Shown here: one piece after another, positions 1 to 64,000 of the stretch
Position numbering within the stretch: the first letter of the stretch is position 1
Layout of the letters: the number at the start of each line of letters is the position of its first letter
Source: Chloroflexota bacterium
Lineage (GTDB): Bacteria; Chloroflexota; Dormibacteria; Dormibacterales; Dormibacteraceae
Reading direction: 5' to 3'
DNA: 64,000 nt
Assembly (NCBI GenBank): GCA_005883575.1
Contig: VBFH01000023.1
Span: 124,001-188,000, forward strand
The notes under the pieces: generated by a model
Told to the model about the DNA's origin: nothing
The model's database searches: none
What the model saw: the letters and a program-made list of their open reading frames with translations, nothing else
Position numbers and translations under genes: made by a program

Positions 1-131
1 CGCGTGCTCGACGGGTTGCAGGCCGCCAGGTTTCTAACCTCGTGCCGGAAATGGCTCGAGGCCGTCGACCTGGAGACGCCCGTCTACTAGAGCCAACAGC
101 GGGCGGTACAGCCCAAAATGTGGCGGCTCAG

Positions 132-1316
132 ATGAGGGATTCGCTCACCGCCCGAAGGCCCCCGCTGTGGCTCGCCGCCGCAGGGCTGTCGGCCGGCTAC
201 ACGGTCGCTTTCGGGGTCGTCCGGTGGGTTGATCACTTCCTCACCCAGCCCGACGTTCAAGATCTACGCCTCCATCTGATCGCAGCGCGCGTCGGGCTCA
301 AGTACGGCTGGTCTCATATCTACGAAGTCGATCTGCAGAAGGAGGCGGCGAGAGGTCTGAGCCCTCCGGCAAGCGTCATCGACTCCATGCACCTGTTCAT
401 CAGCCCGCCCCCGACGGCCTGGATGCTGGCCCCACTTGCGGGGCAATCCCCGGCGGTCAGCTACCTCGTCTGGACCGTCATCAGCCTGGTGGCTTTCGTC
501 GCGGCCGGGTGGTTGCTCCTACCCGGCGGACGGCTGACCAGGGTCACGGTGCTGCTCGTTTCGTTGGGCCTCTGGCCGGTGCACTACGGGTTCTGGGACG
601 GCCAGACGGTGGCCGGGACCATCGCCTTGCTCGCTGTTTCGTACTGGCTCCTGGAGCGAGATCGATGGGCGTTGTCGGGGGTCGCGATGGCCCTCGCGTT
701 CTGCCTGAAGCCACAGGACGCCCTGCTGCTGCCTCTGGCTCTGCTGCTGAGCGGTCGGTGGCGGCCTGTGGCGGCCTTCGCTGTTACCGGGGCAGTCATC
801 GTCGCCACCTGGGCCGCCTCGCTTGGCCCGGCTGGAATCGCGAGCTGGCTCAACGACATCTCCATCATCAGATCCAATCCGTACAACTCGCCGTTGACCT
901 ATTCGTTCATCGTCGGCCACAACGCGGCCGCGACCGGTTTGGAGCTTGCTCTGGCGTTCATCGCCCTTGGTCTCGTGTGGTACCGGCGCGATCGGCTGGA
1001 CCTTGTTTTCAGCCTTGGCCTGGTCGCCACCACGATGTCCGCGAGCTATCTGCATGAGTTCGACGTCGCCATCCTGGTCGTGGCGGCCTGGATCGTGATG
1101 CGCACGCGCCTGAGCCTGCCGATGCGCATCTGGCTGGTCGCCGGAATTCCGGCCGCGCAGTTCATTGCCATCGGGCTGCCGATTCCGATGTTGCTCTGGC
1201 AGCCAATCTGGATGGCGCTCCTGGGCCTCGAGCCGTGGATGCGCCGGCGAGAAGGCACGATCGCCGTTCCTCGCGAGTCGGAAAGGCCGCTTGCGCTGGA
1301 CTCAAGCCGGTCGTGA
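132..1316 (+). CDS. GT87/DUF2029-type polytopic glycosyltransferase
   Basis: About 394 residues, mostly hydrophobic membrane segments from residue 14 onward. The layout matches the GT87 (DUF2029) family, membrane enzymes that transfer sugars from polyprenyl-phosphate donors at the outer face of the membrane. An FCLKPQDA segment is shared with the next gene (FLKPQ) and with the gene at the right window edge (LVKPQ), a typical conserved loop of this family. I chose ATG 132 because the upstream frame back to 42 is hydrophilic and looks like non-coding sequence. The next gene starts 11 bases after the stop, so the two are probably co-transcribed. Donor and acceptor cannot be read from sequence. 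Confidence 0.75.
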   Translation: MRDSLTARRPPLWLAAAGLSAGYTVAFGVVRWVDHFLTQPDVQDLRLHLIAARVGLKYGWSHIYEVDLQKEAARGLSPPASVIDSMHLFISPPPTAWMLAPLAGQSPAVSYLVWTVISLVAFVAAGWLLLPGGRLTRVTVLLVSLGLWPVHYGFWDGQTVAGTIALLAVSYWLLERDRWALSGVAMALAFCLKPQDALLLPLALLLSGRWRPVAAFAVTGAVIVATWAASLGPAGIASWLNDISIIRSNPYNSPLTYSFIVGHNAAATGLELALAFIALGLVWYRRDRLDLVFSLGLVATTMSASYLHEFDVAILVVAAWIVMRTRLSLPMRIWLVAGIPAAQFIAIGLPIPMLLWQPIWMALLGLEPWMRRREGTIAVPRESERPLALDSSRS

Positions 1317-1327
1317 CGGACTCTCGT

Positions 1328-2512
1328 ATGAGTAAGCTGCCTCCGATCTGGCTGGCTTGTTGCGCGGTCGCGTCCTGGTGGGCGGCGGTGTACTCGCTCG
1401 GTCGCTGGACGGTGCTTTTCGTTCTGGGTCCCGTACACGAGGACCTCCGGTTCACGTACGTAGCGGCCGAGGCAGGGCTTCGCTTTGGCTGGTCGAAGAT
1501 CTACGATCCGGCGACTCTCCAGAGCCTCTCGACCTCGTTTCCCTCCACGCAGCAGTACATCCACGGGTCGTACACGTACATAAACCCTCCGCTCCTCGCC
1601 TGGATCTTCGCGCCCTTCACGCTCGCGTCTGAACCCGCCGCCTACGCGATGTGGACCCTGGTCTCGCTCGGCGCCCTCGTCTGCGCGTGGTTCCTCGCCG
1701 CTCCCTACTCGGGGCTCGCCCGGGTAACGCTGCTGCTGCTCGCCATCGGGCTCTGGCCGCTCCTTTGGGGCCTTTACCTCGGCCAGCCGGACTTGCTTGT
1801 GATCGCTCTGGTGGCTGCCGCATGGTGGTTTTGCGCACGCGACATGCCGATCGGGACCGGGGTCGCGCTCGCCCTTGCGACCTTCCTCAAGCCACAGGTC
1901 GTGATCGTCATCCCATTGGCGCTGCTCGTGAGCGCCCGCTACCGTCACGTCGCGGCATGGGTGATCGCATGCGCGGCGCTCGGCGCAGCCACCGTCGCTG
2001 CGCTGGGATCATCGGGTTTGGCTAGCTGGTGGGAGGCGCTCAAAGCCGTCCAGGCTGACCCGGCGCAGACCAACGAAACGCTTGCTCGCATCTTGGGCCT
2101 GGGCCCGCTGACCTACGCTTTGTGGGCGCTTCAGGGGGCGGCGGCACTGTTCGTCGCGTATCGCCGGCGCGAGGCGGAGATCGTGTTCGCCGCCGGAATC
2201 TTGGGTTCGGCCGCCGTGGGGTTTCACTTCCATTACTGGGATTACACGAGCCTGGTCCTCGCCGCCTGGCTTGTGCTCCGCACCTCTCCCCAGCTGGCGC
2301 ACCGCCTTTGGCTCGCGACAGGGGTGGTCCCCATGCAGGTGATGACCTATCAGGCGTCGTCGACGACCCTGGTCCTCGTGGCTCCGCAGCTGGCCTGGGA
2401 CGCGGTGTGGCTGGCCATCCTGGTGGTCGGCAGCGTGGGAGAAACCCGGGTCCCCGCGGCGGCCCGCGTGCCCGCGGTGAAAGGTTCAACCGACCCCGTA
2501 ATTGGGGGCTAA
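1328..2512 (+). CDS. GT87/DUF2029-type polytopic glycosyltransferase (paralogue)
   Basis: 394 residues with about ten hydrophobic segments. It is a clear paralogue of the preceding gene: both have an N-terminal helix followed by a DLR(F/L) stretch, a GW(S/SK)IY motif near residue 50, an (I)NPP/SPPP loop near residue 85 and a FLKPQ motif. Predicted role is transfer of a lipid-linked sugar to an extracytoplasmic glycan. The start ATG at 1328 lies 11 bases after the previous stop. Back-to-back paralogues suggest tandem duplication with different sugar specificity. The family call is firm; the substrate is unknown. Confidence 0.75.
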   Translation: MSKLPPIWLACCAVASWWAAVYSLGRWTVLFVLGPVHEDLRFTYVAAEAGLRFGWSKIYDPATLQSLSTSFPSTQQYIHGSYTYINPPLLAWIFAPFTLASEPAAYAMWTLVSLGALVCAWFLAAPYSGLARVTLLLLAIGLWPLLWGLYLGQPDLLVIALVAAAWWFCARDMPIGTGVALALATFLKPQVVIVIPLALLVSARYRHVAAWVIACAALGAATVAALGSSGLASWWEALKAVQADPAQTNETLARILGLGPLTYALWALQGAAALFVAYRRREAEIVFAAGILGSAAVGFHFHYWDYTSLVLAAWLVLRTSPQLAHRLWLATGVVPMQVMTYQASSTTLVLVAPQLAWDAVWLAILVVGSVGETRVPAAARVPAVKGSTDPVIGG

Positions 2513-2571
2513 TCGAGGCCTCGATCGCTATCCTTACGCGGCCTGGATTTGGGCCAGCCAAAACCTTTGAA

Positions 2572-3363
2572 ATGATCTCGGCCTACGACATCAGCAAGAT
2601 CGTGCTCGAGCAATCGATGCGTGCCAAAGTCGGCCACATCGGGTCGTCGCTGTCGATTGCGGGCATCCTTGCGGCCCTATTCGGCGGCGTCCTCGAGGGC
2701 AAGGGCCCTGACGACCCCGATCGCGACCGTTTCGTTCTGTCCAAGGGGCACGCCGCGCTGGCGCTCTATGCAGCGCTTCACCTGCGCGGGTGGATCTCGG
2801 CCGAAGCGATGAACACCTACTGCGCGGACGGCAGCATGCTTGGAGTACATCCCGACTCCGAGCTTGCAGGGGTGGACTTTTCAACCGGGTCGCTCGGCCA
2901 CGGCCTCCCGCTCGCGGTCGGAGCAGCCCTGGCTGCCCGCATGCAGAGATCGGACCGCCGGTGCTTCGTCCTGGTCAGCGACGCGGAATGCAACGAAGGC
3001 TCGCTGTGGGAGGCGGTGATGCTGGCCGCGCATCAGCACCTCTCGAACCTGGTCGCGATCGTGGACATGAACGGGCAGCAGGCGCTCGGGTATACCAAGG
3101 ACGTCCTTTCGCTGGAGCCGCTGCCCGCCAAGTGGCAGGCCTTTGGTTGGGACGTGCTCGAGGTCGACGGGCACGATGTCGCTGGACTGATCCGCGCAAT
3201 CGAATCGCTCAAGACGCGCGCCCACGCCCCCCATGTGCTGATCGCGCGCACCGAGTTCGGTCACGGGGTGTCCTACATGCGCAGCCAGATCAAGTGGCAC
3301 TACCTGCCCATGTCGGAGGCCGACTACGAGGACGCGCTTAAAGACATCGAGACGCTCCGGTGA
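2572..3363 (+). CDS. Transketolase, N-terminal (TPP-binding) subunit
   Basis: 263 residues corresponding to the first half of a transketolase. Seen: VGHIGSS near residue 22, SKGHAALALYAAL near 57, GSLGHGLPLAVG near 105 and the TPP diphosphate/Mg site SDAECNEGSLWEA near 138, equivalent to GDGE-type motifs. The remaining half is encoded by the next gene, which overlaps by four bases (GTGA), so the two subunits are translationally coupled. Split transketolases occur in many bacteria and archaea. Its place in a glycan operon rather than a pentose-phosphate operon suggests ketol transfer to make an unusual sugar precursor, which is inference. ATG 2572 gives a family-like N-terminus; longer upstream frames overlap the GT87 gene. 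Confidence 0.88.
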   Translation: MISAYDISKIVLEQSMRAKVGHIGSSLSIAGILAALFGGVLEGKGPDDPDRDRFVLSKGHAALALYAALHLRGWISAEAMNTYCADGSMLGVHPDSELAGVDFSTGSLGHGLPLAVGAALAARMQRSDRRCFVLVSDAECNEGSLWEAVMLAAHQHLSNLVAIVDMNGQQALGYTKDVLSLEPLPAKWQAFGWDVLEVDGHDVAGLIRAIESLKTRAHAPHVLIARTEFGHGVSYMRSQIKWHYLPMSEADYEDALKDIETLR

Positions 3364-4289
3364 GAGGTGCTTTCGTCCGGGGCCTCGTCGACATCGCGCG
3401 TGAGGACGAACGCGTCGTGCTCCTGACGGCGGACCTCGGATTCATGGCCCTCGAGCCGTTCGCGGAGGCATATCCAGAACGATTTCTGAACGTCGGAGTC
3501 GCCGAACAGGACATGGTTGGAGTGGCCTGCGGCCTCGCCGAGGCCGGCTTTCTGCCGTTCTGCTACTCGATCGCGACATTCGCGTCGATGCGGGGCTATG
3601 AGTTCATCCGCAGCGCGGCTGTCCTCCACCGCCTACCAATCCGGGTGGTCGGCGTGGGCGGAGGCTTCGAGTACGGACCGGCCGGGGCAAGCCATCACGG
3701 TCTCGAGGACATCGGCCTGATGCGCCTGCAGCCACAGATATGCCTCATCGCCCCTGCCGACTATTCCCAAACTCTGTCGGCGGTGAAAGCGACGTGGGAC
3801 CTGCCGGGACCCGTCTACTACAGGATCGGCAAGGACGACCGTCGCAAGGTGCCCGGACTGGACGGCCACTTCGAGCTCGGGAAGCCCGACGTGCTCGGCG
3901 ATGGCGCGGATCTACTCCTCCTGTCCACCGGCGCCGTGTCAGTCGAGGCTGCCGGCGCTGTCCAGAAGCTCGCGGCCAAAGGCGTGCGCACCACCCTTGC
4001 AATCGTCTCGACGCTCAACCCATCACCCGGCGCCGACCTGCTCGCGCTCTTGGGCGACTTCCCGGTCGCGATCACTGTCGAGGCACACCGGGTGAGCGGT
4101 GGGCTCGGCTCCCTCGTCTGCGAGGTGATCGCCGAAAACCGTCTCCGGTGCCAGGCCGTTCGGGTGGGCGTCAGTGGACCTCCGACTGCGGTGACCGGCA
4201 GCGAGGCATATCTACTCCGGCGCCACGGACTCGACCGAGACTCCCTCACCACGACCGCGCTCAACGTGCTCGCGGGAACGTACGCGTGA
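3360..4289 (+). CDS. Transketolase, C-terminal (pyrimidine-binding) subunit
   Basis: 309 residues matching the pyrimidine-binding and C-terminal domains of transketolase. The conserved VGVAEQDMVGVACGLA stretch near residue 47 contains the glutamate that activates the TPP aminopyrimidine. A (G/S)HHGLEDIGLMR segment near 112 and a transketolase C-domain follow. The GTG start overlaps the stop of the N-subunit gene. Together the pair should form an alpha2beta2 TPP enzyme in the cytoplasm. Its own stop overlaps the start of the glycosyltransferase downstream, tying it to the glycan operon. Confidence 0.88.
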   Translation: MRGAFVRGLVDIAREDERVVLLTADLGFMALEPFAEAYPERFLNVGVAEQDMVGVACGLAEAGFLPFCYSIATFASMRGYEFIRSAAVLHRLPIRVVGVGGGFEYGPAGASHHGLEDIGLMRLQPQICLIAPADYSQTLSAVKATWDLPGPVYYRIGKDDRRKVPGLDGHFELGKPDVLGDGADLLLLSTGAVSVEAAGAVQKLAAKGVRTTLAIVSTLNPSPGADLLALLGDFPVAITVEAHRVSGGLGSLVCEVIAENRLRCQAVRVGVSGPPTAVTGSEAYLLRRHGLDRDSLTTTALNVLAGTYA

Positions 4290-4999
4290 GCTCGAGCCCG
4301 CCCCTGATTTCGATCGTCCTGCCCGTCCACAACCAGGCGGACCACATCGAGCGTCTGGTCCGCGACTATGTCAGCGAGCTCCAGAAGGTGCCCGCGCCAT
4401 ATGAGCTTTTGCTGGTGGAGAACGCATCGCGCGACGAGTCGCTTGCGGTCTGCCGCCGCCTCGAGACCGAGCTGCCCTGTGTAAGGGTGGTCAGCAGCGA
4501 GAAAGGAGGATGGGGTCGCGCGGTGCGGCTCGGCCTCGCCAGCGTCGAGGGCGATGTCATCTGCTACACGAACTCTGCCCGCACCTCTCCCGAGGACCTG
4601 GTGATCTGCCTCCTCTACGCGGTCGCCTACGGGGGGATCGTCGTCAAGGCAAATCGCAAGATCCGCGAGAACTGGCGGCGCAGGCTGGGCTCGCTTCTCT
4701 TCAACATCGAATGCCGGACGCTCTTCGACCTCTCGAACTGGGATGTCAACGGCACACCCAAGGTTTTTCCGCGCAGCTTCGACAAGCTGCTCCAACTGCA
4801 GCGGGTGGACGATCTCATCGACACCGAGTTCTGCGTCCTCTGCAGGAAGCATGACTACCCGATGATCGAGGTGCCCATCTTCTCGACGCGCCGCCACGGC
4901 GGTAGATCTACGACCGGATATGGGTCCGCGCTTCGACTGTACTGGGGGGCGGCGGCGCTGTGGAGGAAGGGTGATTGGCTCGCTCGCCAGTCCGCGTGA
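4286..4999 (+). CDS. Family 2 glycosyltransferase (GT-A fold)
   Basis: 237 residues beginning with the GT2 signature ISIVLPVHNQADHI and a LLVENASRDES nucleotide-binding strand near residue 47. At the place where most GT2 enzymes carry the metal-binding DXD/DAD motif this protein reads YTNSARTSPED (about residues 92-102), so metal use may differ. No C-terminal membrane helices are evident; it should act in the cytoplasm on a lipid-linked or nucleotide-activated acceptor. The GTG start overlaps the transketolase stop (GTGA) and its stop overlaps the next gene in the same way. Exact specificity is unknown. Confidence 0.8.
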   Translation: MSSSPPLISIVLPVHNQADHIERLVRDYVSELQKVPAPYELLLVENASRDESLAVCRRLETELPCVRVVSSEKGGWGRAVRLGLASVEGDVICYTNSARTSPEDLVICLLYAVAYGGIVVKANRKIRENWRRRLGSLLFNIECRTLFDLSNWDVNGTPKVFPRSFDKLLQLQRVDDLIDTEFCVLCRKHDYPMIEVPIFSTRRHGGRSTTGYGSALRLYWGAAALWRKGDWLARQSA

Positions 5000-6171
5000 C
5001 CCCGGCGTGGTCGAGCCACGACGCCGCATGGCGCGACCCGGCGCAGGTCATCAGCCAGTGGAGCGACGCGGGGCGAGCTGAGCCCGGCCTGCTCAGCTTC
5101 GCGGCCAAAGGTCGGTGGTGGGATGTCCTGGCCGAGCACGGGATCACGCTGCTCGTGACGCGTGAATACGAGCACCTGGTGCTGGCCGTCTCTCCCGAGC
5201 CGCGAACCCAGACGTACCTGCGGCTCCCCCACCCATCTGGCCTGGCCGTCGATCGCGAGCGGGGCATCGTTCATCTGGCCAGCACCCGCAACCCAAACCA
5301 GATTTTTCAGCTCGCGCCGGTTCGCGGGCTGATCGACCGCACCGACGTGAGCCTCGACGGCGAGCCATCCCTCGAACGCGATCGTCCGCTCCTCCCTGTT
5401 CGTTCGGTGATCGTGCCCGGCAGCTTCTACATCCACGACCTCGCCCTGGTCGGCTCGCGGCTCTACGCGAACGCCGTCGGCCAGAACTGTGTCGTGCGCA
5501 TCGGCGAGGACGGCCGCGTAGAGAGGGTGTGGTGGCCTCGCTGCATCGAAACCCCCGACGGGCCGGTCTTCACCCGCAATCACATCCAGCTCAACTCGAT
5601 CGCGGCCGGCGCGAGCCTGCGTACGAGCTTCTTCACCGCCTCGACGGACCAGATCTCGAATCGGCGCCCGTCCCACCGCAACTTTCCGGTCGATAAGCGC
5701 GGCGTCGTGTTTTCCGGCGCCACGCGAGAGGTGATCGCACGCGGCCTGACCCGTCCCCACTCGGCGCGGCTGCACGCCGGCGCCCTTTGGCTGGACAACA
5801 GCGGCTACGGCGAGGTTGGTGTCGTCGCGAGGGGAAAGTTCGAGCCGCATGTCAGGCTGCCCGGCTGGACGCGCGGCCTGTGCTTCCACCACGGGGTCGC
5901 CTTCGCCGGCACCTCGCGCGTGATACCCCGCTTCCAGCAGTTCGCGCCCGGGCTGGATCCGGATGGGTCGGTCTGCGGCGTGCATGCCATCGACGTGGCG
6001 AGCGGGAGGGTGCTCGGCAGCCTGATCTGGCCCGCCGGCAACCAGATTTTCGCGATCGATTGGATGCCGTCGTCCTTTTCCCACGGCCTTCCGTTCCGTG
6101 GAGGGCGTCGACCCTCTGAGCGGGAGCGGCTACTCTTCTATGCCTTTGACCGCGACGGGACGATGGGATGA
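4996..6171 (+). CDS. TIGR03032/DUF4915 family protein
   Basis: About 391 residues. The pattern of WW-D-LAEHGITLLVTREYEHL near the N-terminus, the PHPSGLAVD and STRNPNQIF repeats and a LPGWTRGLCF segment near residue 290 match the TIGR03032 (DUF4915) family, predicted to be a soluble beta-propeller. The family has no settled biochemical role but often sits with sulfotransferases and glycosyltransferases, as here. I prefer GTG 4996, which gives the same GTGA coupling seen throughout this operon, over TTG 4975. The stop overlaps the ATG of the sulfotransferase. Confidence 0.75.
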   Translation: MTPAWSSHDAAWRDPAQVISQWSDAGRAEPGLLSFAAKGRWWDVLAEHGITLLVTREYEHLVLAVSPEPRTQTYLRLPHPSGLAVDRERGIVHLASTRNPNQIFQLAPVRGLIDRTDVSLDGEPSLERDRPLLPVRSVIVPGSFYIHDLALVGSRLYANAVGQNCVVRIGEDGRVERVWWPRCIETPDGPVFTRNHIQLNSIAAGASLRTSFFTASTDQISNRRPSHRNFPVDKRGVVFSGATREVIARGLTRPHSARLHAGALWLDNSGYGEVGVVARGKFEPHVRLPGWTRGLCFHHGVAFAGTSRVIPRFQQFAPGLDPDGSVCGVHAIDVASGRVLGSLIWPAGNQIFAIDWMPSSFSHGLPFRGGRRPSERERLLFYAFDRDGTMG

Positions 6172-7091
6172 GCGCTGACTTCAAGTTCTTGATGATCTCG
6201 GCGATGTACGAGAACGGTGGCAACACCACGCAGCGCCTGCTCGACGGCCATCCCCAGCTGCTCGTGTATCCCTTTGAATCGCAGCTCGGCACGCGGCTCG
6301 TGGTCGATGGGTTGTCATCGGTTTTCCCGGTCAAGTACCGGTGGCCGGTCTTTGCCCTCGACGCCGGGCCCAAGGACGACTATCAGGCGATCATCGACGA
6401 GGAGGCAAAGGTCCGCTCCCGGACTCCTGACGTGAGCAAGTTCCGCCACGTCGAGTTTGTGATGTCGGACGATGAGCGGCGCGACATCTACGTGAAGATG
6501 GTCGAAGAGGCTGGGCGATCGCGCGCCAACAATGTGGCTGCTTTCTTCCAGGCGACCTTCGAAGCGTGGAAGAACTTTCAACGCACATCCGAACAATCGA
6601 TCTACGTCGGCTACAGCCCGATCATCGCCGTCGATGCCGCGCGCATCCTCGATGAGCTTGCTGGGGCGCATGTGCTGAGCGTGATGCGCAATCCGTGGTC
6701 GGCCTACGCGGAGACGAAGCGCCGGCCCGTGCCACTTTCCTTGCCGCACTACATGCTTGGCTGGACCCTGCACCAGCAGTACAGCCTTCGCCTCGCGAAG
6801 GCATATCCGACGAGGTTCCACATCCTCCGGTTCGAAGACCTCGTGGTCGCACCCCGGAAGGTGCTGCGGGAGATGGGCCGGCAGATTGGCTACGACGACT
6901 CGGAGTATCTGGCGGCGCCGTCCTGGAATGGAATCCCCCTGAACGAGGTGTATCCATGGGGAACCATCCGCAAAGCCACGCCGGAAGCGAATCGCGAGAC
7001 TGCACTCACGCTTTCCGACGAGGAGCGTGCGCAGGTCGGAGCCTACGCGGCCCTCTATCTCGACGCGCTGGACTACAGGCACTTTCTCTAG
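6168..7091 (+). CDS. PAPS-dependent sulfotransferase family protein
   Basis: 307 residues. A GGNTTQRLLDGHP loop at residues 17-29 occupies the 5'-phosphosulfate binding position, and VMRNPWSAYAETKR near residue 172 is the 3'-phosphate binding motif; LRFEDLV near 220 is also typical. Predicted to transfer sulfate from PAPS to a carbohydrate or other hydroxyl acceptor. It is coupled by an ATGA overlap to the TIGR03032 gene and followed immediately by an epimerase gene, supporting synthesis of a sulfated glycan. No PAPS synthesis genes are in the window, and the acceptor is unknown. Confidence 0.8.
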   Translation: MSADFKFLMISAMYENGGNTTQRLLDGHPQLLVYPFESQLGTRLVVDGLSSVFPVKYRWPVFALDAGPKDDYQAIIDEEAKVRSRTPDVSKFRHVEFVMSDDERRDIYVKMVEEAGRSRANNVAAFFQATFEAWKNFQRTSEQSIYVGYSPIIAVDAARILDELAGAHVLSVMRNPWSAYAETKRRPVPLSLPHYMLGWTLHQQYSLRLAKAYPTRFHILRFEDLVVAPRKVLREMGRQIGYDDSEYLAAPSWNGIPLNEVYPWGTIRKATPEANRETALTLSDEERAQVGAYAALYLDALDYRHFL

Positions 7092-8057
7092 TTGCCGAAA
7101 CGGGTACTGGTCACCGGCGCGAGCGGTTTCGTCGGGGCCAACCTTGCGAGACGGCTGGTCGCGGAGGGACATGACGTCCACCTCGTCCTGCGGCCGAGCC
7201 GTGAATCCTGGCGGCTCGCCGGCGTCCAGGCATCAGTTCATCTCGCCGACCTCGGCGACGCAGACAGCGTCCGGGCAGCCGTGCGCACGGTCCGGCCCGA
7301 ATGGGTCTTCCATCTGGCGGCGCATGGCGCTTACTCGAGCCAGACGAACTTCGAACAGATGGTCCGAACGAACGTAACCGGCACCATCAACCTCGTGGAG
7401 GCCTGTCTCGATACCGGATTTGAGTCCTTCGTGAACACCGGATCTTCGTCGGAATACGGGTTTCAGGATCGGGCTCCGTCCGAAACCGACCCGATCAGAC
7501 CGAACAGCCACTACGCGCTCACCAAGGCCGCCGCGACGCTTTATTGCGGGTTCGCCGCCATCAAGCATGGTGTGCGAATCCCCACGCTCCGGCTCTATTC
7601 GGTCTACGGGCCCTGGGAAGAGCCCTCGCGCCTCATCCCGAGGCTCATCGTTTGCGGTCTACGCAACCGACTGCCTCTGCTTGTCGACCCGAATGTGGCG
7701 AGAGACTTCGTCTACGTCGAGGACGTCTGCGACGCGTACATCGCGGTCGCCGGCGACACCGCCGGCGATCCTGATTCGATCTTCAACGTCGGCACTGGCC
7801 GTCAGGTCACCCTCGAGGAGATCGTGAGCATGACGCGCCGTCTGCTGGCGATCGATGCGGAGCCTCATTGGGGCACGATGCCGAACCGAACCTGGGACAC
7901 CACCACCTGGGTCGCCGACAGCGCCAAGCTCCAGCGCCTGCTCGGATGGAAGCCACGCCACTCCATCGAGGCAGGGATGGCGGCGATGATCGATTGGTTC
8001 CGGGCTCTCCCGGCGGTGCGCGCTTACTACGAGGAGCGGGGGACGAGAAGCTCGTAA
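7092..8057 (+). CDS. NAD-dependent epimerase/dehydratase (extended SDR)
   Basis: 321 residues. The Rossmann motif TGASGFVGANLAR is at residues 8-20, SSSEYG near 118-123 and the catalytic YALTK (YxxxK) at 141-145. This is the pattern of GDP-mannose 4,6-dehydratase or nucleotide-sugar 4-reductase/epimerase enzymes. The TTG start abuts the stop of the sulfotransferase gene, so it is the last gene of the glycan operon. The 3' end overlaps the convergent gene by 31 bases. Likely makes a nucleotide sugar for the adjacent glycosyltransferases; the exact sugar is not predictable. Confidence 0.85.
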   Translation: MPKRVLVTGASGFVGANLARRLVAEGHDVHLVLRPSRESWRLAGVQASVHLADLGDADSVRAAVRTVRPEWVFHLAAHGAYSSQTNFEQMVRTNVTGTINLVEACLDTGFESFVNTGSSSEYGFQDRAPSETDPIRPNSHYALTKAAATLYCGFAAIKHGVRIPTLRLYSVYGPWEEPSRLIPRLIVCGLRNRLPLLVDPNVARDFVYVEDVCDAYIAVAGDTAGDPDSIFNVGTGRQVTLEEIVSMTRRLLAIDAEPHWGTMPNRTWDTTTWVADSAKLQRLLGWKPRHSIEAGMAAMIDWFRALPAVRAYYEERGTRSS

Positions 8058-9886
8058 TCGCCGTACGAGCCGGCCTGCACAAAATTGTTGTCGATCCATT
8101 GGACGAGGGGGCGGCTTGGGACCTGTCTCCCTTCGGCCCAGAAGTCCAGGACGCGCCGATTCTTCACCACGCACAAACGTGGCTTGCTCCGGAGCTGATC
8201 GACGAGTCCCTGCTGCTGGGGACTCTGGAGCACAAGCCACCAAACCTCCGAGCTCACCTCGGCGGGTGGGGCCTGCCCCGTCCAGAGATAAAAGCTGTTC
8301 ATGCCTGGATACGTGATGAAGCTGGTGCAGTCCTGGTCGAGGACGCCCACGAGCGAACGAAGCTGCGCAGCCTTGGCATCGGAAAGTCTCACCGACTGCG
8401 CTCCGGGCAGCCCGAGGGGTGTCAGGGCTGCGAACTCGGTGGCGGTGACCAGTCCAAAGAGCATCAAAGCCGCGACGACGATGCCGAAGACCACGGGAGC
8501 AACGCGGTTCGCCACACCGACCGCGCCCGGCGAGGCCGCTCCCGCACGCCTCAGCTGCCGGATCCCGTCGCTGATGCTGATTGCTCCCAACGGCAAGAGA
8601 CCGAGCGCGGCGAGCGACAGCTGCGTGCCGGCAACTGGAAAGATCTGCAGACTGCCGATCACGGCCAGCGCCGGCAGAAGGAGGCGCGGATAGGCGCCGG
8701 TCGGGTTGTCGCGGTCATCGCTCGGCGCCAGAGCGGCGATCCAGGCCAGGGGGAGAGCCAGCAGGAACGCCGGCAGCACGACCATGGAAAGCCACATGAA
8801 GAATCCGGCCCAAACACGCAGCAGGCCCGCCGATGGTGGCTCGGCGGAGCGCGCGTACTTACGGCAAAACGCGACGGCACCAAGAAGCGAGAGCGCGGCC
8901 CAGGCGATGTAAGCTGCGTTGACGGCCACCGGCCACACGAAGACCTCGGGGAACCTGGTGGCCAGGACAACGGACTTGCTCCACCAGTCCTCGAGGTGCG
9001 TACCACCCGCGAACGCTAGGGCCAGGCACCCAACAAGGACGGCCGCCCCGCCCGCCAACATCCAGCCGGCCGACGGCGCCGGCCTCGATTCGGGCTTGCG
9101 CCAGAGCGTCGCCACACCGAACGCTGCGGCGGTGAGGGTCGCGACGACTGCAAGTTCGAGCACCCATTCCCGATTCAGCAGGGGCGTCATGAGAGCCAGC
9201 GGAAATACAGCCATCAGCAGCACCAGCACCGGCAGCGCGAGACGCCTCCACCGGTCGGGAAGGCAGGCGGCCCATGCGTACACAACCGCCGCCGCCGCGA
9301 AGACGCCCATGTTGACCTTGACCAGGAGCAATGCGCCGACGACCGCGCCGGCGACGGCCGCGACCGCGCGGGGCCGCGATGACTTGAAGGTGGCGGCGAC
9401 CATCAAGGAGAGCAACAAGAGCGTGGTCAGCCCGGCCGGCTGCAGCGGCTCGTTCACGAAGGTCGCCAGGACCCTGAACGTGACCAGCTGGCCGGCGACG
9501 CCAAGCCACAGGTTTCGCGTCAGGCGGTGGGCGAGCACGCCGCCGAGCAGACTCGCGATCAGCCAGACCACCGCCGTTACCAGGCGGCCGGCATCGAGTG
9601 AAGGCTGAATCCCGAACGCCTTGAACAGGCCGCCCATCACCTCGTAGAAGAAAGGCCCGTAGATCGGCAGCGCCTGGGTGAAGAGGGCGTGGCCCGCCAG
9701 GTAGTCCTTGAGCGTGAGCAAGAAGTAGCCCTCGTCGTCGTAGGCCTGAAAGACGCTGAACATCGCCATGTAGGCGACCGGCGCTAGCAGGCACGTGACT
9801 GAGGCGAAGGCGAGGGCGGTCTTGAACGAGGTCCGGGCCAGGGCGCGATCGACCGGACGTTGGAGGGCCAGCTCGCCGACGGTCAT
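8027..9886 (-). CDS. Polytopic membrane glycosyltransferase, GT39/ArnT-like
   Basis: About 619 residues with a dozen or more hydrophobic segments. A YDDEGYFLL acidic loop after the first helix (about residues 45-53) corresponds to the catalytic D/E loop of GT-C enzymes such as dolichyl-phosphate-mannose protein mannosyltransferase or ArnT. It has an external C-terminal region after the last helix. ATG 9886 lies eight bases after a TACTCT hexamer on the minus strand, supporting a leaderless start; the upstream 32 codons look non-coding. It converges on the glycan operon and may use its products. Specificity is unknown. Confidence 0.65.
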   Translation of the reverse strand: MTVGELALQRPVDRALARTSFKTALAFASVTCLLAPVAYMAMFSVFQAYDDEGYFLLTLKDYLAGHALFTQALPIYGPFFYEVMGGLFKAFGIQPSLDAGRLVTAVVWLIASLLGGVLAHRLTRNLWLGVAGQLVTFRVLATFVNEPLQPAGLTTLLLLSLMVAATFKSSRPRAVAAVAGAVVGALLLVKVNMGVFAAAAVVYAWAACLPDRWRRLALPVLVLLMAVFPLALMTPLLNREWVLELAVVATLTAAAFGVATLWRKPESRPAPSAGWMLAGGAAVLVGCLALAFAGGTHLEDWWSKSVVLATRFPEVFVWPVAVNAAYIAWAALSLLGAVAFCRKYARSAEPPSAGLLRVWAGFFMWLSMVVLPAFLLALPLAWIAALAPSDDRDNPTGAYPRLLLPALAVIGSLQIFPVAGTQLSLAALGLLPLGAISISDGIRQLRRAGAASPGAVGVANRVAPVVFGIVVAALMLFGLVTATEFAALTPLGLPGAQSVRLSDAKAAQLRSLVGVLDQDCTSFITYPGMNSFYLWTGQAPPAEVSSEVWWLVLQSPQQQGLVDQLRSKPRLCVVKNRRVLDFWAEGRQVPSRPLVQWIDNNFVQAGSYGDYELLVPRSS

Positions 9887-9894
9887 GGTCGTGC

Positions 9895-9900
9895 AGAGTA
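9895..9900 (-). promoter_or_regulatory. -10 element TACTCT
   Basis: TACTCT on the minus strand, eight bases before ATG 9886. The spacing leaves no room for a Shine-Dalgarno site, so a leaderless mRNA is likely. Confidence 0.4.
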
Positions 9901-10117
9901 ACGCGGCGGTTCGGCGTTCTTGCCCCGAGAAGGGATAGAAAAGAAGTGACCCCGACGGATCGCCTCTCGGGAGCCGGTACACGGCCTTGCGGCCCTGTTC
10001 CCGCCCCCTCGAACGTGTCCCTCGGGGCCGTCGAGAAAGGTAAGGCCCTCAGGTCAAGCGCGCAAGTCCAAAAGTCAGTTCGCTGCCAGGTTACCTGTCG
10101 TAGCCATAAACACGTGG

Positions 10118-10123
10118 CAGACT
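10118..10123 (+). promoter_or_regulatory. -10 element CAGACT
   Basis: CAGACT nine bases before ATG 10133, a weaker match to the TANNNT pattern seen before many genes in the window. The preceding 230 bases hold no other gene that I can support. Confidence 0.35.
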
Positions 10124-10132
10124 TGGCCAGAG

Positions 10133-10534
10133 ATGGACCTGACGCTCGCCGACGCGGAAGACTTCATCGTGCGCGCCCACAAAAAGGCGGCGGAGCTGGG
10201 CATCAAGGTCACGGTCGCGATCGTCGATGCCGGCGGCCTACTGCTCGCGCTGGCGAGGATGGACGGAGCGCCGCCAATTTCTGCCCAGGTCGCGGAGGCC
10301 AAGGCTGTGGGAGCGGCGATGCTCTCTCGCGACGGTGCCGGCCTTGCGGAGCTGGCCAGGGATCGGCCCGGCTTCTTCAGCGTTGCCGATCGCCTCGTGC
10401 GAATGCCCATCGTTCCCGGACTCGGCTCCCTGCTCATCAGGCGCGAGGGCACGCTCCTCGGCGCGGTCGGGGTCAGCGGCGGACGGCCTGAGCAGGACCT
10501 CGAGTGCGCACAGGCCGCGATCAGCTCAAGCTGA
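10133..10534 (+). CDS. GlcG/HbpS-like (DUF336) protein
   Basis: 133 residues with the heme-binding protein HbpS/GlcG fold pattern: IKVTVAIVDAGG near residue 24, LLLALARMDGAP near 35 and a C-terminal LLGAVGVSGG near 108. Members bind heme or small cofactors or are of unknown role in glycolate operons. It stands alone, convergent with thpR, whose stop overlaps its end by 14 bases. The TTG/GTG alternatives are not needed because ATG 10133 matches the family N-terminus. Function beyond the family is not assigned. Confidence 0.75.
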   Translation: MDLTLADAEDFIVRAHKKAAELGIKVTVAIVDAGGLLLALARMDGAPPISAQVAEAKAVGAAMLSRDGAGLAELARDRPGFFSVADRLVRMPIVPGLGSLLIRREGTLLGAVGVSGGRPEQDLECAQAAISSS

Positions 10535-11114
10535 TCCGGCGCAGCGGCTCGTAGACCGAGCCGGCGCGCCCGAGGTGGCTGCGGTAGAGGATGAGCTCTC
10601 CGGCCCGCCACCGCTCGAGCGCCGGAGGTGTGGGCAGCTCGGGCACCTTCGCACCGTCGCGAGGCCGGGCTCGCGCGAGCGTGAGATGGGCGTGGTAGCG
10701 ACGGACCTCCGCCTCGAGCCCCGTACGGACGCATTCGGCCTCTACCAGTTCGGCAAGCGCTCCGGTCTCGACGGCACCCGCATCCAGGCCCAGCCAGACG
10801 ACGCGCGCCAGCTTCCCGCGCTTGAACATGCCGAGGGCCCCAAGCTCGACGTCGAAGCCTTTGGGCGCCGCCAGTACAACCCGTTCGGCGATCCCTTCGG
10901 CAAGTGACCTGTCGACATGGCCCAGAAAGCGGATCGTCAGGTGGAGGTTGTCAGCGGGGGTCCAGCGAAACTCAGGTGCAAGCTCCGCGCAGCCTGCAAG
11001 GTAGCGCCCGAGCTCTTCGCGGTGGCTGTCCGGCAGCGGCAGCCCGAAGAACGCCCGGAGCTTTAGCGCCCCGGCCTCGGACCCGGCTTTTTGGCCCAGT
11101 TGAGCGGTGCCCAA
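10521..11114 (-). CDS. thpR: RNA 2',3'-cyclic phosphodiesterase
   Basis: About 197 residues of the 2H phosphoesterase family (LigT/ThpR). Both catalytic tetrapeptides are present: HLTI in NLHLTIRFLG near residue 60 and HLTL in YHAHLTLARARP near 143. The enzyme hydrolyses 2',3'-cyclic phosphate termini on RNA. The start is uncertain: no ATG or GTG lies near the expected N-terminus (RAFFGLPLP), and TTG at 11114 lies inside the upstream dehydrogenase gene, a 52-base overlap that would mean translational coupling. Confidence 0.8.
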   Translation of the reverse strand: MGTAQLGQKAGSEAGALKLRAFFGLPLPDSHREELGRYLAGCAELAPEFRWTPADNLHLTIRFLGHVDRSLAEGIAERVVLAAPKGFDVELGALGMFKRGKLARVVWLGLDAGAVETGALAELVEAECVRTGLEAEVRRYHAHLTLARARPRDGAKVPELPTPPALERWRAGELILYRSHLGRAGSVYEPLRRISLS

Positions 11115-11977
11115 GAGCTGGGCGCGCTCGGGCGCCAGCCGAACTGCGAGCTGACGGAGTCGATCCCCGCCGCGAGGTTGTCGGTCTGGATCATGTTGAC
11201 CTCGTCGGGGGTGATCGGCGGATTGGTGGTCACGGCCTCGAGTGCCATGGCCGGAAGCGAGACCAGCGGAGCAGGCAGCTTGAGCTTTGCCTTTTTGATC
11301 CTGCGTGCACTCAGGAACCAGTCGAAGATGGTCTCGTAGGTCACGACCTCGGGGCCGCCGAGCTCGACGATGTGGCCGAGGAGCTCCGGCTTGCCGATGG
11401 TATCGACGATGCAGCGGGCGGCGTCCTCGCGCAGGATCGGCTGGAGCTTGGCCTGACCGCTTCCGGGGATGATCGCGAACGGGCCTACGAGCGCACGCTC
11501 GAAGTCGTTCAGGATGCCGCCTTCCTCGGCCAGCACGAACGAGAAGCGGAGGATCGTGCCCGCCACGCCCGTCTTGGCCAGCTCCTGCTCGCCCATCCAA
11601 CGCGAGGTGTAGTACTTGAAATGCGGGTCGAGCTTGGCGCCGATGGCGCTCACCAGCACGACGGAGCGCACGCCCGCCGCAATCGCCGCCTGGCCCATGA
11701 TCCGGGGGCCGTCGACGTTGACGGCGAGGTAGGACTGGGGCCGGTTTCGCCGGACCGCGACCAGGCTGATGATGTGCTCGACCCCTTGCGCCGCCTGGGT
11801 CACCGACTGGGGGTTCAACGCGTCGCCGACCACGACCTGCGCTCCGCGCACCTTAAAGGCCGCGGCCTTCATCGGATCGCGCACAAGGACGCGGAGCTGG
11901 TGGCCGCCGTCGAGGATCTTGTGGGCCACGCCGCGACCCACGAACCCGGTCGAGCCCAGGAGCAGGATTCTTGCCAC
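11063..11977 (-). CDS. NmrA/NDUFA9-like NAD(P)-binding protein
   Basis: 304 residues. It opens with the atypical-SDR Rossmann motif LLLGSTGFVGRGVA, has a GD(A)LNPQS segment near 58 and ends with a helical region typical of the complex-I NDUFA9-like or NmrA-like group. The YTSRWMGEQ stretch near 133 holds an unusual active-site region with no YxxxK. Such proteins act as quinone- or redox-related dehydrogenases or sensors. GTG 11977 lies eight bases after TACGAT (leaderless). It is followed by thpR on the same strand. Confidence 0.75.
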   Translation of the reverse strand: MARILLLGSTGFVGRGVAHKILDGGHQLRVLVRDPMKAAAFKVRGAQVVVGDALNPQSVTQAAQGVEHIISLVAVRRNRPQSYLAVNVDGPRIMGQAAIAAGVRSVVLVSAIGAKLDPHFKYYTSRWMGEQELAKTGVAGTILRFSFVLAEEGGILNDFERALVGPFAIIPGSGQAKLQPILREDAARCIVDTIGKPELLGHIVELGGPEVVTYETIFDWFLSARRIKKAKLKLPAPLVSLPAMALEAVTTNPPITPDEVNMIQTDNLAAGIDSVSSQFGWRPSAPSSWAPLNWAKKPGPRPGR

Positions 11978-11985
11978 GGCTGAGA

Positions 11986-11991
11986 ATCGTA
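11986..11991 (-). promoter_or_regulatory. -10 element TACGAT
   Basis: TACGAT on the minus strand with an eight-base spacer to GTG 11977, a near-consensus match of the leaderless pattern. Confidence 0.5.
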
Positions 11992-12158
11992 TCGGGAGCG
12001 GGCTGGCGCCGAGATCAGAAGGGGATTCGCGGTGTCGCCGGCCGGAGGCGAGGAGGGCTGGGACGGGGGCGTGAGGCCGGGCTGGGGCGGCTGGAGTACA
12101 CGCAAATTTACATGTCAGCGCTGGGCTGATCGATGGCGATCGAGTCGCTGTCAACGCC

Positions 12159-12189
12159 CTTGGGTGCTAACGACTCGCGAGCACCCAAG
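12159..12189. other. 10-bp perfect inverted repeat in a gene-free gap
   Basis: CTTGGGTGCT and AGCACCCAAG separated by 11 bases. It lies in the 335-base gap between 11977 and 12313, which otherwise holds no gene that I can support. There is no T-run after either arm, so it could be an operator or a rho-independent terminator of weak type. Confidence 0.45.
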
Positions 12190-12298
12190 CAGCGGCGGGC
12201 CGATGCCCTGGTCGAGACCGTCCACCGGCAGGGTTCGCGGGGCAGGAATGCGCCGGGCGGCCTAGCCCAGACCTGAGCTTCGGCGGCGACGCAGTCTG

Positions 12299-12304
12299 CA
12301 TACT
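12299..12304 (+). promoter_or_regulatory. -10 element CATACT
   Basis: CATACT eight bases before GTG 12313, fitting the leaderless spacing seen elsewhere. Confidence 0.35.
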
Positions 12305-12312
12305 GACGCTCA

Positions 12313-12540
12313 GTGGCAGGCGCTACATCCAGCGGATTTGTCCTCGGCGTCTTCGCCTTTCTCCTCGGGATCGCCGCCATCCTGGCGGCTCTCCGCCGCC
12401 GCCGTGGCCGGGAGCGATATCCGGAGACCTACGCCGCGAGCGGCGGCATTCTGTACACGGTCGTCTCGATGGGCTGCGGCGTGGTGCTGCTGATAGGGGG
12501 TCTGGGCCTGATGATCCTTGCGCTCGTCTACCGCCGCTAA
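12313..12540 (+). CDS. Small two-helix membrane protein
   Basis: 75 residues with two hydrophobic segments (about 9-27 and 45-70) separated by a basic loop RRRRGRERYPE, and a basic C-terminus VYRR. I do not recognise a family. The GTG start follows a -10-like hexamer at the leaderless spacing. It faces a decayed oxidoreductase remnant on the other strand. Confidence 0.45.
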   Translation: MAGATSSGFVLGVFAFLLGIAAILAALRRRRGRERYPETYAASGGILYTVVSMGCGVVLLIGGLGLMILALVYRR

Positions 12541-12559
12541 GTAAAAGGCGGGAAGGGGA

Positions 12560-12867
12560 CTCCCCCTAAATCGCATTCTCGTACACCAACGAGCAGCGCC
12601 GCCGCCGGGCCTGCATGAACCGTGCCCGCTGAAGCCCGCGGCACACCAGAATCCCTCCAGCTCCGGCACCGCAGCCAAGACGACGTGCTCGGCTGCACGT
12701 TCTGTCCTTCCGACGGCATCGCCAGCCCGGCGGAGCGTCTCTCGCTCCAGCAACATCACGTCGACCTTTCGCTTCGCAAGCTGGTGGGCGAGGGCGCATC
12801 CCATGACGCCGCCGCCGGCGATGACTACGTCAGCGCTTTCCAGGAACTTGGAAGAGACTCGCCTCAC
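12560..12867 (-). pseudogene. Remnant of FAD-dependent amino-acid oxidoreductase (DAO family)
   Basis: The 5' part reads DVVIAGGGVMGCALAHQLA followed by LLERETL, the FAD-binding beta-alpha-beta and glutamate strand of DAO/sarcosine oxidase proteins. Only about 60 residues later comes CAAGFSGHG, which in intact members is the C-terminal FAD-binding motif some 300 residues away; the continuation (HAGPAAALLVG) is in another frame. So the middle has been deleted and the end frameshifted. The start overlaps the agmatinase-like gene, so it was the last gene of that operon. Confidence 0.7.
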
Positions 12868-13738
12868 GCGCGCTCTTCACCATGCCCCAGACCTCGAAGA
12901 TGACCTTGAGCGCGGCGAAAGTCGTGATGTCGCCATTGTCGGATGGCGGTGAGACCTCGACGACATCGAGGCCGACGAGTCGGGAACGATCTGTCGCGGC
13001 CCGGAGAAGCTCCAGCGCCTGGCGCGACGAGAGGCCACCTGCCGACGGGATCTCGGTGCCGGGTGCAAATGCCGGATCGAGCACGTCGATGTCGAACGAA
13101 ACGTGGACTTTGTGGCCGGCAAGGCGCTCACTGATCTTGCGTGCGGCGGCGGGAAGGTCGCGATCGATTTCCGCGGATGAGACCAGCAGCATCCCATTGG
13201 CGGCAATGAACTCGAGCTCCTCCGGGTCGTAGTCCCGGCCGCCCGCGATGACGACCCTGGACGGCTCAATGCCCGACGCGTCGAGGGCGCGACGCAGCGC
13301 GCAGCCGCATGTCCAGTGGCCACCGCGGGAGAAGTCGCACAGATCGGGATGAGCGTCGACCCACAGCACGGACAGGCCCGGATGCCTGCGTGCCTGGGCC
13401 GCCAGGGTCGAGATGGCGGTGCAGTGATCGCCGCCGAGCACGGTCAGGAACGCCTCCGACGCGACCTGGGCCAGACGCTCCATGGGACCCATCCAGCCGC
13501 CTTCGATTTCGTCGCCCGCCTCGAGGTCGCCGAGGTCCTGGACCCGGAGGCCTGTCAGCAGATGACCTTCCTCGGTCACCGGCGGCATCGCAGCCGAGAG
13601 CTGCCTGATCCTCTCGGGGGCCACCGCGGCCCCCCTCCGGTAGACGGCCGAACCGTCGTAGGGGATGCCCGCCACGACCACGTCCGGCGAGCTCCCGCCG
13701 GCCAAACCGGCCCAGCGACGCAACCCGTCCAGGTTCAC
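12830..13738 (-). CDS. speB: Agmatinase/ureohydrolase family enzyme
   Basis: 302 residues of the arginase-agmatinase-formiminoglutamase family. Mn ligands are visible: GGDHC near residue 100, DAHPDLCD near 128 and SFDIDVLDPAFAPGTE near 217. These residues hold a binuclear Mn centre that hydrolyses guanidino compounds to urea and an amine. Substrate (agmatine, guanidinobutyrate, others) is not determined by the motifs; the symbol is by family. GTG 13738 overlaps the MFS gene stop (GTGA), placing it in a catabolic-looking chain with a transporter and an acyl-CoA dehydrogenase. Confidence 0.85.
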   Translation of the reverse strand: MNLDGLRRWAGLAGGSSPDVVVAGIPYDGSAVYRRGAAVAPERIRQLSAAMPPVTEEGHLLTGLRVQDLGDLEAGDEIEGGWMGPMERLAQVASEAFLTVLGGDHCTAISTLAAQARRHPGLSVLWVDAHPDLCDFSRGGHWTCGCALRRALDASGIEPSRVVIAGGRDYDPEELEFIAANGMLLVSSAEIDRDLPAAARKISERLAGHKVHVSFDIDVLDPAFAPGTEIPSAGGLSSRQALELLRAATDRSRLVGLDVVEVSPPSDNGDITTFAALKVIFEVWGMVKSAREASLFQVPGKR

Positions 13739-15132
13739 AGGCGTCTGCCGTCCAAGTTCTCTTCTCGCCCCTGCCCACTCCGTGACGAGGCAAAGGGTCG
13801 GGTTCTCTCCGGCACTTTGAGGATGCTAAGCGACCCGACCACGAACCAAGCCACGAAGAGGCCGAATACCACCGGAAAACCGCCAGGTAGGCCGAGGATC
13901 GGCGTTCCGCGATTGAACAGGTCGAGCAGGGGGCCGCCCACGGCGACGGCCATGATCCCGGCGCCCGCGGTGGCGATGTTCGAAAAGCCCATGTAGAGCC
14001 CGCCTGCGCGCGGCGGAATGACGTCCTGGATGAACGCCCAGTCCACCGAGAAGAAGACGCCCAGGCCGACTCCGATGACCAGCCCCGCCAGCGTGGCCTG
14101 CGCCACTAGGTCGGGCACCTTCAACGTCGCCGCGAGTGGCTCCACGAGGCTGGCCGGCAGCCACTGGAAGTGGCTGAAAACGAGGACCAGGCTTCCCACT
14201 GCGCCAAAAAGGCCCGCCGCAAAGATCAGCGGGCGGCGGCCGGTGCGGTCGGACAGGCGCGACGCGGGCCAGCTCACCAGCGCCGCGACCCCGATGGCGA
14301 TGCCGAGCAGCGTGGAAGCGGCGATCGCTGTCGCCCTCGCGTTGTGGCGAAAGAAAACATTGTCGAAGTAAAAGTACGCGTAGTTCTGCAGTCCGCCGAA
14401 ACCCATGAAGATGAGCAACCGCGAAACCATCAGCCATACAAACGGGCGGTTGCGCAGCGGGATGCCGAACGTCTTGCCGAGCATCTCGCGCAGGCTTCGG
14501 AACTGGCCCTCGATCGGCACGACCCGATCCGGAACGAGCAATACGGTGGCAAGCATCGTGGTGAGCAGGACGAGCGCGATGGAAAAGATCGCCGCGCCGC
14601 GCCCGAAGTGAACCAGCAGGATGCCCGCGCCGACGGTTCCGCTGGCGATGCCGACCAGGTTCGCGACGCCGTAGTACCCGGACGCCTCGCCCCGCTGGCG
14701 TTCTGGAACCACGTCTGGAAGCAGGCCCTGGTAGGGCGCCTGGGCGGTGTTGGAGGCGAATTGCAGCAGGAAGTAGAAGAGCACGACCCACCAGTAGCTG
14801 CCGGACAGCGCGATGCCTGTGAGGAAGAGCAGATCGCCCACGGTCCCCGACACGATGAAGGGACGGCGGCGGCCCCACCGCGTCACCGTGCGGTCCGAGA
14901 TGCCGCCGACGATGGGCTGCCAGATGATCGCGACCAGCGTGCCGAGTGATTTGAGAAAGCTCGCGGCCGTGCCCTCGTTGGCGCGGCCGACGAACTGGAT
15001 GATCATCTCGGGCAGGATGAGTGCGGTCAGGCTGTTCCACAGGTATCCGATCGCGACCCAATAGAGCGACAGGACGACGAAGTTCAGCTGGGTGACCCGG
15101 CGCTGAGGAACGGCCGCAGCCGCGACGGTCAA
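13735..15132 (-). CDS. MFS transporter
   Basis: About 465 residues and roughly twelve membrane helices. The motif-A-like loop GGISDRTVTRWGRRRPF near residue 75 and a second DRTGRRPL loop near 290 place it in the major facilitator superfamily, resembling the sugar:cation symporter/sucrose-transporter-like groups. TTG 15132 overlaps the stop of the acyl-CoA dehydrogenase gene (TTGA), and its own stop overlaps the ureohydrolase start. A link to uptake of a guanidino compound is inference from these overlaps. Confidence 0.82.
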   Translation of the reverse strand: MTVAAAAVPQRRVTQLNFVVLSLYWVAIGYLWNSLTALILPEMIIQFVGRANEGTAASFLKSLGTLVAIIWQPIVGGISDRTVTRWGRRRPFIVSGTVGDLLFLTGIALSGSYWWVVLFYFLLQFASNTAQAPYQGLLPDVVPERQRGEASGYYGVANLVGIASGTVGAGILLVHFGRGAAIFSIALVLLTTMLATVLLVPDRVVPIEGQFRSLREMLGKTFGIPLRNRPFVWLMVSRLLIFMGFGGLQNYAYFYFDNVFFRHNARATAIAASTLLGIAIGVAALVSWPASRLSDRTGRRPLIFAAGLFGAVGSLVLVFSHFQWLPASLVEPLAATLKVPDLVAQATLAGLVIGVGLGVFFSVDWAFIQDVIPPRAGGLYMGFSNIATAGAGIMAVAVGGPLLDLFNRGTPILGLPGGFPVVFGLFVAWFVVGSLSILKVPERTRPFASSRSGQGREENLDGRRL

Positions 15133-16328
15133 TCTGGTTGGTACGGCGGGAGCGATCTCTTGACCGGCCGGTCCTCTCGATAACCGAGCGCGTACTCGCC
15201 TTGGAGGATCGTGTGCACCTCGCGCGTGCCCTCGTAGATGATCGGCGCGCGCGCGTTGCGTAGAAAGCGTTCCACGGGATACTCCGCCGAGTAGCCGTAC
15301 GCGCCGTGCACCTCGATCGCGTCGTGCGCGGCGTTGAACGCCGCGTCGGTCGCGTACTGCTTGGCCATCGACACCTGGCGCGTGTGCCGCGCTCCGGTGT
15401 TCTTCATCCACGCCACTTTGAAATAGAGGAGCCGGCAGATCTCGTAGTCGCGTGACATGCGCGCGATCATCTGCTGCACGAGCTGGTAGCGACCAATCTC
15501 CTGACCGAACGTCTTGCGCTCGCGGGCGTACTTGACCGACGCGTCGAGACTCGCACGCACCGTTCCGGTCGCACCAGCCGCGACGGTGTAGCGACCGTTG
15601 TCGAGACAGCTCATCGCGATCTTGAAGCCGTCGCCCTCGTCACCGATGCGGTTGGCCTCCGGCACCTCGACATCGCTCATGAAGATCGAACCCACGTCGC
15701 CCGCGCGGATGCCTAGCCGGTCCTCGATCGGCTCAGTCCGCAGCGATTTCCCACATGCCTCGCGGTCGAGCATGAAGGCGGAGACGCCGCGGGCGCCGGC
15801 CTTCGGGTCGGTCTTCGCGAAAACAAGAAGGAAGTCGGCCGTGTCCGCGTCGGAGACCCAAACCTTCTGGCCGTTCAACACGTAGCCGCCGCCCTGGCGG
15901 CGCGCGGTCGACTGCATCGACGCGACGTCGGAGCCGGCGTTCGGCTCGGTCAGCCCGTAGCAAGCGAGCTTCTTGCCGGACGCCATAGGCACCAGCCACT
16001 GCTGCTTCTGCTCTTCCGTCGCCCAGGTATATAGACCCATCCCCACCAGACCGACGTGCACAGACAGGACGGTTCTGTAGACGGTGTCGATGTACTCCAG
16101 CTCCTCGCACACGAGTCCCAGCGAGAGGTAGTCCAGACCAAAGCCGCCGTAGCGCTGCGGAAAACAGACGCCAGGCAATCCGAGCGACGCGAGCTTGGCG
16201 AAGATCTCGGGGTCGTGGCGGCCGGCGCGGTCGTTGGCGGCGATGTCAGGCGCGAACTCGCGTGCGCAGAAATCCCGCACCGTCGCGACCAGCTGCTCCT
16301 GGTCGGAGGTAAGCGACAGGTCGAGCAC
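15129..16328 (-). CDS. Acyl-CoA dehydrogenase
   Basis: 399 residues with the complete acyl-CoA dehydrogenase layout: N-terminal helical domain, FAD/substrate segment CYGLTEPNAGSD near 125, KVWVSDAD near 157 and the C-terminal IYEGTREVHTILQGEYAL, where the glutamate after IY is the likely catalytic base. It most resembles the glutaryl-CoA/short-chain group by its length and YEGT context, but substrate is not certain. The GTG start lies 10 bases after the cvpA-like gene stop, so it is probably in the same transcript. Confidence 0.88.
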   Translation of the reverse strand: MLDLSLTSDQEQLVATVRDFCAREFAPDIAANDRAGRHDPEIFAKLASLGLPGVCFPQRYGGFGLDYLSLGLVCEELEYIDTVYRTVLSVHVGLVGMGLYTWATEEQKQQWLVPMASGKKLACYGLTEPNAGSDVASMQSTARRQGGGYVLNGQKVWVSDADTADFLLVFAKTDPKAGARGVSAFMLDREACGKSLRTEPIEDRLGIRAGDVGSIFMSDVEVPEANRIGDEGDGFKIAMSCLDNGRYTVAAGATGTVRASLDASVKYARERKTFGQEIGRYQLVQQMIARMSRDYEICRLLYFKVAWMKNTGARHTRQVSMAKQYATDAAFNAAHDAIEVHGAYGYSAEYPVERFLRNARAPIIYEGTREVHTILQGEYALGYREDRPVKRSLPPYQPD

Positions 16329-16337
16329 GCGTCTAAG

Positions 16338-17141
16338 TTACTTCGTCGGGGTAGGCGTCGGGCACACCACTGGCGAAGGGCTCGCCTTCGGCGTGGGTGT
16401 CGTCTTGGGTGTCGCGGTGGCCTTCGGAGACGGCGACGGACAGGTCACGGGGCTCGGTGTCGGAACGGCCTTCAGATCCTCAGGCCCGACGCGGCCGATG
16501 AACGGCAAATGCTTGCCAAACCCCAGGATGAAGGGCACGATCCGCGAGCTGTGCAGCTGCGGCTGCAGGAAGTCGCTGTAGATCTGCTGGAGCTGGTGGA
16601 TGCCCGCGACCGAGTCGAGATGCGCGGCGTTGCCCTTGGCGGCCGCGTTCTTGAGCGCTTGCAGGTCGGACTTCGAAACCATCGCGGCCGTGATCGGGTT
16701 GGAAAGGATCCGATTCTCGAGCTGATTGACCTGCGTCAGGGTCAGGCTCGCGCTTTTGACGGCGGGCTCGAACGCGTTGTCCAGCGTGACAAGTGCGGAA
16801 ACAGCCAGATAGACCACCACCAGGGTCACGACGCCGTGGACGAAGACGCCGAGCAGGCCGTCGACCCCGCGAATGGCCTCCAGGCGGTGGAACACGCCCC
16901 CGATCGCGCCTCCGATCGCGCCCAGGACGACAGCAATGATCAACGCCACGAAAACGGACAGCACCGGCGTGAGGTGCAGAAGCTTCTGCATCTCGTTCGT
17001 GTACTGCTCATGGAAACGGAACACCGCCAGCAGAGTGCCGAAGAAGAAAATCTCGGCCATCAGGGGTTGGATCACGCCGCGCTGATAACCGGTGATGAGA
17101 GCGATCACCAGCACGATGACGACCAATATGTCGATGATCAA
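16338..17141 (-). CDS. cvpA: CvpA-family membrane protein with Pro/Thr-rich tail
   Basis: 267 residues. The first 120 residues have four hydrophobic segments in the CvpA pattern (MIIDILVVIVLV, then RG(V)IQ). A soluble region of about 100 residues follows and the last 45 are a low-complexity Pro/Thr/Ser/Lys tail (TPTPKAS type), likely an extracytoplasmic linker. CvpA proteins are linked to colicin V export and envelope stress. The TTG start is 10 bases after TAGAAT, and the gene is divergent from parA. Confidence 0.75.
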   Translation of the reverse strand: MIIDILVVIVLVIALITGYQRGVIQPLMAEIFFFGTLLAVFRFHEQYTNEMQKLLHLTPVLSVFVALIIAVVLGAIGGAIGGVFHRLEAIRGVDGLLGVFVHGVVTLVVVYLAVSALVTLDNAFEPAVKSASLTLTQVNQLENRILSNPITAAMVSKSDLQALKNAAAKGNAAHLDSVAGIHQLQQIYSDFLQPQLHSSRIVPFILGFGKHLPFIGRVGPEDLKAVPTPSPVTCPSPSPKATATPKTTPTPKASPSPVVCPTPTPTK

Positions 17142-17151
17142 AGCGGGCGCA

Positions 17152-17157
17152 ATTCTA
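17152..17157 (-). promoter_or_regulatory. -10 element TAGAAT (cvpA side of divergent promoter)
   Basis: TAGAAT on the minus strand 10 bases before TTG 17141. With the TAGACT at 17200 it forms a divergent promoter region of under 75 bases between cvpA and parA. Confidence 0.45.
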
Positions 17158-17199
17158 GTCGAGAGGCCGGCGAACCCAGTCAGAAGTGCCGTCTTGGGT

Positions 17200-17205
17200 T
17201 AGACT
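17200..17205 (+). promoter_or_regulatory. -10 element TAGACT (parA)
   Basis: TAGACT with exactly eight bases to TTG 17214. Identical hexamer and spacing recur before 30222 and 43919. Confidence 0.5.
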
Positions 17206-17213
17206 CGCAGCGT

Positions 17214-17987
17214 TTGGCCCGAACGATCGCCGTCGCGATGCAGAAGGGCGGGGTTGGCAAAACCACCACCGCCGTCAACCTGGGCGCCGCTCTCGCCGAG
17301 ATAGGTCAGCGCGTCCTTCTGATCGATCTTGACGCCCAGGGCCACCTCACGCTCTACATGAAACCGAGCGGCGAGCTCGAAAAGACCATCTACCACCTCC
17401 TGGTCGACCCCGACACCACGGTCACCGACGTGGTCCAGGAAGCTCCCCAGATGGGAGTGCACTACATCCCAGCCGACATCGAGCTGGCCGGTGCCGAGAA
17501 CCAGCTGATCAACGAGATCGGGCGAGAGAGCATCCTCCGCGACAAGCTCGAGCCTGCCCAGAGGCGCTACGACTTCATCATCATCGACTGCCCGCCGTCG
17601 CTGGACCTGATCGTGATCAACGCGCTGGTGGCCGCAGATGAGGTGCTCGTACCGCTGCAGGCCGAGTTCCTGGCGCTTAAGGGAATGCAGGAGCTACTCG
17701 TGACGATGGAGCGTGTCAAGCGAAGGCTGAACCCACGGCTCGAGCTGATCGGGATTCTGCCCACGTTGTACAAGCACCGCGCGCTTCACTCGCAGGAGGT
17801 GCTTGCGGCGGTGCGCGAGAAGTACGGCGACAAGGTCTACGACTTCTGGATCACAGACTCGATACGCTTCGCGGAGACTCCGCTAGCTGGACAGTCGATT
17901 CTCACTTACGCGCGCGAGTCTGATGGAGCGAGATCGTATCGGGCGCTGGCGCTTAAAGTCATCGAAAATCACCGGGTACAGGACTGA
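17214..17987 (+). CDS. parA: ParA-family ATPase
   Basis: 257 residues. Deviant Walker A KGGVGKTTTAVNLG begins near residue 9, Walker A' IDLDAQGHLT near 38 and Walker B IIDCPPSLDL near 118. These define ParA/Soj ATPases that position DNA or protein cargo by dimerising on the nucleoid. The TTG start is dictated by the Walker A distance and by the -10 hexamer. There is no parB next door; instead a 99-residue gene follows after five bases. It could be a chromosomal Soj paralogue or an orphan cargo-positioning ParA. Confidence 0.9.
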   Translation: MARTIAVAMQKGGVGKTTTAVNLGAALAEIGQRVLLIDLDAQGHLTLYMKPSGELEKTIYHLLVDPDTTVTDVVQEAPQMGVHYIPADIELAGAENQLINEIGRESILRDKLEPAQRRYDFIIIDCPPSLDLIVINALVAADEVLVPLQAEFLALKGMQELLVTMERVKRRLNPRLELIGILPTLYKHRALHSQEVLAAVREKYGDKVYDFWITDSIRFAETPLAGQSILTYARESDGARSYRALALKVIENHRVQD

Positions 17988-17992
17988 AACAC

Positions 17993-18292
17993 ATGTCTAA
18001 TTTCAAGCGAGTTTCGCTGGTCGGATCCGAAGAGCTGTTTCGCCCGACGCGACCGGGGGTCGTGTCGGACACCGACGACGTGATCAAGGACACAGTCGAC
18101 CGGCCAGGCGCGGCCAAGGAGAAGGCAATCGTCTACAAGACGCTGAACTTCACGCAGGAAGAGATCGACCTGCTCCTCGACGCGGTCCAGACCGCGAAGT
18201 ACCCAGACCGGGTCAGGGCCAAGCCGGCGCTGGACAAGTTCGACTCCCTCGACGCGATCCGTCAGAAGATCCAGGGAGCCGTGGATCAGTAG
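17993..18292 (+). CDS. Small protein of unknown function downstream of parA
   Basis: 99 residues, charged, without membrane segments. The N-terminus MSNFKRVSLVGSEELFRPT is basic, the middle contains FTQEEIDLLLDAVQTAKYP and the C-terminus is helical. I do not recognise a family and see no helix-turn-helix. It starts five bases after the parA stop and so is probably co-translated with it. It may be the partner or cargo adaptor of this ParA; that is inference from position only. Confidence 0.7.
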   Translation: MSNFKRVSLVGSEELFRPTRPGVVSDTDDVIKDTVDRPGAAKEKAIVYKTLNFTQEEIDLLLDAVQTAKYPDRVRAKPALDKFDSLDAIRQKIQGAVDQ

Positions 18293-18299
18293 ATCCTTC

Positions 18300-18352
18300 T
18301 TCACCTCCCCGCCGTGCCGGGAGGTCGGCGGCGAAGCCGTCTGGAGGGGCCG
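18300..18352. repeat. REP-like palindromic element, copy 1
   Basis: CACCTCCC...GGGAGGT followed by a second GC-rich stem (GGCGGCGAAGCCGTC). The reverse complement of 62555-62605 has the same order (CACCTCCCC...GGGGAGGTCGGC and a second stem), so the two are copies of one interspersed element. This copy sits after the small gene following parA and may also end its transcript. Confidence 0.55.
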
Positions 18353-18360
18353 AGGCCTGA

Positions 18361-18462
18361 TCAATAACGCTTTTTCGACCGGCGCCTGATGTAGCCGTAG
18401 GTCCAGAAAAGGCAGACCAGCAGAAGCACGATCGCGAACCCAACCACCGCGAAGCGCTCCAT
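18361..18462 (-). CDS. 33-residue single-span membrane peptide
   Basis: A short open frame starting at ATG 18462: MERFAVVGFAIVLLLVCL then FWTYGYIRRRSKKRY. One hydrophobic helix followed by a strongly basic tail is the usual pattern of a real small membrane protein. It is divergent from the MBL gene. No family recognised and no clear ribosome binding site; plausible but unproven. Confidence 0.4.
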   Translation of the reverse strand: MERFAVVGFAIVLLLVCLFWTYGYIRRRSKKRY

Positions 18463-18467
18463 TGCGG

Positions 18468-18473
18468 TAAATA
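18468..18473 (+). promoter_or_regulatory. -10 element TAAATA
   Basis: TAAATA seven bases before ATG 18481, in an AT-rich patch of an otherwise GC-rich region. Fits the leaderless pattern. Confidence 0.4.
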
Positions 18474-18480
18474 GTGATCG

Positions 18481-19068
18481 ATGAGCAGGCTCGCTATCGT
18501 CAAGGTCAAGCTCGACGTGCAGGTCAACTCCTATGTTGTGTCATGCGCGGCCACCAAGGAGGCGGTCGTCATCGACCCCGGCATGCCGGCCGACAAGATC
18601 GTCGAGCAGGCCGCCGGCCTGACGATCAGGCACATCCTCGCCACCCATGGACATCCAGGCCACGTCGGCGGCAAGGACGATGTGAAAGCGGTCACCGGCG
18701 GCGAGACAGGGATCCACGCGGCGGACGCGAAGCAGTTCCTGAGATCAGCCGACCGTTACCTGATCGACGGCGACGAGCTGGAGTTCGGCGAGTTCAAGGT
18801 CCAGGTCCTCCACACGCCGGGTCATACCCCAGGCAGCGTCTGTTTCGTGATCGCCAATCACGCTTTCGTCGGCGACACCATCCTCGCCGGAGGGATCGGC
18901 CGCCAGATGCCGGAAACCGACCTCCGGCGGCAGATGATGAGCATCGGCACCAAGCTGCTGCGGCTGCCGCCGGCGACGGCGCTCTACCCAGGTCACGGAC
19001 CCGCCACCAGCCTGGAGCGCGAGCTGGCGCAAAACCCGATCTTCCGGGGGGCCGGCGCGAGAGCTTAG
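18481..19068 (+). CDS. Metallo-beta-lactamase-fold hydrolase with altered metal motif
   Basis: 195 residues of the glyoxalase-II-like MBL group: VIDPGM near 33, the metal loop near 57, LHTPGHTPGSVCF near 110, FVGDTI near 130 and YPGHGPAT near 163. The loop that should read HxHxDH reads HGHPGH, so the metal-2 aspartate is replaced by glycine. Other ligands (three His of the loop, His of TPGHT, Asp of GD, His of GHG) are present. Activity may be mono-metal or lost. It ends overlapping a convergent lipoprotein gene by four bases. Confidence 0.85.
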   Translation: MSRLAIVKVKLDVQVNSYVVSCAATKEAVVIDPGMPADKIVEQAAGLTIRHILATHGHPGHVGGKDDVKAVTGGETGIHAADAKQFLRSADRYLIDGDELEFGEFKVQVLHTPGHTPGSVCFVIANHAFVGDTILAGGIGRQMPETDLRRQMMSIGTKLLRLPPATALYPGHGPATSLERELAQNPIFRGAGARA

Positions 19069-19520
19069 CCGCTCACCTCGAGCAAGCTCATGAGGATCTT
19101 CGTCACGCCGGAGGCGTTGCTCGACGCCAGGAAGCCGGTGACATGACTGTTGCTCTTACGCGCGAACGTGGCCGCGAACGCGGTGCTCGAAGTGCTGCTG
19201 AAGGTGATGGTCCAGTCACCCCGGTTCATCTTGCCCGCGTAGAACGCCTGCACTTTCGCGACAGCGTCCAAGGTCTCCCACTCCATGCTCCAGGTCGCCT
19301 GGCCGCTGGAGACAAACGACGCGCCCGCGGTCAAGCGGGATCCCGGGTAGGTCGGCACGTCAGTGGGAAAACCGGCGGGCGCGGGGACCTGGGCGTGGAG
19401 CTGGCCGGATGCCTTTGCCAGCGGTGATGTAAGCGGGCTGGATGAGGGCGTCGCCTGAGCACTCCCTCCCAGCCCGCAACCGGCGATCAACAGGAAGGCC
19501 AGCGCCGCGCCGACCCTCAC
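19065..19520 (-). CDS. Putative lipoprotein
   Basis: 151 residues. A short hydrophobic signal ends in a lipobox-like LLIAGC, giving an acylated cysteine near residue 15, followed by a Ser/Pro-rich linker. The mature part contains GFPTDVPTYPGSRL and a WSMEWETLDAVAKVQAFYAGKM motif; this type occurs in small secreted proteins of unknown role that sense or bind at the envelope. GTG 19520 overlaps the stop of pyrC (GTGA), so it is expressed with the pyrimidine genes. No function assigned. Confidence 0.65.
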   Translation of the reverse strand: MRVGAALAFLLIAGCGLGGSAQATPSSSPLTSPLAKASGQLHAQVPAPAGFPTDVPTYPGSRLTAGASFVSSGQATWSMEWETLDAVAKVQAFYAGKMNRGDWTITFSSTSSTAFAATFARKSNSHVTGFLASSNASGVTKILMSLLEVSG

Positions 19521-20881
19521 CGCACCACCAGCGCCGGACGAACCATCCGCCCCTGCGCCTTGCTCCCCTGTCCCACCGGCTCGCCGCGCAAATACACCTG
19601 CGCGATAGCGAAGTCGAACTCCTTGCCTTCGATCGCGCTGTGCCGCTGCCGCGAACGCATCTCGTGCGCGGCGACGCGTGTCTTGCGTCGCGGGTCGACG
19701 ACCACGATGTCCGCGTCGTAGCCGGGTGCGACGGCGCCTTTGCTGTTCTCGAGTCCCGCGAGCCGCGCCGGCGACTCGCTCACCCAACGCGGCGCGAGCC
19801 ACACGTCGCCCATGTCTTTCGCTAGCTGCAGGCAGCTCAGGTACAAGGTCTGCACCCCCGGGCTGCCGGACGGGGCTTCCTCCAACGGCCGCGCCTTTTC
19901 CTCGTCGGTGTGAGGTGCGTGGTCGGTGCTGACCATGCTGATCACACCGCGCTGGAGGCCGTCGACGAGCGCTGCGCGGTCCGCTGCGGTACGGATCGGC
20001 GGCAGCATCTTCATCGCCGGGCCGACGCGGTCGAAATCGTCCGCGCTGAGCAGCAAGAACTGAGGGCACGTCTCGAGGGTGAGCGTGGTGCCGATGGCCA
20101 TCGCGTCTTCTGCGGCCTGCAGGCCCAGCGCGCTCGACAGATGGGCGACATGAAGGTGCGCACCCGCTTCCCTCGCCACCGCGGCAGCGGCCGACAAGGC
20201 AACGGCCTCCGCCTCCGGGGGCCGCGACTCGAGGAGGTCCTGGTAGGTGAGCAGCGGGCGGCGGAACGCAGCGAGCACGGTTGGATCCTCGGCGTGTATC
20301 GCCAGCGGCAGCCCGAGATGGGCGACGACCGGCGCGAGACGGGCCAAAGTGCCGTAGTCGGCCGGCGGCTCGAGGTCCGGGTCTTCGCTGCCAGGCGCGT
20401 AGAGGACCTGCTTGCGGCTGAGGCTGAACGAGTAGGCGAGATAAGCCTTGAAACCGACCGCCCCCGCGGCCGCCATCTCCTCGAGCTCATCGGGTGTGGT
20501 GGAAGAGCGCATCAGGCCCCACAGGCCGAAGTCGACGCGCGCCTTGCTGTGGGCGAGGGCGGCCTTCGCCTCGAGCACGCCGGCGCTGTCAACTGCGGGG
20601 ACTGTGTTCGGCATGTCGAGCACGACCGTCACTCCGCCCGCCGCCGCGGCTTCGGTGAGGCTTGCGAAGTCCTCCTTCTCCGGAAAGCCCGGGTCGCGAC
20701 TGTGGACATGGACGTCGACCGCGCCTGGCATCACGTACATGCCTGCGGCGTTCAGAACCTGGCCGTCGGTGCCGAGCCCAGGCTCGACGCGTGTGATCAC
20801 ACCGTCGGTGACGAGCACATCTGCCTGGCGTGGACCGTCCGGCGTGTAGACCGTGCCGCCTCGAATCAAAAGTTCAGTCAA
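19517..20881 (-). CDS. pyrC: Dihydroorotase
   Basis: About 454 residues of the amidohydrolase superfamily. The Zn-binding HVHSRDPG is near residue 59, the probable carbamylated lysine is in VGFKAYL near 145, HAED and VAHLSS supply further His ligands and STDHAPH near 305 carries the catalytic Asp. The dihydroorotase/allantoinase branch is clear; adjacency to pyrE favours dihydroorotase, which cyclises carbamoyl-aspartate in UMP synthesis. TTG 20881 overlaps the end of pyrE by eight bases and gives the usual start (TELLIRGG). Confidence 0.88.
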   Translation of the reverse strand: MTELLIRGGTVYTPDGPRQADVLVTDGVITRVEPGLGTDGQVLNAAGMYVMPGAVDVHVHSRDPGFPEKEDFASLTEAAAAGGVTVVLDMPNTVPAVDSAGVLEAKAALAHSKARVDFGLWGLMRSSTTPDELEEMAAAGAVGFKAYLAYSFSLSRKQVLYAPGSEDPDLEPPADYGTLARLAPVVAHLGLPLAIHAEDPTVLAAFRRPLLTYQDLLESRPPEAEAVALSAAAAVAREAGAHLHVAHLSSALGLQAAEDAMAIGTTLTLETCPQFLLLSADDFDRVGPAMKMLPPIRTAADRAALVDGLQRGVISMVSTDHAPHTDEEKARPLEEAPSGSPGVQTLYLSCLQLAKDMGDVWLAPRWVSESPARLAGLENSKGAVAPGYDADIVVVDPRRKTRVAAHEMRSRQRHSAIEGKEFDFAIAQVYLRGEPVGQGSKAQGRMVRPALVVR

Positions 20882-21401
20882 GTCGCAGGTCTTGAATCCG
20901 AAACAGCGGAGAGTACGGAATGCGGGCCGCTTTGATGTTCGCCTCACCGCCTTCGCCGCGGTCCAGGACAACCACGAGGTGAATCACATCGAGCCTCGCC
21001 TCGCGCAATGCCTGGATCGAACGCAGAGAATCTCCGCCGGTGGTGACGACGTCCTCGATCACGGTCACGCGCTCGCCGCCGGTGAATCGACCTTCGAGCT
21101 GCTTACCAGTCCCGTACCCCTTCGGCTCTTTGCGCACGAGCACGAGAGGCAATCCGGTCTCAATCGACACCGCGCCTCCGAGCAGCACCGCGCCGAGCTC
21201 CGGAGCCGCGAGTCGTTCCGTCTCCTTCGGCACGAGCTCCGCCAGGTGGCGCCCGATTCGCTTCAACAGCTCAGGGTCGGTCTCGAAGAGGAATTTGTCG
21301 AAGTAGCGGTTCGAGCGCTTGCCCGAACGAAGGATGAAGTCGCCCTTCAGATATGAGGCCGCGACAAGATCGCGCGCCAACGCCTCCCGCTCCCCAACCA
21401 C
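20874..21401 (-). CDS. pyrE: Orotate phosphoribosyltransferase
   Basis: 175 residues. The PRPP loop VTVIEDVVTTGGDS near residue 113 is the signature of orotate PRTases, and the N-terminal GDFILRSGKRSNRYFDKF and LVRKEPKGYGTGKQLEG (around 90) are typical. It converts orotate plus PRPP to OMP. GTG 21401 lies six bases after TAGATT on the minus strand. It is followed by pyrC and a lipoprotein gene in one transcript. Confidence 0.92.
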   Translation of the reverse strand: MVGEREALARDLVAASYLKGDFILRSGKRSNRYFDKFLFETDPELLKRIGRHLAELVPKETERLAAPELGAVLLGGAVSIETGLPLVLVRKEPKGYGTGKQLEGRFTGGERVTVIEDVVTTGGDSLRSIQALREARLDVIHLVVVLDRGEGGEANIKAARIPYSPLFRIQDLRLD

Positions 21402-21407
21402 GGCCTC

Positions 21408-21413
21408 AATCTA
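21408..21413 (-). promoter_or_regulatory. -10 element TAGATT (pyrE)
   Basis: TAGATT on the minus strand, six bases before GTG 21401. No Shine-Dalgarno site can fit in the gap. Confidence 0.45.
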
Positions 21414-21433
21414 AAAGATCCAGCGCGGCCTGC

Positions 21434-21456
21434 GCGGCCGGGTTTATCCCGGCCGC
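21434..21456. repeat. Palindromic repeat (GCGGCCGGG-TTTAT-CCCGGCCGC)
   Basis: A perfect nine-base-pair stem with a five-base loop. A near copy in reverse orientation lies at 30169-30192. It is located in the gap between pyrE and the ABC operon end. Confidence 0.5.
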
Positions 21457-21509
21457 AACTTTGTCCTCTTGGCCGCCAAGCCCCGCGTCGCACTAAGAGG
21501 GAGGGTTTT

Positions 21510-21537
21510 CACAAGGGAAACCTAAGGTTCCCTTGTG
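21510..21537 (-). terminator. Hairpin after the oligopeptide ABC operon
   Basis: CACAAGGGAA and TTCCCTTGTG form a perfect ten-base-pair stem just beyond the last ABC gene (stop at 21542). The following bases on the minus strand are GAAAACC, without a T-run, so termination strength is uncertain. Confidence 0.5.
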
Positions 21538-21541
21538 CTTT

Positions 21542-22561
21542 TCAATCTAACGGATAGAAACATGCTGCTTTGTGCTCGTCCCCGAAGGCTTCGAGAGGTG
21601 GCACTTCCTCCGCGCAGTGCTCGCGCGCACGCGGGCAGCGCGTCCGAAAACGACAACCCGAGGGAGGGCTGACCGGCGACGCCACGTCGCCCTGCAGGAT
21701 CATGCGCTCGCGGCGGAGCTCGATCTTCGGGTCGGGGATCGGGATCGCGGAGAGCAGAGATCCCGTGTACGGGTGGCGCGGGCGCTTGTACAACTGGCCG
21801 CCGGGTGCGATCTCCATGATCTTGCCCAGGTACATGACGGCGATTCGGTTGGAGATGTGCTTGACGACGGAAAGGTCGTGCGCGATGAAGAGGTAGGTCA
21901 GCTTGAACTTCGACTGCAGGTTCTCCAGCAGGTTGATGATCTGCGCCTGGATCGAGACGTCGAGCGCCGAGATCGGCTCGTCGCAGATGATCAACGTCGG
22001 CTCGACGGCGAGGGCTCGCGCGATCCCGATGCGTTGCCGCTGACCGCCGGAGAACTCGTGCGGATAGCGGTCGGCGTAGCGAGGATTCATGCCCACGACC
22101 CGCAGCAGCTCCCTGATTCTCTCCTGACGCTCCTTACCCTTTGCAAGACCGTGGACGTCGATCGGCTCGCCGATGATGTCGCCGACCGTCTGGCGGGGAT
22201 CGAGCGATGCGTAAGGATCTTGAAAGATCATCGCCATCTCTCGACGCAGCGCGCGCAGATGGCCACGGCGGACATGCGTGATGTCCTCGCCCTTGAACTT
22301 AACGGTTCCCGCGGTCGGCTCGATCAGACGGATGACGGTTCGGCCGAGGGTCGACTTGCCGCAGCCCGACTCGCCCACCAGACCCAGCGTCTCGCCGGCC
22401 TTGATGTCCAGGTCGACGCCGTCGACCGCGTGCACGTGACCGACCGTGCGCTGCATCATTCCGGACGCGACCGGAAACCAGACCTTCAGGTCGCTCACCG
22501 ATACCAGCGGGTCGTTAACCGTCCAGGCGCGGCTGAGATGTTTGACAGCCGTCTCAGGCAC
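21542..22561 (-). CDS. oppF: Oligopeptide/dipeptide ABC transporter ATP-binding protein (OppF-type)
   Basis: 339 residues. Walker A GESGCGKS near 63, signature [14 protein letters not shown] near 168, Walker B LIICDEP near 190 and the C-terminal oligopeptide-type domain with a [14 protein letters not shown] cysteine cluster near 305, which in related proteins binds an Fe-S cluster. It is one of two ATPases energising the importer encoded upstream. GTG 22561 overlaps the preceding ATPase gene by eight bases. The operon is complete: binding protein, two permeases, two ATPases. Confidence 0.9.
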
Positions 22562-23543
22562 CCTTCAGCTCCGTCCCCGCCTGCGTAACCCAGCAGGCGG
22601 CGCGCTGCGTGTCACCGACCTGCAGCAGGGAGGGAACGTCGCGCTGGCACCTCTCGACCCTGAACACGCAGCGCGGATGGAAGGCGCAGCCGTTGGGCAG
22701 GTCGACGAGGTTCGGCGGCAGGCCTTCGATGGGTTTGAGCGGTTCGTGCCGCTCCGCGTCCAATCGCGGGATGGACCGCAGAAGCGACCAGGTGTAGGGA
22801 TGCTTGGGATTCGCGAACACGTCCGCGGTAGGTCCGGCTTCGACGATCTTGCCCGCGTACATGACCATCAGGCGCTGGCACATGCCGGCGACAACCCCGA
22901 GGTTGTGCGTGATCAGGATCGTTGCGGTGCCGAACTCGCGATTGACGTGGCGGAGCAGGTCGAGGATCTGGGCCTGGATGGTCACGTCCAGCGCGGTCGT
23001 CGGCTCGTCGGCGATCAGCACCTGCGGCGTGGTGGTGAGTCCCATCGCGATCATCACCCGCTGGCGCATCCCGCCGGAGAACTGGTGCGGATAGTCGCGG
23101 GCGCGAGCGGCCGCGGAGGGAATGCCCACCCGGCCGAGCATGTTGACCGCGGAGGCGAGCGCCCTCTTCGCGTCCCATCCGTGGTGAAGGCGGGTCGGCT
23201 CCGCGACCTGCCAGCCGACCCGGTAGACCGGGTTGAGGGAGGTCATCGGGTCCTGGAAGATCATCGCGATCTCGCGGCCACGGATCTCGCGCATCTCGTA
23301 CTCGCTGATCCGGGTCATGTCCTGGCCCTTGAACATCACCTTGCCGCCGACGATCCGGCCCGGCCGCTGCAGCCGCATGATGCTCAGCGCGGTCACCGAC
23401 TTACCGCACCCGGATTCGCCGACGATGCCGAGGGTCTCGCCCGGATTCAGCTCGAACGAAACTCCATCGACCGCCTTGACCAATCCGTCTTTGGTCGAAA
23501 AGACCGTGTGCAGGTCCTGGACCTCGAGAAGGGGCTGAGTCAC
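22554..23543 (-). CDS. oppD: Oligopeptide/dipeptide ABC transporter ATP-binding protein (OppD-type)
   Basis: 329 residues. Walker A GESGCGKS near 40, [11 protein letters not shown] near 94, signature [15 protein letters not shown] near 151, Walker [12 protein letters not shown] and the C-terminal [14 protein letters not shown] cluster, all as in OppD/DppD. The gene ends within the start of the OppF-type gene. Substrate is probably peptides, but other solutes (nickel, sugars) use the same family. Confidence 0.9.
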
Positions 23544-23550
23544 GGACGCG

Positions 23551-24473
23551 CTATGACTTGAGTCGGGGGTCGAAGGCGTCGCGGACGGCGTTGCCGAAGA
23601 TGTTCGACGCGAGCACGGTCACGAAGATCGTGAGCCCGGGAAAGGCGACCAGGAATCCGGAGCGGAAGAAGTAGCTCTGGGCGTTCGTCAGCATGTTGCC
23701 CCAGCTTGGCGTCGGCGGCTGGATGCCGAGGCCGAGGAAGTCCAGGGCCGCCTCGATCAGGATGATCTGGCCGACACCCAGGCTCGCCGCGACGATCAGC
23801 ACTGGCAGCACATTCGGAAGCAGGTGGCGCACCATCAATCGCGCATCACGGGCACCGATCGACCTGGTGGCGAGGATGAAATCGCGCTGCTTGACCGACA
23901 GTACCTCGCCGCGCACCAGACGCGCCACGCTCCCCCATCCGACCGAGGCGACGATTGCCGCGAGCGTGAACGCGTTCGGCCGGAACAGGATGGACATCAA
24001 GATGAAAAGGAAGATCGCCGGGATCGCGAGCACGGTGTCGACGAGCCGCATCAACACGTCGTCGGTCCAGCCGCCGTAATAGCCGGCCACCATCCCCACC
24101 GTGGTTCCCACGCTCAGCGACATCGCCACCGTGAGGAACGCCACCCCGAGCGAAACCCGGGCGCCCCAGATCAACCTCGTCAACGTGTCGCGGCCCAGTT
24201 CGTCGGTGCCGAGCAGGTGGCGAAGGCCGGGACGGATGAACGTCTCGTCAAGGTTGATCGTCTGAGGCTGGTAGTGGGTGAGGGCGAAAGAAAAGAGCGG
24301 CGCCATGATCGCGATCAGCGCAAACAGGACGATGAGAAGGCCGGCGGCGATGCCGATGCGGTTGGCCCGAAGACGTTCCCACGATTCGTTCCAATAGCTC
24401 TGGGCGGGACGTGCGGCGCCGGTTTCAATTCCGGCGGCCGGCATGTCGAGCTCAGCCACACGGCTCGGCCCGA

Positions 24474-24477
<4 letters not shown>
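23551..24477 (-). CDS. oppC: ABC transporter permease (OppC/DppC-type)
   Basis: 308 residues with an N-terminal cytoplasmic segment, six predicted membrane helices and the inner-membrane loop EAALDFLGLGIQPPTPSWGNML near 225, the EAA-type motif that contacts the ATPase. The distinctive GTDELGRDTLTRLIWGARVSL near 92 is typical of DppC/OppC. Its start overlaps the stop of the other permease gene by four bases. Confidence 0.9.
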
Positions 24478-25445
<968 letters not shown>

Positions 25446-25496
25446 CAGCCCTTACAAATAATGCCCGGCGGCCCCTCCACTACCTCCAATTCAAGA

Positions 25497-27224
25497 TCAC
25501 TTTCCGTCCGTGACCCACGTCGCGTGGTTCCACGGCCGCTGCCCGAACTGGTTGAACGGTCCGAAGTCCGTCCCCTGAACCCGCTTGCCGACTCCATAGA
25601 TCCCGTTGTTGAAGAGGATGACCGGCGAAGGCACCTCGTCGGACATCAGGTCCTGGAACTGGCTGTACAGGTCCTTGCGCTTGTTCTTATCCAGGGTGGA
25701 CAGCGCCTGGTCGAGGATCTGGTCGACCTGGTCGCTCTTGAAGTCGGCGCCGTTGAACCCGCCGGGCACCGCGTTGCGCGAGTGGTAGAGCGGAGCCTCG
25801 TCGGGGTCGGCGCTCCAGTTGAAGCCGACAAGGAACATGTCGAACGTGCGGATGCTGACGATCTGACTGACCAGCTGGGGAAACTGGATGAGGCTTGGGG
25901 TCGCCTCGACGCCGATGTCATGCCACGACTGCTGCATGACTTGCAGCATCGATTCGCGCTGCTTGTTGCCGGCGTTGGTGATCATTGTGAACTTCAACTT
26001 GACGCCGCCCTTGGCCCGAATGCCGTCCGATCCCTTGACCCAGCCCGCGCCGTCGAGAAGCGACTCGGCCTTGGCCTTGTCGAAGCTGTACAGAACTTTC
26101 GGCTTGTCCTTGTACGCCCACGAGGTAGGCGGTTCGACCGAGTTCGCGACGGAGCCATGGCCGAAGAAGATCGCGGTCACGATCTGCTGGCGGTTCAGGG
26201 CGAACAGCAGCGCCTGGCGGACCGCTTTGTCCTGGAAGATCTTGCCCGCCGCGGTGGCCGGGTTGAGGTTGTAGGCATAGAAGGTGAAGGTCGGGACGGG
26301 GAACTCCGACATCGCCACGGAGTCCACGGTCTTGAGGGCGTCGAACTGGCCCGGGTCGACGGGGCCGATGTCGATCTCGCCCGTCTTGAGCTGGTTGGTG
26401 ACCGCGACCGAGTCGGGCAGCACCTTGTAGATCCACTGGTCCAGGTACGACGCGCCGGCCCAGTAGTTAGGGTTGCGCTCCATCGTGACCTGCTGGCCCT
26501 TATCCCACTTCACGAACTTGAAGGCCCCGTTCGTCACCGACGGAGCGGTGTTGAAGTCCGCGGAGTTGATCGCCTTCGAGTCCAGGCTGCCGAGGACGTG
26601 CTTCGGCAGGATCCCGTAGAGCCCGTGACTGGCCAGGAAGGGGGCGTACACCTGGGTGGTGGTGATGACGACCGTCTGCGGATCTGGCGTGTCGATGCTC
26701 TTGATGTATTTCGACAGGTCGCCGCGCCGCGGCGAGGAGACGTCGGCGTACTTCGGGTCGTAGGCCAGCTGATAGGTGAACTTGACATCGTCCGAGGTGA
26801 GGGCCCGGCCGTCGGACCACTTCAGGCCGTTGCGCAGCTTGAAGGTGTAGGTGAGACCGTCGGACGAGGCCTTGGGCAGGTCCTGGGCAAGGGCCGGGAC
26901 CAGGTCTCCGTTCTTCTTGTAGTTGAGGAGACCGTCGAACATGAGGCCGATGACCTGGTTGCTGGCGGTGTCGCTGCTCAGCATGGAGTTGAGCGTGCGG
27001 ATGTCGGTGAAGTTGCCTTCCACCACGTGGCCGCCCTTCTTGGGAGTGGCGCTCTGGGTGCCGCCGCCTCCGGCACACGCCTCGAGGAACTCGGCTCCGC
27101 CGGCTATGAAGGTGAGGTAGGCGGCCGCGCCGCCCGTGCGTTTCAGGAAATCGCGGCGGGACCACTCATCGAGAAACCGCTCGAACCGCTGAAACCCGCT
27201 ATCGGCATCCTCGTCTCGGCTCAT
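25497..27224 (-). CDS. Extracellular solute-binding protein, family 5 (Tat-exported lipoprotein)
   Basis: 575 residues. The N-terminus carries a twin-arginine signal (SRRDFLKRTGG near 27-36), a hydrophobic stretch and a lipobox-like cysteine in LEACAGGG near 50, so it should be exported folded and anchored by lipid. The mature protein has SBP family 5 features: LRNGLKWSDGRALTSDDVKF near 140 and YNLNPATAAGKIFQDKAVRQALLFALNR near 325. It delivers substrate to the permeases encoded next. A GGAGG ribosome site precedes ATG 27224. Confidence 0.9.
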   Translation of the reverse strand: MSRDEDADSGFQRFERFLDEWSRRDFLKRTGGAAAYLTFIAGGAEFLEACAGGGGTQSATPKKGGHVVEGNFTDIRTLNSMLSSDTASNQVIGLMFDGLLNYKKNGDLVPALAQDLPKASSDGLTYTFKLRNGLKWSDGRALTSDDVKFTYQLAYDPKYADVSSPRRGDLSKYIKSIDTPDPQTVVITTTQVYAPFLASHGLYGILPKHVLGSLDSKAINSADFNTAPSVTNGAFKFVKWDKGQQVTMERNPNYWAGASYLDQWIYKVLPDSVAVTNQLKTGEIDIGPVDPGQFDALKTVDSVAMSEFPVPTFTFYAYNLNPATAAGKIFQDKAVRQALLFALNRQQIVTAIFFGHGSVANSVEPPTSWAYKDKPKVLYSFDKAKAESLLDGAGWVKGSDGIRAKGGVKLKFTMITNAGNKQRESMLQVMQQSWHDIGVEATPSLIQFPQLVSQIVSIRTFDMFLVGFNWSADPDEAPLYHSRNAVPGGFNGADFKSDQVDQILDQALSTLDKNKRKDLYSQFQDLMSDEVPSPVILFNNGIYGVGKRVQGTDFGPFNQFGQRPWNHATWVTDGK

Positions 27225-27316
27225 CTTCGACCTCCAAGGCGCGCCCTGCTGTCAGGCGCTGCATTTCCCCAGCATGATTATGAAGACTTGTGTCAAATGT
27301 TCAAAAAAGGAGTTTC

Positions 27317-27619
27317 TTGGCCGCAAAAGTTGCGATAGGGATCGCTCGGGTAGTCCTCCACCTGCCTGAGTCGGGGTCGCTGAAGTCCAAGCGGCAGGTG
27401 ATCAGCGGCCTGCTGCGCCGACTCCGCCAGGAGCTCAAGGTCGCGGCGGCCGAGGTCGGCGAGCTGGACCGCTGGCAGCTGGCCGAGATCGCGATCGTCA
27501 CCGTCAGCTCCGACGGCCGCCAGGCCGACCGGGTTCTCGCCGCGGCCCTTTCATTCCTCGAGGCGCATGCCGACGGGGCGCGGGTCACCGACGTGTCCAC
27601 GGAGCTGCTGCCGCTGTGA
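27317..27619 (+). CDS. DUF503 family protein
   Basis: About 100 residues matching DUF503 (YlxP-like): a basic LKSKRQVISGLLRRLR helix near 25, VAAAEVGELDRWQLAEIAIVTVSSD near 47 and a final helix. The family often lies in the rbfA/nusA region and its role is unclear, possibly ribosome-associated. TTG 27317 is preceded by AAAGGAG at a good distance, better than GTG 27290. The stop overlaps the GTG of the helicase gene, so the two are coupled. Confidence 0.75.
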   Translation: MAAKVAIGIARVVLHLPESGSLKSKRQVISGLLRRLRQELKVAAAEVGELDRWQLAEIAIVTVSSDGRQADRVLAAALSFLEAHADGARVTDVSTELLPL

Positions 27620-30024
27620 AGGCGGTCAGGCCCGAGACGCTCGTTCAGGAGTTCGAGGCGTCACTGCCGTTCTCGCTCGACCCCTTCCAGCGTGAGGCGA
27701 TCGAGAAGCTCGACCGCGGCCGAGGCGGCGTGCTCGTCAGCGCACCGACCTCGAGCGGAAAGACGATCGTCGCCGAGTACGCGATCTTCCGCGCCCTGCG
27801 GGACGGGGCCAAGGTCCTGTACACGACGCCTCTCAAGGCGCTGAGCAACCAGAAGTACCACGACTTCGTCCGCGCCTACGGCGAATCGACGGTCGGGCTC
27901 GTAACCGGCGAGAACACGATCAACGACGACGCCCCCGTCGTCGTGATGACGACCGAGATCCTGCGCAATCTGATCTACGAAGACCCCGGCCGCCTCGACC
28001 TGGTTCGTTATGTGGTCCTGGACGAGGTCCACTACATCGACGACTTTCCGCGCGGATCGGTATGGGAGGAGATCGTCATCCAGGCCCCTCCCACGATCAA
28101 GCTGGTCGGGCTGTCGGCAACCATCGGCAACTACCGCGAGATCGCCGACTGGATGGCCGAGAACCGCGGCGGCATGGAGACCGTGTTCCACGACCTCCGG
28201 CCGGTAGAGCTGAAGATGTGGCTCGCGATCAACAACCGCTTCTATCCGCTCTTCAAATCCGACGGCGGCATCGACCAGCGAACGTGGAGCAAGGCAGCGC
28301 AAGAGGAGGAGGCTTCCTACCGCATCGGCGGTTATCGCGGCTTACCGTCCAACGACCTGCTGCACGTCATCGAGCAGCTGCGCAGCCTCGAGATGCTCCC
28401 CACCATCTACTTCATCTTCTCCAGGCGGGGCTGCCGCGAGGCGCTGCAGCGGTGCGCTTATCACGAGCTCGACCTGACGACCGCAGCCGAGAAGGAGGCG
28501 ATCGATCGGGTCGCCGCGGAGCGCCTGCAGGGTTTGAAGGACCAGGACGAAGAGGCCCTGTTCCGGCGCATGGTCGACGCGAGGCTGCTGCGGCGCGGAC
28601 TGGCCGAGCACCACGCGGGCCTGCTGCCCTACCACAAGGAGATGGTCGAGGAGCTTTTCCAGCGTGGGCTGATCAAGGTCGTGTTCGCGACCGAGACGCT
28701 GTCACTGGGCATCAACATGCCGGCGCGCGGGGTCGTCGTTTCCTCCTTCACCAAGTTTGACGGCGTCAACTTCTCCACCCTCACCACTGGCGAGCTGACA
28801 CAGCTCATGGGCCGCGCCGGCCGGCGCGGCATCGACGTCATCGGCCACGGCGCGATCCTCAAGGAGTCCGACGTCGAGGTCGGGACCATCTACGCGGTCG
28901 CGATGGGCCCGACCCTGGTCGTCGAATCCAAGTTCCTTCCCAGCTACAACATGGCGCTGAACCTGCTGCGCGTCTACACGCCAGAAGAAGCCGAGGCGCT
29001 GATGCAGCGGTCTTTCGGCCAGTTCCAGAAGCGACTCGCGGCCGCGGCGAGCGACGAGCGGCTGGCCAACGTTCGCGAGCAGCTGGCCGACATCCGGCGG
29101 ATGTGGGACGGCGGCGAGGTGTCGATCGAAGACGTCGCGCAGTACTTCAAGCTGGAGGATCGGCGGCGCTCGATCCGGATCGAGCTCAAACGGCTGCGGC
29201 GCGAGGCGGGCGCCGAGCGCCGAGGACGCCGTGGCCGGCCGTCGCGTGCGCTGGGCCATGCGGGGCGCCTCGCCCAGCGTCTCGAGGTCGAGGCAAAAGG
29301 GCTGCTGGAGCGCCAGCGCAAGCTCAAAGTCGTTCGCTCGCCCCGCTTTGGGGAGCTCCTGCAGAGGTACGGCGAGATTCGCTCCCTGCAGCAGGAGCTG
29401 GAGGGGGGCCAGCGCGAGGTCAGGGGCCAGATGGACGAGTATCCGCGCAAGCTGCGCCGGCTGTCGAAGATTCTCGAGGAGACGGGCTTCCTGAGCCGTG
29501 ACAAGCCGACCGACAAGGGGCTGTTCGCGGCGCGGGTCTACGGCGAGAACACGATCCTGGTCGCCGAGGCGGTGACGCTCGGCTGGTTCGAGGGCCTGGC
29601 TCCAGAGGAGCTCTGCGCCGTGATCGTGATGCTCGCGGCCGAGGACCGTGAGCGAAGAGGCGACCGGCAGCAGCGCGGGCCGCGCCGTTACCCAACGCCC
29701 GCGATCGCGCAGACCGCGCGCCTGATCCGTTCCCTCTATTTCCGGTTCGCCGACATGGAGCGGGATCTGGACGAGCCCAACCTCCGCTCGCCCTCGCATG
29801 ACTACATCGATTTCGCCTACCGCTGGTCCTCGGGCGAGGCGCTCGACAAGATCCCGCTTCCGCCCAACGTCGACATTGGCGATGCGATCAAGGCGATGAA
29901 GGCTCTCTATTCGCTGCTGCGCCAACTCGAGTTCGCGGTCCGGCAAGCGAAATCGCCGCTGCTGGACACGGTCTCGAAGGCGGTGGTCCTGATGGAGCGC
30001 GATGTCATAAAGCGGACGTACTGA
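27616..30024 (+). CDS. helY: Ski2/Mtr4-like (HelY-type) DEVH-box RNA helicase
   Basis: 802 residues. Walker A APTSSGKT at 43-50, DEVH at 136-139, SATIGN near 168, and GRAGRRG of motif VI near 395, followed by a long helical arch-like region and a C-terminal DSHCT-like domain. Such proteins unwind structured RNA; the bacterial HelY type is common in Actinobacteria. Slightly shorter than mycobacterial HelY. The GTG start overlaps the DUF503 stop. It could also act on DNA; the substrate is inferred from family. Confidence 0.88.
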   Translation: MKAVRPETLVQEFEASLPFSLDPFQREAIEKLDRGRGGVLVSAPTSSGKTIVAEYAIFRALRDGAKVLYTTPLKALSNQKYHDFVRAYGESTVGLVTGENTINDDAPVVVMTTEILRNLIYEDPGRLDLVRYVVLDEVHYIDDFPRGSVWEEIVIQAPPTIKLVGLSATIGNYREIADWMAENRGGMETVFHDLRPVELKMWLAINNRFYPLFKSDGGIDQRTWSKAAQEEEASYRIGGYRGLPSNDLLHVIEQLRSLEMLPTIYFIFSRRGCREALQRCAYHELDLTTAAEKEAIDRVAAERLQGLKDQDEEALFRRMVDARLLRRGLAEHHAGLLPYHKEMVEELFQRGLIKVVFATETLSLGINMPARGVVVSSFTKFDGVNFSTLTTGELTQLMGRAGRRGIDVIGHGAILKESDVEVGTIYAVAMGPTLVVESKFLPSYNMALNLLRVYTPEEAEALMQRSFGQFQKRLAAAASDERLANVREQLADIRRMWDGGEVSIEDVAQYFKLEDRRRSIRIELKRLRREAGAERRGRRGRPSRALGHAGRLAQRLEVEAKGLLERQRKLKVVRSPRFGELLQRYGEIRSLQQELEGGQREVRGQMDEYPRKLRRLSKILEETGFLSRDKPTDKGLFAARVYGENTILVAEAVTLGWFEGLAPEELCAVIVMLAAEDRERRGDRQQRGPRRYPTPAIAQTARLIRSLYFRFADMERDLDEPNLRSPSHDYIDFAYRWSSGEALDKIPLPPNVDIGDAIKAMKALYSLLRQLEFAVRQAKSPLLDTVSKAVVLMERDVIKRTY

Positions 30025-30035
30025 AAAGATATGGC

Positions 30036-30058
30036 GGAAAACTGGGAGATGGTTTTCC
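30036..30058 (+). terminator. Hairpin after helY
   Basis: GGAAAAC and GTTTTCC form a seven-base-pair stem with a nine-base loop, 12 bases after the helicase stop. A second stem (TGCGGC-TTC-GCCGCA, 30070-30084) follows. No clean T-run; moderate support. Confidence 0.4.
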
Positions 30059-30168
30059 CTCATCGCGCGTGCGGCTTCGCCGCAGGCGCTGCTCCCATTC
30101 CGGTATTCGGTTTGGATTTTCCAAGTAGCCACTCCAAGCAAGGTTTGGGAGACAGGTCAGCCACAGTC

Positions 30169-30192
30169 GCGGCCGAGGTAAACCCCGGCCGC
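30169..30192. repeat. Palindromic repeat, second copy
   Basis: GCGGCCG...CGGCCGC with a TAAAC-type loop. Its reverse complement matches the element at 21434-21456 in both stem and loop (GTTTA versus GTTTA/T). Confidence 0.45.
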
Positions 30193-30207
30193 CAAAATAT
30201 CGCTGGG

Positions 30208-30213
30208 TAGACT
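30208..30213 (+). promoter_or_regulatory. -10 element TAGACT
   Basis: TAGACT eight bases before GTG 30222, which makes GTG 30222 the better start than TTG 30213. Confidence 0.5.
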
Positions 30214-30221
30214 TGGGTCGA

Positions 30222-31382
30222 GTGGGGAGAAAAAGACGCGTCCTGGTCACGGGCGTTGCGCGCTGGTGGGGCGCGCTCGTCGTGCAGAGGCTGGTCGAGG
30301 ATCCTGACGTCGCCGAAGTCATCGGCATCGACATCCGCGAGCCGCGCCACGACCTCGGCCGCGCCGACTATCTGAAGCTCGACATCCGGCACTCGTTAAT
30401 CGGCAAGCTGGTGCGCGCGGTCGGCATCGACACGGTCGTACACACACTTACGCGCATCGACTCCTTCGACATGGATCCCGCGAGAGCGCACGAGATGAAC
30501 GTCATCGGCACCCTCAACCTCCTTGCCGGCTGCGCGGGCCAAGGCAGCCCGGTTCGACGCTTCGTCCTCAAGTCTTCAGGGCACGTCTACGGATCTCGCT
30601 TCGACCTTCCGACCGGACTGCGTGAAGACCATCGCCTTGACGTCAACTCGCGGCACCAGTTCGTTCGCGACATCGTCGAGGTCGAGTCGTACGTGAGTGA
30701 CTTCGCGGTCCGCAATCCCAACATCACGATCCTCACTCTGCGTTTCAGCAACAGCCTCAACCCCAACGAGCCGCAGCCGCTCGCTCGCTATCTCGACCTC
30801 GAGGTTGTACCGACTGTGATCGGCTACGACCCGCCGATCCAGCTGATCCATCGCGACGACTGCATCGAGGCGATGGTGCTGGCGACCAGGCGCGGCCCCG
30901 GCGGCGCCTACAACATCGCCCCGCCGGGCAACGAGCCGCTGTCGACTTTGCTGAAGGCCGCGGGCAAGCTGCACGCTCCGCTGCTGCCGCCGGTCGGGCT
31001 TGGCCTGGCGGCGTTCGCGATCCGGAAGGCGGGCGTCGCGTTCCTCTCTCCGCAGCTGCTCGACCTGCTGCGCTGGGGCCGCACGCTCTCGACGACCAAG
31101 GCCGCACGCGAGCTCGGCTTCCGCGCCGTGCGCGACACCCGCGCCGCTTTCGAGGACTTCATCCAGGAGCGGCGCGTCCTCCGCTACGAGCCCGACCGGC
31201 ACACCTACCAGTACGAGAAAGAGCTGGAGGACTTCATCCACAGCCGCCAGGTCGCGTCCTCGAACGGGGAAGGCGAGGCGAACGGCGTCTTGACCGAGAC
31301 ATCCGGCGCCTTGGGGGATCAGGCTAAGGCTCGCCGCCCCCACCGCCGTCGACGACAAGCACCTCACCGTTCACGTAGCTAG
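30222..31382 (+). CDS. Atypical SDR (NAD-dependent epimerase family) without YxxxK
   Basis: About 386 residues. The N-terminal strand is VLVTGVARWWGALVV, a degenerate TGxxGxxG in which one glycine is replaced. LKSSGHVYG near 125 is the normal active-site Ser strand. The expected YxxxK tetrad is FVRDI in RHQFVRDIVEVES near 152, so Tyr is Phe and Lys is Ile. It probably does not catalyse a normal SDR reaction and may bind ligand or regulate. The last 20 residues are basic and overlap the convergent SDR gene, so the C-terminus is probably a run-on. Confidence 0.75.
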   Translation: MGRKRRVLVTGVARWWGALVVQRLVEDPDVAEVIGIDIREPRHDLGRADYLKLDIRHSLIGKLVRAVGIDTVVHTLTRIDSFDMDPARAHEMNVIGTLNLLAGCAGQGSPVRRFVLKSSGHVYGSRFDLPTGLREDHRLDVNSRHQFVRDIVEVESYVSDFAVRNPNITILTLRFSNSLNPNEPQPLARYLDLEVVPTVIGYDPPIQLIHRDDCIEAMVLATRRGPGGAYNIAPPGNEPLSTLLKAAGKLHAPLLPPVGLGLAAFAIRKAGVAFLSPQLLDLLRWGRTLSTTKAARELGFRAVRDTRAAFEDFIQERRVLRYEPDRHTYQYEKELEDFIHSRQVASSNGEGEANGVLTETSGALGDQAKARRPHRRRRQAPHRSRS

Positions 31383-32097
31383 CCGCGTCCGAAGCCAGGA
31401 ACAGCACCGCGGCCGCCACCTCGTCGGGCACCCCGATGCGGCCCATCGGGTTTTGGGCCAGGACGCGGTCGAGGATCTCCTGGTTGCCCCAGAGCGCCTC
31501 GGCGAAGCGCGTCTTGATCAGCCCAGGCGCCACCGCGTTGACGCGCACCTTGCCACCCAGCTCGCGCGCCAGCTGCCTCGTGAACATGATCACGCCGGCC
31601 TTGGTGATGTTGTAGACGCCGAGGCCCAGGCCGGGGCGCAAACCGCCGATGCTCGCGATGTTGACGATCGACCCACCATGCGCCTCCATGGAGGCTTCGT
31701 AGACGAGCTTGGTCAGGACGAACAGGCCGCGCAGGTTAACCTCGAAGGTCTTGTCCCATGCAGCCAGCTCGGCGCCGATCACGGGACCGAAGTAGGGGTT
31801 GGTGGCCGCGTTGTTGACGAGGATGTCGATGCGCGCGAAGCGCCCCATGACTTCCTTGACGAGCCGCCCCAGGTCTTCTGGCCGCCCGGAGTGGGCGGCG
31901 ATGGCGACCGTCTTCTCCGGGTAGAGGACGTTGATGCGCTCCGCCTCGGTGTCCAGGTCGGCCTGCTTGCGGCTGGACAGCGCGACCTGGGCACCGTGCT
32001 CGGCGAGGGTTTCGGCGATCGCGCTGCCGATGCCGCGGCTTGCCCCGGTGACGAGGGCAACGCGTCCGGTGAGGTCGAAGCGGGAGCCCACGGGCAC
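31324..32097 (-). CDS. Short-chain dehydrogenase/reductase (FabG/DHRS4-like)
   Basis: 257 residues of classical SDR: TGASRGIG near 17, NNAATNPYFGP near 95, Ser in IASIGG near 150 and YNITK near 163. The C-terminal RIGVPDEVAAAVLFLASDAASYVNGEVLVVDGG is typical of FabG-like and DHRS4-like enzymes. NAD(P)H-dependent reduction of a keto group, substrate unknown. GTG 32097 lies seven bases after TATCGT on the minus strand; the divergent gene begins 49 bases away. Confidence 0.85.
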   Translation of the reverse strand: MPVGSRFDLTGRVALVTGASRGIGSAIAETLAEHGAQVALSSRKQADLDTEAERINVLYPEKTVAIAAHSGRPEDLGRLVKEVMGRFARIDILVNNAATNPYFGPVIGAELAAWDKTFEVNLRGLFVLTKLVYEASMEAHGGSIVNIASIGGLRPGLGLGVYNITKAGVIMFTRQLARELGGKVRVNAVAPGLIKTRFAEALWGNQEILDRVLAQNPMGRIGVPDEVAAAVLFLASDAASYVNGEVLVVDGGGGGEP

Positions 32098-32104
32098 GGC
32101 TGAT

Positions 32105-32110
32105 ACGATA
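32105..32110 (-). promoter_or_regulatory. -10 element TATCGT
   Basis: TATCGT on the minus strand seven bases before GTG 32097. The plus-strand TACGAT at almost the same place may serve the divergent gene at 32146, which also has a GAAGGGG ribosome site. Confidence 0.4.
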
Positions 32111-32145
32111 ACCGCCGCTTAATTCATTCGGTCGAAGGGGTTAGA

Positions 32146-32595
32146 TTGGCGATCACTGGCAAGGCGGCCGAGGACATCCTCGAGCGGATCTTCCAGCCGA
32201 CCACCAAACCGAGCGCGCGCGACCAGGCTGAGGAAACCCTTCGCCATCCCAAGCGATTGGTCTATGTGGCCATGTCGAACAAATCTTTCTACTGGCGCGC
32301 GCATATCCAGAAATTCGTTCTGGATTCCGGCATGGTCCCCGTCAGCCCGTTCATGCTCTTCGACTACTACCTCATGCACACGGTCGACAAGGACGTCGTG
32401 CGCGGGGCGATGAACAACCTGCTCTCCCGTTCAGATGAGGTCTGGGTGTTCGGCCGGCTCTCCCTGGGCGTGAAAGTGCAGGTCGGAATCGCCAAGCGAC
32501 TCAACAAGCCGGTGCGCTACTTCGATATAAGCGACCTGCCGATTGCCGTGATGCCGATCAGCGAGGAGACCGCGCAGGAGGAGCTGCGGGACTAG
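32146..32595 (+). CDS. Nucleoside 2-deoxyribosyltransferase-like protein
   Basis: 149 residues. A strand RLVYVAMSN opens the fold, followed by HIQKFVLDSGMVPVSPFMLFDYYLMHTVDKD and SDEVWVFGRLSLGVKVQVGIAKRLNKPVRYFD. This resembles DUF4406/nucleoside deoxyribosyltransferase-like Rossmannoid proteins, in which SxE/D residues act on nucleotides. I am not certain of the subfamily. TTG 32146 has GAAGGGG five bases upstream; the end overlaps the convergent metalloprotease gene. Confidence 0.6.
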   Translation: MAITGKAAEDILERIFQPTTKPSARDQAEETLRHPKRLVYVAMSNKSFYWRAHIQKFVLDSGMVPVSPFMLFDYYLMHTVDKDVVRGAMNNLLSRSDEVWVFGRLSLGVKVQVGIAKRLNKPVRYFDISDLPIAVMPISEETAQEELRD

Positions 32596-33676
32596 GCGTG
32601 CCCACGCGACGGTGCCATGCGGCGGGGTTGTTCAGCTCATTCAGCTTCGGCATCGAGTCCGGCCCGTCCCACACGCGATTCAGCACCGCCATCCCGTGCT
32701 GGTCGAAGACCGCTCGGCAGAAGGCTTCGCCGCGCTGATATTGCTGCAGCTTCAGGTCGAGCCCCGTCAGCTTCCAGATCAGGACCTCGAGCGCGCTCTT
32801 GCCTGAGCTCCGCTCGCGATAGGCGCGCTCGAGTCGATCAAAGCCTGGCAGCAGCTTGGAACCAAGCTGGTTCATCACCAGGTTGCTGTATCCCTCGATC
32901 ACGGACATCGTGCCCTGGACCTGGCGCATCACCCGCCACTGCGCGGGCAGCACACCGGCAAATGCCGCGAAACGCGCGACGGTAGGACCCCTACGAGTCA
33001 CCGAATCGATGAGCGCCCGCATCGACTCTTCCATCTGCGGGCGCAGCCACGGATGAGCCGCGAACTGCCATGCATGCGTCATCTCATGCAGGATCAGCCA
33101 GCGCCTGAGGTCTTCGTCCGGCAGGTTCGCGTGCTGCCGCCACTCCTCGACGTTCGTTTCGACGAGGTAGAGACCCTCGCCGGTCATCGGCTCGGCCCCA
33201 AGCAGCTGCGGGTCGTATTGGCCCAGGACGCGGTGGCCCAGGAATCCGAGCATGTAACCGACATAGCGATTCACCCCTGCGCGGCCGACCTCGACGATCA
33301 GGGAGTTGGGCATCCGGCCGCTCTCCAGGACCGGGTCGACGACGCGCCGGAGGATGCCGAGGTTCAGGTCGATCCAGCCCTCGCGATCAAGCGCCTCGAA
33401 TCGAGGGAGCGACGCGCCCTTCGGCAGCGGGCCGACAAAGTTGAGAAGCGGCTTTTCCAGCTTCTCCGCGAGCGACCGATAAGCATTCGCGGCGGCAACG
33501 AGCCGGCCGGCTTCGATCGAGGGTTTGTCCAACCGCGCCCGCGCGGTGCGGCGGACCTCATCCCAGTCCACCAGCACGGTGGTCCCTCCGCGCGGCCTGA
33601 CGGCTTCCGCCACGGCGGCTGTCGCCAGCCCGAGGAGCACCCCATAGAGCGCCGTACGTCCGATTGTTCGCCTCAT
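32558..33676 (-). CDS. Zinc-dependent metalloprotease, F420-associated type (DUF2342)
   Basis: 372 residues. The VDWDEVRRTARARL motif near 38 and HEMTHAWQF near 205 (HExxH-like zinc site with Met at the variable position) match the DUF2342/TIGR03624 family found in organisms that make coenzyme F420. An N-terminal hydrophobic segment suggests membrane association. Its actual substrate is unknown; the family link to F420 is by phylogenetic profile. ATG 33676 lies 10 bases after TACTCT and has GGGGG just upstream. Confidence 0.8.
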   Translation of the reverse strand: MRRTIGRTALYGVLLGLATAAVAEAVRPRGGTTVLVDWDEVRRTARARLDKPSIEAGRLVAAANAYRSLAEKLEKPLLNFVGPLPKGASLPRFEALDREGWIDLNLGILRRVVDPVLESGRMPNSLIVEVGRAGVNRYVGYMLGFLGHRVLGQYDPQLLGAEPMTGEGLYLVETNVEEWRQHANLPDEDLRRWLILHEMTHAWQFAAHPWLRPQMEESMRALIDSVTRRGPTVARFAAFAGVLPAQWRVMRQVQGTMSVIEGYSNLVMNQLGSKLLPGFDRLERAYRERSSGKSALEVLIWKLTGLDLKLQQYQRGEAFCRAVFDQHGMAVLNRVWDGPDSMPKLNELNNPAAWHRRVGTPSPAAPPARSPR

Positions 33677-33686
33677 CCCCCTACCA

Positions 33687-33692
33687 AGAGTA
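33687..33692 (-). promoter_or_regulatory. -10 element TACTCT
   Basis: TACTCT on the minus strand, 10 bases before ATG 33676. A short AGGGGG lies between, so this could be leaderless or very short-leader. Confidence 0.4.
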
Positions 33693-33722
33693 CGAGCGCA
33701 CAGGCCTCAAACTTGCGCGTTG

Positions 33723-34301
33723 ATGATCCCGGCGCAGTTCGACAGCTTCCTGGCCACAAGCGCCACGGTCAGCTCGGCCCTGATCGGGCTGCTGTTCGTC
33801 TCGATCTCGATCGCGCCCGAGCGAGTGTTCGGGCCTACCTCGGACGCGGCGCGGCAGGCTCAAGCCCTCAGCGCCTTCAGCGCGCTCGCCAACATCTTTT
33901 TCATCTCCATCGCCTCGCTCATCCCGAAGGTGCCCTTCGGCCCCGTGGTGACCGTGATTGCGATTCCGTCCACGCTGCAAACCCTCGGCTTGCTGCTGCT
34001 CCTGCCCCACTGGCGCGCGCAGGGCGCTGTGCGGCGCGGCCTGGTCTTATTCCTCGTCAGCTTGCTCATCTACGGCTATGAGTTCGCGATCGGGATCCGG
34101 ATTTGGATCGCTCCGTCCGACACCGGCGCGTTGGTCGCCCTGCTCGAGCTTCTCCTTGGAGCCTACGCGATCGGGCTGGGCCGCGCCTGGGAACTGCTCG
34201 GCGCGCCTCGCCTCGGCTGGTTCGGGCTGCTGACAGCGGCCGTTCGGCGCGAGCGCCGGCGCACGCCGGAGGATCGCCAACCGCCGACTGCCAAGCTCTA
34301 G
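33723..34301 (+). CDS. Four-helix membrane protein of unknown function
   Basis: About 192 residues with hydrophobic segments near 12-28, 45-62, 70-90, 100-120 and 130-150, and a basic C-terminus. The first helix region SATVSSALIGLLFVSISIAPERVFG is characteristic of a widespread uncharacterised membrane family. TTG 33720 directly precedes ATG 33723; a CAAACT hexamer lies 6-9 bases upstream. Function not assigned. Confidence 0.6.
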   Translation: MIPAQFDSFLATSATVSSALIGLLFVSISIAPERVFGPTSDAARQAQALSAFSALANIFFISIASLIPKVPFGPVVTVIAIPSTLQTLGLLLLLPHWRAQGAVRRGLVLFLVSLLIYGYEFAIGIRIWIAPSDTGALVALLELLLGAYAIGLGRAWELLGAPRLGWFGLLTAAVRRERRRTPEDRQPPTAKL

Positions 34302-34492
34302 TAGATGTACGGCCAGTGCCGGTTGCGCTTGAACACGACCTTGCAGCCGTCGCAGCGAAACACGATCTGAACGTGTCGCCGGCCGATCGCCTGCGCATCG
34401 CGGCCGCAGACAGGGCAGGAGGCCGTCTCTTCCATGTACATCGCCGGAATCGGGTCGACCTTGATCTCTAAACGCCTTCTCTTCTTTGACAT
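34298..34492 (-). CDS. Small zinc-ribbon protein
   Basis: 64 residues with SCPVCGRDAQ and RCDGCKVVF, i.e. two CxxC knuckles spaced by about 22 residues, a zinc ribbon. The N-terminus is basic (MSKKRRRLEIK). Probably nucleic-acid or protein binding. An AAAGAGGC stretch before the ATG could be a ribosome site. Its stop overlaps that of the membrane gene by four bases. Confidence 0.65.
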   Translation of the reverse strand: MSKKRRRLEIKVDPIPAMYMEETASCPVCGRDAQAIGRRHVQIVFRCDGCKVVFKRNRHWPYIY

Positions 34493-34531
34493 TTGCCTCT
34501 TTGTTGCCTTTCCCTCAAACCAGGTGGTTGC

Positions 34532-34897
34532 TTAGACGTCGAGTTGGGTCACGTCCAGGTTCTTCAGGTCTTCCGGGGGTTCTACTCCCGCGTTGTGCAA
34601 CCGTTTGAGCAACGCGAGGATGTAGCGAACGCCAGCGAGATTGACGCGATGTTCTCGGGTCAGCGTCTGAATGGCCTGGAGCTTCATCACGTCCCGGCGC
34701 GAGTAGCGCCTTCGATTTGTAACGGTGCGCTTGGGCGAAATCATGCTCAAGTGCTCGTACATCATCAAAGTGCGCGGATGAACTTCGAGGATTTCGGAGG
34801 CCACGCTGAGCGTGAATATGGGCTTGTCGAGGTCGAGCGAGGAGTCGTGGTTGGACGCAAACGAGGTCGCGGCGGCAACGCGTGTCTTGACCTTCAT
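34532..34897 (-). CDS. MerR-family transcriptional regulator (HspR-like)
   Basis: 121 residues. FTLSVASEILEVHPRTLMMYEHLSMISPKRT near 28 is a MerR-type helix-turn-helix with wing, and the RRRYSRRDVMKLQAIQTLTREHRVNLAGVRYIL segment matches HspR/GlnR-like proteins. HspR represses chaperone operons by binding HAIR repeats; no chaperone gene is adjacent here, so targets are unknown. It lacks C-terminal effector domains. The 190-base AT-rich region upstream is the likely promoter. Confidence 0.75.
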   Translation of the reverse strand: MKVKTRVAAATSFASNHDSSLDLDKPIFTLSVASEILEVHPRTLMMYEHLSMISPKRTVTNRRRYSRRDVMKLQAIQTLTREHRVNLAGVRYILALLKRLHNAGVEPPEDLKNLDVTQLDV

Positions 34898-35081
34898 GAG
34901 TTTCTGGGGCGGGCGGGTTGTGTGCTTTAAGCGATTGTGGGCCTAACTTTGGGTGACAAGAGCGGTTGTAGGTTCTATGCAATTTTGCCGACCTTAAATA
35001 AGGCAATCAAAGTATTTTTGTTAAGGAGTGCGGTCATATCGCCTAACAAGTCGTCTGCAGGCGGTATTTAGTCGCCTGGCT
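34898..35081. promoter_or_regulatory. AT-rich intergenic region between merR-like gene and mntP
   Basis: The most AT-rich non-coding stretch here. It contains an inverted repeat CCTTA-AA-TAAGG near 34992-35003 and two copies of GCCTAAC (34951, 35041). These could be operator sites of the MerR-like protein, but no classic HAIR motif is present. Confidence 0.35.
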
Positions 35082-35087
35082 TAGCCT
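35082..35087 (+). promoter_or_regulatory. -10 element TAGCCT
   Basis: TAGCCT six bases before GTG 35094. Confidence 0.35.
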
Positions 35088-35093
35088 TACCGC

Positions 35094-35648
35094 GTGCACG
35101 CGATTCTCAGCCTGCTTCTCGTCAGCGTGTCCGTGGGCCTGAGCAACTTCGCCGGCGCAATTGGGATCGGGCTGAGCGGCATCAGCGTCCAGACTCGGGT
35201 CAGGGTTGGGATCGCTTTCGGCTTCTTCGAGGCCTTCATGCCGGTGGTCGGCCTGCTGGTCGGTCACAGCGTGGCCGGCGTGTTCGGCCAGTACGGCAAG
35301 TACGTCGGGGGCGGCATCCTGATCCTGACCGGGGCCTACACGCTCTTCCAGGAGCGCGTGCTCAAGAAAGACCAGACCCAGCATGTCGAGATGAGCGTCC
35401 GCGGTCTGCTTGTCACGGCGCTGGCCCTCAGCATCGACAACCTGGCGGTCGGGTTCGCGCTGGCGGTCTATCCGGTCGACCTGTGGCTCGCCGCGATCAC
35501 CTTCGGTGTCGTCAGCATCGTCATGACCCTCGTCGGCCTCGAGCTGGGCCACCACCTCGGCAAACGCGCGGAGGAATGGAGCGAGGAGATCGGGGGCGGG
35601 GTGCTTATCCTGGTCGGCGTCGCCATCGCGGTCGGAGTTCTAGGCTAA
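35094..35648 (+). CDS. mntP: MntP-like manganese efflux pump (DUF204)
   Basis: 184 residues in two similar halves of three helices each. Conserved acidic/asparagine residues in membrane segments are seen (LSNFAGAIGIGLSG near 15 and ALSIDNLAVGFALAVY near 115), and a FFEAFMPVVGLLVG segment near 42, as in MntP/YebN. Exports Mn(II) or related divalent cations. MntP proteins usually have a D in the first motif where this has N, so ion choice is uncertain. Followed by the enoyl-CoA hydratase gene after five bases. Confidence 0.7.
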   Translation: MHAILSLLLVSVSVGLSNFAGAIGIGLSGISVQTRVRVGIAFGFFEAFMPVVGLLVGHSVAGVFGQYGKYVGGGILILTGAYTLFQERVLKKDQTQHVEMSVRGLLVTALALSIDNLAVGFALAVYPVDLWLAAITFGVVSIVMTLVGLELGHHLGKRAEEWSEEIGGGVLILVGVAIAVGVLG

Positions 35649-35653
35649 GTGCC

Positions 35654-36445
35654 GTGACGGAAAAACCGACCTTCGAGCAAGTCCTGCTCAGCGTTGAAAA
35701 GCACGTCGCCACCCTCACCCTCAATCGTCCTGAACAGCGCAACCCGCTGTCCGCGATCATGCTCCGCGACCTCGCGGCGGCCTTTCGCTGGTGCCGGGCG
35801 GAGGAGGACGTGCGAGTTGTCGTCCTTACCGGTGCGGGCCGCGTCTTCTGCGCCGGCGCCGACCTCACGAGCTTCGACAGTGAGATGAGCGCCCTCGAGC
35901 GCTACCGCAGTCGTGATCTTTTCGTCGAGCTGTTCATCTTGATGGCCGAGCTCGGCAAGCCGATCGTCGGTCGAATCAACGGCCACGCACTCGCCGGCGG
36001 CCTGGGCCTCGCCTGCGCGTGCGACCTGCTCGTCGCCGTCGACACCGCCACCTTCGGCACACCCGAGATCAACGTCGGGATCTGGCCGATGATGATCCAG
36101 GCCATCCTCACGCGCAGCATCCCACGCAAGGTCCTGCTCGAGATGGAGATGCTAGGGGACCGCTGGACCGCGACACATCTGCAGTCGATCGGCGTCATCA
36201 ACCGGGTCGTCGGTCACGAGCTCCTCGACCCGACCGTGGCAGAGATCGCGGACGCCCTGGCCAAGAAGTCTGGGGTCGCGCTCCGCCTCGGACGCGACTC
36301 CTTCTACCGCCAGGAGGACATGGACTTCCGCGCGGCGCTGCACTACCTGCACGGCCAGTTTCTGCTCGTCTCCCAGACCGAGGATTCACGGGAGGGTATC
36401 AAGGCGTTCTTCGAGAAGCGCGAACCGGACTTCAAAGGTAAGTGA
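35654..36445 (+). CDS. Enoyl-CoA hydratase/isomerase family protein
   Basis: About 263 residues of the crotonase superfamily. The oxyanion-hole segments GRVFCAGADLTSF near 62 and INGHALAGGLGLACACDLLVA near 104 are present, and the FGTPEINVGIWPMM segment near 132 follows. The usual catalytic glutamate in the third motif appears as (E)INVGI. GTG 35654 is five bases after mntP. The end overlaps the carboxyltransferase gene start, so both probably act in the same acyl-CoA pathway. Confidence 0.85.
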   Translation: MTEKPTFEQVLLSVEKHVATLTLNRPEQRNPLSAIMLRDLAAAFRWCRAEEDVRVVVLTGAGRVFCAGADLTSFDSEMSALERYRSRDLFVELFILMAELGKPIVGRINGHALAGGLGLACACDLLVAVDTATFGTPEINVGIWPMMIQAILTRSIPRKVLLEMEMLGDRWTATHLQSIGVINRVVGHELLDPTVAEIADALAKKSGVALRLGRDSFYRQEDMDFRAALHYLHGQFLLVSQTEDSREGIKAFFEKREPDFKGK

Positions 36446-37962
36446 GCTCGCGCTACCGAGAGCTGCGCGAGAAGGCCCGCAAGGGCGGGACGCGCTACCT
36501 GCCCAAGCTGCGCGAGCAGCACAAGCTGACCGCACGCGAGCGGCTCGACCTCTTGCTCGAAAAGGACTCATTCGTGGAGGACGGGCTGTTCGCCAACGTG
36601 CTGGCCGAGGAGCTGCCGGCCGACGGGGTCATCACCGGGCTGGGGATGATCGACGGCCGCCAGGTCGCGGTGATGGCCAATGATCCGACGGTCAAGGCGG
36701 GCAGCTGGGGCGCGCGCACAGTGGAGAAGATCGTCCGCATCCAGGAGACTGCGAACCGCATTCGCGTGCCGCTCTTCTATCTCGTCGACTCGGCCGGTGC
36801 CCGCATCACCGATCAGATTGAGATGTTCCCTGGACGCCGGCACGCCGGCCGGATCTTCTTCAACGAGGTGCAGCTCTCCGGGTTGGTCCCGCAGATCTGT
36901 CTGCTGCTGGGCCCCTCCGCCGCGGGTGGCGCCTACATCCCCGCGTTCTGCGACGTGGTAGTGATGGTGGAAGGCAACGCCTCGATGTACCTCGGCTCGC
37001 CGCGAATGGTCGAGGTCGTGGTCGGCGAGAAGGTGACGCTCGAGGAGCTTGGCGGCGCGCGCATGCACTGCACCGAGAGCGGATGCGGCGACGCCCTGGT
37101 GGCGGACGACCGGGAAGCGATCGAGTTCGCCAAGGCTTACTTCCGATATATGCCGCAGCGCTCCGGCGAGAAGCCTCCTCGATGCGATGCGAAACCCGCG
37201 CGTGCAGGCTCGAAACCGATCAGCGAGCTGATCCCGCAAGAGCCTAACCGCGGCTACGACATGCGCAAGGTGGTCGACGCGATCATCGACGCAGACAGCT
37301 GGGTCGAGATCAAGAAGCTGTTCGCGAAAGAGGTGCTGACGGGATTCGCGCGGCTCGACGGCCATGCGGTCGGCATCCTGGCCAACCAGCCCATGCAGAA
37401 GGGTGGCGTGCTGTTCAATGATTCGGCCGACAAGGCGGCGCGGTTCATCTGGCTTTGCGACGCGTTTGAGATCCCACTCCTTTTTCTCGCCGACGTTCCC
37501 GGTTTCATGATCGGCACCGACGTTGAGAAGCGCGGCATCATCCGCCACGGCGCGAAGATGATCAGCGCGGTCTCCGAGGCGACCGTGCCGAAGATCTCGG
37601 TGATCGTGCGCAAGGCGTACGGAGCCGGCCTATACGCGATGGCAGGTCCGGCGTTCGACTCCGACTGCGTGATCGCGCTGCCGTCGGCGCAGATCGCGGT
37701 CATGGGTCCGGAGCCCGCCGTCAACGCGGTCTTCTTCAACAAGCTCGCGGGGTTGCCAGAGGAACAACGCACAGCCCGACGCAAAGAGCTCGAAGACGAA
37801 TACCGCGAGGACGTCGACCTCTACAAGCTCGCATCGAATCTCATCGTGGATGACGTCGTCGAACCCGAAGAGCTGCGCGACACTCTGATCACTCGATTCC
37901 GCGCCTACGCGACGCGGAAGTCGGCGCGCGTGGACCGCAAGCACGGGGTTTTCCCAGTCTAG
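36442..37962 (+). CDS. Acyl-CoA carboxylase carboxyltransferase (beta) subunit
   Basis: 506 residues with the N- and C-terminal carboxyltransferase crotonase domains. Seen: LVDSAGARITDQ near 114, GPSAAGGAYIPAF near 155 and the C-half LADVPGFMIGTDVEKRGIIRHGAKM near 350 and AYGAGLYAMAGPAFDSD near 392. The oxyanion GG and GAG motifs are intact. It should transfer CO2 from biotin to acetyl-, propionyl- or methylcrotonyl-CoA. No biotin carboxylase or biotin carrier gene is adjacent, so it must use subunits encoded elsewhere. GTG start overlaps the hydratase stop. Confidence 0.9.
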   Translation: MSSRYRELREKARKGGTRYLPKLREQHKLTARERLDLLLEKDSFVEDGLFANVLAEELPADGVITGLGMIDGRQVAVMANDPTVKAGSWGARTVEKIVRIQETANRIRVPLFYLVDSAGARITDQIEMFPGRRHAGRIFFNEVQLSGLVPQICLLLGPSAAGGAYIPAFCDVVVMVEGNASMYLGSPRMVEVVVGEKVTLEELGGARMHCTESGCGDALVADDREAIEFAKAYFRYMPQRSGEKPPRCDAKPARAGSKPISELIPQEPNRGYDMRKVVDAIIDADSWVEIKKLFAKEVLTGFARLDGHAVGILANQPMQKGGVLFNDSADKAARFIWLCDAFEIPLLFLADVPGFMIGTDVEKRGIIRHGAKMISAVSEATVPKISVIVRKAYGAGLYAMAGPAFDSDCVIALPSAQIAVMGPEPAVNAVFFNKLAGLPEEQRTARRKELEDEYREDVDLYKLASNLIVDDVVEPEELRDTLITRFRAYATRKSARVDRKHGVFPV

Positions 37963-38699
37963 AGAAGGCGCGCAGCGACCAGCCCGAGCGCGAGCAGCAC
38001 GACCCCCCACGAGAACGCGCGCAGCGCCAGCTCGAGTGGTCCGAGCAAAATCGGCATTCCGAGCTCGATATCCGAACCGTCGCTCAGCGTCAATGTGCCG
38101 CTCACCGCCCGCGCCTTTCTCCGCAGCGTCCTTGCCGGCGTGCTCAACGCGCGTTGGCCGAAGGAGAGCGCGTAGGCGGCAGCCGCAGCGGCGATCGCGC
38201 CGATTGAGAGGCGGCCCGTTTGGGCGAAGTAAGCGGTCAGGACCGGAAAGGCGCCCCACGAAAGCGCGAACCAGAAGTCGCCGTGCAGGCGTCCGCCGAG
38301 AAGCTCCAGGTTGTACGCAAAGACGAAGAGCACGCCGGCGGCGATGAACGGCAGGAGCGCTGGCCCGACCACGGTTACGCCGGCAAGCCCGAGGCCGACC
38401 GCGCCCACGAGGCCCGCGATCGCCGCTGCCCAGAGCACCCCGGCGGGGATCTCGGTGCGCAGCGGACGGCCGCGCAGCTCATCCAGCGCGTGGGCAGAGA
38501 TCCCAACTGCGAGCAAGAACGCAATCAGGCTCGGGCCAAGCCGCCTCAGGTCGATGTGGGGAGCGAGGCTCGCCCCGATCAGCACGTATGAGAGATGCCA
38601 CGCGGTGTAGGGCGGATGGAGGATCGCCCAGACATCGCGTCGCCATCCACGCGCCGGCGTCGCGTAATACGCGGGCGCGAGCGTGCGTACCTCACGCAT
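37959..38699 (-). CDS. UbiA-like polytopic membrane protein
   Basis: 246 residues and about seven hydrophobic segments. A HALDELRGRPLRTEIP loop near 70 and the second loop ELLGGRLHGDF near 130 occupy the positions of the two Asp-rich loops of UbiA prenyltransferases, but the canonical NDxxD and DxxxD are not complete. The gene is preceded by a UbiE-like methyltransferase with an eight-base overlap, which supports a quinone or isoprenoid pathway. Could be a divergent prenyltransferase or a non-enzymatic relative. Confidence 0.55.
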   Translation of the reverse strand: MREVRTLAPAYYATPARGWRRDVWAILHPPYTAWHLSYVLIGASLAPHIDLRRLGPSLIAFLLAVGISAHALDELRGRPLRTEIPAGVLWAAAIAGLVGAVGLGLAGVTVVGPALLPFIAAGVLFVFAYNLELLGGRLHGDFWFALSWGAFPVLTAYFAQTGRLSIGAIAAAAAAYALSFGQRALSTPARTLRRKARAVSGTLTLSDGSDIELGMPILLGPLELALRAFSWGVVLLALGLVAARLL

Positions 38700-39435
38700 G
38701 GTGCTTGCGTCCCCACATCACGAGCCCTCCGCCCAAACTCAGGACGCGATCTTCGACGTCGACCATCCTGGCCTCGCGCCACCCTTCGAAGATCCGGTGC
38801 AAAGGCCAGCGCCGGTAGAAGTCCTCGATGTTGGGCCCCAGAAAACGCCCGGCCGTCCACCACGCCTTCCCCCCGAGCATGAAACCGGCGGAGGGCATGA
38901 CTGCTCTGGTGTAGAGTCGCCAGCTCATTCGCCAGAAGCGCCCGGGCGGCACATAGAAGTCCAGACTGGCCATGCCACCGGCCGGGCGCAGGACGCGCGC
39001 GAGCTCGACTAGCGCAGCGGCCGGGTCGGCGACGTAGCGGAGCAGGTAGGTGAACGTGACCGCGTCGAACGAATCCGAGGGGAACGGCAGCTCTTCGGCG
39101 CGAGCCCGCTGCAGCTTGATCCTCTGGTCGAGTCCGGCGTCATAGACGCGCTGGCGCCCGCGCTCGAGCATCGGCTCGCTGATGTCGACGCCGACGATCT
39201 GCGCGTCCGTTGCGTTGGCGAGCGCAATCGCCACACCAGCAGTGCCGGTCGCGACGTCAAGAACGCGGTCGGGCTTGAACCTCGCGATATGTTGGACCAG
39301 CTCGCGTCGCCAGCGGCTGTTCTGGCGCAGCGACAAGATCTCGGCCAGCCGGTCGTAGCGCGTCGGAAGGCCTTCAAAGAGACCCGCTGCGAAGGCGTTC
39401 TCAGGGCTCGCGGCCGACGCGCCGGGTTCTGCCAT
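38692..39435 (-). CDS. Class I SAM methyltransferase, UbiE/MenG-like
   Basis: 247 residues. Motif I VLDVATGTAGVAIALA near 58, acidic end of strand 2 VGVDIS near 82, and DAVTFTYLLRYVADP near 128. The N-terminal RYDRLAEILSLRQNSRWRR is the usual start of UbiE/Coq5 quinone C-methyltransferases. Co-oriented with a UbiA-like gene. It may methylate a menaquinone precursor; other small-molecule substrates cannot be excluded. ATG 39435 is 10 bases after TACGCT. Confidence 0.8.
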   Translation of the reverse strand: MAEPGASAASPENAFAAGLFEGLPTRYDRLAEILSLRQNSRWRRELVQHIARFKPDRVLDVATGTAGVAIALANATDAQIVGVDISEPMLERGRQRVYDAGLDQRIKLQRARAEELPFPSDSFDAVTFTYLLRYVADPAAALVELARVLRPAGGMASLDFYVPPGRFWRMSWRLYTRAVMPSAGFMLGGKAWWTAGRFLGPNIEDFYRRWPLHRIFEGWREARMVDVEDRVLSLGGGLVMWGRKHHA

Positions 39436-39445
39436 GGGCGAGATC

Positions 39446-39451
39446 AGCGTA
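39446..39451 (-). promoter_or_regulatory. -10 element TACGCT
   Basis: TACGCT on the minus strand, 10 bases before ATG 39435; divergent to the promoter at 39476. Confidence 0.35.
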
Positions 39452-39475
39452 CGGGTACACGGTGCGGCCGGGGAT

Positions 39476-39481
39476 TAGGAT
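39476..39481 (+). promoter_or_regulatory. -10 element TAGGAT
   Basis: TAGGAT eight bases before GTG 39490, the common leaderless spacing. Confidence 0.45.
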
Positions 39482-39489
39482 CAGGTCGC

Positions 39490-39810
39490 GTGAGCAGCCC
39501 TACCACAGCCCAGCGGCGGATTCGAACCGACAGTGGCGCTGTGGCGGCGCTTGTCCTAGGCATCGTTTCGCTCGGCGGACTCCTCTTTCCCCCCTTCCTC
39601 GGCCTGGCCATCGCCGGCATCGTTCTCGGCTGGGCCGCTCATCGGCGTATCGCGCGAAGCCGCACTGAGTTGAAGGGAGATCGAATCGCGATCTCCGGCC
39701 TCGCGCTCAGCGTGGTCGGGTTGCTGCTGAGCCTGGTCTTGCCAGGATTCGTCGTGTGGGTCTGGATCTATGCCGCGTTCCACGGGGGCCAGCTGCCGCC
39801 CAGCGGCTGA
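39490..39810 (+). CDS. DUF4190-like small membrane protein
   Basis: 106 residues: a short Thr/Ser/Arg N-terminus, then two hydrophobic helices (AVAALVLGIVSLGG and ISGLALSVVGLLLSLVLPG) joined by an arginine-rich GWAAHRRIARSR loop. This is the DUF4190 pattern, a two-helix membrane module of unknown function. GTG 39490 is supported by the upstream hexamer. The 286 bases that follow contain no gene I can support. Confidence 0.65.
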   Translation: MSSPTTAQRRIRTDSGAVAALVLGIVSLGGLLFPPFLGLAIAGIVLGWAAHRRIARSRTELKGDRIAISGLALSVVGLLLSLVLPGFVVWVWIYAAFHGGQLPPSG

Positions 39811-40096
39811 AAGACCCTGCAACGTGCTTAGGTCGGCGGCCGAGCCTCGATTCCGTCGGGCTGCGCCCGGGAGTCCCCGACACAACCTGGACAGCGGCCA
39901 AAGACCCTGCCGAACGAGTCAGACAGCCAGCCGGTGGACGCGTATCCGCGGCCACAGATGACGCAGGGAGGCGGCGCCACGAGTATGCCCGCGACCCCGC
40001 GCAGAACTCCACCACGCCGGAGCCGTGTAGGAGCAGACTGGCCAGCCATCGGAGGGTCACCAGTATGCGCGGGACGAGCCCCGGTGAACAGGGAAT

Positions 40097-40918
40097 CTAT
40101 CCTCGTCCGTCCACGGACCACGGAGTCCTGGGCCGGTCCGGACGCTCGCCGTCAATTTCGAGATCGACCCGCTCGTTGAAGAAGGCAATCAGGTTCTCGA
40201 TCTTCGGGCACTCAGGAATCGGCGACTTGTATGACCAGGCAAGATCCTTATGGATTGTGCCGCCGGCGCGCACAGACCAGTAGGAAGCCACCCCTTTGTA
40301 GGGGCAGCGAGTGAGGGTATCGGTTGGCTCGAAGAGGTCCATCCGCACGTCGAGCCTTGGAATGTAGTACCGGACCGGAAGGCCCGTCTCGAACAGAAGT
40401 CTTGGCCTCCGCGTCTCGGCCACAACCTCGCCATCGACGATCACCTTGACGTGCCGCGAGGAGTTGAGCACGTCGACTCGATGGCCAGGATCGCGGGGAT
40501 GGACGAAGACTTCGTCGTCCTCTTCGTACCAGGCGTCCATGAGGTTCCAACGAAACATCACCAGCCCGGTCAGCAGGTCCAGGGTGGCGCCGGGCTGCGG
40601 GACGGTCCAGACGGCATTCTCAGCGGTTTTGCCTCTAGCCTCCACCGACCAGAGCTTGACTGTGCCCAGGCCGCTGACAGCGTCTGTGGCGCCCGATTCA
40701 CGGATCAGATCCCAGCGCACGTCCTCTCTGGGAAAGGCGTAGGCGTTGTGCGGCGGCGGGAGATACAGCAGTTGAGCGCGTTTGCTATCAGCCACCGTGA
40801 CCCCGCCGAGGACGACCCGGATGCGACGCTCGGTCGGTTCTAGCCGAACACGCCCCCCGCGCTCGGTCCACATTCGGTAGATGGCCTCGCGCCTTGCGTC
40901 TTGGCGTACGTCAGTCAC
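40097..40918 (-). CDS. DUF427 protein with two tandem domains
   Basis: 273 residues holding two DUF427 repeats: the first around residues 28-110 (RIRVVLGGVTVADSKRA, YLPPPHNAYAFPREDV) and the second around 155-250 (HVKVIVDGEVVAETRRP, YYIPRLDVRMDLFEPTDTLTRCPYKGVASYW). The ending CPYKG(E/V)A is the family hallmark. Function of DUF427 is unknown; it is common in Actinobacteria and soil bacteria. GTG 40918 is six bases after TAGGCT. Confidence 0.85.
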   Translation of the reverse strand: MTDVRQDARREAIYRMWTERGGRVRLEPTERRIRVVLGGVTVADSKRAQLLYLPPPHNAYAFPREDVRWDLIRESGATDAVSGLGTVKLWSVEARGKTAENAVWTVPQPGATLDLLTGLVMFRWNLMDAWYEEDDEVFVHPRDPGHRVDVLNSSRHVKVIVDGEVVAETRRPRLLFETGLPVRYYIPRLDVRMDLFEPTDTLTRCPYKGVASYWSVRAGGTIHKDLAWSYKSPIPECPKIENLIAFFNERVDLEIDGERPDRPRTPWSVDGRG

Positions 40919-40924
40919 CAGATC

Positions 40925-40930
40925 AGCCTA
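40925..40930 (-). promoter_or_regulatory. -10 element TAGGCT
   Basis: TAGGCT on the minus strand six bases before GTG 40918. Confidence 0.45.
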
Positions 40931-40955
40931 GCGCCTCATGGTGTGCGCGGCGTTT

Positions 40956-41759
40956 TCACCGAAAGTCATTGTCGTCGAGGAACGGGACAACGGCGGCGGA
41001 TAGAGCGGGTGCGAGGTTGATGTCGTAGTGCGTGGCACCGGGCAGGATCGCGAGCCGATGCTGGGTCATTCCGGAGCGGTCCCAGTTGGCGTCGCGAAGG
41101 CCTCCACCGAGCAGGCGGAAGAATTCGACTGCGTGCGACGGCGGCACACCGTCCGCGTCGCCGATCACGAGCATGACCGGCATCGACAGCCGGGGGATGT
41201 CCGCCGACCAGTCATACTCGATCTTCAACGCCTCGACGAGCTGACGCACAAGCACTGGCCAGTCCTGGACGTTCGGGGCGACTTGCTTGTACGCCTCGTA
41301 CATCGGGCTCTGCATCAGGAACTGCGCCGTCTCAGGGCCCATCGCGTCCATGCCCGCGGTCATCTCTGGATGCCAGCCCGCGCGCTTGAAAACAGTCGAG
41401 ACGAGGACGAGTCGCTCGACGATGTCAGGATGCTGGATGGCCGTGCGCAGCCCGACCGCGCCGCCAAGCGAAAAACCCATGATCGCGGCACGCTCGAACC
41501 CGAGCTCTCGGATCAGGGCGGCGATGTCGTCCCCCATCGACTCAAAGCGCATCGGGCGGTCAGCTGCGGGCGAGCGGCCGTGCGATTGAAGGTCGACGCC
41601 GATCACCTGTCGACCTTTGGCGAGGAGTGCGATATTGGGCCCGAACATCTCGACCGAGCCGAAACCACCGTGAAGCAGCACGAGCGGCTTGCCTTTTCCG
41701 AACACCTGATAGCCGAGTTCGATCCCGTTGACGCGAACAAGATTGGTTTTGGTCTGCAT
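40956..41759 (-). CDS. Alpha/beta hydrolase
   Basis: 267 residues with the alpha/beta-hydrolase fold: HGGFGSVEMF oxyanion loop near 31, nucleophile elbow GFSLGG near 95, a D in VIGDADGVPP near 205 and the catalytic His in GATHYDI near 245. Probable esterase, lactonase or epoxide-type hydrolase; substrate unknown. ATG 41759 has GGAGG eight bases upstream. The longer upstream frame crosses a tRNA gene and is not protein. Confidence 0.85.
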   Translation of the reverse strand: MQTKTNLVRVNGIELGYQVFGKGKPLVLLHGGFGSVEMFGPNIALLAKGRQVIGVDLQSHGRSPAADRPMRFESMGDDIAALIRELGFERAAIMGFSLGGAVGLRTAIQHPDIVERLVLVSTVFKRAGWHPEMTAGMDAMGPETAQFLMQSPMYEAYKQVAPNVQDWPVLVRQLVEALKIEYDWSADIPRLSMPVMLVIGDADGVPPSHAVEFFRLLGGGLRDANWDRSGMTQHRLAILPGATHYDINLAPALSAAVVPFLDDNDFR

Positions 41760-41895
41760 GGTCAGATGCCTCCGCTGTGATGTGTCCGTAGCCAGCCCTC
41801 CTGCGAAACACCGATTTCGCCCCACCTTGGGCCGACTCCCGCCAACGTGAAAGGTTCTTATTCTGTCTCGCCAGACGCAACTGGCGAATTCAAAG

Positions 41896-41968
41896 TGCGC
41901 CTGGCAGGAATCGAACCTGCTGCCTTTCGGTCCGGAGCCGAACGCTCTGTCCGGTGAGCTACAGGCGC
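41896..41968 (-). tRNA. tRNA-Arg (anticodon CCG)
   Basis: GCGCCTG/CAGGCGC acceptor stem, D arm GCTCACCGGACAGAGC, anticodon stem TTCGG/CCGAA with loop CTCCGGA (anticodon CCG), T arm GCAGG-TTCGATT-CCTGC. CCA is not encoded. It shares its acceptor stem with the tRNA-Arg at 42680. Confidence 0.93.
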
Positions 41969-41986
41969 GATAGGTCTCACCCAGTC

Positions 41987-41992
41987 TAGACT
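41987..41992 (+). promoter_or_regulatory. -10 element TAGACT
   Basis: TAGACT nine bases before GTG 42002; on the other strand the region precedes the tRNA-Arg(CCG) gene. Confidence 0.45.
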
Positions 41993-42001
41993 CCGGGCCC
42001 C

Positions 42002-42634
42002 GTGACCCGATTCGGGACGTGGCTCGCACTGGTGGTTCTATTGACCGCGTGCCAGAACGAGACACATCCTGCCTTCAGCCCGGCGCTGACCCCAACTCCG
42101 CATGCCGCGCCGACGGCAGCAGTCCTGCAATCGGGAGACGTGCCTGCGGGCCTCACCGCGTGCGCCGGGTCCGGCCCTATGGACGTCTACCTTTCAGTGC
42201 TCGAGAGCTCCGAACCGGCACTCGCCGGCCGCATCACCGATCAATGGTTGGGGCTGCTGAAGATCGGTGCGAGCGCCGGAGCGATATCGGTGTTTGCGGC
42301 CGACTCCTCGGCGTGCAAAGCCGAGCTTGGCACCACCACCACCACGAAGGCGATGGCTAGCTTCGTCGCGCGGTTCGCCGACGAGAGCCAGGCCGACCGC
42401 GCATGGGAGTCGGGCATCTTCGGGTTTGCTCCGCCGCCCCCTGGCCAGCTCACGCCCGGTTTGACGCTCGGCACGAGCACCGGACTCGGCGTGCGCTCGT
42501 TTACTTATGAGCGCCCGTCGGTACGATTGGCTTGCTGGCGCCACTCGGTTTACGTGGCGTTGGTCGTGGTCAGCAACCTCGAATTGAATACGTTCAAGGC
42601 CGCGACCGCAGCCGTCGATGCTCGATTAGACTGA
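42002..42634 (+). CDS. Putative lipoprotein, paralogue of the one at 53838
   Basis: 210 residues. Signal ends in the lipobox LLTAC (Cys near 17), followed by a Pro/Thr-rich linker. The mature part aligns in order with the lipoprotein at 53838-54482: (Q)SGDVPAGLTAC / QKGDLPAGMVKC, DQWLGLLKIGASAG / KEWDAAKSKGAKGG, ADSSACKAEL / TDSAAHCAAI, FVARFADES / FVIQFRDEK and a C-terminal hydrophobic strand. Unknown function, outer-surface. It sits between two tRNA-Arg genes. Confidence 0.7.
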   Translation: MTRFGTWLALVVLLTACQNETHPAFSPALTPTPHAAPTAAVLQSGDVPAGLTACAGSGPMDVYLSVLESSEPALAGRITDQWLGLLKIGASAGAISVFAADSSACKAELGTTTTTKAMASFVARFADESQADRAWESGIFGFAPPPPGQLTPGLTLGTSTGLGVRSFTYERPSVRLACWRHSVYVALVVVSNLELNTFKAATAAVDARLD

Positions 42635-42679
42635 ATTGCGCCCTGCGCGCGTCCGGCGACCGAACTCCCGTCGGGCCCT

Positions 42680-42755
42680 GCGCCTGTAGCTCACCGGATA
42701 GAGCGCTTGCCTGCGGAGCAAGAGGCAGCAAGTTCGATTCTTGCCAGGCGCACCA
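42680..42755 (+). tRNA. tRNA-Arg (anticodon GCG), CCA encoded; left attachment site
   Basis: GCGCCTG/CAGGCGC acceptor, D arm GCTCACCGGATAGAGC, anticodon stem CTTGC/GCAAG with loop CTGCGGA (anticodon GCG), T arm GCAAG-TTCGATT-CTTGC, then ACCA. GCG is an unusual arginine anticodon in bacteria, which normally use ACG. The 45 bases from the anticodon loop to CCA are repeated exactly at 52423-52467. Confidence 0.93.
42711..42755 (+). repeat. attL: 45-bp direct repeat within tRNA-Arg
   Basis: Runs from the first base of the anticodon loop to the encoded CCA. Identical over 45 bases to 52423-52467; flanking bases differ on both sides, which defines the repeat ends. Confidence 0.9.
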
Positions 42756-42793
42756 GATCGTCTTGGAAGGCGCGACTGGCCGAACGTCGGCGG

Positions 42794-42901
42794 CGTTACG
42801 GCACCTCCTCAACAACAAAGCCCGGGACAGGAACGCACACAGTGACGTGCACGCTGGCGGGCAAGACGGTGAGCGCGTCTGCGCCGTTTACCGTGTCGTG
42901 A
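42794..42901 (+). pseudogene. C-terminal fragment of an Ig-like/HYR-domain protein
   Basis: An open frame reading PGTGTHTVTCTLAGKTVS then APFTVS and stop. GTHTVTCTA-type strands are the end of HYR or bacterial Ig-like domains in secreted proteins. Only the last ~35 residues exist here, immediately inside the island, so it is a truncated remnant. Confidence 0.45.
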
Positions 42902-42904
42902 CGA

Positions 42905-43588
42905 ATGGCGATGACCATCACTGAACGCGAAGAACACTGGCGTGGATGGCTGGACACGATCAAGCAGGACATCACGACCGTCTACCTCTGGCGAGCAACG
43001 TGGCTGGCGGTCGGGGACATGGTGCGAGCCAACTCGGAGATACCTCCATCGCATTTCTGGGCTTACATGTCGAACACATATGGAACCAGTCAGGCCATAG
43101 CGGTGAGACGCCTGGCTGATAACGATCGGCGGGTGGTGTCCCTCGTCACCTTGATCAAAGACCTGAGGAAGCATGCGTTGGAGATCACATCGGGATTGGT
43201 GGCTGACGCTCCAGCCTGGTGCAGATATCCGCGAGTTCGCCAGGTTCCAGGAAGCCACTACTAATCATTTCGACCCCGCCATTGCCAGCCAAGACCTCGA
43301 GCGGTTGCGCGATGCCGTCGCTCGGGTGAAGAAGTACGTCGACCATCACCTCGCCCATTACGACCAGAACCCGACAAGGGAAATCCCGACCTTCAGGGAA
43401 ATCCACGCGCACTCGATTCGGTTGGGGAGGTCTTCCGCAAGTACTACCTGCTATTGACGGGTGCAGACTGGGCGCTTATGGTTCCCATTCCACAGATCGG
43501 GTGGTACAGGCCTTTTACGATGCCGTGGCTCCCACCTGGGGCACAACCTCCGCGGCTTCGAGGGACAGTCGGTTCAGATCCTCTCTGA
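42905..43588 (+). pseudogene. Frameshifted gene of unknown helical family
   Basis: The first 95 residues run in one frame (YLWRATWLAVGDMVRAN, WAYMSNTYGTSQAIAVRRLAD), continue in a second frame from about 43190 (DIREFARFQ, LERLRDAVARVKKYVDHHLAHYDQNPTREIPTFREIH) and in a third from about 43420 (GEVFRKYYLLLTGADWALMVP). The pieces join into one plausible protein of about 225 residues, so at least two frameshifts have broken it. All-helical with RxxxxH-like features, a HEPN-type (AbiU2-like) fold is a guess. Confidence 0.6.
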
Positions 43589-43861
43589 CTGGATCCTCTC
43601 CACCTCATTCGACCGCACCACAACCGTCCACCCCGCCTTCAACGACCGCATCTTCCCTGCCGCAATCATCCTCTCGACCTCAGCCCTGCTGATGTCCAAC
43701 CGCACCGCGACTTCGCCGATGGTGAGCACGAGGTCCTTCACCTGAACAGGCTCCGTGGGTACCTGCGGTGCATCCTTTCGTGCCTTGTCGCCGAGCGCCT
43801 GCTGAACGACGGCACGAGCTTCTTCAACCTTGCGCCGCTGGCCGGAGGTGCTGCGCCGCAT
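43574..43861 (-). CDS. Excisionase-like helix-turn-helix protein
   Basis: 95 residues. A basic helical N-terminus leads to LVLTIGEVAVRLDISRAEVERMIAAGKMRSLKAGWTVVVRSNEVERI, the winged-HTH of excisionase/MerR-like (HTH_17) proteins. Such small proteins direct excision or regulate mobile elements. ATG 43861 is the best start; the upstream frame contains another strand's promoter. It is the only intact recombination-associated gene in the island. Confidence 0.65.
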   Translation of the reverse strand: MRRSTSGQRRKVEEARAVVQQALGDKARKDAPQVPTEPVQVKDLVLTIGEVAVRLDISRAEVERMIAAGKMRSLKAGWTVVVRSNEVERIQSERI

Positions 43862-43904
43862 GGACGGTGAGTCTAAGCCGGATGGAGCGCCCCATTTAGA
43901 CGGG

Positions 43905-43910
43905 TAGACT
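43905..43910 (+). promoter_or_regulatory. -10 element TAGACT
   Basis: TAGACT exactly eight bases before ATG 43919, the same hexamer and spacing as before parA and 30222. Confidence 0.5.
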
Positions 43911-43918
43911 CGCCTCCA

Positions 43919-44122
43919 ATGGGCGAGGCAAAACGAAGAGGCAGTCACCTTCCAACCGGAGCGGAGCGGCTCGTGCGATGGATCAACCGCATATGGTTGC
44001 TCTACCCGCGACCTGTTCGGACGTTTTATAGCGTCAATGCCCAGATCGTGGGATGGTTCGCACTTCTTGTCATCGGCGCTGCCGTCGTCGCCCTAGCCGT
44101 CCAGTTCATCGTGCGCCGCTAA
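43919..44122 (+). CDS. Small membrane protein
   Basis: 67 residues: basic amphipathic start (MGEAKRRGSH, LVRWINRIW) and one C-terminal membrane helix (IVGWFALLVIGAAVVALAV) ending in IVRR. No family recognised. Seven bases before the next small membrane gene, so the two may be co-transcribed. Confidence 0.5.
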   Translation: MGEAKRRGSHLPTGAERLVRWINRIWLLYPRPVRTFYSVNAQIVGWFALLVIGAAVVALAVQFIVRR

Positions 44123-44129
44123 CTGAGCA

Positions 44130-44351
44130 GTGAGCCTGACCATCGTGCTCTTCGTGGTCGTCGTCATTGCCTTGGGACTTGCGCTGTTGATCCTGTGGGA
44201 CAGGCTGGTCGGGACGGCCCCCGTCGGTGTAGGCGCCGGTGCGACGTGGCTGGTCGCGCAGTCTGAAGGCCGATGGTGGTTCTGGCCTGCAGTTGTTCTC
44301 GCCGCACTTTGCGTCATCGCCGCGTTCGTCGTCGCGGTCCTGATCAGCTAG
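44130..44351 (+). CDS. Small two-helix membrane protein
   Basis: 73 residues with helices at about 4-23 (IVLFVVVVIALGLALLIL) and 50-70, linked by a Gly/Ala-rich loop. GTG start, seven bases after the previous gene. No family recognised. Together with the preceding gene it may form an island-borne membrane pair. Confidence 0.45.
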   Translation: MSLTIVLFVVVVIALGLALLILWDRLVGTAPVGVGAGATWLVAQSEGRWWFWPAVVLAALCVIAAFVVAVLIS

Positions 44352-44354
44352 CCA

Positions 44355-44751
44355 ATCCCGCCGCGCCGCATCGCGGGGCTGCTGACGCACAGTCATCTTC
44401 AACTTCGAAGAAGCAGTAGAAGGACTCCGACTCCAATACCGACGACGACCTCCAGCATGCCGAGCGTGCGAACTCGGTGCCGAGCGACGGCACCCTCCCA
44501 CGGACGCCCTACGCCGACTGCTCACCGACCCTGACCGGAAAAAGAATCACCTGCACGGCTCCTATCTGCTGCCCGGCGGCATCGCCGTGTGCGGCCTTTG
44601 CGGCAATCCCCTGATTGCAAGACCGCGCGCCGAGAAGGGACGCTGCATAGTCTGCGCGTCCGGCGTCCCGCATCACGGCTGCGGCAAGATTCGGACGCTC
44701 GCCGAGCCAGTCGAGGACTTGGTCAGCGAAGCGGTCCTGCGGCGCAATTGA
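44355..44751 (+). pseudogene. Large serine recombinase remnant (C-terminal region)
   Basis: A fragment RRIAGLLTH in one frame (44355-44390) and, in another, LRRLLTDPDRK, YLLPGGIAVCGLCGNPLIARPR, CIVCASGVPHHGCGKI, LAEPVEDLVSEAVLRRN and stop. The four-cysteine zinc beta-ribbon and the VEDLVSEAVL ending are typical of the C-terminal part of large serine integrases. The catalytic N-terminal domain is missing and the frame is broken. Confidence 0.7.
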
Positions 44752-44784
44752 TCGTGGGGCGCTGGCGCGGGGTGTGGCCGCCGT

Positions 44785-46035
44785 ATGTTTGTCGCAGTGG
44801 CTAAGGCGAGTCTGACGTTCGCCATGGTGGTCTTGATCGTGGGCTGCTCCGGCTCCACTCCCGGGAGCCCTCAGACTCCTGCGTCCCAGACCTCCCCGGG
44901 AGCCCCGGCTGTCGCTTCAACACCTGCGTCTGTCGCTGCGACCGACCTGCGGCAGGGTCATTGGTCCACGCTTCCACTGAGTCCGATCCGTGGTCGATCC
45001 CGGCAATCCGTCGTTTGGACGGGGCACCAACTGTTGGTGTGGGGTGGATTCAGTTATCTAACGAAGATGATGTTCGCGGACGGCGCGGCTTACGACCCGG
45101 TAACGAATCATTGGCACAAGATCCATGACGGCCCCCTCTCGCCTCGGGTGGGGCAGGTAGCCATCTGGACGGGCCGCGAAATGGTGGTCTGGGGAGGATT
45201 CAGCGCCGCCGATACCGTTGTTCGGAGGTCACTCGGCGATGGTGCTGCATACAACCCGACCACCGATTCATGGCGCAAGCTTCCCACCAGTCCCCTCGCA
45301 TCGCGTGGCGGGGCGTTTGGCGTTTGGACGGGCACCGAGACCATTGTCATTGGCGGCGTATCAGGCTCTGGCAAGACTTTCGTCGATGGGGCGGCCTTCG
45401 ACCCCCAAACCCAGCATTGGCGGGTCATTCCCCCTCCATCCCCGGTCGGTGGCCATCCCATCACTTGGAAGACTGCCGTATCTGTGGACGGCCAACTTCT
45501 GGCGTGGTCGCAATGGTCAACGGTAAGTCAACCGGGAACCAGAGGGGGCGTAGATCTTTTTGCTTACTCGTCAGACACGGCTGCCTGGCGGCCCATCCCG
45601 CCGTCGCCAGCGGCCCCCGCTGTGGTGAGGCAGGCTGTGGTTGCGAACTCAGTCGTGATCGTTCGTGGGTTGCCTTTTGCCTGCAGCGGGCTTTGCCCGT
45701 TTGTTCCCGAGGTCATGGCTTCGTACGACCCCGCAACAATGGTTTGGTCACGGCTGCCGCCCATTCCCTGGGATGGCGCCAGCCTGACTCTCTGGACAGG
45801 TGCCGCGCTGTTCGCATTTGACGACTCTTTTGTGGGTCGTGAAGCGTCTCCCGGCGATGCCATCGCCTACGATCCGACCAACCATGAGTGGCTCCGGCTA
45901 CCCGCAACACGGCTGCTCTGCAGCATCACCGACGCCTCCGTCTGGACTGGGCGCGAGGTCGTGCTGCTTTGCCAAGACGATGATCTGGGAAGTGGGCCAC
46001 CATCCGTCTCGGGCCTAGCTTTCGCAGTGTCCTGA
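44785..46035 (+). CDS. Kelch-type beta-propeller lipoprotein
   Basis: 416 residues. Signal ends in the lipobox LIVGC (Cys near 21), followed by a Ser/Pro/Thr linker. At least five repeats follow, each with a VWTGxxLLVWGG-like strand and an AAYDPxTxxWxxLPxxP strand, the kelch pattern that folds as a beta-propeller. Surface-anchored ligand or glycan binding is plausible. Complete, without frameshifts, so it is one of the few intact cargo genes of the island. Confidence 0.75.
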   Translation: MFVAVAKASLTFAMVVLIVGCSGSTPGSPQTPASQTSPGAPAVASTPASVAATDLRQGHWSTLPLSPIRGRSRQSVVWTGHQLLVWGGFSYLTKMMFADGAAYDPVTNHWHKIHDGPLSPRVGQVAIWTGREMVVWGGFSAADTVVRRSLGDGAAYNPTTDSWRKLPTSPLASRGGAFGVWTGTETIVIGGVSGSGKTFVDGAAFDPQTQHWRVIPPPSPVGGHPITWKTAVSVDGQLLAWSQWSTVSQPGTRGGVDLFAYSSDTAAWRPIPPSPAAPAVVRQAVVANSVVIVRGLPFACSGLCPFVPEVMASYDPATMVWSRLPPIPWDGASLTLWTGAALFAFDDSFVGREASPGDAIAYDPTNHEWLRLPATRLLCSITDASVWTGREVVLLCQDDDLGSGPPSVSGLAFAVS

Positions 46036-46177
46036 AGAGGTCACTCATTCTTCCGCGCCGCCCAGCAAGCCCGCCATCGGGCGGGCCCGCCAGGGGGAGG
46101 GTCGAGGAAGAACAGGTTTCGCTGGCGACGACCCCGGTCCGGCGGCGTCGCATTGCGTACGGGTCTGGGGGGAAACT

Positions 46178-46408
46178 ATTGACGAAATTACAGAGTGCCC
46201 TGCCTGCGGCCGACGGCTACCGCGCGGAAAAGGAGTAGGTCGCCCGCGCCGCTACTGCTCTGGCCGCTGCAGATCTTGGGCCTGGTTGCATCGGGGTGAG
46301 GCCCGAGTACCCCAAGCAATGCGACGCCGCGGGCCACCTCCGTGGTCTCCATTTTTGGTCACTGACACAGATCGCAACTACACGGCTAATTTGCGGGCCG
46401 GCAGCTAG
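46178..46408 (+). pseudogene. Small zinc-finger frame without a normal start
   Basis: An open frame reading TECPACGRRLPRGKG then RPRRYCSGRCRSW, i.e. CxxC...CxxxC, followed by a basic tail. This mini-motif occurs in many actinobacterial mobile-element proteins. No ATG, GTG or TTG lies in frame nearby; the frame is open upstream for 70 codons without a start. Probably a remnant. Confidence 0.4.
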
Positions 46409-46656
46409 GACTGTTTCTTGTTGGCCTCGTCAAGCGCCTTCTTAAACTCTTGTACGGCCCGGCGCGACGCTTCCCTGAGCGCCGGCCCCTGTTCCGCCGC
46501 CAGCTTGCGAGCCGCGGCACTCACTTCCTTCGAGACCGCCTTGGCGTGTTCTTGAATCGCCGGCAGAGACTGGCGGACGATCTCCTGGGCTGCCTCGCTC
46601 AGTTTACGACTCGCCTCACGCGCGGCCTTCCTGACTTCTTCGGCATCCTTGCTCAT
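46405..46656 (-). CDS. Ala/Lys/Glu-rich helical protein
   Basis: 83 residues forming one amphipathic helix: repeated EAARKL/SEAAQE-type heptads from residue 5 to 75, with no cysteine or aromatic residue. It looks like a stress-related or apolipophorin-like coiled coil rather than an enzyme. AGGAGGA precedes the ATG at a normal distance. No family assigned. Confidence 0.6.
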   Translation of the reverse strand: MSKDAEEVRKAAREASRKLSEAAQEIVRQSLPAIQEHAKAVSKEVSAAARKLAAEQGPALREASRRAVQEFKKALDEANKKQS

Positions 46657-46687
46657 GCCAACTCCTCCTATAGACGTTAGGTCCTAC

Positions 46688-46816
46688 CTACAGCTTTGAG
46701 ATGTCGATTTTGAAACCCTGCTTGACCATCTCCTTGGCGAGGACAACCTTGATGTCGTTCACGGCGTCGGTGAACGGCAGGTAGATCAACCCCTGTATGT
46801 CTGAGGGCCTCTCCAT
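46688..46816 (-). pseudogene. Possible C-terminal fragment of a TIR-like nucleotide-binding protein
   Basis: A 42-residue frame: MERPSDIQGLIYLPF, then VNDIKVVLAKEMVKQGFKI. The (L/R)PSDIxGxxYxPF plus LAKEL/M..GF ending resembles the last part of TIR-like (PF10137, CAP12-type) effectors. Everything N-terminal is missing. Similarity judged by eye only. Confidence 0.35.
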
Positions 46817-46981
46817 GTTCTGGACGTTCCGGTCGCGGCATCCAGAAACGTTCGGTAACGAACTAGCCAGTTCTTCACCTGGTGCCTACTGCTTCTGACT
46901 GCAACTCGCAAGATCTTCTACGTCGTTCTCACGCCCGGCAGTCCGTGACGGCAGGACTCCGAGGCTGCCGCGGATAAGCGG

Positions 46982-47368
46982 CTACCTTCGGCTGCAGCGG
47001 TTACTAGTTGTGCCGAGCGCCTTCCCCATGACAGCCTCCCCGCCGCGTTCAAGGGCCTTCCAGACTGCAACGAACGGACCCAGCACAAACAAGACGCCAG
47101 TCATCCACAGGCCGAATGTCTTGATGAACGGTGTGCCGAACGACTGGACGTAATTGGTCCCGCTCGGAGTGGTCGACGGTGCCCTGCTGAGTAACGCGGG
47201 CGCGACCCACTCGCTGAACGCGTATACCGCCGCCAGCAACCAGACCGTGAGGATGACGACAAGCATCAGGTGCCAGAGCGGAACAGTTCTTTGCGCGCAC
47301 GCGGCCGTCGATGAGTGCCTCGGTATGACAAGGTCCGATAAGCCTAGACCAAGGATTGTCCTCTCCAT
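46982..47368 (-). CDS. Two-helix membrane protein
   Basis: 128 residues from ATG 47368. Helices at about 30-52 (WHLMLVVILTVWLLAAVYAF) and 85-105 (FGLWMTGVLFVLGPFVAVW) with a Ser/Pro-rich outer loop. A longer frame up to 47527 is low in protein character. Unknown function. Confidence 0.45.
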   Translation of the reverse strand: MERTILGLGLSDLVIPRHSSTAACAQRTVPLWHLMLVVILTVWLLAAVYAFSEWVAPALLSRAPSTTPSGTNYVQSFGTPFIKTFGLWMTGVLFVLGPFVAVWKALERGGEAVMGKALGTTSNRCSRR

Positions 47369-47459
47369 GAGAGGACACACGCCCAGGTCGGGTCGCAGCA
47401 TGCCTATTGGCCTTATTGGCCCGGCAAGGCACGCTGAGCCCTGAGGCTGGAAGACGCCG

Positions 47460-47717
47460 GTGCAAGGGTCCAACCTAGAGCTAGACGGCAAGTGTCCCTG
47501 CGGACGCTGGCTTGCCGCCGCTCCCATTTACTCCTACCGGTCACGGACCGTCCGATACCAGTTCCACCGCTGTGACTGCGGAAACGAGTGGACGGAGCAC
47601 GAGACTGACATCGACCCAACGGAACCAGTCAGCTCTGACGAAGTGATCGAGGTGCACAACCGCCTGGCCAAGCTCGAGGGTTCTATCTCCGAGCTCCTCC
47701 ACCACCACTCTGCCTAG
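47460..47717 (+). CDS. Small zinc-ribbon protein
   Basis: 85 residues: KCPCGRW near 11 and RCDCGNEW near 38 form a two-knuckle zinc ribbon; the C-terminal half is a charged helix ending in HHHS. GTG start. No family recognised; small ribbon proteins of this kind are common in mobile DNA. Confidence 0.5.
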   Translation: MQGSNLELDGKCPCGRWLAAAPIYSYRSRTVRYQFHRCDCGNEWTEHETDIDPTEPVSSDEVIEVHNRLAKLEGSISELLHHHSA

Positions 47718-48264
47718 CGGGCGATCGGGGCCCGTGGACTTGGTCCTTCGACTTTGGCAGCCTCGGATCGGTTGGTCAATTTCAAGTTCAGGTGATTTAG
47801 ATCTCGCAAGCCCGTGGCAGTACCGTGAATTGGCCCCCGGCCTGCGACGGTTTGAGGGCCGGTTCTGGCCGGACCGTACACGCATCACGTAGCGAGATAT
47901 GGGCACTTATCCCATGGACCTGTACTGAGGTAGCTGTTATACCGGCAACTAGTAGCCTACTCACCCATTGTTTAGAGCCGCCTTGTGGGCTGAGGAGGGG
48001 TCTTCTGCGACCGACAGGATGCGGCCGTGCGGCGCAGCACATAGCTTGCTCGCCGGCACGCGGGCCGCCTTATGGATTGAAGATGAGCGGACGTTCCGTG
48101 CGAATCGGGACGCCTGAGTGGCGGTGGCGCACCCCCGGCCGGCTGGTTTGAGAACTCGACCTCGAGATGCGCCGTTGCAATTCTGCGCGGTCGCGCCCGC
48201 TCTTCGACCTCCCTAACCAGTCAACTGCCCGCCTCGCAGGTGGGATCACAAGGAGGAAAGGCGA
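47718..48264. other. Gene-free stretch in the island
   Basis: 547 bases with no frame that I can support. Short frames exist on both strands but none carry motifs. The last 30 bases hold the strong AAGGAGG ribosome site of the next gene. Confidence 0.5.
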
Positions 48265-48813
48265 TTGAAGCGGTTATTGATTGGGTTGGTAGCTGGCTGC
48301 ATGGCAGCCACGATGCCGGTAGCTGCCCTGGCCGATAGCCCGCACTTCAAAAAGGGCGGCTTGCCGACCTGCACGATATCCGGTACAAACCCCTCGCTAT
48401 CGGTCACATGCACGGGTGTGCTTGCCGGGCTCGGCGGCGATAATCTCGAGATCGATGTAACCCTAAGTGGCTCCGCCGTCTATCAATGTCAGAACGGCGG
48501 CGGTAACACCGCTCCTGGCCAGAACAGGGTATTGGTCGGTCCAGCCACCACGCCGACGATGATTTCCGGCTCGGCGATCAAGAACGGCAACCTGACGTTC
48601 ACAACGAATCCCGCTACGTTGACCGCCCCGGCGATGGTGTCGGGCAGTGCGGCCGGCTGTCCGAACTCCAACTGGAAAGGCGTGAATCCGGTCCTCACCC
48701 TGACAAGCATCGTTCTAGACATCTACCAACCGCCGCCCCCGCCCTCGACCAATCGGATCTTCCACTGCACTGCGTCTGACCCCTTGAGCGGTACTGTTGC
48801 GCTGATCTGCTAA
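48265..48813 (+). CDS. Secreted protein of unknown function
   Basis: 182 residues with a signal peptide (KRLLIGLVAGCMAATMPVAALA, cut near residue 24), then a Ser/Thr/Gly-rich beta-like mature region containing six cysteines in pairs and a PPPPPS stretch near 153. TTG 48265 is preceded by AAGGAGG at ideal distance, the strongest ribosome site in this region. A perfect hairpin follows. No family recognised; probably an extracellular or wall protein. Confidence 0.6.
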   Translation: MKRLLIGLVAGCMAATMPVAALADSPHFKKGGLPTCTISGTNPSLSVTCTGVLAGLGGDNLEIDVTLSGSAVYQCQNGGGNTAPGQNRVLVGPATTPTMISGSAIKNGNLTFTTNPATLTAPAMVSGSAAGCPNSNWKGVNPVLTLTSIVLDIYQPPPPPSTNRIFHCTASDPLSGTVALIC

Positions 48814-48821
48814 CGCCAACT

Positions 48822-48849
48822 GAACAGGGGCGCCGTTGCGCCCCTGTTC
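48822..48849 (+). terminator. Perfect 11-bp hairpin
   Basis: GAACAGGGGCG and CGCCCCTGTTC with a six-base loop, eight bases after the stop of the secreted protein gene. No T-run follows, but position and strength support transcription end. Confidence 0.6.
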
Positions 48850-48985
48850 CTCTCGAGACAGCGGTTTAAGCCGACAGTGGATCTTGCCGACGGCGCAGGG
48901 GAAATGTTGAGTTTCGGACCACCAGAGCCGACGGTGCAGTACTCTTTGACCGACCCCAAAATTCGTCGGGGCTTTCAGCGCAGTT

Positions 48986-49300
48986 ATGGAGGCACTCGGC
49001 CCCAAAGATAGCCTCGAGGGCAAGCTCAACTACGAAGGCAATATGCGGGTCGAAGGCCGCCTCGACGGCGAAGTGCACGTGACTGGAGACATTGAGATCG
49101 CCCAAGGGGCGACGGTCACGGCCTCACTTGAGGCTGCGGGCGTTGCAGTGGAGGGCAACATCCAAGGAACCGTTACCGCACGCAGCAAGCTGACCCTGAG
49201 CGGCTCCGGAAAGCTCATCGGAGACGTTCATGTCGCCAGACTCCAAGTAAGCGATGGAGCCAGCCTCAATGGCAACGTTCGCATGGGAGGCTTTGAATAG
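48986..49300 (+). CDS. Bactofilin
   Basis: 104 residues of the bactofilin (DUF583) beta-helix: LEGKLNYEGNMRVEGRLDGEV, then VTGDIEIAQGATVTASLEA, VEGNIQGTVTAR and GDVHVARLQV with the usual G-x-hydrophobic ladder. Bactofilins polymerise without nucleotide and scaffold envelope processes. This one is short, close to a bare core domain with almost no tails. Presence in a genomic island is unusual. Confidence 0.8.
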   Translation: MEALGPKDSLEGKLNYEGNMRVEGRLDGEVHVTGDIEIAQGATVTASLEAAGVAVEGNIQGTVTARSKLTLSGSGKLIGDVHVARLQVSDGASLNGNVRMGGFE

Positions 49301-50050
49301 ACGGCGCACCGCAACGAAGGTGCTGGCTCTCGGCGCGGTTTATCCCGTTTCGGCCGAGCACACGCGCTCGGAATCGGGGCATGGAAGCAGGTCGGACGCC
49401 CCCACCCTGATCCGTGTCGGTAAACCGATCTGAATCGCTGAACGCGGCCCCGACGTCCGACCAAGGTGATAATCGGACTTCGGATGTCAGGTGGTCGAGG
49501 CAGTTTTGAATCGGCGGCTCGACCATGGGCTCTGCCCGCTGCTGTGGCGGCAAGTACAACGGTCGGGGGTCATCGACTGGAGCTGGGCATCTCGAGCAAG
49601 CCCGCGAGCCAAACCGCCGTCCCGCAACGGGAGGCAGCCGCTGGAGGAGTCCGAGGTCGTCCTAGGTATGTGAGGGCCGAGGCCCTGGCGCTCGAGCTAG
49701 CTCGCGGGCGCTGCTGTCATGAGGCGGGGCTGCTCGCCAGCGTGGGGTCGTGGGGCGCGGGGAGGCCTGGCGGCGGTCCTTCTGCGAGCGATGGTGGGGT
49801 CCACTTCCTAGCCTGACAGCCCTGTCCCGGGTTTGCGCCTCTCCTGCACGCTCCCTTCCCTGCGCCACCATCGTGTTCTCCCGGCAATCTACCCCACAGA
49901 CTAGCGACGGCCGGAACGTTTCTACGCCCACCAGATCGGTGGAAAAGCCTCCCAGGCCGGGAAATCCTCATCCGCTTTCGGGCTAAGGGCGGCGTCGTGA
50001 GCCTGGGAGAAGGTGGTAGTGGACTAGGTCGAGTGTCCGCTCCCGCACCA
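49301..50050. other. Gene-free stretch in the island
   Basis: 750 bases without a supportable gene. Contains the first copy of a 42-base repeat (49971-50012). Probably decayed DNA. Confidence 0.5.
49971..50012 (+). repeat. 42-base imperfect direct repeat, copy 1
   Basis: Matches 51026-51067 at 36 of 42 positions by direct comparison, sharing TCCGCTTTCGGGCT at the start and CTGGGAGAAG at the end. Confidence 0.6.
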
Positions 50051-50257
50051 TCAAGTGACTGCGACGAACACGAAGATCAGTGCGATGGCCAAGCAGCCAT
50101 AGCCAACACAACTGTTCAGCGCGCCGGCCATCCCGAGTCTTTCGCGCATTCCACGCTTCGTGGCGGGAGGTGCTTGCTGGATGGGCACCCAGCGCTGGCC
50201 GTCCCAATTGAACTTTCCGTCAGGCGAGACTTGGGGCGGCGGTGGCGTAGCGTTCAC
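50051..50257 (-). CDS. Small membrane protein with PDGxxxWDGQxWVP module
   Basis: 68 residues. SPDGKFNWDGQRWVPI near 11 is a short tryptophan module common in actinobacterial membrane proteins (DUF2510-like), followed by one helix (CLAIALIFVFVAV). GTG 50257 is six bases after TAGGCT. Probably an intact small membrane protein. Confidence 0.6.
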   Translation of the reverse strand: MNATPPPPQVSPDGKFNWDGQRWVPIQQAPPATKRGMRERLGMAGALNSCVGYGCLAIALIFVFVAVT

Positions 50258-50263
50258 GGCGGC

Positions 50264-50269
50264 AGCCTA
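50264..50269 (-). promoter_or_regulatory. -10 element TAGGCT
   Basis: TAGGCT on the minus strand six bases before GTG 50257. Confidence 0.4.
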
Positions 50270-50354
50270 CCAGCGTCGCATGCGAATGGCCGGACCTGCG
50301 ACCAGACCAGATTCCGGCCAAATGGCCGGGGCCAGCCCTCGAACAGACGGGGGC

Positions 50355-50360
50355 TAGAAT
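50355..50360 (+). promoter_or_regulatory. -10 element TAGAAT
   Basis: TAGAAT six bases before GTG 50367. Confidence 0.45.
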
Positions 50361-50366
50361 CCGCCG

Positions 50367-50588
50367 GTGGCGGCTGGAGGGCGAAATTACCGCGCACTGA
50401 TCAAACGTAGCGGCGGCTCCCCGCTGCACCTGATCCGCGACGACGCCGAGGCATCGCTCTGCGGCATCCCGCGCGCCTCGCTGTCCGGTGGTGGCATTTT
50501 CGACGAGGTCGTCTGTCCCGAGTGCATCGAGTGGCTGCCGAAGCGCATTGAGTTCTCGGACGAGCATCCGAAGGTCGAGAGAGACTAA
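50367..50588 (+). CDS. Small protein with CxxC knuckle
   Basis: 73 residues. HLIRDDAEASLCGIP near 21-35 and VVCPECIEWLPKRIEF near 48 give a likely zinc site of His/Cys plus CxxC. This type recurs as short accessory proteins in Actinobacteria. GTG start supported by the upstream hexamer. Function unknown. Confidence 0.55.
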   Translation: MAAGGRNYRALIKRSGGSPLHLIRDDAEASLCGIPRASLSGGGIFDEVVCPECIEWLPKRIEFSDEHPKVERD

Positions 50589-50597
50589 CCGAGCGGC

Positions 50598-50903
50598 TCA
50601 TTCAAGCGTGATAGGCGAACCCGGTTCGACATCGAGGTCACAGTCTCGCAACGCGTGCTTCACCATCTTGGTCACCCAGATAAGTGGCATGTCCGCAGGC
50701 ACATCAAGCTCAAAACGGCGAATGTCCGTGAACTCAAAGCCGTATTTTCTAAGGTGCTCGACGTTGCGACGAGCATTCGGCTTGGGCGGGGCAACAGCTT
50801 CCGTCCAGGTGCAACTCGCGAACCCCATATCCTCCAATGTCTCGGCTACGCGCTCAAATTGGTCACCGGGAAGATCGGGCACCGGCACGACGACTTTCTT
50901 CAC
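50598..50903 (-). CDS. Hypothetical protein
   Basis: 101 residues, soluble, alpha/beta: VVVPVPDLPGDQFERVAETLEDMGF at the start, then FTDIRRFELDVPADMPLIWVTKMVKHALRD. No recognised family. GTG start. Convergent with the preceding gene (9 bases apart). Codon pattern looks protein-coding. Confidence 0.5.
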   Translation of the reverse strand: MKKVVVPVPDLPGDQFERVAETLEDMGFASCTWTEAVAPPKPNARRNVEHLRKYGFEFTDIRRFELDVPADMPLIWVTKMVKHALRDCDLDVEPGSPITLE

Positions 50904-51025
50904 AGCCTAATTTTCCAGATCGTCCGGTCATGTTGTTGACGCCTCGAAGCAGCGAAGCGCGTGTCGGGATTTTCTGAGCCGCAGGATCGATCAGGCCGCC
51001 TTCAAGGTCGGGAAGTCGATCCGGG

Positions 51026-51067
51026 TCCGCTTTCGGGCTTCAGGCGCCGTGGTGAGGCTGGGAGAAG
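51026..51067 (+). repeat. 42-base imperfect direct repeat, copy 2
   Basis: Second copy of the element at 49971-50012; about 1.05 kb apart in the same orientation. Confidence 0.6.
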
Positions 51068-51076
51068 CTGACAGGG

Positions 51077-51596
51077 TTAACCGCTTGCTTGGTTGTCATA
51101 CGTGAGGTACTGGCCCCGCTGTTGCGCGGCTTTGGCTGAGAGCCGCAGCGGAAATGTCAATAGCGATCGCCAGACCGGATGACGCCACCTCCACCAGCCG
51201 CTCAAGACGTACCCAACGATTACCGGAATGTCTGTCGGCCCTGTGACCTTCACGTCGGGCAATGAACTCGCAACATACGAGCCGCGTTTCCCGGCCTTGA
51301 ATCACGATCGAAGTGGCCATCTTTCTGCTCTCGTTCTCAGGCTTGACGCCTTCATGGGTGGCCATGAAAGGGACCACCGAGGGAAATCCGGCAGCGTTAA
51401 GGCGGAGTCGAAGGTTTACAGCAACCGCCGCGCCAGGCCTCGCATTGGCGAAAACTAGCGGCAGGTTGAGGATCAACCCGTCCGTTGCTGCAAACGAGTA
51501 GCTCCTGGGCTCACCGACGATCTGGAGCTTGCCCCATCGGGCGTTCAGCCACCAGAACGAGCCGATCGTGAACACGAGTACCGCTACGGCTACCAC
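51077..51596 (-). pseudogene. Frameshifted membrane-anchored protein
   Basis: An N-terminal helix (VAVAVLVFTIGSFWWLNARW) and a beta-rich domain (LNLPLVFANARPGAAVAVNLRLRL) run to LVCCEFIAR near residue 110; the sensible continuation (PDVKVTGPTDIPVIVGYV, then GWWRWRHP) is in a different frame from 51262 and ends at 51077. One frameshift therefore separates the parts. No family recognised; it overlaps the next gene upstream by seven bases. Confidence 0.5.
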
Positions 51597-52277
51597 GAGC
51601 GCATAGGTCGCGATTGTGTCGGAGCAAGCGATGCCGCTCCCTTCAACTCGTTCGCTGTTTGCTGAATGTCTTCAAGCACCTCGGCAAGAATCGAGTTGCC
51701 GGTTACTGAAAAGCGCCTTACCACATGAGCCGACGTAGCCACGATGACCAGCGAGCACTCGCGATCGCCAGTACCGAGCCCCGCATCAAAGGGACTCTCC
51801 AACTCTGCACAGAACCAAAGGCCCGACCGAGCGGGTACCACGACCGGCAGCCGATTCTTCAGCGACGGTACTCGTGCGTCGGGAGTCACGTCAACAAACT
51901 GTTTGAAGGTGGCCGCGTCGGGGGTGTCGCCTCCTCCTATGAGGACCATCACGTTGCGTATCGCATCAAGTCGATCCGTATCGTTCAGGAGAGCAAATTC
52001 GATGTCCACTCGCGTCCCGACGAAGTCGTATGCCTTCACGACCCCGATCCGAAGCGGAAGCACAACCTCCAATCTTGGGCTGTCTGCCCCTGGGGTAGCG
52101 CGCGCATCGCCGGGCAGGTCTGGCGTCGGTAACGCTTTGGCTTCGGTGGCTTGTGGCAGAGAGCTTGCCTGTACTTCGACCGTGATGTTTGTGGTCGCGT
52201 GGAAGGAGCTTGATGGCCACCTGCATTTTCTCGGCCACCATTGCTTTGATGAGCGCGGCGTCGACTAGGGCACTCAT
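51590..52277 (-). pseudogene. Hypothetical protein, probably frameshifted near its 5' end
   Basis: The main frame (51590-52072) encodes 160 residues of a beta-rich domain with VPARSGLWFCAELESPFDAG. Upstream in that frame is FHATTNITVEVQASSLP with no start, while ATG 52277 begins MSALVDAALIKAMVAEKM in another frame. Joining them gives one protein of about 225 residues. The domain resembles that of the adjacent gene, so the pair may be related. No family assigned. Confidence 0.45.
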
Positions 52278-52422
52278 CGAATCGGAGCTTAGCTGCTAAG
52301 CCTCACGCAGACCGTCTTAACCCGCACTTAGCGCGCAACGGTTAGCCGCCATCACGCGGCGCAATCGCACACTGAAGCGCCGTCCCCGAATACGAGTCGT
52401 CTACCACGGCTGAGGCGCATCA
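52278..52422. other. Island right end, gene-free
   Basis: 145 bases between the last island frame and the right attachment repeat. No gene or motif that I can support. Confidence 0.4.
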
Positions 52423-52467
52423 CTGCGGAGCAAGAGGCAGCAAGTTCGATTCTTGCCAGGCGCACCA
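52423..52467 (+). repeat. attR: 45-bp copy of the tRNA-Arg 3' half
   Basis: Exact copy of 42711-42755 (anticodon loop to CCA). No 5' half precedes it, so it cannot fold as a tRNA and marks the right end of the island. Confidence 0.9.
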
Positions 52468-52630
52468 CCGTGCACTCGGCCACGGTCGGAATGAAGACAT
52501 TGGCCGCTCCGGGCGTTCCGCAAGCTGCCTGGCGGAGAGGTAGTCCAGGCCCCCAACCTGTTTCTGAGATAGATGGGTGGCGCGCGGCCGCGCCTATCCC
52601 AAATTCAAAGAAGGGGGTGGCCACAACAAT

Positions 52631-52801
52631 ATGTTGGTCGCACTCATTGTGTTGGTTCTGCTTCTGCTGATCTTAGGTGGAGGCGGATTCCTGAGCGCGT
52701 CGCTAAACATTCTGTGGTGGATCCTGATCATCGGTCTCGTTCTTTGGGTGCTCGGATTCTTCTTCCGGAGCGCAGAGGGCGGCCGCTGGTACCGCTGGTA
52801 G
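52631..52801 (+). CDS. Small hydrophobic membrane protein
   Basis: 56 residues, two helices: LVALIVLVLLLLILGGGGFL and LWWILIIGLVLWVLGFFF, then a hydrophilic SAEGGRWYRW tail. GAAGGGGGTGG precedes ATG 52631. Similar tiny hydrophobic proteins (Lmo0937-like) are common and of unknown role. First gene outside the island. Confidence 0.6.
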   Translation: MLVALIVLVLLLLILGGGGFLSASLNILWWILIIGLVLWVLGFFFRSAEGGRWYRW

Positions 52802-52858
52802 CACGCGCCTCGCCAGGCAGCGAGTGCTTGCGGTAGGGCAGGCACTCGCTTCGTTTTT

Positions 52859-53800
52859 TCAGGTTCCTGTGAAGTACTGCTCCAGCCCGGTCCGGAGCGC
52901 GCCCGCGATCCGCGCCTGGCCCGATACGGCCGCCGCCAGCTTCGCCTCGTCTGGGTTGGTCAGGAACAATGGCTCGACCAGCGCACCCGGCATCCGGCTT
53001 GGATTGTCAACCCACCCTGCGGCCGTCGGCCCCAGCTCGATCAGGTGACCGTACGTGCTGCCCGACGGCGTCAGCGCCGGCGCCGCAAGCTGATCGTCCG
53101 CCCAGACTCCCCGGTCCGAGCTGCCCAACGCAGTGACCAGCGCGCCCTGCAGGGCCGTCGCAAGGCGCTTGCTCTGCGACGCGAACGTGCGAGCGGGGTC
53201 ATAGAACGTCTCTGTGCCGCCGACCGACGAATCGTCGAATGCGTCGAAATGGATTGACAGCAGAACCGAGGCTCCGGCCGCGTTGGCGCACGCCGCGCGC
53301 GTGACCAGGTCGCGGTGCACGGCCGACGCCGTGAGGGCACCTGAGATCGAATCACTGGCTGACAGCTTCGCCACCGATGAATCGGCGATTCGAGACATGA
53401 CCACGCGGTAACCGTCGGCCCGCAGCATCACCGTCAGCCGGGTGGCGACGGCCAGGGTCAGGTCCTTCTCGAGAACCTGCACGCCGGCGGTCGCTCCCAC
53501 CACGCCGGGATCCAGACCGCCATGGCCGGGGTCGAGAAACACGGTCTTGCCGGAGCGGCCGGCGGTAGGCGCGAAGCTCATGCAAGCCCCCGGCTGGAGC
53601 CCGCTCATCGCTATTTGCGTGGCCACGGGCGCGGATCCCTGGGCGCCCTTGAAGATCAACGCTGAGCGACCGGCAATCACCGCCAGGGCAGACGTCAGCA
53701 CGAGCGCGAGCAATAGCGCTGTGCGAAACAAGGGCGATGACCCCTGCCGGCGCCGAGTGCGGGGTGCGACGTGGCCAGCTTTTGCGATCGGCCCGGCCAT
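52859..53800 (-). CDS. N-acetylmuramoyl-L-alanine amidase (Amidase_3)
   Basis: 313 residues. An N-terminal membrane/signal segment near 25-45 is followed by the Amidase_3 domain: FLDPGHGGLDPG near 88, LEKDL near 110 (zinc Glu), LLSIHFDA near 182 and LVEPLFLTNPDE near 275 (catalytic Glu). It hydrolyses the bond between MurNAc and L-Ala in peptidoglycan, outside the membrane. No wall-binding domain is present. Confidence 0.9.
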   Translation of the reverse strand: MAGPIAKAGHVAPRTRRRQGSSPLFRTALLLALVLTSALAVIAGRSALIFKGAQGSAPVATQIAMSGLQPGACMSFAPTAGRSGKTVFLDPGHGGLDPGVVGATAGVQVLEKDLTLAVATRLTVMLRADGYRVVMSRIADSSVAKLSASDSISGALTASAVHRDLVTRAACANAAGASVLLSIHFDAFDDSSVGGTETFYDPARTFASQSKRLATALQGALVTALGSSDRGVWADDQLAAPALTPSGSTYGHLIELGPTAAGWVDNPSRMPGALVEPLFLTNPDEAKLAAAVSGQARIAGALRTGLEQYFTGT

Positions 53801-53837
53801 TTTAGTTCCGTAACTGGAACCGCCACCTACCCCAGCG

Positions 53838-54482
53838 CTACTTGATCCGGCTGTTCTCCGATGACGCCACGTTCTTCGCCGCCCCGGAATCCAGATTCAC
53901 CGCGGCCAGGATCACCATGAACGACTTGTTCTGCCAGACGGCGATGTAGAAGAACTGGTTCCCGATCGGCTCGATCAGGGTGATGGAGTTGGCGGTCAGG
54001 CCGGTCTTGGTCCCTTCCTGCACCGCCGCGCCACCGCCGGCTTTGAGCTGAGAGGCGCTGAACCCAAGTATCGACTCGTTGTTGTAGCCCGCGGCGGCGC
54101 TCTTTTCGTCCCTGAACTGGATGACGAAGTTCACGACCAGCTTGTACGTGGCGGCGCCGATGTCGGCGCTGTTGCTCTTGATCGCGGCGCAATGTGCAGC
54201 GCTGTCCGTGTAGATCGCGGCGTAGCCCCCTTTCGCCCCCTTGCTCTTGGCCGCGTCCCACTCCTTGGTCATGGACTGTGCGGTATTCGGATCGGGCGTC
54301 TGCTCGCTCTTGATGAAGTTGGCGATGTCGCCGGTGAGATCACACTTGACCATTCCTGCCGGCAGGTCCCCCTTCTGCACCGCGACTCTGGACACGGTGG
54401 GTCCCTGAGATGTAGGCGACGCCCCGCCGCAAGCGGCGAGCATGAGCACGGCGAGCAGAATCGGAATCGAAGTCCTGGGCAT
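53838..54482 (-). CDS. Putative lipoprotein, paralogue of the one at 42002
   Basis: 214 residues. Lipobox LMLAAC near 13-18, then a Ser/Pro linker and a domain with the same succession of segments as the lipoprotein at 42002-42634 (GDLPAGM, KEWDAAKSKG, YTDSAAHCAAI, FVIQFRDEKSAAAGY, IEPIGNQFFYIAVW). ATG 54482 is six bases after TAGCCT. Function unknown. Confidence 0.75.
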   Translation of the reverse strand: MPRTSIPILLAVLMLAACGGASPTSQGPTVSRVAVQKGDLPAGMVKCDLTGDIANFIKSEQTPDPNTAQSMTKEWDAAKSKGAKGGYAAIYTDSAAHCAAIKSNSADIGAATYKLVVNFVIQFRDEKSAAAGYNNESILGFSASQLKAGGGAAVQEGTKTGLTANSITLIEPIGNQFFYIAVWQNKSFMVILAAVNLDSGAAKNVASSENSRIK

Positions 54483-54488
54483 CGGTTC

Positions 54489-54494
54489 AGGCTA
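54489..54494 (-). promoter_or_regulatory. -10 element TAGCCT
   Basis: TAGCCT on the minus strand six bases before ATG 54482. Confidence 0.4.
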
Positions 54495-54521
54495 CCAGCG
54501 GGGTCGGCGATCGCTGCCCGC

Positions 54522-55337
54522 TTAAAAGAAGATCGTCTGGCGGCGAGGCCGAAGCTGGTTGACCGCCGTCTGGATCCACTCCCTGACCTGCTCGCTCAGC
54601 TCGAGGACGAGGCGGGCGTCGCCGGCCGCCTCGGGGCCGTGGTGAGCGACCTCGATCGGTTTGCCGAAGGCGATGAACCACTTCGACGGCAGCGGGATCA
54701 TCCCGCCCAGGCCGAGCCAAGGAAAAGTTGGCGTGATCGGCAGGTTCGGGAGCCCGAGCAGTCGCGCGAGCGGCTGCAGGTCGGCCAGCACAGGGTGCAC
54801 CTCCTCCGAGCCGACGACTGCCACCGGGATGATCGGCGCTCCGGTGCGCAGCGCGACTTGCACGAAACCCCCGCGACCGAGGCGGCGAATGCGATAACGG
54901 TCTTGATATCGCTTGGCCGCACCTTTCACGCCCTCAGGAAAGACACCGACCAGCTCGTCGCGTTCGAGCAGGGCGGTCGCGTTGTCGGGATGAGCCAGCA
55001 CGTTGCCGGTCTTGACCAGGAGCATGTTGGTGAAGGGAACGGCAAACGCCCAGTCCACCACGAGCATCCGCGCATGCCGCGGCTGTGGATGCTCGGCGAC
55101 GATCGCCGTCCGGATCATTGCACCGTCATAGGGAACGATGCCCGCGTGATTCGCGACCAGCAGCGCGCGTCCATGTCCGGGCACATTGGTCACGCCATCG
55201 ACTTCCACCCGCCAGTAATTGCGATAGAACCAGAGCGCAACCCTGGTGGCGCGCTCGGTGAACTGAGGGTCGAAGCCGAAGCCATCGTTTCGGAGTTCCA
55301 GCTCGTGGCTGGGACTCACAACGCGGAGAGCCCCCAC
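54522..55337 (-). CDS. PlsC-like 1-acylglycerol-3-phosphate acyltransferase
   Basis: 271 residues. The acyltransferase block I ANHAGIVPYDG near 60, block II region TGNVLAH near 110, block III VGVFPEGVKG near 128 and block IV APIIPVAVVGSEE near 165 match the LPLAT family. The catalytic His-Asp spacing is the longer version seen in actinobacterial members. Makes phosphatidic acid or a related lipid at the membrane. GTG 55337 is nine bases after GATAAT. Confidence 0.85.
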   Translation of the reverse strand: MGALRVVSPSHELELRNDGFGFDPQFTERATRVALWFYRNYWRVEVDGVTNVPGHGRALLVANHAGIVPYDGAMIRTAIVAEHPQPRHARMLVVDWAFAVPFTNMLLVKTGNVLAHPDNATALLERDELVGVFPEGVKGAAKRYQDRYRIRRLGRGGFVQVALRTGAPIIPVAVVGSEEVHPVLADLQPLARLLGLPNLPITPTFPWLGLGGMIPLPSKWFIAFGKPIEVAHHGPEAAGDARLVLELSEQVREWIQTAVNQLRPRRQTIFF

Positions 55338-55346
55338 CTCCCGTCA

Positions 55347-55352
55347 ATTATC
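55347..55352 (-). promoter_or_regulatory. -10 element GATAAT
   Basis: GATAAT on the minus strand, preceded by a T (TGATAAT), nine bases before GTG 55337. The same AT-rich patch may carry the divergent xerD promoter (TATCAT at 55349 on the plus strand). Confidence 0.4.
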
Positions 55353-55369
55353 ATGTGCGCGGCCTCGAC

Positions 55370-56296
55370 ATGCCACTCGCCCTGCAGGCCGCTGCGAATG
55401 AATACCTGGGATGGCTTCAGCTCGAAGCCAACCGCAGCCCGAACACGGTCCGCGCCTATAACGCAGAAATTCGCAAGCTGCTCGGATTCCTGGCCGAGCA
55501 CGGCCACTCCCTCGAGGTCGAGCAGCTTCGCCACGAGGATCTGCGCGCCTATCAGCGACATCTCGCCGAACGGCTGAAAAGCCCCGCGTCGCGAGCGAGG
55601 GCGCTGGTTGCGATTCGGTCCTGGCTGCGCTGGATCGCCCGCGAAGGATTGATCGACCACGACCTGTCCAACGGCATCACGCTCCCAAAGCTCGAGCAGC
55701 GCCTGCCCAAACCCATCGATCCCGATGAGCTGACGCGCATGCTCAACGCGTTGCCGAGCGCGACGCTGCTCGAAAAGCGCGATCGAGCTCTGGTCCAGTT
55801 CCTGGTCAGCACGGGTTGCCGGATCTCCGAGGCGCTGGCGCTGGACCGGACCGATTTTCCGCGCTCGGGAAGTCGCCTGGTCGTCACCGGCAAGGGGTCT
55901 AAGCAAAGGAGCGTCTACCTGACGGCCGACGCGCGGGCGGCCATGGAGGACTATCTGACCGCGCGCGAGGACGCCTGCCTGGCGATGTTCATCAACTTCG
56001 ACCGCTCCGCCGGCGACGATCGCGAGCGCAGGCTGACTTCGGCCGGCGCACGTTACATTGTCAAGCAGATCCGCAAGTCGGTCGGCGCCTGGTCGTTCAA
56101 GTCGCCGCACGTCGCGAGGCACACGGCGGCGACGACGCTCCTCGAGGTCACAGGCGGTGACGTGCGGCTCGTGCAAGAGGTGCTTGGGCACGCCAACCTG
56201 AACACGCTGCAGGGCTACACCAAGATCGTCGACAGTCGTAAGCAGGAGGCCTACCGCCTCTACCAGGCGTTCCTCGACGGCAAGAAAAAAGCCTGA
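55370..56296 (+). CDS. xerD: Tyrosine recombinase XerC/XerD-like
   Basis: About 308 residues. N-terminal SAM-like domain (EYLGWLQLEANRSPNTVRAY) and catalytic domain with Arg in GCRISEAL near 150, Lys in GKGSKQR near 173, HVARH near 247 (HxxR), GHANLNT near 270 and Tyr in LQGYTKI near 280. All five catalytic positions are present. Chromosome dimer resolution is the usual role. It lies 2.9 kb outside the tRNA island, so it is not simply its integrase, though it could have helped excision. ATG 55370 preferred over GTG 55355. Confidence 0.87.
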   Translation: MPLALQAAANEYLGWLQLEANRSPNTVRAYNAEIRKLLGFLAEHGHSLEVEQLRHEDLRAYQRHLAERLKSPASRARALVAIRSWLRWIAREGLIDHDLSNGITLPKLEQRLPKPIDPDELTRMLNALPSATLLEKRDRALVQFLVSTGCRISEALALDRTDFPRSGSRLVVTGKGSKQRSVYLTADARAAMEDYLTAREDACLAMFINFDRSAGDDRERRLTSAGARYIVKQIRKSVGAWSFKSPHVARHTAATTLLEVTGGDVRLVQEVLGHANLNTLQGYTKIVDSRKQEAYRLYQAFLDGKKKA

Positions 56297-56319
56297 AGAC
56301 CGCCGGCACCGCCGGGATT

Positions 56320-56325
56320 TAGTAT
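56320..56325 (+). promoter_or_regulatory. -10 element TAGTAT
   Basis: TAGTAT six bases before GTG 56332; it rules out the TTG directly after it as start. Confidence 0.45.
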
Positions 56326-56331
56326 TTGCCC

Positions 56332-56730
56332 GTGACCCAGTTGAAGGACGCCAAGCTTCTCCAGGGCATTCCCGAGTCGGAGATCCGTTCCATCGAGAAG
56401 CAGGTCAAGACCGTTCGGCACCCCGCCGGACACGAGATCGTGCTCCGGGGTGAAGGCGGGGTCGGCTTCATGATCATCAAGGACGGCTCGGTCAGTGTGA
56501 AGACAGTCAAGGGCAGGACCCGAAAGCTCGGGCCCGGAGACTCGTTCGGGGAGATGGCTCTCCTCGACCATGAGGGGCGCAGCGCGACCATCACCGCAGA
56601 CACCGACGTCACCCTGGCGAGCATCCCGGAGTGGAACTTCAAGCCTTTCCTGAAGGAGCACCCCGAGGTCGCCTATCGCCTTCTCCAGACCTTGAGCCGC
56701 CGCATCCGCCAGGCGGAAGCGGACGAATAA
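56332..56730 (+). CDS. Cyclic-nucleotide-binding-domain protein
   Basis: About 132 residues forming one cNMP-binding beta-barrel: AKLLQGIPESEIRSIEKQ, GEGGVGFMIIKDGSVSV near 40 and the phosphate-binding cassette PGDSFGEMALLDHEGRSATI near 65. There is no DNA-binding domain, unlike Crp/Fnr. Probably a small sensor or regulatory subunit. Divided from xerD by 35 bases but with its own promoter. Confidence 0.85.
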   Translation: MTQLKDAKLLQGIPESEIRSIEKQVKTVRHPAGHEIVLRGEGGVGFMIIKDGSVSVKTVKGRTRKLGPGDSFGEMALLDHEGRSATITADTDVTLASIPEWNFKPFLKEHPEVAYRLLQTLSRRIRQAEADE

Positions 56731-56974
56731 CGTACCGGCCCGCTAGGCCGGCTCGGTGCGGTTCGGCCAGACGGATTAGAAGTGCGTGTGGGTCCGCCGG
56801 CCCAGCAGGATCGATGCGCTCTGGGCAATCTTCTGACCCATGCGACGGCCCATCACCTCGTCGTTGTAGGCAGCGCCCAGCCGCCGTCGACGAATCCGCT
56901 GCGGGTGTCCTCGTCGGGGCGGCCGGGCGCCTGCATTACGCCGTCGAGCGTCAGGCTGCAAACGACGCTGAGAT

Positions 56975-57481
56975 TCACGCCGACAGGCTGCTGATCACCA
57001 GACGCGCAATCTCTGCCGAGGCGTTGAAGTCCTGCGTCAATCGGTTCTTGGTCAGCGCGAAAGAGATCCCGGTCGCCGTGTCGCCGAAGGCGAAGCTGCC
57101 GCCGACGCCACCCACGCCGAAAGCGCTTGCCGGGTCCTGCGGCGCACGCCCGGGGACCCCGATCGCGTATCCAAGCGCCCAAGTGGTCGGCATTCCGAAG
57201 ATCTCGTCGACGCCGGAGACCGGCGCGCTCGTCGCCTCATGCAGGCGGGCTGGAGAGACGAGACGAACGCCGTCAACGTCGCCGATCAGCGCTGCGTACA
57301 TGCGCGCGATGGCGCGGGCCGACCTCTTGCCTCCGGCCTGGATGTCGGCGCCCAGCGTGTCTGGGCGATTGCCGAATGCCGCGTTGGGCATCAGCGACAT
57401 CGGCGTCGCCTTGAACATCGGAAGGTCGGGCGGCATGGCCGGCATCTGGAAATCGGCAGGCATCGGAGCGTCCTCAAGCAC
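56975..57481 (-). pseudogene. C-terminal fragment of a beta-lactamase-family serine hydrolase
   Basis: 168 residues matching only the last third of class-C-like hydrolases/esterases: RAIARMYAALIGDVDGVRLVSP near 57, LGYAIGVPG near 105 and FGVGGVGGSFAFGD near 125 (the HxG/GGxG region). The SxxK and YxN active-site blocks that should lie upstream are absent from all frames that I can read. So the gene is truncated. A short basic frame after the stop is unsupported. Confidence 0.6.
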
Positions 57482-57579
57482 GTTGGAGGTTTCGCGTCTT
57501 GATCTTGCTCATAGTCTTTTAGACGATAAGCGCCCACCAAACTCACCGCTCGGGCGGCAGTCGCTGTCACCAAAAGACG

Positions 57580-57607
57580 AAAGCCGGGCTCGCAAGAGAC
57601 CGGCTTT
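57580..57607 (-). terminator. Rho-independent terminator
   Basis: AAAGCCGG and CCGGCTTT with a 12-base loop, followed on the minus strand by CGTCTTTTGG and on the plus strand by TGTTTC. It lies 16 bases beyond the stop of the gene at 57623. Confidence 0.6.
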
Positions 57608-57622
57608 TGTTTCTGCTCCGGT

Positions 57623-57937
57623 TTACTCGTCCTCGATCTGGTTGTACATGAGGCTGTCCTGGATCTCGTAGAGAGCGTCCATGGCCTCCATCACCGAGGC
57701 CGGCTTGGCCTGGGCAAGCACGGTCACCTCGGGAGACTCCTCGATGACCTTGTTGATCGCGACCGAGAGCACGGGCGGCATCTGCCGCTGGTCGGCGAGG
57801 TTCAGCATCTCGAGCTCGTTCAGGAGCTTGTCGATGTAGTGCATCTTGTTGCGGCGCGCGTACTTGGCCCGCTGGATCCGCCGCTCCCGAGCGGTCATGT
57901 GCTCGATGGCGCGGCTTGCCTGCTTGATCATGGGCAT
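57623..57937 (-). CDS. Conserved-looking helical protein of unknown function
   Basis: 104 residues, highly charged helices: IEHMTARERRIQRAKYARRNKMHYIDKLLNELEML, then PPVLSVAINKVIEESPEVTVLAQAKPASVMEAMDALYEIQDSLM. No membrane segment or known motif. ATG 57937 has AAAAAGGG upstream, a clear TTGACA/TAAACT promoter and a terminator, so it is a free-standing, probably well-expressed gene. Function not assigned. Confidence 0.7.
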   Translation of the reverse strand: MPMIKQASRAIEHMTARERRIQRAKYARRNKMHYIDKLLNELEMLNLADQRQMPPVLSVAINKVIEESPEVTVLAQAKPASVMEAMDALYEIQDSLMYNQIEDE

Positions 57938-57961
57938 ACCCTTTTTCTCCTCCGCGCATCT

Positions 57962-57989
57962 AGTTTAGGGCGCAGGCGCCTTTTGTCAA
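57962..57989 (-). promoter_or_regulatory. Sigma70-type promoter TTGACA-N16-TAAACT
   Basis: On the minus strand TTGACA (57984-57989) and TAAACT (57962-57967) with a 16-base spacer, in front of the gene at 57937. It is one of the few full -35/-10 promoters here. The neighbouring AACGA...TCGTT repeat may be an operator. Confidence 0.55.
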
Positions 57990-58054
57990 GAACGACCTGT
58001 AATAAATCGTTTTAGCCTGTGCTAGAGTGCCGACAGCGACCGGATGTTGGCCTC

Positions 58055-58684
58055 ATGATCGCCGGCCGTTCAACGCGCATGGAAATCCTCGAGCTTTTGC
58101 GGCGCAGGGGTCGCTGCAGCGCGGAAACCATCGCCATCGACCTCGACCTGACCCCCAACGCCATCCGCCAGCACCTAACGAACCTCGAGCGCGATGGCCT
58201 GGTCGTGAGCCAACCCGAGCGGAGCGGCCGCGGCCGGCCCGCCCTCCTGTTCGGCCTGACCGAACGCGCTGACGCTGTCTTCCCCAAGCGCTACGGCCAG
58301 CTCGCGACGATGGTCCTCCAGGAGGTCCAGGAGATCGGCGGCCCGGAGGCGCTCGATGAGGTCTTCGCCCGCGTCGCCGCCCGTCACGCCGGCGCGATCG
58401 AGAGGGACTTCGAGGGCCTCGACTTCGACGAGAAGATGCGGCGAGTCGTCTCCTGGATCGGGCGCGCGGGCACGCTGGCCGAGCAGTCGGAAAGCCCCGA
58501 GGGCGTCAAGGTGACGATCCACAACTGCCCGTTCCGGAACACCGCCCTAAAGTTCCCGCAGGTCTGCACAATCACGCCGCAGCTCATCTCCCGACTGACT
58601 GGCGCAGCCGTCTCGCAATCGAACTCGATCCACCGCCGCGATCCTTACTGCTCCTTTGTCGTCCAGCGCCCTCCCGACTCTTAG
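58055..58684 (+). CDS. SufR-like Fe-S cluster regulator (ArsR-type HTH)
   Basis: About 209 residues. The N-terminal winged HTH (MEILELLRRRGRCSAETIAIDLDLTPNAIRQHLTNLERDGLV) is followed by a helical middle and a C-terminal Cys region HNCPF, PQVC and DPYCSF, matching the three Fe-S ligands of SufR. SufR represses suf genes when holding a cluster. No suf genes follow here; instead nnrE overlaps by 29 bases. ATG 58055 is the best start; a TAGAGT hexamer lies at 58023. Confidence 0.8.
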   Translation: MIAGRSTRMEILELLRRRGRCSAETIAIDLDLTPNAIRQHLTNLERDGLVVSQPERSGRGRPALLFGLTERADAVFPKRYGQLATMVLQEVQEIGGPEALDEVFARVAARHAGAIERDFEGLDFDEKMRRVVSWIGRAGTLAEQSESPEGVKVTIHNCPFRNTALKFPQVCTITPQLISRLTGAAVSQSNSIHRRDPYCSFVVQRPPDS

Positions 58685-59321
58685 CAGCGCTCAGGTCAAC
58701 CAGGTCGACGCGCTCGCACAGGAGCGTTTCGGCTTATCAGTCGAATGGCTGATGGAGGCAGCGGGCTGGCAGATCGCGAGATTCGTCGGCCGGCGTGCGA
58801 CCGTGGTCTGCGGGGTGGGCAACAACGCGGGCGATGGGCTGGCGGCGGCCCGGCATCTCCATCGCTGGGGCAGGCTGGCCGGCGTTTGCTGCGTAGACGC
58901 CACGCGTCTTCGCGGGCCGGCCGCCCTCGAGCTGACCGCGTTGCAGAAGCATGGCGTCGACGTGTCCGACGAGCTTCGTCTGGATGAGGCAGCCGTGGTC
59001 GTGGACGCCATCTTCGGCACCGGGCTCTCGCGGGCCCCTGAGGCCAAATTCGCGGAGTGGATCGAAGGCATCAACGAATCGGGCAGGGAAGTCGTCTCGG
59101 TTGACGTTCCGTCGGGGCTCGACGCCGACTCGGGAGTCGCCTACTCTCCAACTGTGAAGGCAAGCGTGACCATCGCCCTGGGGCTTCCCAAGCCAGGCCT
59201 GCTGAACCTGCCGGGCGGCGTTGTCGTGGCGGATATCGGCATCCCCGCCGAGGCATACGCCGCAGTCGGCGTGAAGGTGCCTCTCGATCTCTTCGCCAAA
59301 GGAGACCTGGTCCGCCTGTGA
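58656..59321 (+). CDS. nnrE: NAD(P)H-hydrate epimerase (YjeF N-domain)
   Basis: 221 residues. VVCGVGNNAGDGLAAARHL near 49 and SVDVPSGLDADSG near 147 are the two signatures of the YjeF N-terminal family, which converts R-NAD(P)HX to the S form for repair. The C-terminal dehydratase half (YjeF C) is not fused or adjacent. TTG 58656 lies within the SufR-like gene. Its stop overlaps the exonuclease gene (GTGA). Confidence 0.87.
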   Translation: MSSSALPTLSSAQVNQVDALAQERFGLSVEWLMEAAGWQIARFVGRRATVVCGVGNNAGDGLAAARHLHRWGRLAGVCCVDATRLRGPAALELTALQKHGVDVSDELRLDEAAVVVDAIFGTGLSRAPEAKFAEWIEGINESGREVVSVDVPSGLDADSGVAYSPTVKASVTIALGLPKPGLLNLPGGVVVADIGIPAEAYAAVGVKVPLDLFAKGDLVRL

Positions 59322-60283
59322 CTCGAGAGGTCGTATGGGACCACGGCGTTTCGTTGCCCGGTCACCAGCTGTGGCTCGACCCGCTTGTGGTCCGGAGTTT
59401 TGCCTTCATCTCCCATGCGCACACCGACCACGCTCGGAGGCACAAAGAAGCGCTGCTGACGCCACAGACCCTGGCGCTGATTCCCGAGGCACGGCGGCCG
59501 CGAGGCTGGCAGATGCTCGGCCTGGGCGAGACGATGCGCCGCGGCGAGGGGTTGGTCACGCTCCTCCCGGCCGGCCACATGCTTGGTTCTGCCCAGCTGC
59601 ATTTTCAGCACAACGGTTGGTCCGTGCTCTACACGGGTGACATCAAGCTCCGGCAACCCGGCCGGATTCAGACGTTCGTGCCGAAGGCCGACGTCCTGAT
59701 CATCGAGACGACCTACGGGCGGCCGCACTTTCGGTTCGGCGACGCGGACGAGACGCTGGAGTTGATAGCACGCTGGTGCCGGCGCGCGCTGGACAGTCGG
59801 GTTACCCCTGTCCTGCTCTGCCACGCGCTCGGGAAGACCGAGGAGGTGATGCTGCAGCTTTCGCAGTACGGCTTCACGTTCGCGCTCGAAAAGCGTTGTG
59901 TGCCGTGCGCCCGGCAGTACGCGATGGCTGGCCGCCCGCTGCCTGACTGGATCGAGCTCGACGGGGAGCCCATGGGCGACCGCGTAGTCATCGCTCCGCC
60001 GGTCGGCAAAGACGACATCCGGCGGCTGGGGCGCTACCGGACGGCGTTGATCTCAGGCTGGGCGAAAGATCCGGACTTCGCGCGGCTTTTCGGCGCGGAT
60101 GCCACGTTCGACCTGTCCGACCACTGCGACTTCGACGAGCTGATGGATGTAGTCGAGCGAACCGGGGCGGATCAGGTCTACACGGTCCATGGCTTCACAG
60201 AGGACTTCGCGCGGTCGCTGCGCCGGCGCGGGATTCGCGCATGGGCGCTCGAGGCCAACGAGCAGCTCGCGCTGGCTCTTTAG
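59318..60283 (+). CDS. Ligase-associated-type DNA exonuclease (MBL/beta-CASP fold)
   Basis: 321 residues. Metal motif FISHAHTDHARRH near 30, LLPAGHMLGSAQL near 84, LYTGDIKL near 104, IETTYGRPHF near 128 and a C-terminal HCDFDELM and VHGFTEDF. This matches the bacterial SNM1/Pso2-like exonucleases found with ATP-dependent DNA ligases (TIGR04122). The ATP-dependent ligase lies 614 bases downstream, with two minus-strand genes between. Role: DNA end processing or cross-link repair. GTG 59318. Confidence 0.85.
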   Translation: MTREVVWDHGVSLPGHQLWLDPLVVRSFAFISHAHTDHARRHKEALLTPQTLALIPEARRPRGWQMLGLGETMRRGEGLVTLLPAGHMLGSAQLHFQHNGWSVLYTGDIKLRQPGRIQTFVPKADVLIIETTYGRPHFRFGDADETLELIARWCRRALDSRVTPVLLCHALGKTEEVMLQLSQYGFTFALEKRCVPCARQYAMAGRPLPDWIELDGEPMGDRVVIAPPVGKDDIRRLGRYRTALISGWAKDPDFARLFGADATFDLSDHCDFDELMDVVERTGADQVYTVHGFTEDFARSLRRRGIRAWALEANEQLALAL

Positions 60284-60636
60284 CGGAGGGCCCAGCCGGA
60301 GCGGAGCACCGCGCGGCGCAGGTCGTGGTCTCCCGACGCCGCGTCGCTGAGCTTGACCAGGAGCAGGTCGACCCATGCCGCCAGCTCCACCGGCGGAGCC
60401 AGCTCGAGGATCTCATTTTTGACCCGGGCGCGGAAGCTGCGGCCGTCGACTTCGATCGCGAGCTCGGTGATCGGTCCGCGGTTCAGGTGCCCCCGCTTGG
60501 CATGCGCGATGGGGATCCGCTCGACCAGGTAGTCGAGCAGCTCATCGGGGGCGTCGTGTTCGACCAGAGGCGCGTGACAGAAGACGCACGCGTCGTCGAT
60601 GGGCAAAGCCGGAGCTGAACACACTGTGCAATTCAT
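60280..60636 (-). CDS. Small zinc-ribbon protein
   Basis: 118 residues from ATG 60636 (or 124 from GTG 60654). NCTVCSAPALPIDDACVFCHAPL near the start is a CxxC...CxxC zinc ribbon; the rest is alpha/beta with a VDGRSFRARVKNEI strand. It is convergent with the exonuclease gene and nested between it and the ligase. Function unknown; a role with the repair genes is positional inference. Confidence 0.6.
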   Translation of the reverse strand: MNCTVCSAPALPIDDACVFCHAPLVEHDAPDELLDYLVERIPIAHAKRGHLNRGPITELAIEVDGRSFRARVKNEILELAPPVELAAWVDLLLVKLSDAASGDHDLRRAVLRSGWALR

Positions 60637-60662
60637 TGGTATGGCGGGTACCACGGCGGGGT

Positions 60663-60875
60663 TTAGTCGGTGTAGCGGGTAATTGTGCGATCCTCGCGCC
60701 GTTTTTCATCCTGGTATAACGGGCAATCCTCGAAATTCCGTACGCAGATAGGCGGGCTGTCCGAAAGCGCGTATTTGCGTTTCGAGCGGTGGTCGACGTG
60801 GCAGTCGAACCGGTAGACGCGCAGCATTGCGTGCTGGTCTTTGACCAGCTCCTCCAGATAAGGGCACCTGCGCAT
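60663..60875 (-). CDS. Small four-cysteine protein
   Basis: 70 residues: MRRCPYLEELVK, RFDCHVDH, PPICVRNFEDCPLYQDE. Four cysteines suggest a zinc or Fe-S site; CPYL...CPLY is typical of a small family of unknown role. ATG 60875. Divergent from the ligase gene with 21 bases between the start codons, so the two promoters overlap. Confidence 0.6.
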   Translation of the reverse strand: MRRCPYLEELVKDQHAMLRVYRFDCHVDHRSKRKYALSDSPPICVRNFEDCPLYQDEKRREDRTITRYTD

Positions 60876-60882
60876 CGCGAAC

Positions 60883-60888
60883 TACGAT
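60883..60888 (+). promoter_or_regulatory. -10 element TACGAT (ligase)
   Basis: TACGAT eight bases before GTG 60897; with only 21 bases to the divergent gene, no leader is possible. Confidence 0.5.
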
Positions 60889-60896
60889 AGGCGTCC

Positions 60897-62552
60897 GTGC
60901 TGGATTTCGCCCGGGCCGGCGCCGCGGTCGGCGCAACCACCGCCACGCTCGAGAAGACACGCATCCTCGGCGCCTACCTCCGGACGCTGGCCGACGACGA
61001 CCTCCGTCGCGCCGCGGTGTACATGAGCGGCCGCGCATTCCCACCCTCGCAGCGCCGCACCCTCGGGCTGGGATGGTCGACGCTCAGCAAGGTCGTGTCG
61101 TCGGTCTCGCGCCACGGCGAGGATGAGCTCGGTCGTATCTTTCGCAAGCACTCCGACCTCGGTGACTGGGCCGGCGAGGCGCTGGATGGGAGCACGCAGC
61201 CGAGCGCGGTCACCCTGGCGGATGTCGAAGCGACGCTCGAGACGATTCGCGGCGCGCGCGGTAATGCCAAGGCCGCGCCGCTGGAGGCACTGGTGCGCCG
61301 GATGGATCCGGAGTCCGCGCGCTTCTTCATCAAGATCATCGCCGGCGAGATGCGCATCGGCCTGAGCGAAGGCCTGGTCGAGGCGGCGATCGCGGAAGCG
61401 TTCGGCGTGCCGATCACCCAGGTCAAGCGCGTGCACCTCGTGACCGGCGACATCGGCGAGACCGCGGTCCGGTGCAAGCATGGTGATTTCGAGGCGAGCA
61501 CGATCACCCCCTTTCAGCCGGTGCGCTTCATGCTCGCGAGCCCGGTTGAGACGCCGGTCGAGGTGTTCGACAGGATGGGCGCGGGCAAAGTATGGACCGA
61601 GGAGAAATACGACGGTGTGCGCTGCCAGCTGCATCGCCAGGCGACACGCGTCGAGCTGTTCTCGCGCGACCTGAAAGAAACCACGGGAGCGTTTCCAGAG
61701 CTGGTCGAGAACGCGCCCGCGATCGGACACGACGTGCTCCTCGACGGCGAGGTGCTCGCGCACCGTGACGGCCGCGTCCTGAGGTTCTTCGAGCTGCAGC
61801 GGCGGCTCGGACGCAAGAAGGTCGTCGCGGAGCTGCGACGCGAAGTCCCGGTCGTGCTGGTGATCTTCGACTTGCTGTGGCTGGACGGCCGCACGCTGAT
61901 GGACGAGCCCCTGACCGCCCGGCGCAAGCTCCTCGAGGGGTTGGGCCTGGAGCACCCGTTCCTGCTGGCGCGCCTGGAAGAGGCGACCGACCCCGAGCAC
62001 CTCGACCGGATCTTCGCCGAGACCCGCGACCGCGGCAACGAAGGGCTGATGGTGAAGGATCCGCTCAGCCCTTACACGCCGGGACGTCGCGGGCTCGCGT
62101 GGCTCAAGTTGAAGCGCGCGCTGGCCACCCTCGACGTCGTGGTGACGGCGGTCGAATGGGGTCACGGGAAACGAAGAGGCGTGCTGTCCGACTACACGTT
62201 TGCCGTCAAGGACACCAGCACTGGTCGGCTGGTTAACGTCGGCAAGGCATACACCGGCCTGACCGACGCCGAGATTGCGACGTTCACGCAGCGATTTCTA
62301 CAGATGACGATCGAGGACCTGGGGCATACGCGCATGGTGCGGCCCGAGGTCGTGCTCGAGGTTGCCTTCGACTCGATCCAGCACTCGGGGCGGCACCTGA
62401 GCGGGTACGCGCTACGGTTCCCACGCATCGTCCGGATCCGCGATGACAAGCCGGTGGGGGAGATCGACACCCTCGAGCGGGTCGCCGAGCTGTACGACCG
62501 GTACTTCGGCGAGAAGTCGGAGATCCCGCTGTCGGAGGTTGCCGAGACTTGA
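60897..62552 (+). CDS. ATP-dependent DNA ligase, archaeal/LigB type
   Basis: 551 residues. N-terminal helical DNA-binding domain (to about 200), adenylation domain with the AMP-lysine motif EEKYDGVRCQLH near 238 (KxDG), LLDGEVLA near 281, FDLLWLDG near 323, EGLMVKDP near 381, WLKLKR near 402 and a C-terminal OB domain ending in RPEVVLEVAFDSIQHS and ALRFPRIVRIRDDKP. Domain order and length match archaeal LigI-like enzymes. Joins nicked DNA in repair. GTG start, leaderless. Confidence 0.92.
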   Translation: MLDFARAGAAVGATTATLEKTRILGAYLRTLADDDLRRAAVYMSGRAFPPSQRRTLGLGWSTLSKVVSSVSRHGEDELGRIFRKHSDLGDWAGEALDGSTQPSAVTLADVEATLETIRGARGNAKAAPLEALVRRMDPESARFFIKIIAGEMRIGLSEGLVEAAIAEAFGVPITQVKRVHLVTGDIGETAVRCKHGDFEASTITPFQPVRFMLASPVETPVEVFDRMGAGKVWTEEKYDGVRCQLHRQATRVELFSRDLKETTGAFPELVENAPAIGHDVLLDGEVLAHRDGRVLRFFELQRRLGRKKVVAELRREVPVVLVIFDLLWLDGRTLMDEPLTARRKLLEGLGLEHPFLLARLEEATDPEHLDRIFAETRDRGNEGLMVKDPLSPYTPGRRGLAWLKLKRALATLDVVVTAVEWGHGKRRGVLSDYTFAVKDTSTGRLVNVGKAYTGLTDAEIATFTQRFLQMTIEDLGHTRMVRPEVVLEVAFDSIQHSGRHLSGYALRFPRIVRIRDDKPVGEIDTLERVAELYDRYFGEKSEIPLSEVAET

Positions 62553-62554
62553 TT

Positions 62555-62605
62555 CCCCCCACACGGCCGCTGTGCGGCCGACCTCCCCACACGGTGGGGA
62601 GGTGA
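62555..62605. repeat. REP-like palindromic element, copy 2, overlapping a start codon
   Basis: CGGCCG-CTGTG-CGGCCG and CCTCCCCAC-ACG-GTGGGGAGG hairpins in a row. The second stem contains the GGGGAGG that would serve as ribosome site and ends at the G of GTG 62602. Reverse complement of the element at 18300. Confidence 0.6.
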
Positions 62606-63339
62606 GGCTCACGTTCATGGGGACCGCCGGCGCGCGGTTCATGGTCGCAAGGCAGGTTGCCGCGTCGGCCGGCCTCTTCATCGAAGAGGGCGACACGTGC
62701 ATTAGCCTCGACCCAGGTCCGGGCGCGGTCGTCGCCTACGCTCAGCGCAAGGTCGACCTCACGACGCTGGACGCGATCGTAATCAGTCATCGCCACCTCG
62801 ATCACGCGGGAGACGTGAACGTCATGGTCGAGGCGATGACCGACGGCGGATTTGCACACCGCGGAATTCTGTTCTGTCCATCAGACGCTCTGGACGACGA
62901 CCCCGTCGTCCTCAAGTACCTGCGCCGCTTTCCGCGCGAGATCATCCGCCTCGCGGCGGAAACCACGTACTCGGTCAACGGCGTGACGTTCACGACGAGC
63001 TGCCGGCACGTGCACCAGGTGGAGACGTATGGCTTTCGCTTTGGCGAACGTCTTGGCTGGATCACCGACTCCGCCTACTACGAGGGCATCGCCGAGCAGC
63101 ACAAGGCCGAGGTGATGCTCATCCACACCATCCTTCTGCACTGCCGGCCCGACCTGCCCCACCTTTGCATCGACGACGCCGAGCGCATCATCCGCGAGGC
63201 CCAGCCCCGGCTTGCGATCCTCACGCACTACGGAATGACGGTCTGGCGCGCGAATCCGCAGGCTATAGCGGCCGATCTGACCCAGCGCATCGGCACAGAG
63301 GTGCGCGCCGCCTACGACGGCATGTCGATCGACGTATGA
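62602..63339 (+). CDS. Metallo-beta-lactamase-fold hydrolase (RNase Z-like group)
   Basis: 245 residues. LTFMGTAGARF at the start, then SHRHLDHAGDV near 63 (full HxHxDH), SCRHVHQVETYGFRF near 140, WITDSAY near 152, and LTHYGM near 212. Layout resembles the RNase Z/ElaC-like and phosphodiesterase MBL proteins. It lies 49 bases after the ligase gene, so may be expressed with it, but a hairpin covers its ribosome site. Nucleic-acid or cyclic-nucleotide substrate is possible. Confidence 0.8.
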   Translation: MRLTFMGTAGARFMVARQVAASAGLFIEEGDTCISLDPGPGAVVAYAQRKVDLTTLDAIVISHRHLDHAGDVNVMVEAMTDGGFAHRGILFCPSDALDDDPVVLKYLRRFPREIIRLAAETTYSVNGVTFTTSCRHVHQVETYGFRFGERLGWITDSAYYEGIAEQHKAEVMLIHTILLHCRPDLPHLCIDDAERIIREAQPRLAILTHYGMTVWRANPQAIAADLTQRIGTEVRAAYDGMSIDV

Positions 63340-63352
63340 CCCGTGTAACTAT

Positions 63353-64000
63353 TTGAACGAGCGCTGGCGATGGCGCGGTTCGGTCGCGCTGCTGGCGGTC
63401 GCCCTGGCGTTCTTCATCTACCCGCTGCTGCCCAACGACGACGTCATCAACTCTGACTGGCCGGCCTTCGCAACCGGCGCGCGCCTCATCGTCTCCGATC
63501 CCGGTCACCTGTACGACATCGACACCCAACAGCGCGTAGAGCGCGATGTGACGGGCGGTCGCGTGCTGGTGACCCTCGGGATCCACGGCATCCTGCCGTT
63601 TCTCGCGCCGGCCTGGGTCGCCCTGGTTGCGGTTCCGTTCGAGGCGTTGGGGACAAACGTCGGCGGCCGCGCGTGGATTCTCTTCGGCCTGGTTTGCCTC
63701 CTGGCGGGGCTTTACCTGGCGATCCGGCCGCGCCCGCCACGGTCCATCCTTCCCGCATTTGCCACGGTGCCGACTGCTCTCATGCTGGTCAACGCACAGC
63801 TGGACGGCATCGTCGTTCTGGGCATTGGCGCTGCAGTCTCCTTCTGGGAGCAGCGGCCGTACTGGGCCGGCTTGGCGCTCGGGCTCAGCCTGGTCAAACC
63901 GCAGCTCGTGCTTCCAATGGGTATGGCGCTGATCCTTGCCCGGAAGTGGAGGGTGCTTGGAGGATGGGCGGTGGCCGGCCTGGTGCTCCTGGTGTCGACC
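63353..64000 (+). CDS. GT87/DUF2029-type polytopic glycosyltransferase (5' part)
   Basis: 216 residues to the window edge, no stop reached. Starts TTG 63353: basic NERWRWRG then a helix, SDWPAFATGARLIVSDPGHLYDI near 40 and LVKPQLVLP near 183, the same landmarks as the two GT87 genes at 132 and 1328. Third member of the family in the window. The start is 13 bases after the previous stop. Confidence 0.7.
   Translation, partial: MNERWRWRGSVALLAVALAFFIYPLLPNDDVINSDWPAFATGARLIVSDPGHLYDIDTQQRVERDVTGGRVLVTLGIHGILPFLAPAWVALVAVPFEALGTNVGGRAWILFGLVCLLAGLYLAIRPRPPRSILPAFATVPTALMLVNAQLDGIVVLGIGAAVSFWEQRPYWAGLALGLSLVKPQLVLPMGMALILARKWRVLGGWAVAGLVLLVST

Follow-up and report, generated by a model that had tools for sequence, protein, structure and literature searches.

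The six genes in Table 1 form, as we propose with moderate confidence, a self-contained, horizontally spread cassette whose carboligase module makes a two-carbon-branched or two-carbon-extended sugar for a specialised surface glycan. The cassette lies in a 64,000-nt window (the whole stretch of DNA analysed: Chloroflexota bacterium, Dormibacteraceae, GCA_005883575.1, contig VBFH01000023.1, positions 124,001-188,000 of the forward strand) and combines a two-gene transketolase (TK-N and TK-C) with a GT2-fold protein, a beta-propeller, a sulfotransferase-fold protein (ST) and an extended SDR.

Table 1. Genes of the cassette at 2572-8057, with positions counted from the first letter of the window.
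Gene	Position	Strand	Assignment	Support
TK-N	2572..3363	+	thiamine-diphosphate-binding half of split transketolase	Pfam Transketolase_N 139 bits
TK-C	3360..4289	+	pyrimidine-binding and C-terminal half of split transketolase	Transket_pyr 89.9, Transketolase_C 46.4 bits
GT2-fold protein	4286..4999	+	GT2-fold protein, 237 aa	Glycos_transf_2 47.7 bits
Propeller	4996..6171	+	DUF4915/TIGR03032-like six-bladed beta-propeller	DUF4915 174.7 bits
ST	6168..7091	+	sulfotransferase-fold protein, rewritten PAPS loops	Sulfotransfer_3 25.4 bits and AlphaFold model
SDR	7092..8057	+	extended SDR, NDP-sugar epimerase/ketoreductase type	Epimerase 170.7 bits

Results

The six genes are a recurrent, co-inherited unit

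The first-pass annotation had described the six genes as a single operon joined by 4-base overlaps or zero spacing, and both coordinates and spacings are confirmed: four junctions are 4-base overlaps and the last has zero spacing, with the GTG start codon of TK-C lying inside TK-N and the TTG start codon of the SDR gene directly following the ST stop codon. All cassette domains exceed their Pfam cut-offs except Sulfotransfer_3 (cut-off 27 bits). The GT2-fold, propeller and ST genes constitute a core trio, contiguous and in the same orientation in all 21 genomes that carry it (a remnant, L025, was left out of family counts), and a split transketolase is present in every one of these genomes, adjoining the trio in 17 and represented in the other four by a cassette-like TK-N located on a separate contig. 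This gene order is found again in other phyla, and the median junction spacing across cassette loci, with start codons chosen by script, is -4 bases at four of the five gene pairs; together, these results indicate a gene set assembled by more than chance. Recurrence in other genomes also rules out contamination or a chance cluster. Among the 14 loci where the protein set is complete (L009, L017 and L024 left out), the fifteen protein-pair distance correlations range from r 0.45 to 0.94, with permutation p <= 0.028. We conclude that the gene order, whose conservation the first-pass annotation had offered as a check, is conserved, and that the results support a co-inherited operon.

The cassette is rare, being found in 5 of 400 genomes of the host phylum, its carriers are scattered members of several phyla, and phyla are intermixed in the cassette tree. 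Rarity and phylum mixing together indicate that the cassette probably spreads horizontally. A phage or plasmid origin was rejected, since no ST relatives were found in the viral contigs or plasmids searched and no GT2 relatives in the phages searched; a defence system was likewise rejected, PADLOC giving no match for any of the six proteins.

The split transketolase retains the cofactor site and lacks the housekeeping sugar-phosphate site

The cassette transketolase has the hallmarks of a thiamine diphosphate enzyme: the cofactor motif is present in 20 of 21 TK-N rows, the single miss being a fragment, and the catalytic Glu is kept in all 19 TK-C rows. The housekeeping sugar-phosphate site, which we take to comprise human S345, H416, D424 and R474, is not retained: in 19 of 19 TK-C rows the Ser is replaced by F or Y, the His by G, and the Asp by A, M, N or Q. 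The R474 position holds K in 13 rows, R in 3 and another residue in 3; with Lys or Arg there in 16 of the 19, the enzyme may still accommodate a charged substrate. These counts leave out L088, a second, non-cassette split transketolase of genome G422 located outside the cassette stretch; it too lacks the His, and the residue losses may thus be shared by other split transketolases. A keto-sugar acceptor does not follow from the loss of the housekeeping residues.

The pair is not the housekeeping transketolase. The host encodes another transketolase (643 aa, contig C86) carrying all four canonical site residues, and further Transketolase_N matches are present in 14 of 14 other cassette genomes checked. 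The first-pass annotation had named, as what would overturn its reading, a pair that was the only one in the genome and served central metabolism, in a gene order not conserved elsewhere; the second host transketolase and the conserved order remove both halves of that objection.

Known two-chain transketolases provide partial parallels; the literature search found papers on "split-gene" transketolases and none with the phrase "split transketolase". The enzyme of PMC7661550 has the same two-chain arrangement and matches the TK-C profile (E 1.2e-75), but it retains the housekeeping-site His and Asp in its printed alignment, whereas cassette TK-C proteins lack both. The two-subunit sulfo-transketolase SqwGH acts on a non-standard sugar, but the pathway, as described in PMC11659671, is catabolic, for sulfoquinovose, and the cassette has no recognised counterpart of its isomerases SqvD and SqwI or its reductase SqwF. 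A Carboxydothermus split transketolase is reported to accept bulky aldehydes with hydroxypyruvate. Closest in setting are the miharamycin and amipurimycin clusters, in which a split transketolase within a sugar-modifying gene set is proposed, without proof, to add a hydroxyacetyl unit to keto sugars, ketone acceptance by a split transketolase being still unproven in vitro according to PMC12247030; these are Streptomyces nucleoside-antibiotic systems, unlike the cassette, and the likeness drawn here is one of description. By analogy, an unusual ketol-derived sugar is a plausible product of the cassette.

The SDR carries the glycine-rich motif in 18 of 18 rows, SSSEYG in 17 of 18 and a YxxxK-type motif in 16 of 18, and on these motifs is classed as an extended epimerase/ketoreductase.

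The core trio keeps its folds, and two of its proteins lose their donor motifs

The GT2-fold protein scores well above the Glycos_transf_2 cut-off of 23.3 bits, and its profile matches ArnC-type GT2 enzymes over residues 5-212 (E 3.5e-13). ArnC carries the DXD motif, whereas the cassette protein carries N-x-A-R-T at that position, with N-x-A aligned to the DSD or DAD of ArnC and other solved GT2 proteins. The replacement is present in all 20 rows long enough to cover the site, one further row ending before it. Because DXD is lost, ordinary nucleotide-sugar transfer by the cassette GT2, judged from its sequence, cannot be assumed.

The propeller belongs to DUF4915 (PF16261, cut-off 35 bits). 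The first-pass annotation had expected TIGR03032 to be a core part; the core role stands, given the trio in 21 of 21 genomes, but the label calls for caution, since the NCBIfam TIGR03032 score is 104 bits against a cut-off of 251.5, and the protein is, by profile score, a DUF4915 relative outside the TIGR03032 trusted range. Its AlphaFold model (pLDDT 83.9; L008, with X letters, was left out of the alignment used for folding) superimposes on the nidogen propeller with Z 24.4 and rmsd 2.9 over 242 aligned residues. A search for solved sequence relatives returned none of note, and a literature search found no paper naming TIGR03032 or DUF4915.

The AlphaFold model of ST (pLDDT 86.2) has a sulfotransferase fold, with the tyrosylprotein sulfotransferase (TPST) and olefin-synthase sulfotransferase folds as best matches (4gox: Z 18.7, rmsd 3.9, 247 aligned; human TPST1: Z 18.2, rmsd 3.1, 224 aligned). 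Homologues in other genomes pass the Sulfotransfer_3 cut-off, and the label "sulfotransferase" rests on this modelled fold and on those homologues, not on the protein's own Pfam score. The fold is shared with the Sulfotransfer_3/TPST family at Z about 18, but the donor loops differ. The 5'-PSB loop [PS][RK]SG[TS] occurs in 0 of 21 ST rows, the cassette having YENGGN where the family has PRSGTT, and the 3'-PSB Ser eight residues after the Arg occurs in 0 of 21, with D or E there in 21 of 21. Of eleven loci with canonical sulfotransferase matches tried as controls, five supplied proteins whose loop the search pattern could detect, and these entered the alignment; the motif itself thus decided which controls were used.

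These observations bear on the conventional alternative, in which a nucleotide-sugar GT2 and a PAPS sulfotransferase would yield a sulfated glycan whose unusual sugar derives from a ketose; we consider it rather unlikely. It is favoured by the ST fold, by the homologues above the cut-off, by a YP[FY]ESQ motif whose Glu is invariant in the alignment and lies close to the position of the known sulfotransferase catalytic Glu, and by strong APS kinase matches in 12 of 21 hosts (a thirteenth has a weak match). It is opposed by the rewritten loops, by the loss of DXD in the GT2-fold protein and by the failure to find APS kinase in 8 of 21 hosts, including the genome of the window (95.5% complete) and G160 (94%), where gaps are possible. 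APS kinase is present in 8 of 16 same-genus genomes, so its absence here is possibly an assembly gap and is weakened as proof against PAPS. ATP sulfurylase of the PF01747 type was found in 7 of 21 hosts. The "sulfated" part of the first-pass reading is accordingly doubtful: the fold agrees with it, and the replaced PAPS motifs, together with the hosts in which no APS kinase was found, weaken it.

Loss of donor motifs in both GT2 and ST, in a trio that always stays together and includes a propeller, a fold often used for binding, could also mean that the GT2-fold and ST-fold proteins are non-catalytic and form, with the propeller, a complex that binds or tailors a sugar or glycan made by the transketolase and SDR. 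High conservation (mean column identity of 73% in the ST alignment) suggests selected chemistry instead, and we find this alternative improbable. It is also unlikely, though conceivable, that an activated keto sugar, given a two-carbon unit by the split transketolase, is acted on by a GT2-fold enzyme with no need of a DXD-bound nucleotide sugar and by an ST-fold enzyme independent of PAPS, the DUF4915 propeller being their shared partner, in a new kind of glycan-decoration chemistry.

Membrane glycan enzymes often adjoin the cassette

Neighbouring genes were called with a scored gene caller, which still misses some cassette genes, after an earlier caller had given shadow ORFs in high-GC loci. 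The window contains two GT87 genes; beside other cassettes lie PMT_2 (L015, L018, L037), LPG_synthase_TM (L007, L015, L037), MurJ (L038), YfhO (L018), and Polysacc_synt_3 and DUF2142 (L008). Cassette neighbours are thus often membrane enzymes of lipid-linked glycans, and the glycan link made in the first-pass annotation is supported by surface-glycan enzymes in several neighbourhoods. Some loci show no obvious glycan neighbour, among them L013 (phosphoesterase, cation efflux) and L046 (M1 peptidase), and Pfam matched none of its families to several of the membrane proteins nearby. Orthologous flanks in the nearest relative, L008, were rejected, since the membrane proteins occupying the equivalent position there and in the window are not alike.

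A diffusible small molecule, such as an unusual C7-C9 sugar or glycoside, would suit a cassette that resembles secondary-metabolite clusters in being compact, rare and mobile, and whose closest proposed ketone-acceptor parallels are antibiotic clusters (PMC12247030). Against this, the recurring Pfam-named neighbours are membrane glycan enzymes, and no other family recurs beside the cassette in more than a few loci. We regard a small-molecule product as very unlikely.

Discussion

According to the surface-glycan reading that we prefer, the split transketolase would use an acceptor sugar other than a normal aldose phosphate and join a two-carbon ketol unit to it, most likely at the keto or aldehyde group of a sugar bound to NDP or to a carrier, to give a two-carbon-branched or extended product. 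The SDR would make or reduce the keto group; the GT2-fold, propeller and ST-fold proteins would work together as a single unit, passing the sugar on or decorating it; and adjacent membrane glycosyltransferases and flippase-like proteins would bring it into a lipid-linked surface glycan.

The ST family illustrates that the name "sulfotransferase" should lead to "sulfated glycan" only after a check of the donor site. The compact six-gene set offers a test bed for ketone acceptance by a split transketolase, and the uncharacterised DUF4915/TIGR03032 family gains fixed biochemical partners.

Gene order of the cassette across genomes

The window carries two halves of a split transketolase (TK-N, TK-C), a glycosyltransferase (GT2), a DUF4915/TIGR03032-like propeller protein, a sulfotransferase-fold protein (ST) and an SDR, with domains confirmed by Pfam (ST slightly below cut-off). 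A search of 84,980 species genomes with the propeller returned 14 loci, with titles including Chloroflexi, Deltaproteobacteria, Planctomycetes (Isosphaeraceae, Singulisphaera), Victivallaceae, Obscuribacterales, Geobacteraceae, Acidobacteria and Actinomycetota; genome searches added six genomes (G060, G160, G563, G788, G768, G1078), for a cassette set, including the window, of 21 genomes.

Cassette genes and other features in the window
Feature	Position	Strand	Description
GT87 pair	42-2512		two tandem paralogues
TK-N	2572-3363	+	cassette gene 1
TK-C	3360-4289	+	cassette gene 2
GT2	4286-4999	+	cassette gene 3
Propeller	4996-6171	+	cassette gene 4
ST	6168-7091	+	cassette gene 5
SDR	7092-8057	+	cassette gene 6
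Stretch with short ORFs	46036-52858		nearly 7 kb

In all 21 genomes the GT2-propeller-ST trio is contiguous on a single strand (GT2 of locus L009 is truncated by the contig end), and TK-N and TK-C lie upstream of the trio in 17, with SDR between them and the trio in two of these (L010, L018). A cassette-like TK-N is on a separate contig in four genomes (L009, L011, L013 and L014; TK-N at L087, L084, L086 and L085, respectively). Contig breaks explain the separation in L011 and L014, and probably that in L009; at L013 there is no transketolase within 7.5 kb upstream of GT2, indicating that the transketolase is truly detached. SDR is present in 18 of 21 genomes, adjoining the detached transketolase in two and on the same contig in 16 (10 after ST, three divergent upstream, one upstream on the same strand, two between TK-C and GT2); no SDR was seen in the stretches examined of L013 and L038, and the contig of L017, also without a counted SDR, ends inside ST. 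Of 84 junctions at which stop-to-start spacing was measured on script-guessed start codons, 59 have a value ≤0. The median is -4 in four of the five gene pairs, and 3 between ST and SDR; some of the large overlaps are probably wrong start calls. In the window, adjacent genes overlap by 4 bases at four junctions and abut at the fifth, and the gene order recurs elsewhere; we conclude that the six-gene coupled operon proposed in the first-pass annotation stands.

At L025 (G055:C59, 9561-10509), TK-N residues 4-155 are fused directly to propeller residues 56-233, and the remaining cassette genes were not found in the stretch, an apparent cassette remnant that is either a deletion relic or a misassembly.

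Co-inheritance and probable horizontal spread

For the 14 loci with all six proteins, all 15 protein-pair distance correlations are positive (r 0.45-0.94; permutation p ≤0.028). Phyla are intermixed in the ST and propeller tree (node support uneven, in places low). Within the window's phylum, 5 of 400 genomes were found to carry the ST family; in three other phyla the counts are 2/294, 3/297 and 2/247, each including the centre genome. Among relatives, 3 of 61 have the propeller, as does none of the 16 other genomes of the genus. Genes flanking the cassette vary from locus to locus, and the window's downstream membrane protein is unlike its counterpart in the nearest relative. We read this combination of mixed phyla, rarity, genus mates lacking the propeller and differing flanks as horizontal spread of the cassette.

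Four stretches (L010, L018, L084, L085) carry a diverged transketolase and SDR, in the order TK-N, TK-C, SDR, that are 30-45% identical to the window's, whereas the trio found in those genomes (L010, L018, L011, L014) is 43-62% identical; this difference suggests that the transketolase/SDR part evolves, or is exchanged, independently of the trio.

Catalytic sites

The host genome encodes a second transketolase (643 aa), and additional Transketolase_N matches occur in each of 14 other genomes with the cassette. Compared with the host's second enzyme, cassette TK-C retains the catalytic Glu (19/19) and the Arg at the domain start (16/16 rows with a letter there). At positions whose sugar-phosphate-site roles we take from human transketolase, Ser is replaced by F/Y, His by G and Asp by A/M/N/Q (19/19), and the position of the second Arg holds K in 13 rows, R in three and another residue in three. 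The alignment suggests an enzyme that would use a different acceptor, not a dead one. In miharamycin and amipurimycin, split transketolases are proposed, without in vitro proof, to attach hydroxyacetyl groups to keto sugars (PMC12247030), and one split transketolase accepts bulky aldehydes (PMC7661550).

Cassette GT2 has N-x-A where solved relatives carry DSD or DAD, and N-x-A-R-T in 20 of 20 rows long enough to reach the motif.

The earlier proposal of a sulfated product finds support in fold: the ST model (pLDDT 86.2) is a sulfotransferase fold, matching 4gox (Z 18.7, rmsd 3.9, 247 aligned) and human TPST1 (Z 18.2, rmsd 3.1, 224 aligned), and homologues in other cassette genomes exceed the Sulfotransfer_3 cut-off. 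Sulfation itself is doubtful, however. The canonical PAPS loop PRSGTT, present in 0 of 21 rows, is replaced by YENGGN (MYENGGNT in 19/21), and D/E replaces Ser eight residues past the 3'-PSB Arg. In 8 of 21 cassette genomes, including the window's (95.5% complete) and G160 (94%), no APS kinase, the enzyme that usually supplies PAPS, was found; since 31 of 61 relatives, among them 8 of the 16 same-genus genomes, have a match, its absence from the window's genome could be an assembly gap.

Propeller family

The propeller is a DUF4915 protein scoring far under the TIGR03032 cut-off. Its model (pLDDT 83.9) folds as a six-bladed beta-propeller like those of the YWTD/SMP-30 group, resembling nidogen (Z 24.4, rmsd 2.9, 242 aligned) and gluconolactonase (Z 21.6, rmsd 3.4, 258 aligned), a likeness that by itself shows no function. 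In 10 of 12 plasmid records (H1-H12, L047-L058), a distant TIGR03032 protein is encoded next to, or one gene away from, a large protein of repetitive or surface type (autotransporter, cadherin-like, FG-GAP, choice-of-anchor Q, VCBS, Ig-like, IPTL-CTERM). H8 is an exception, as is H7 (record end). One of the 10, H5, has its TIGR03032 gene overlapping a sulfotransferase gene. These neighbours suggest a role of the wider family in surface-protein modification.

Neighbourhood and proposed product

The GT87 paralogues directly upstream of the cassette overlap each other and are ~35% identical; a third GT87-like gene lies farther upstream (L026, 4733-5986). Pfam matches of cassette neighbours are LPG_synthase_TM (L007, L015, L037), PMT_2 (L015, L018, L037), YfhO (L018), MurJ (L038), Polysacc_synt_3 and DUF2142 (L008) and Glycos_transf_1 (L007). 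The 40 neighbours scanned were chosen non-randomly, mostly as large membrane proteins, so the matches are support for a glycan context, not a test of it; many have no Pfam match and some are unrelated (cation efflux, metallophosphatase, peptidase, outer-membrane barrel). Elsewhere in the window, the stretch with many short ORFs has slightly lower GC, no ORF ≥200 aa and no Rfam match.

The first-pass view that this is not a standard pathway holds. Most likely, the cassette as a whole would be a module making a two-carbon-branched or extended sugar and attaching it to a lipid-linked surface glycan.
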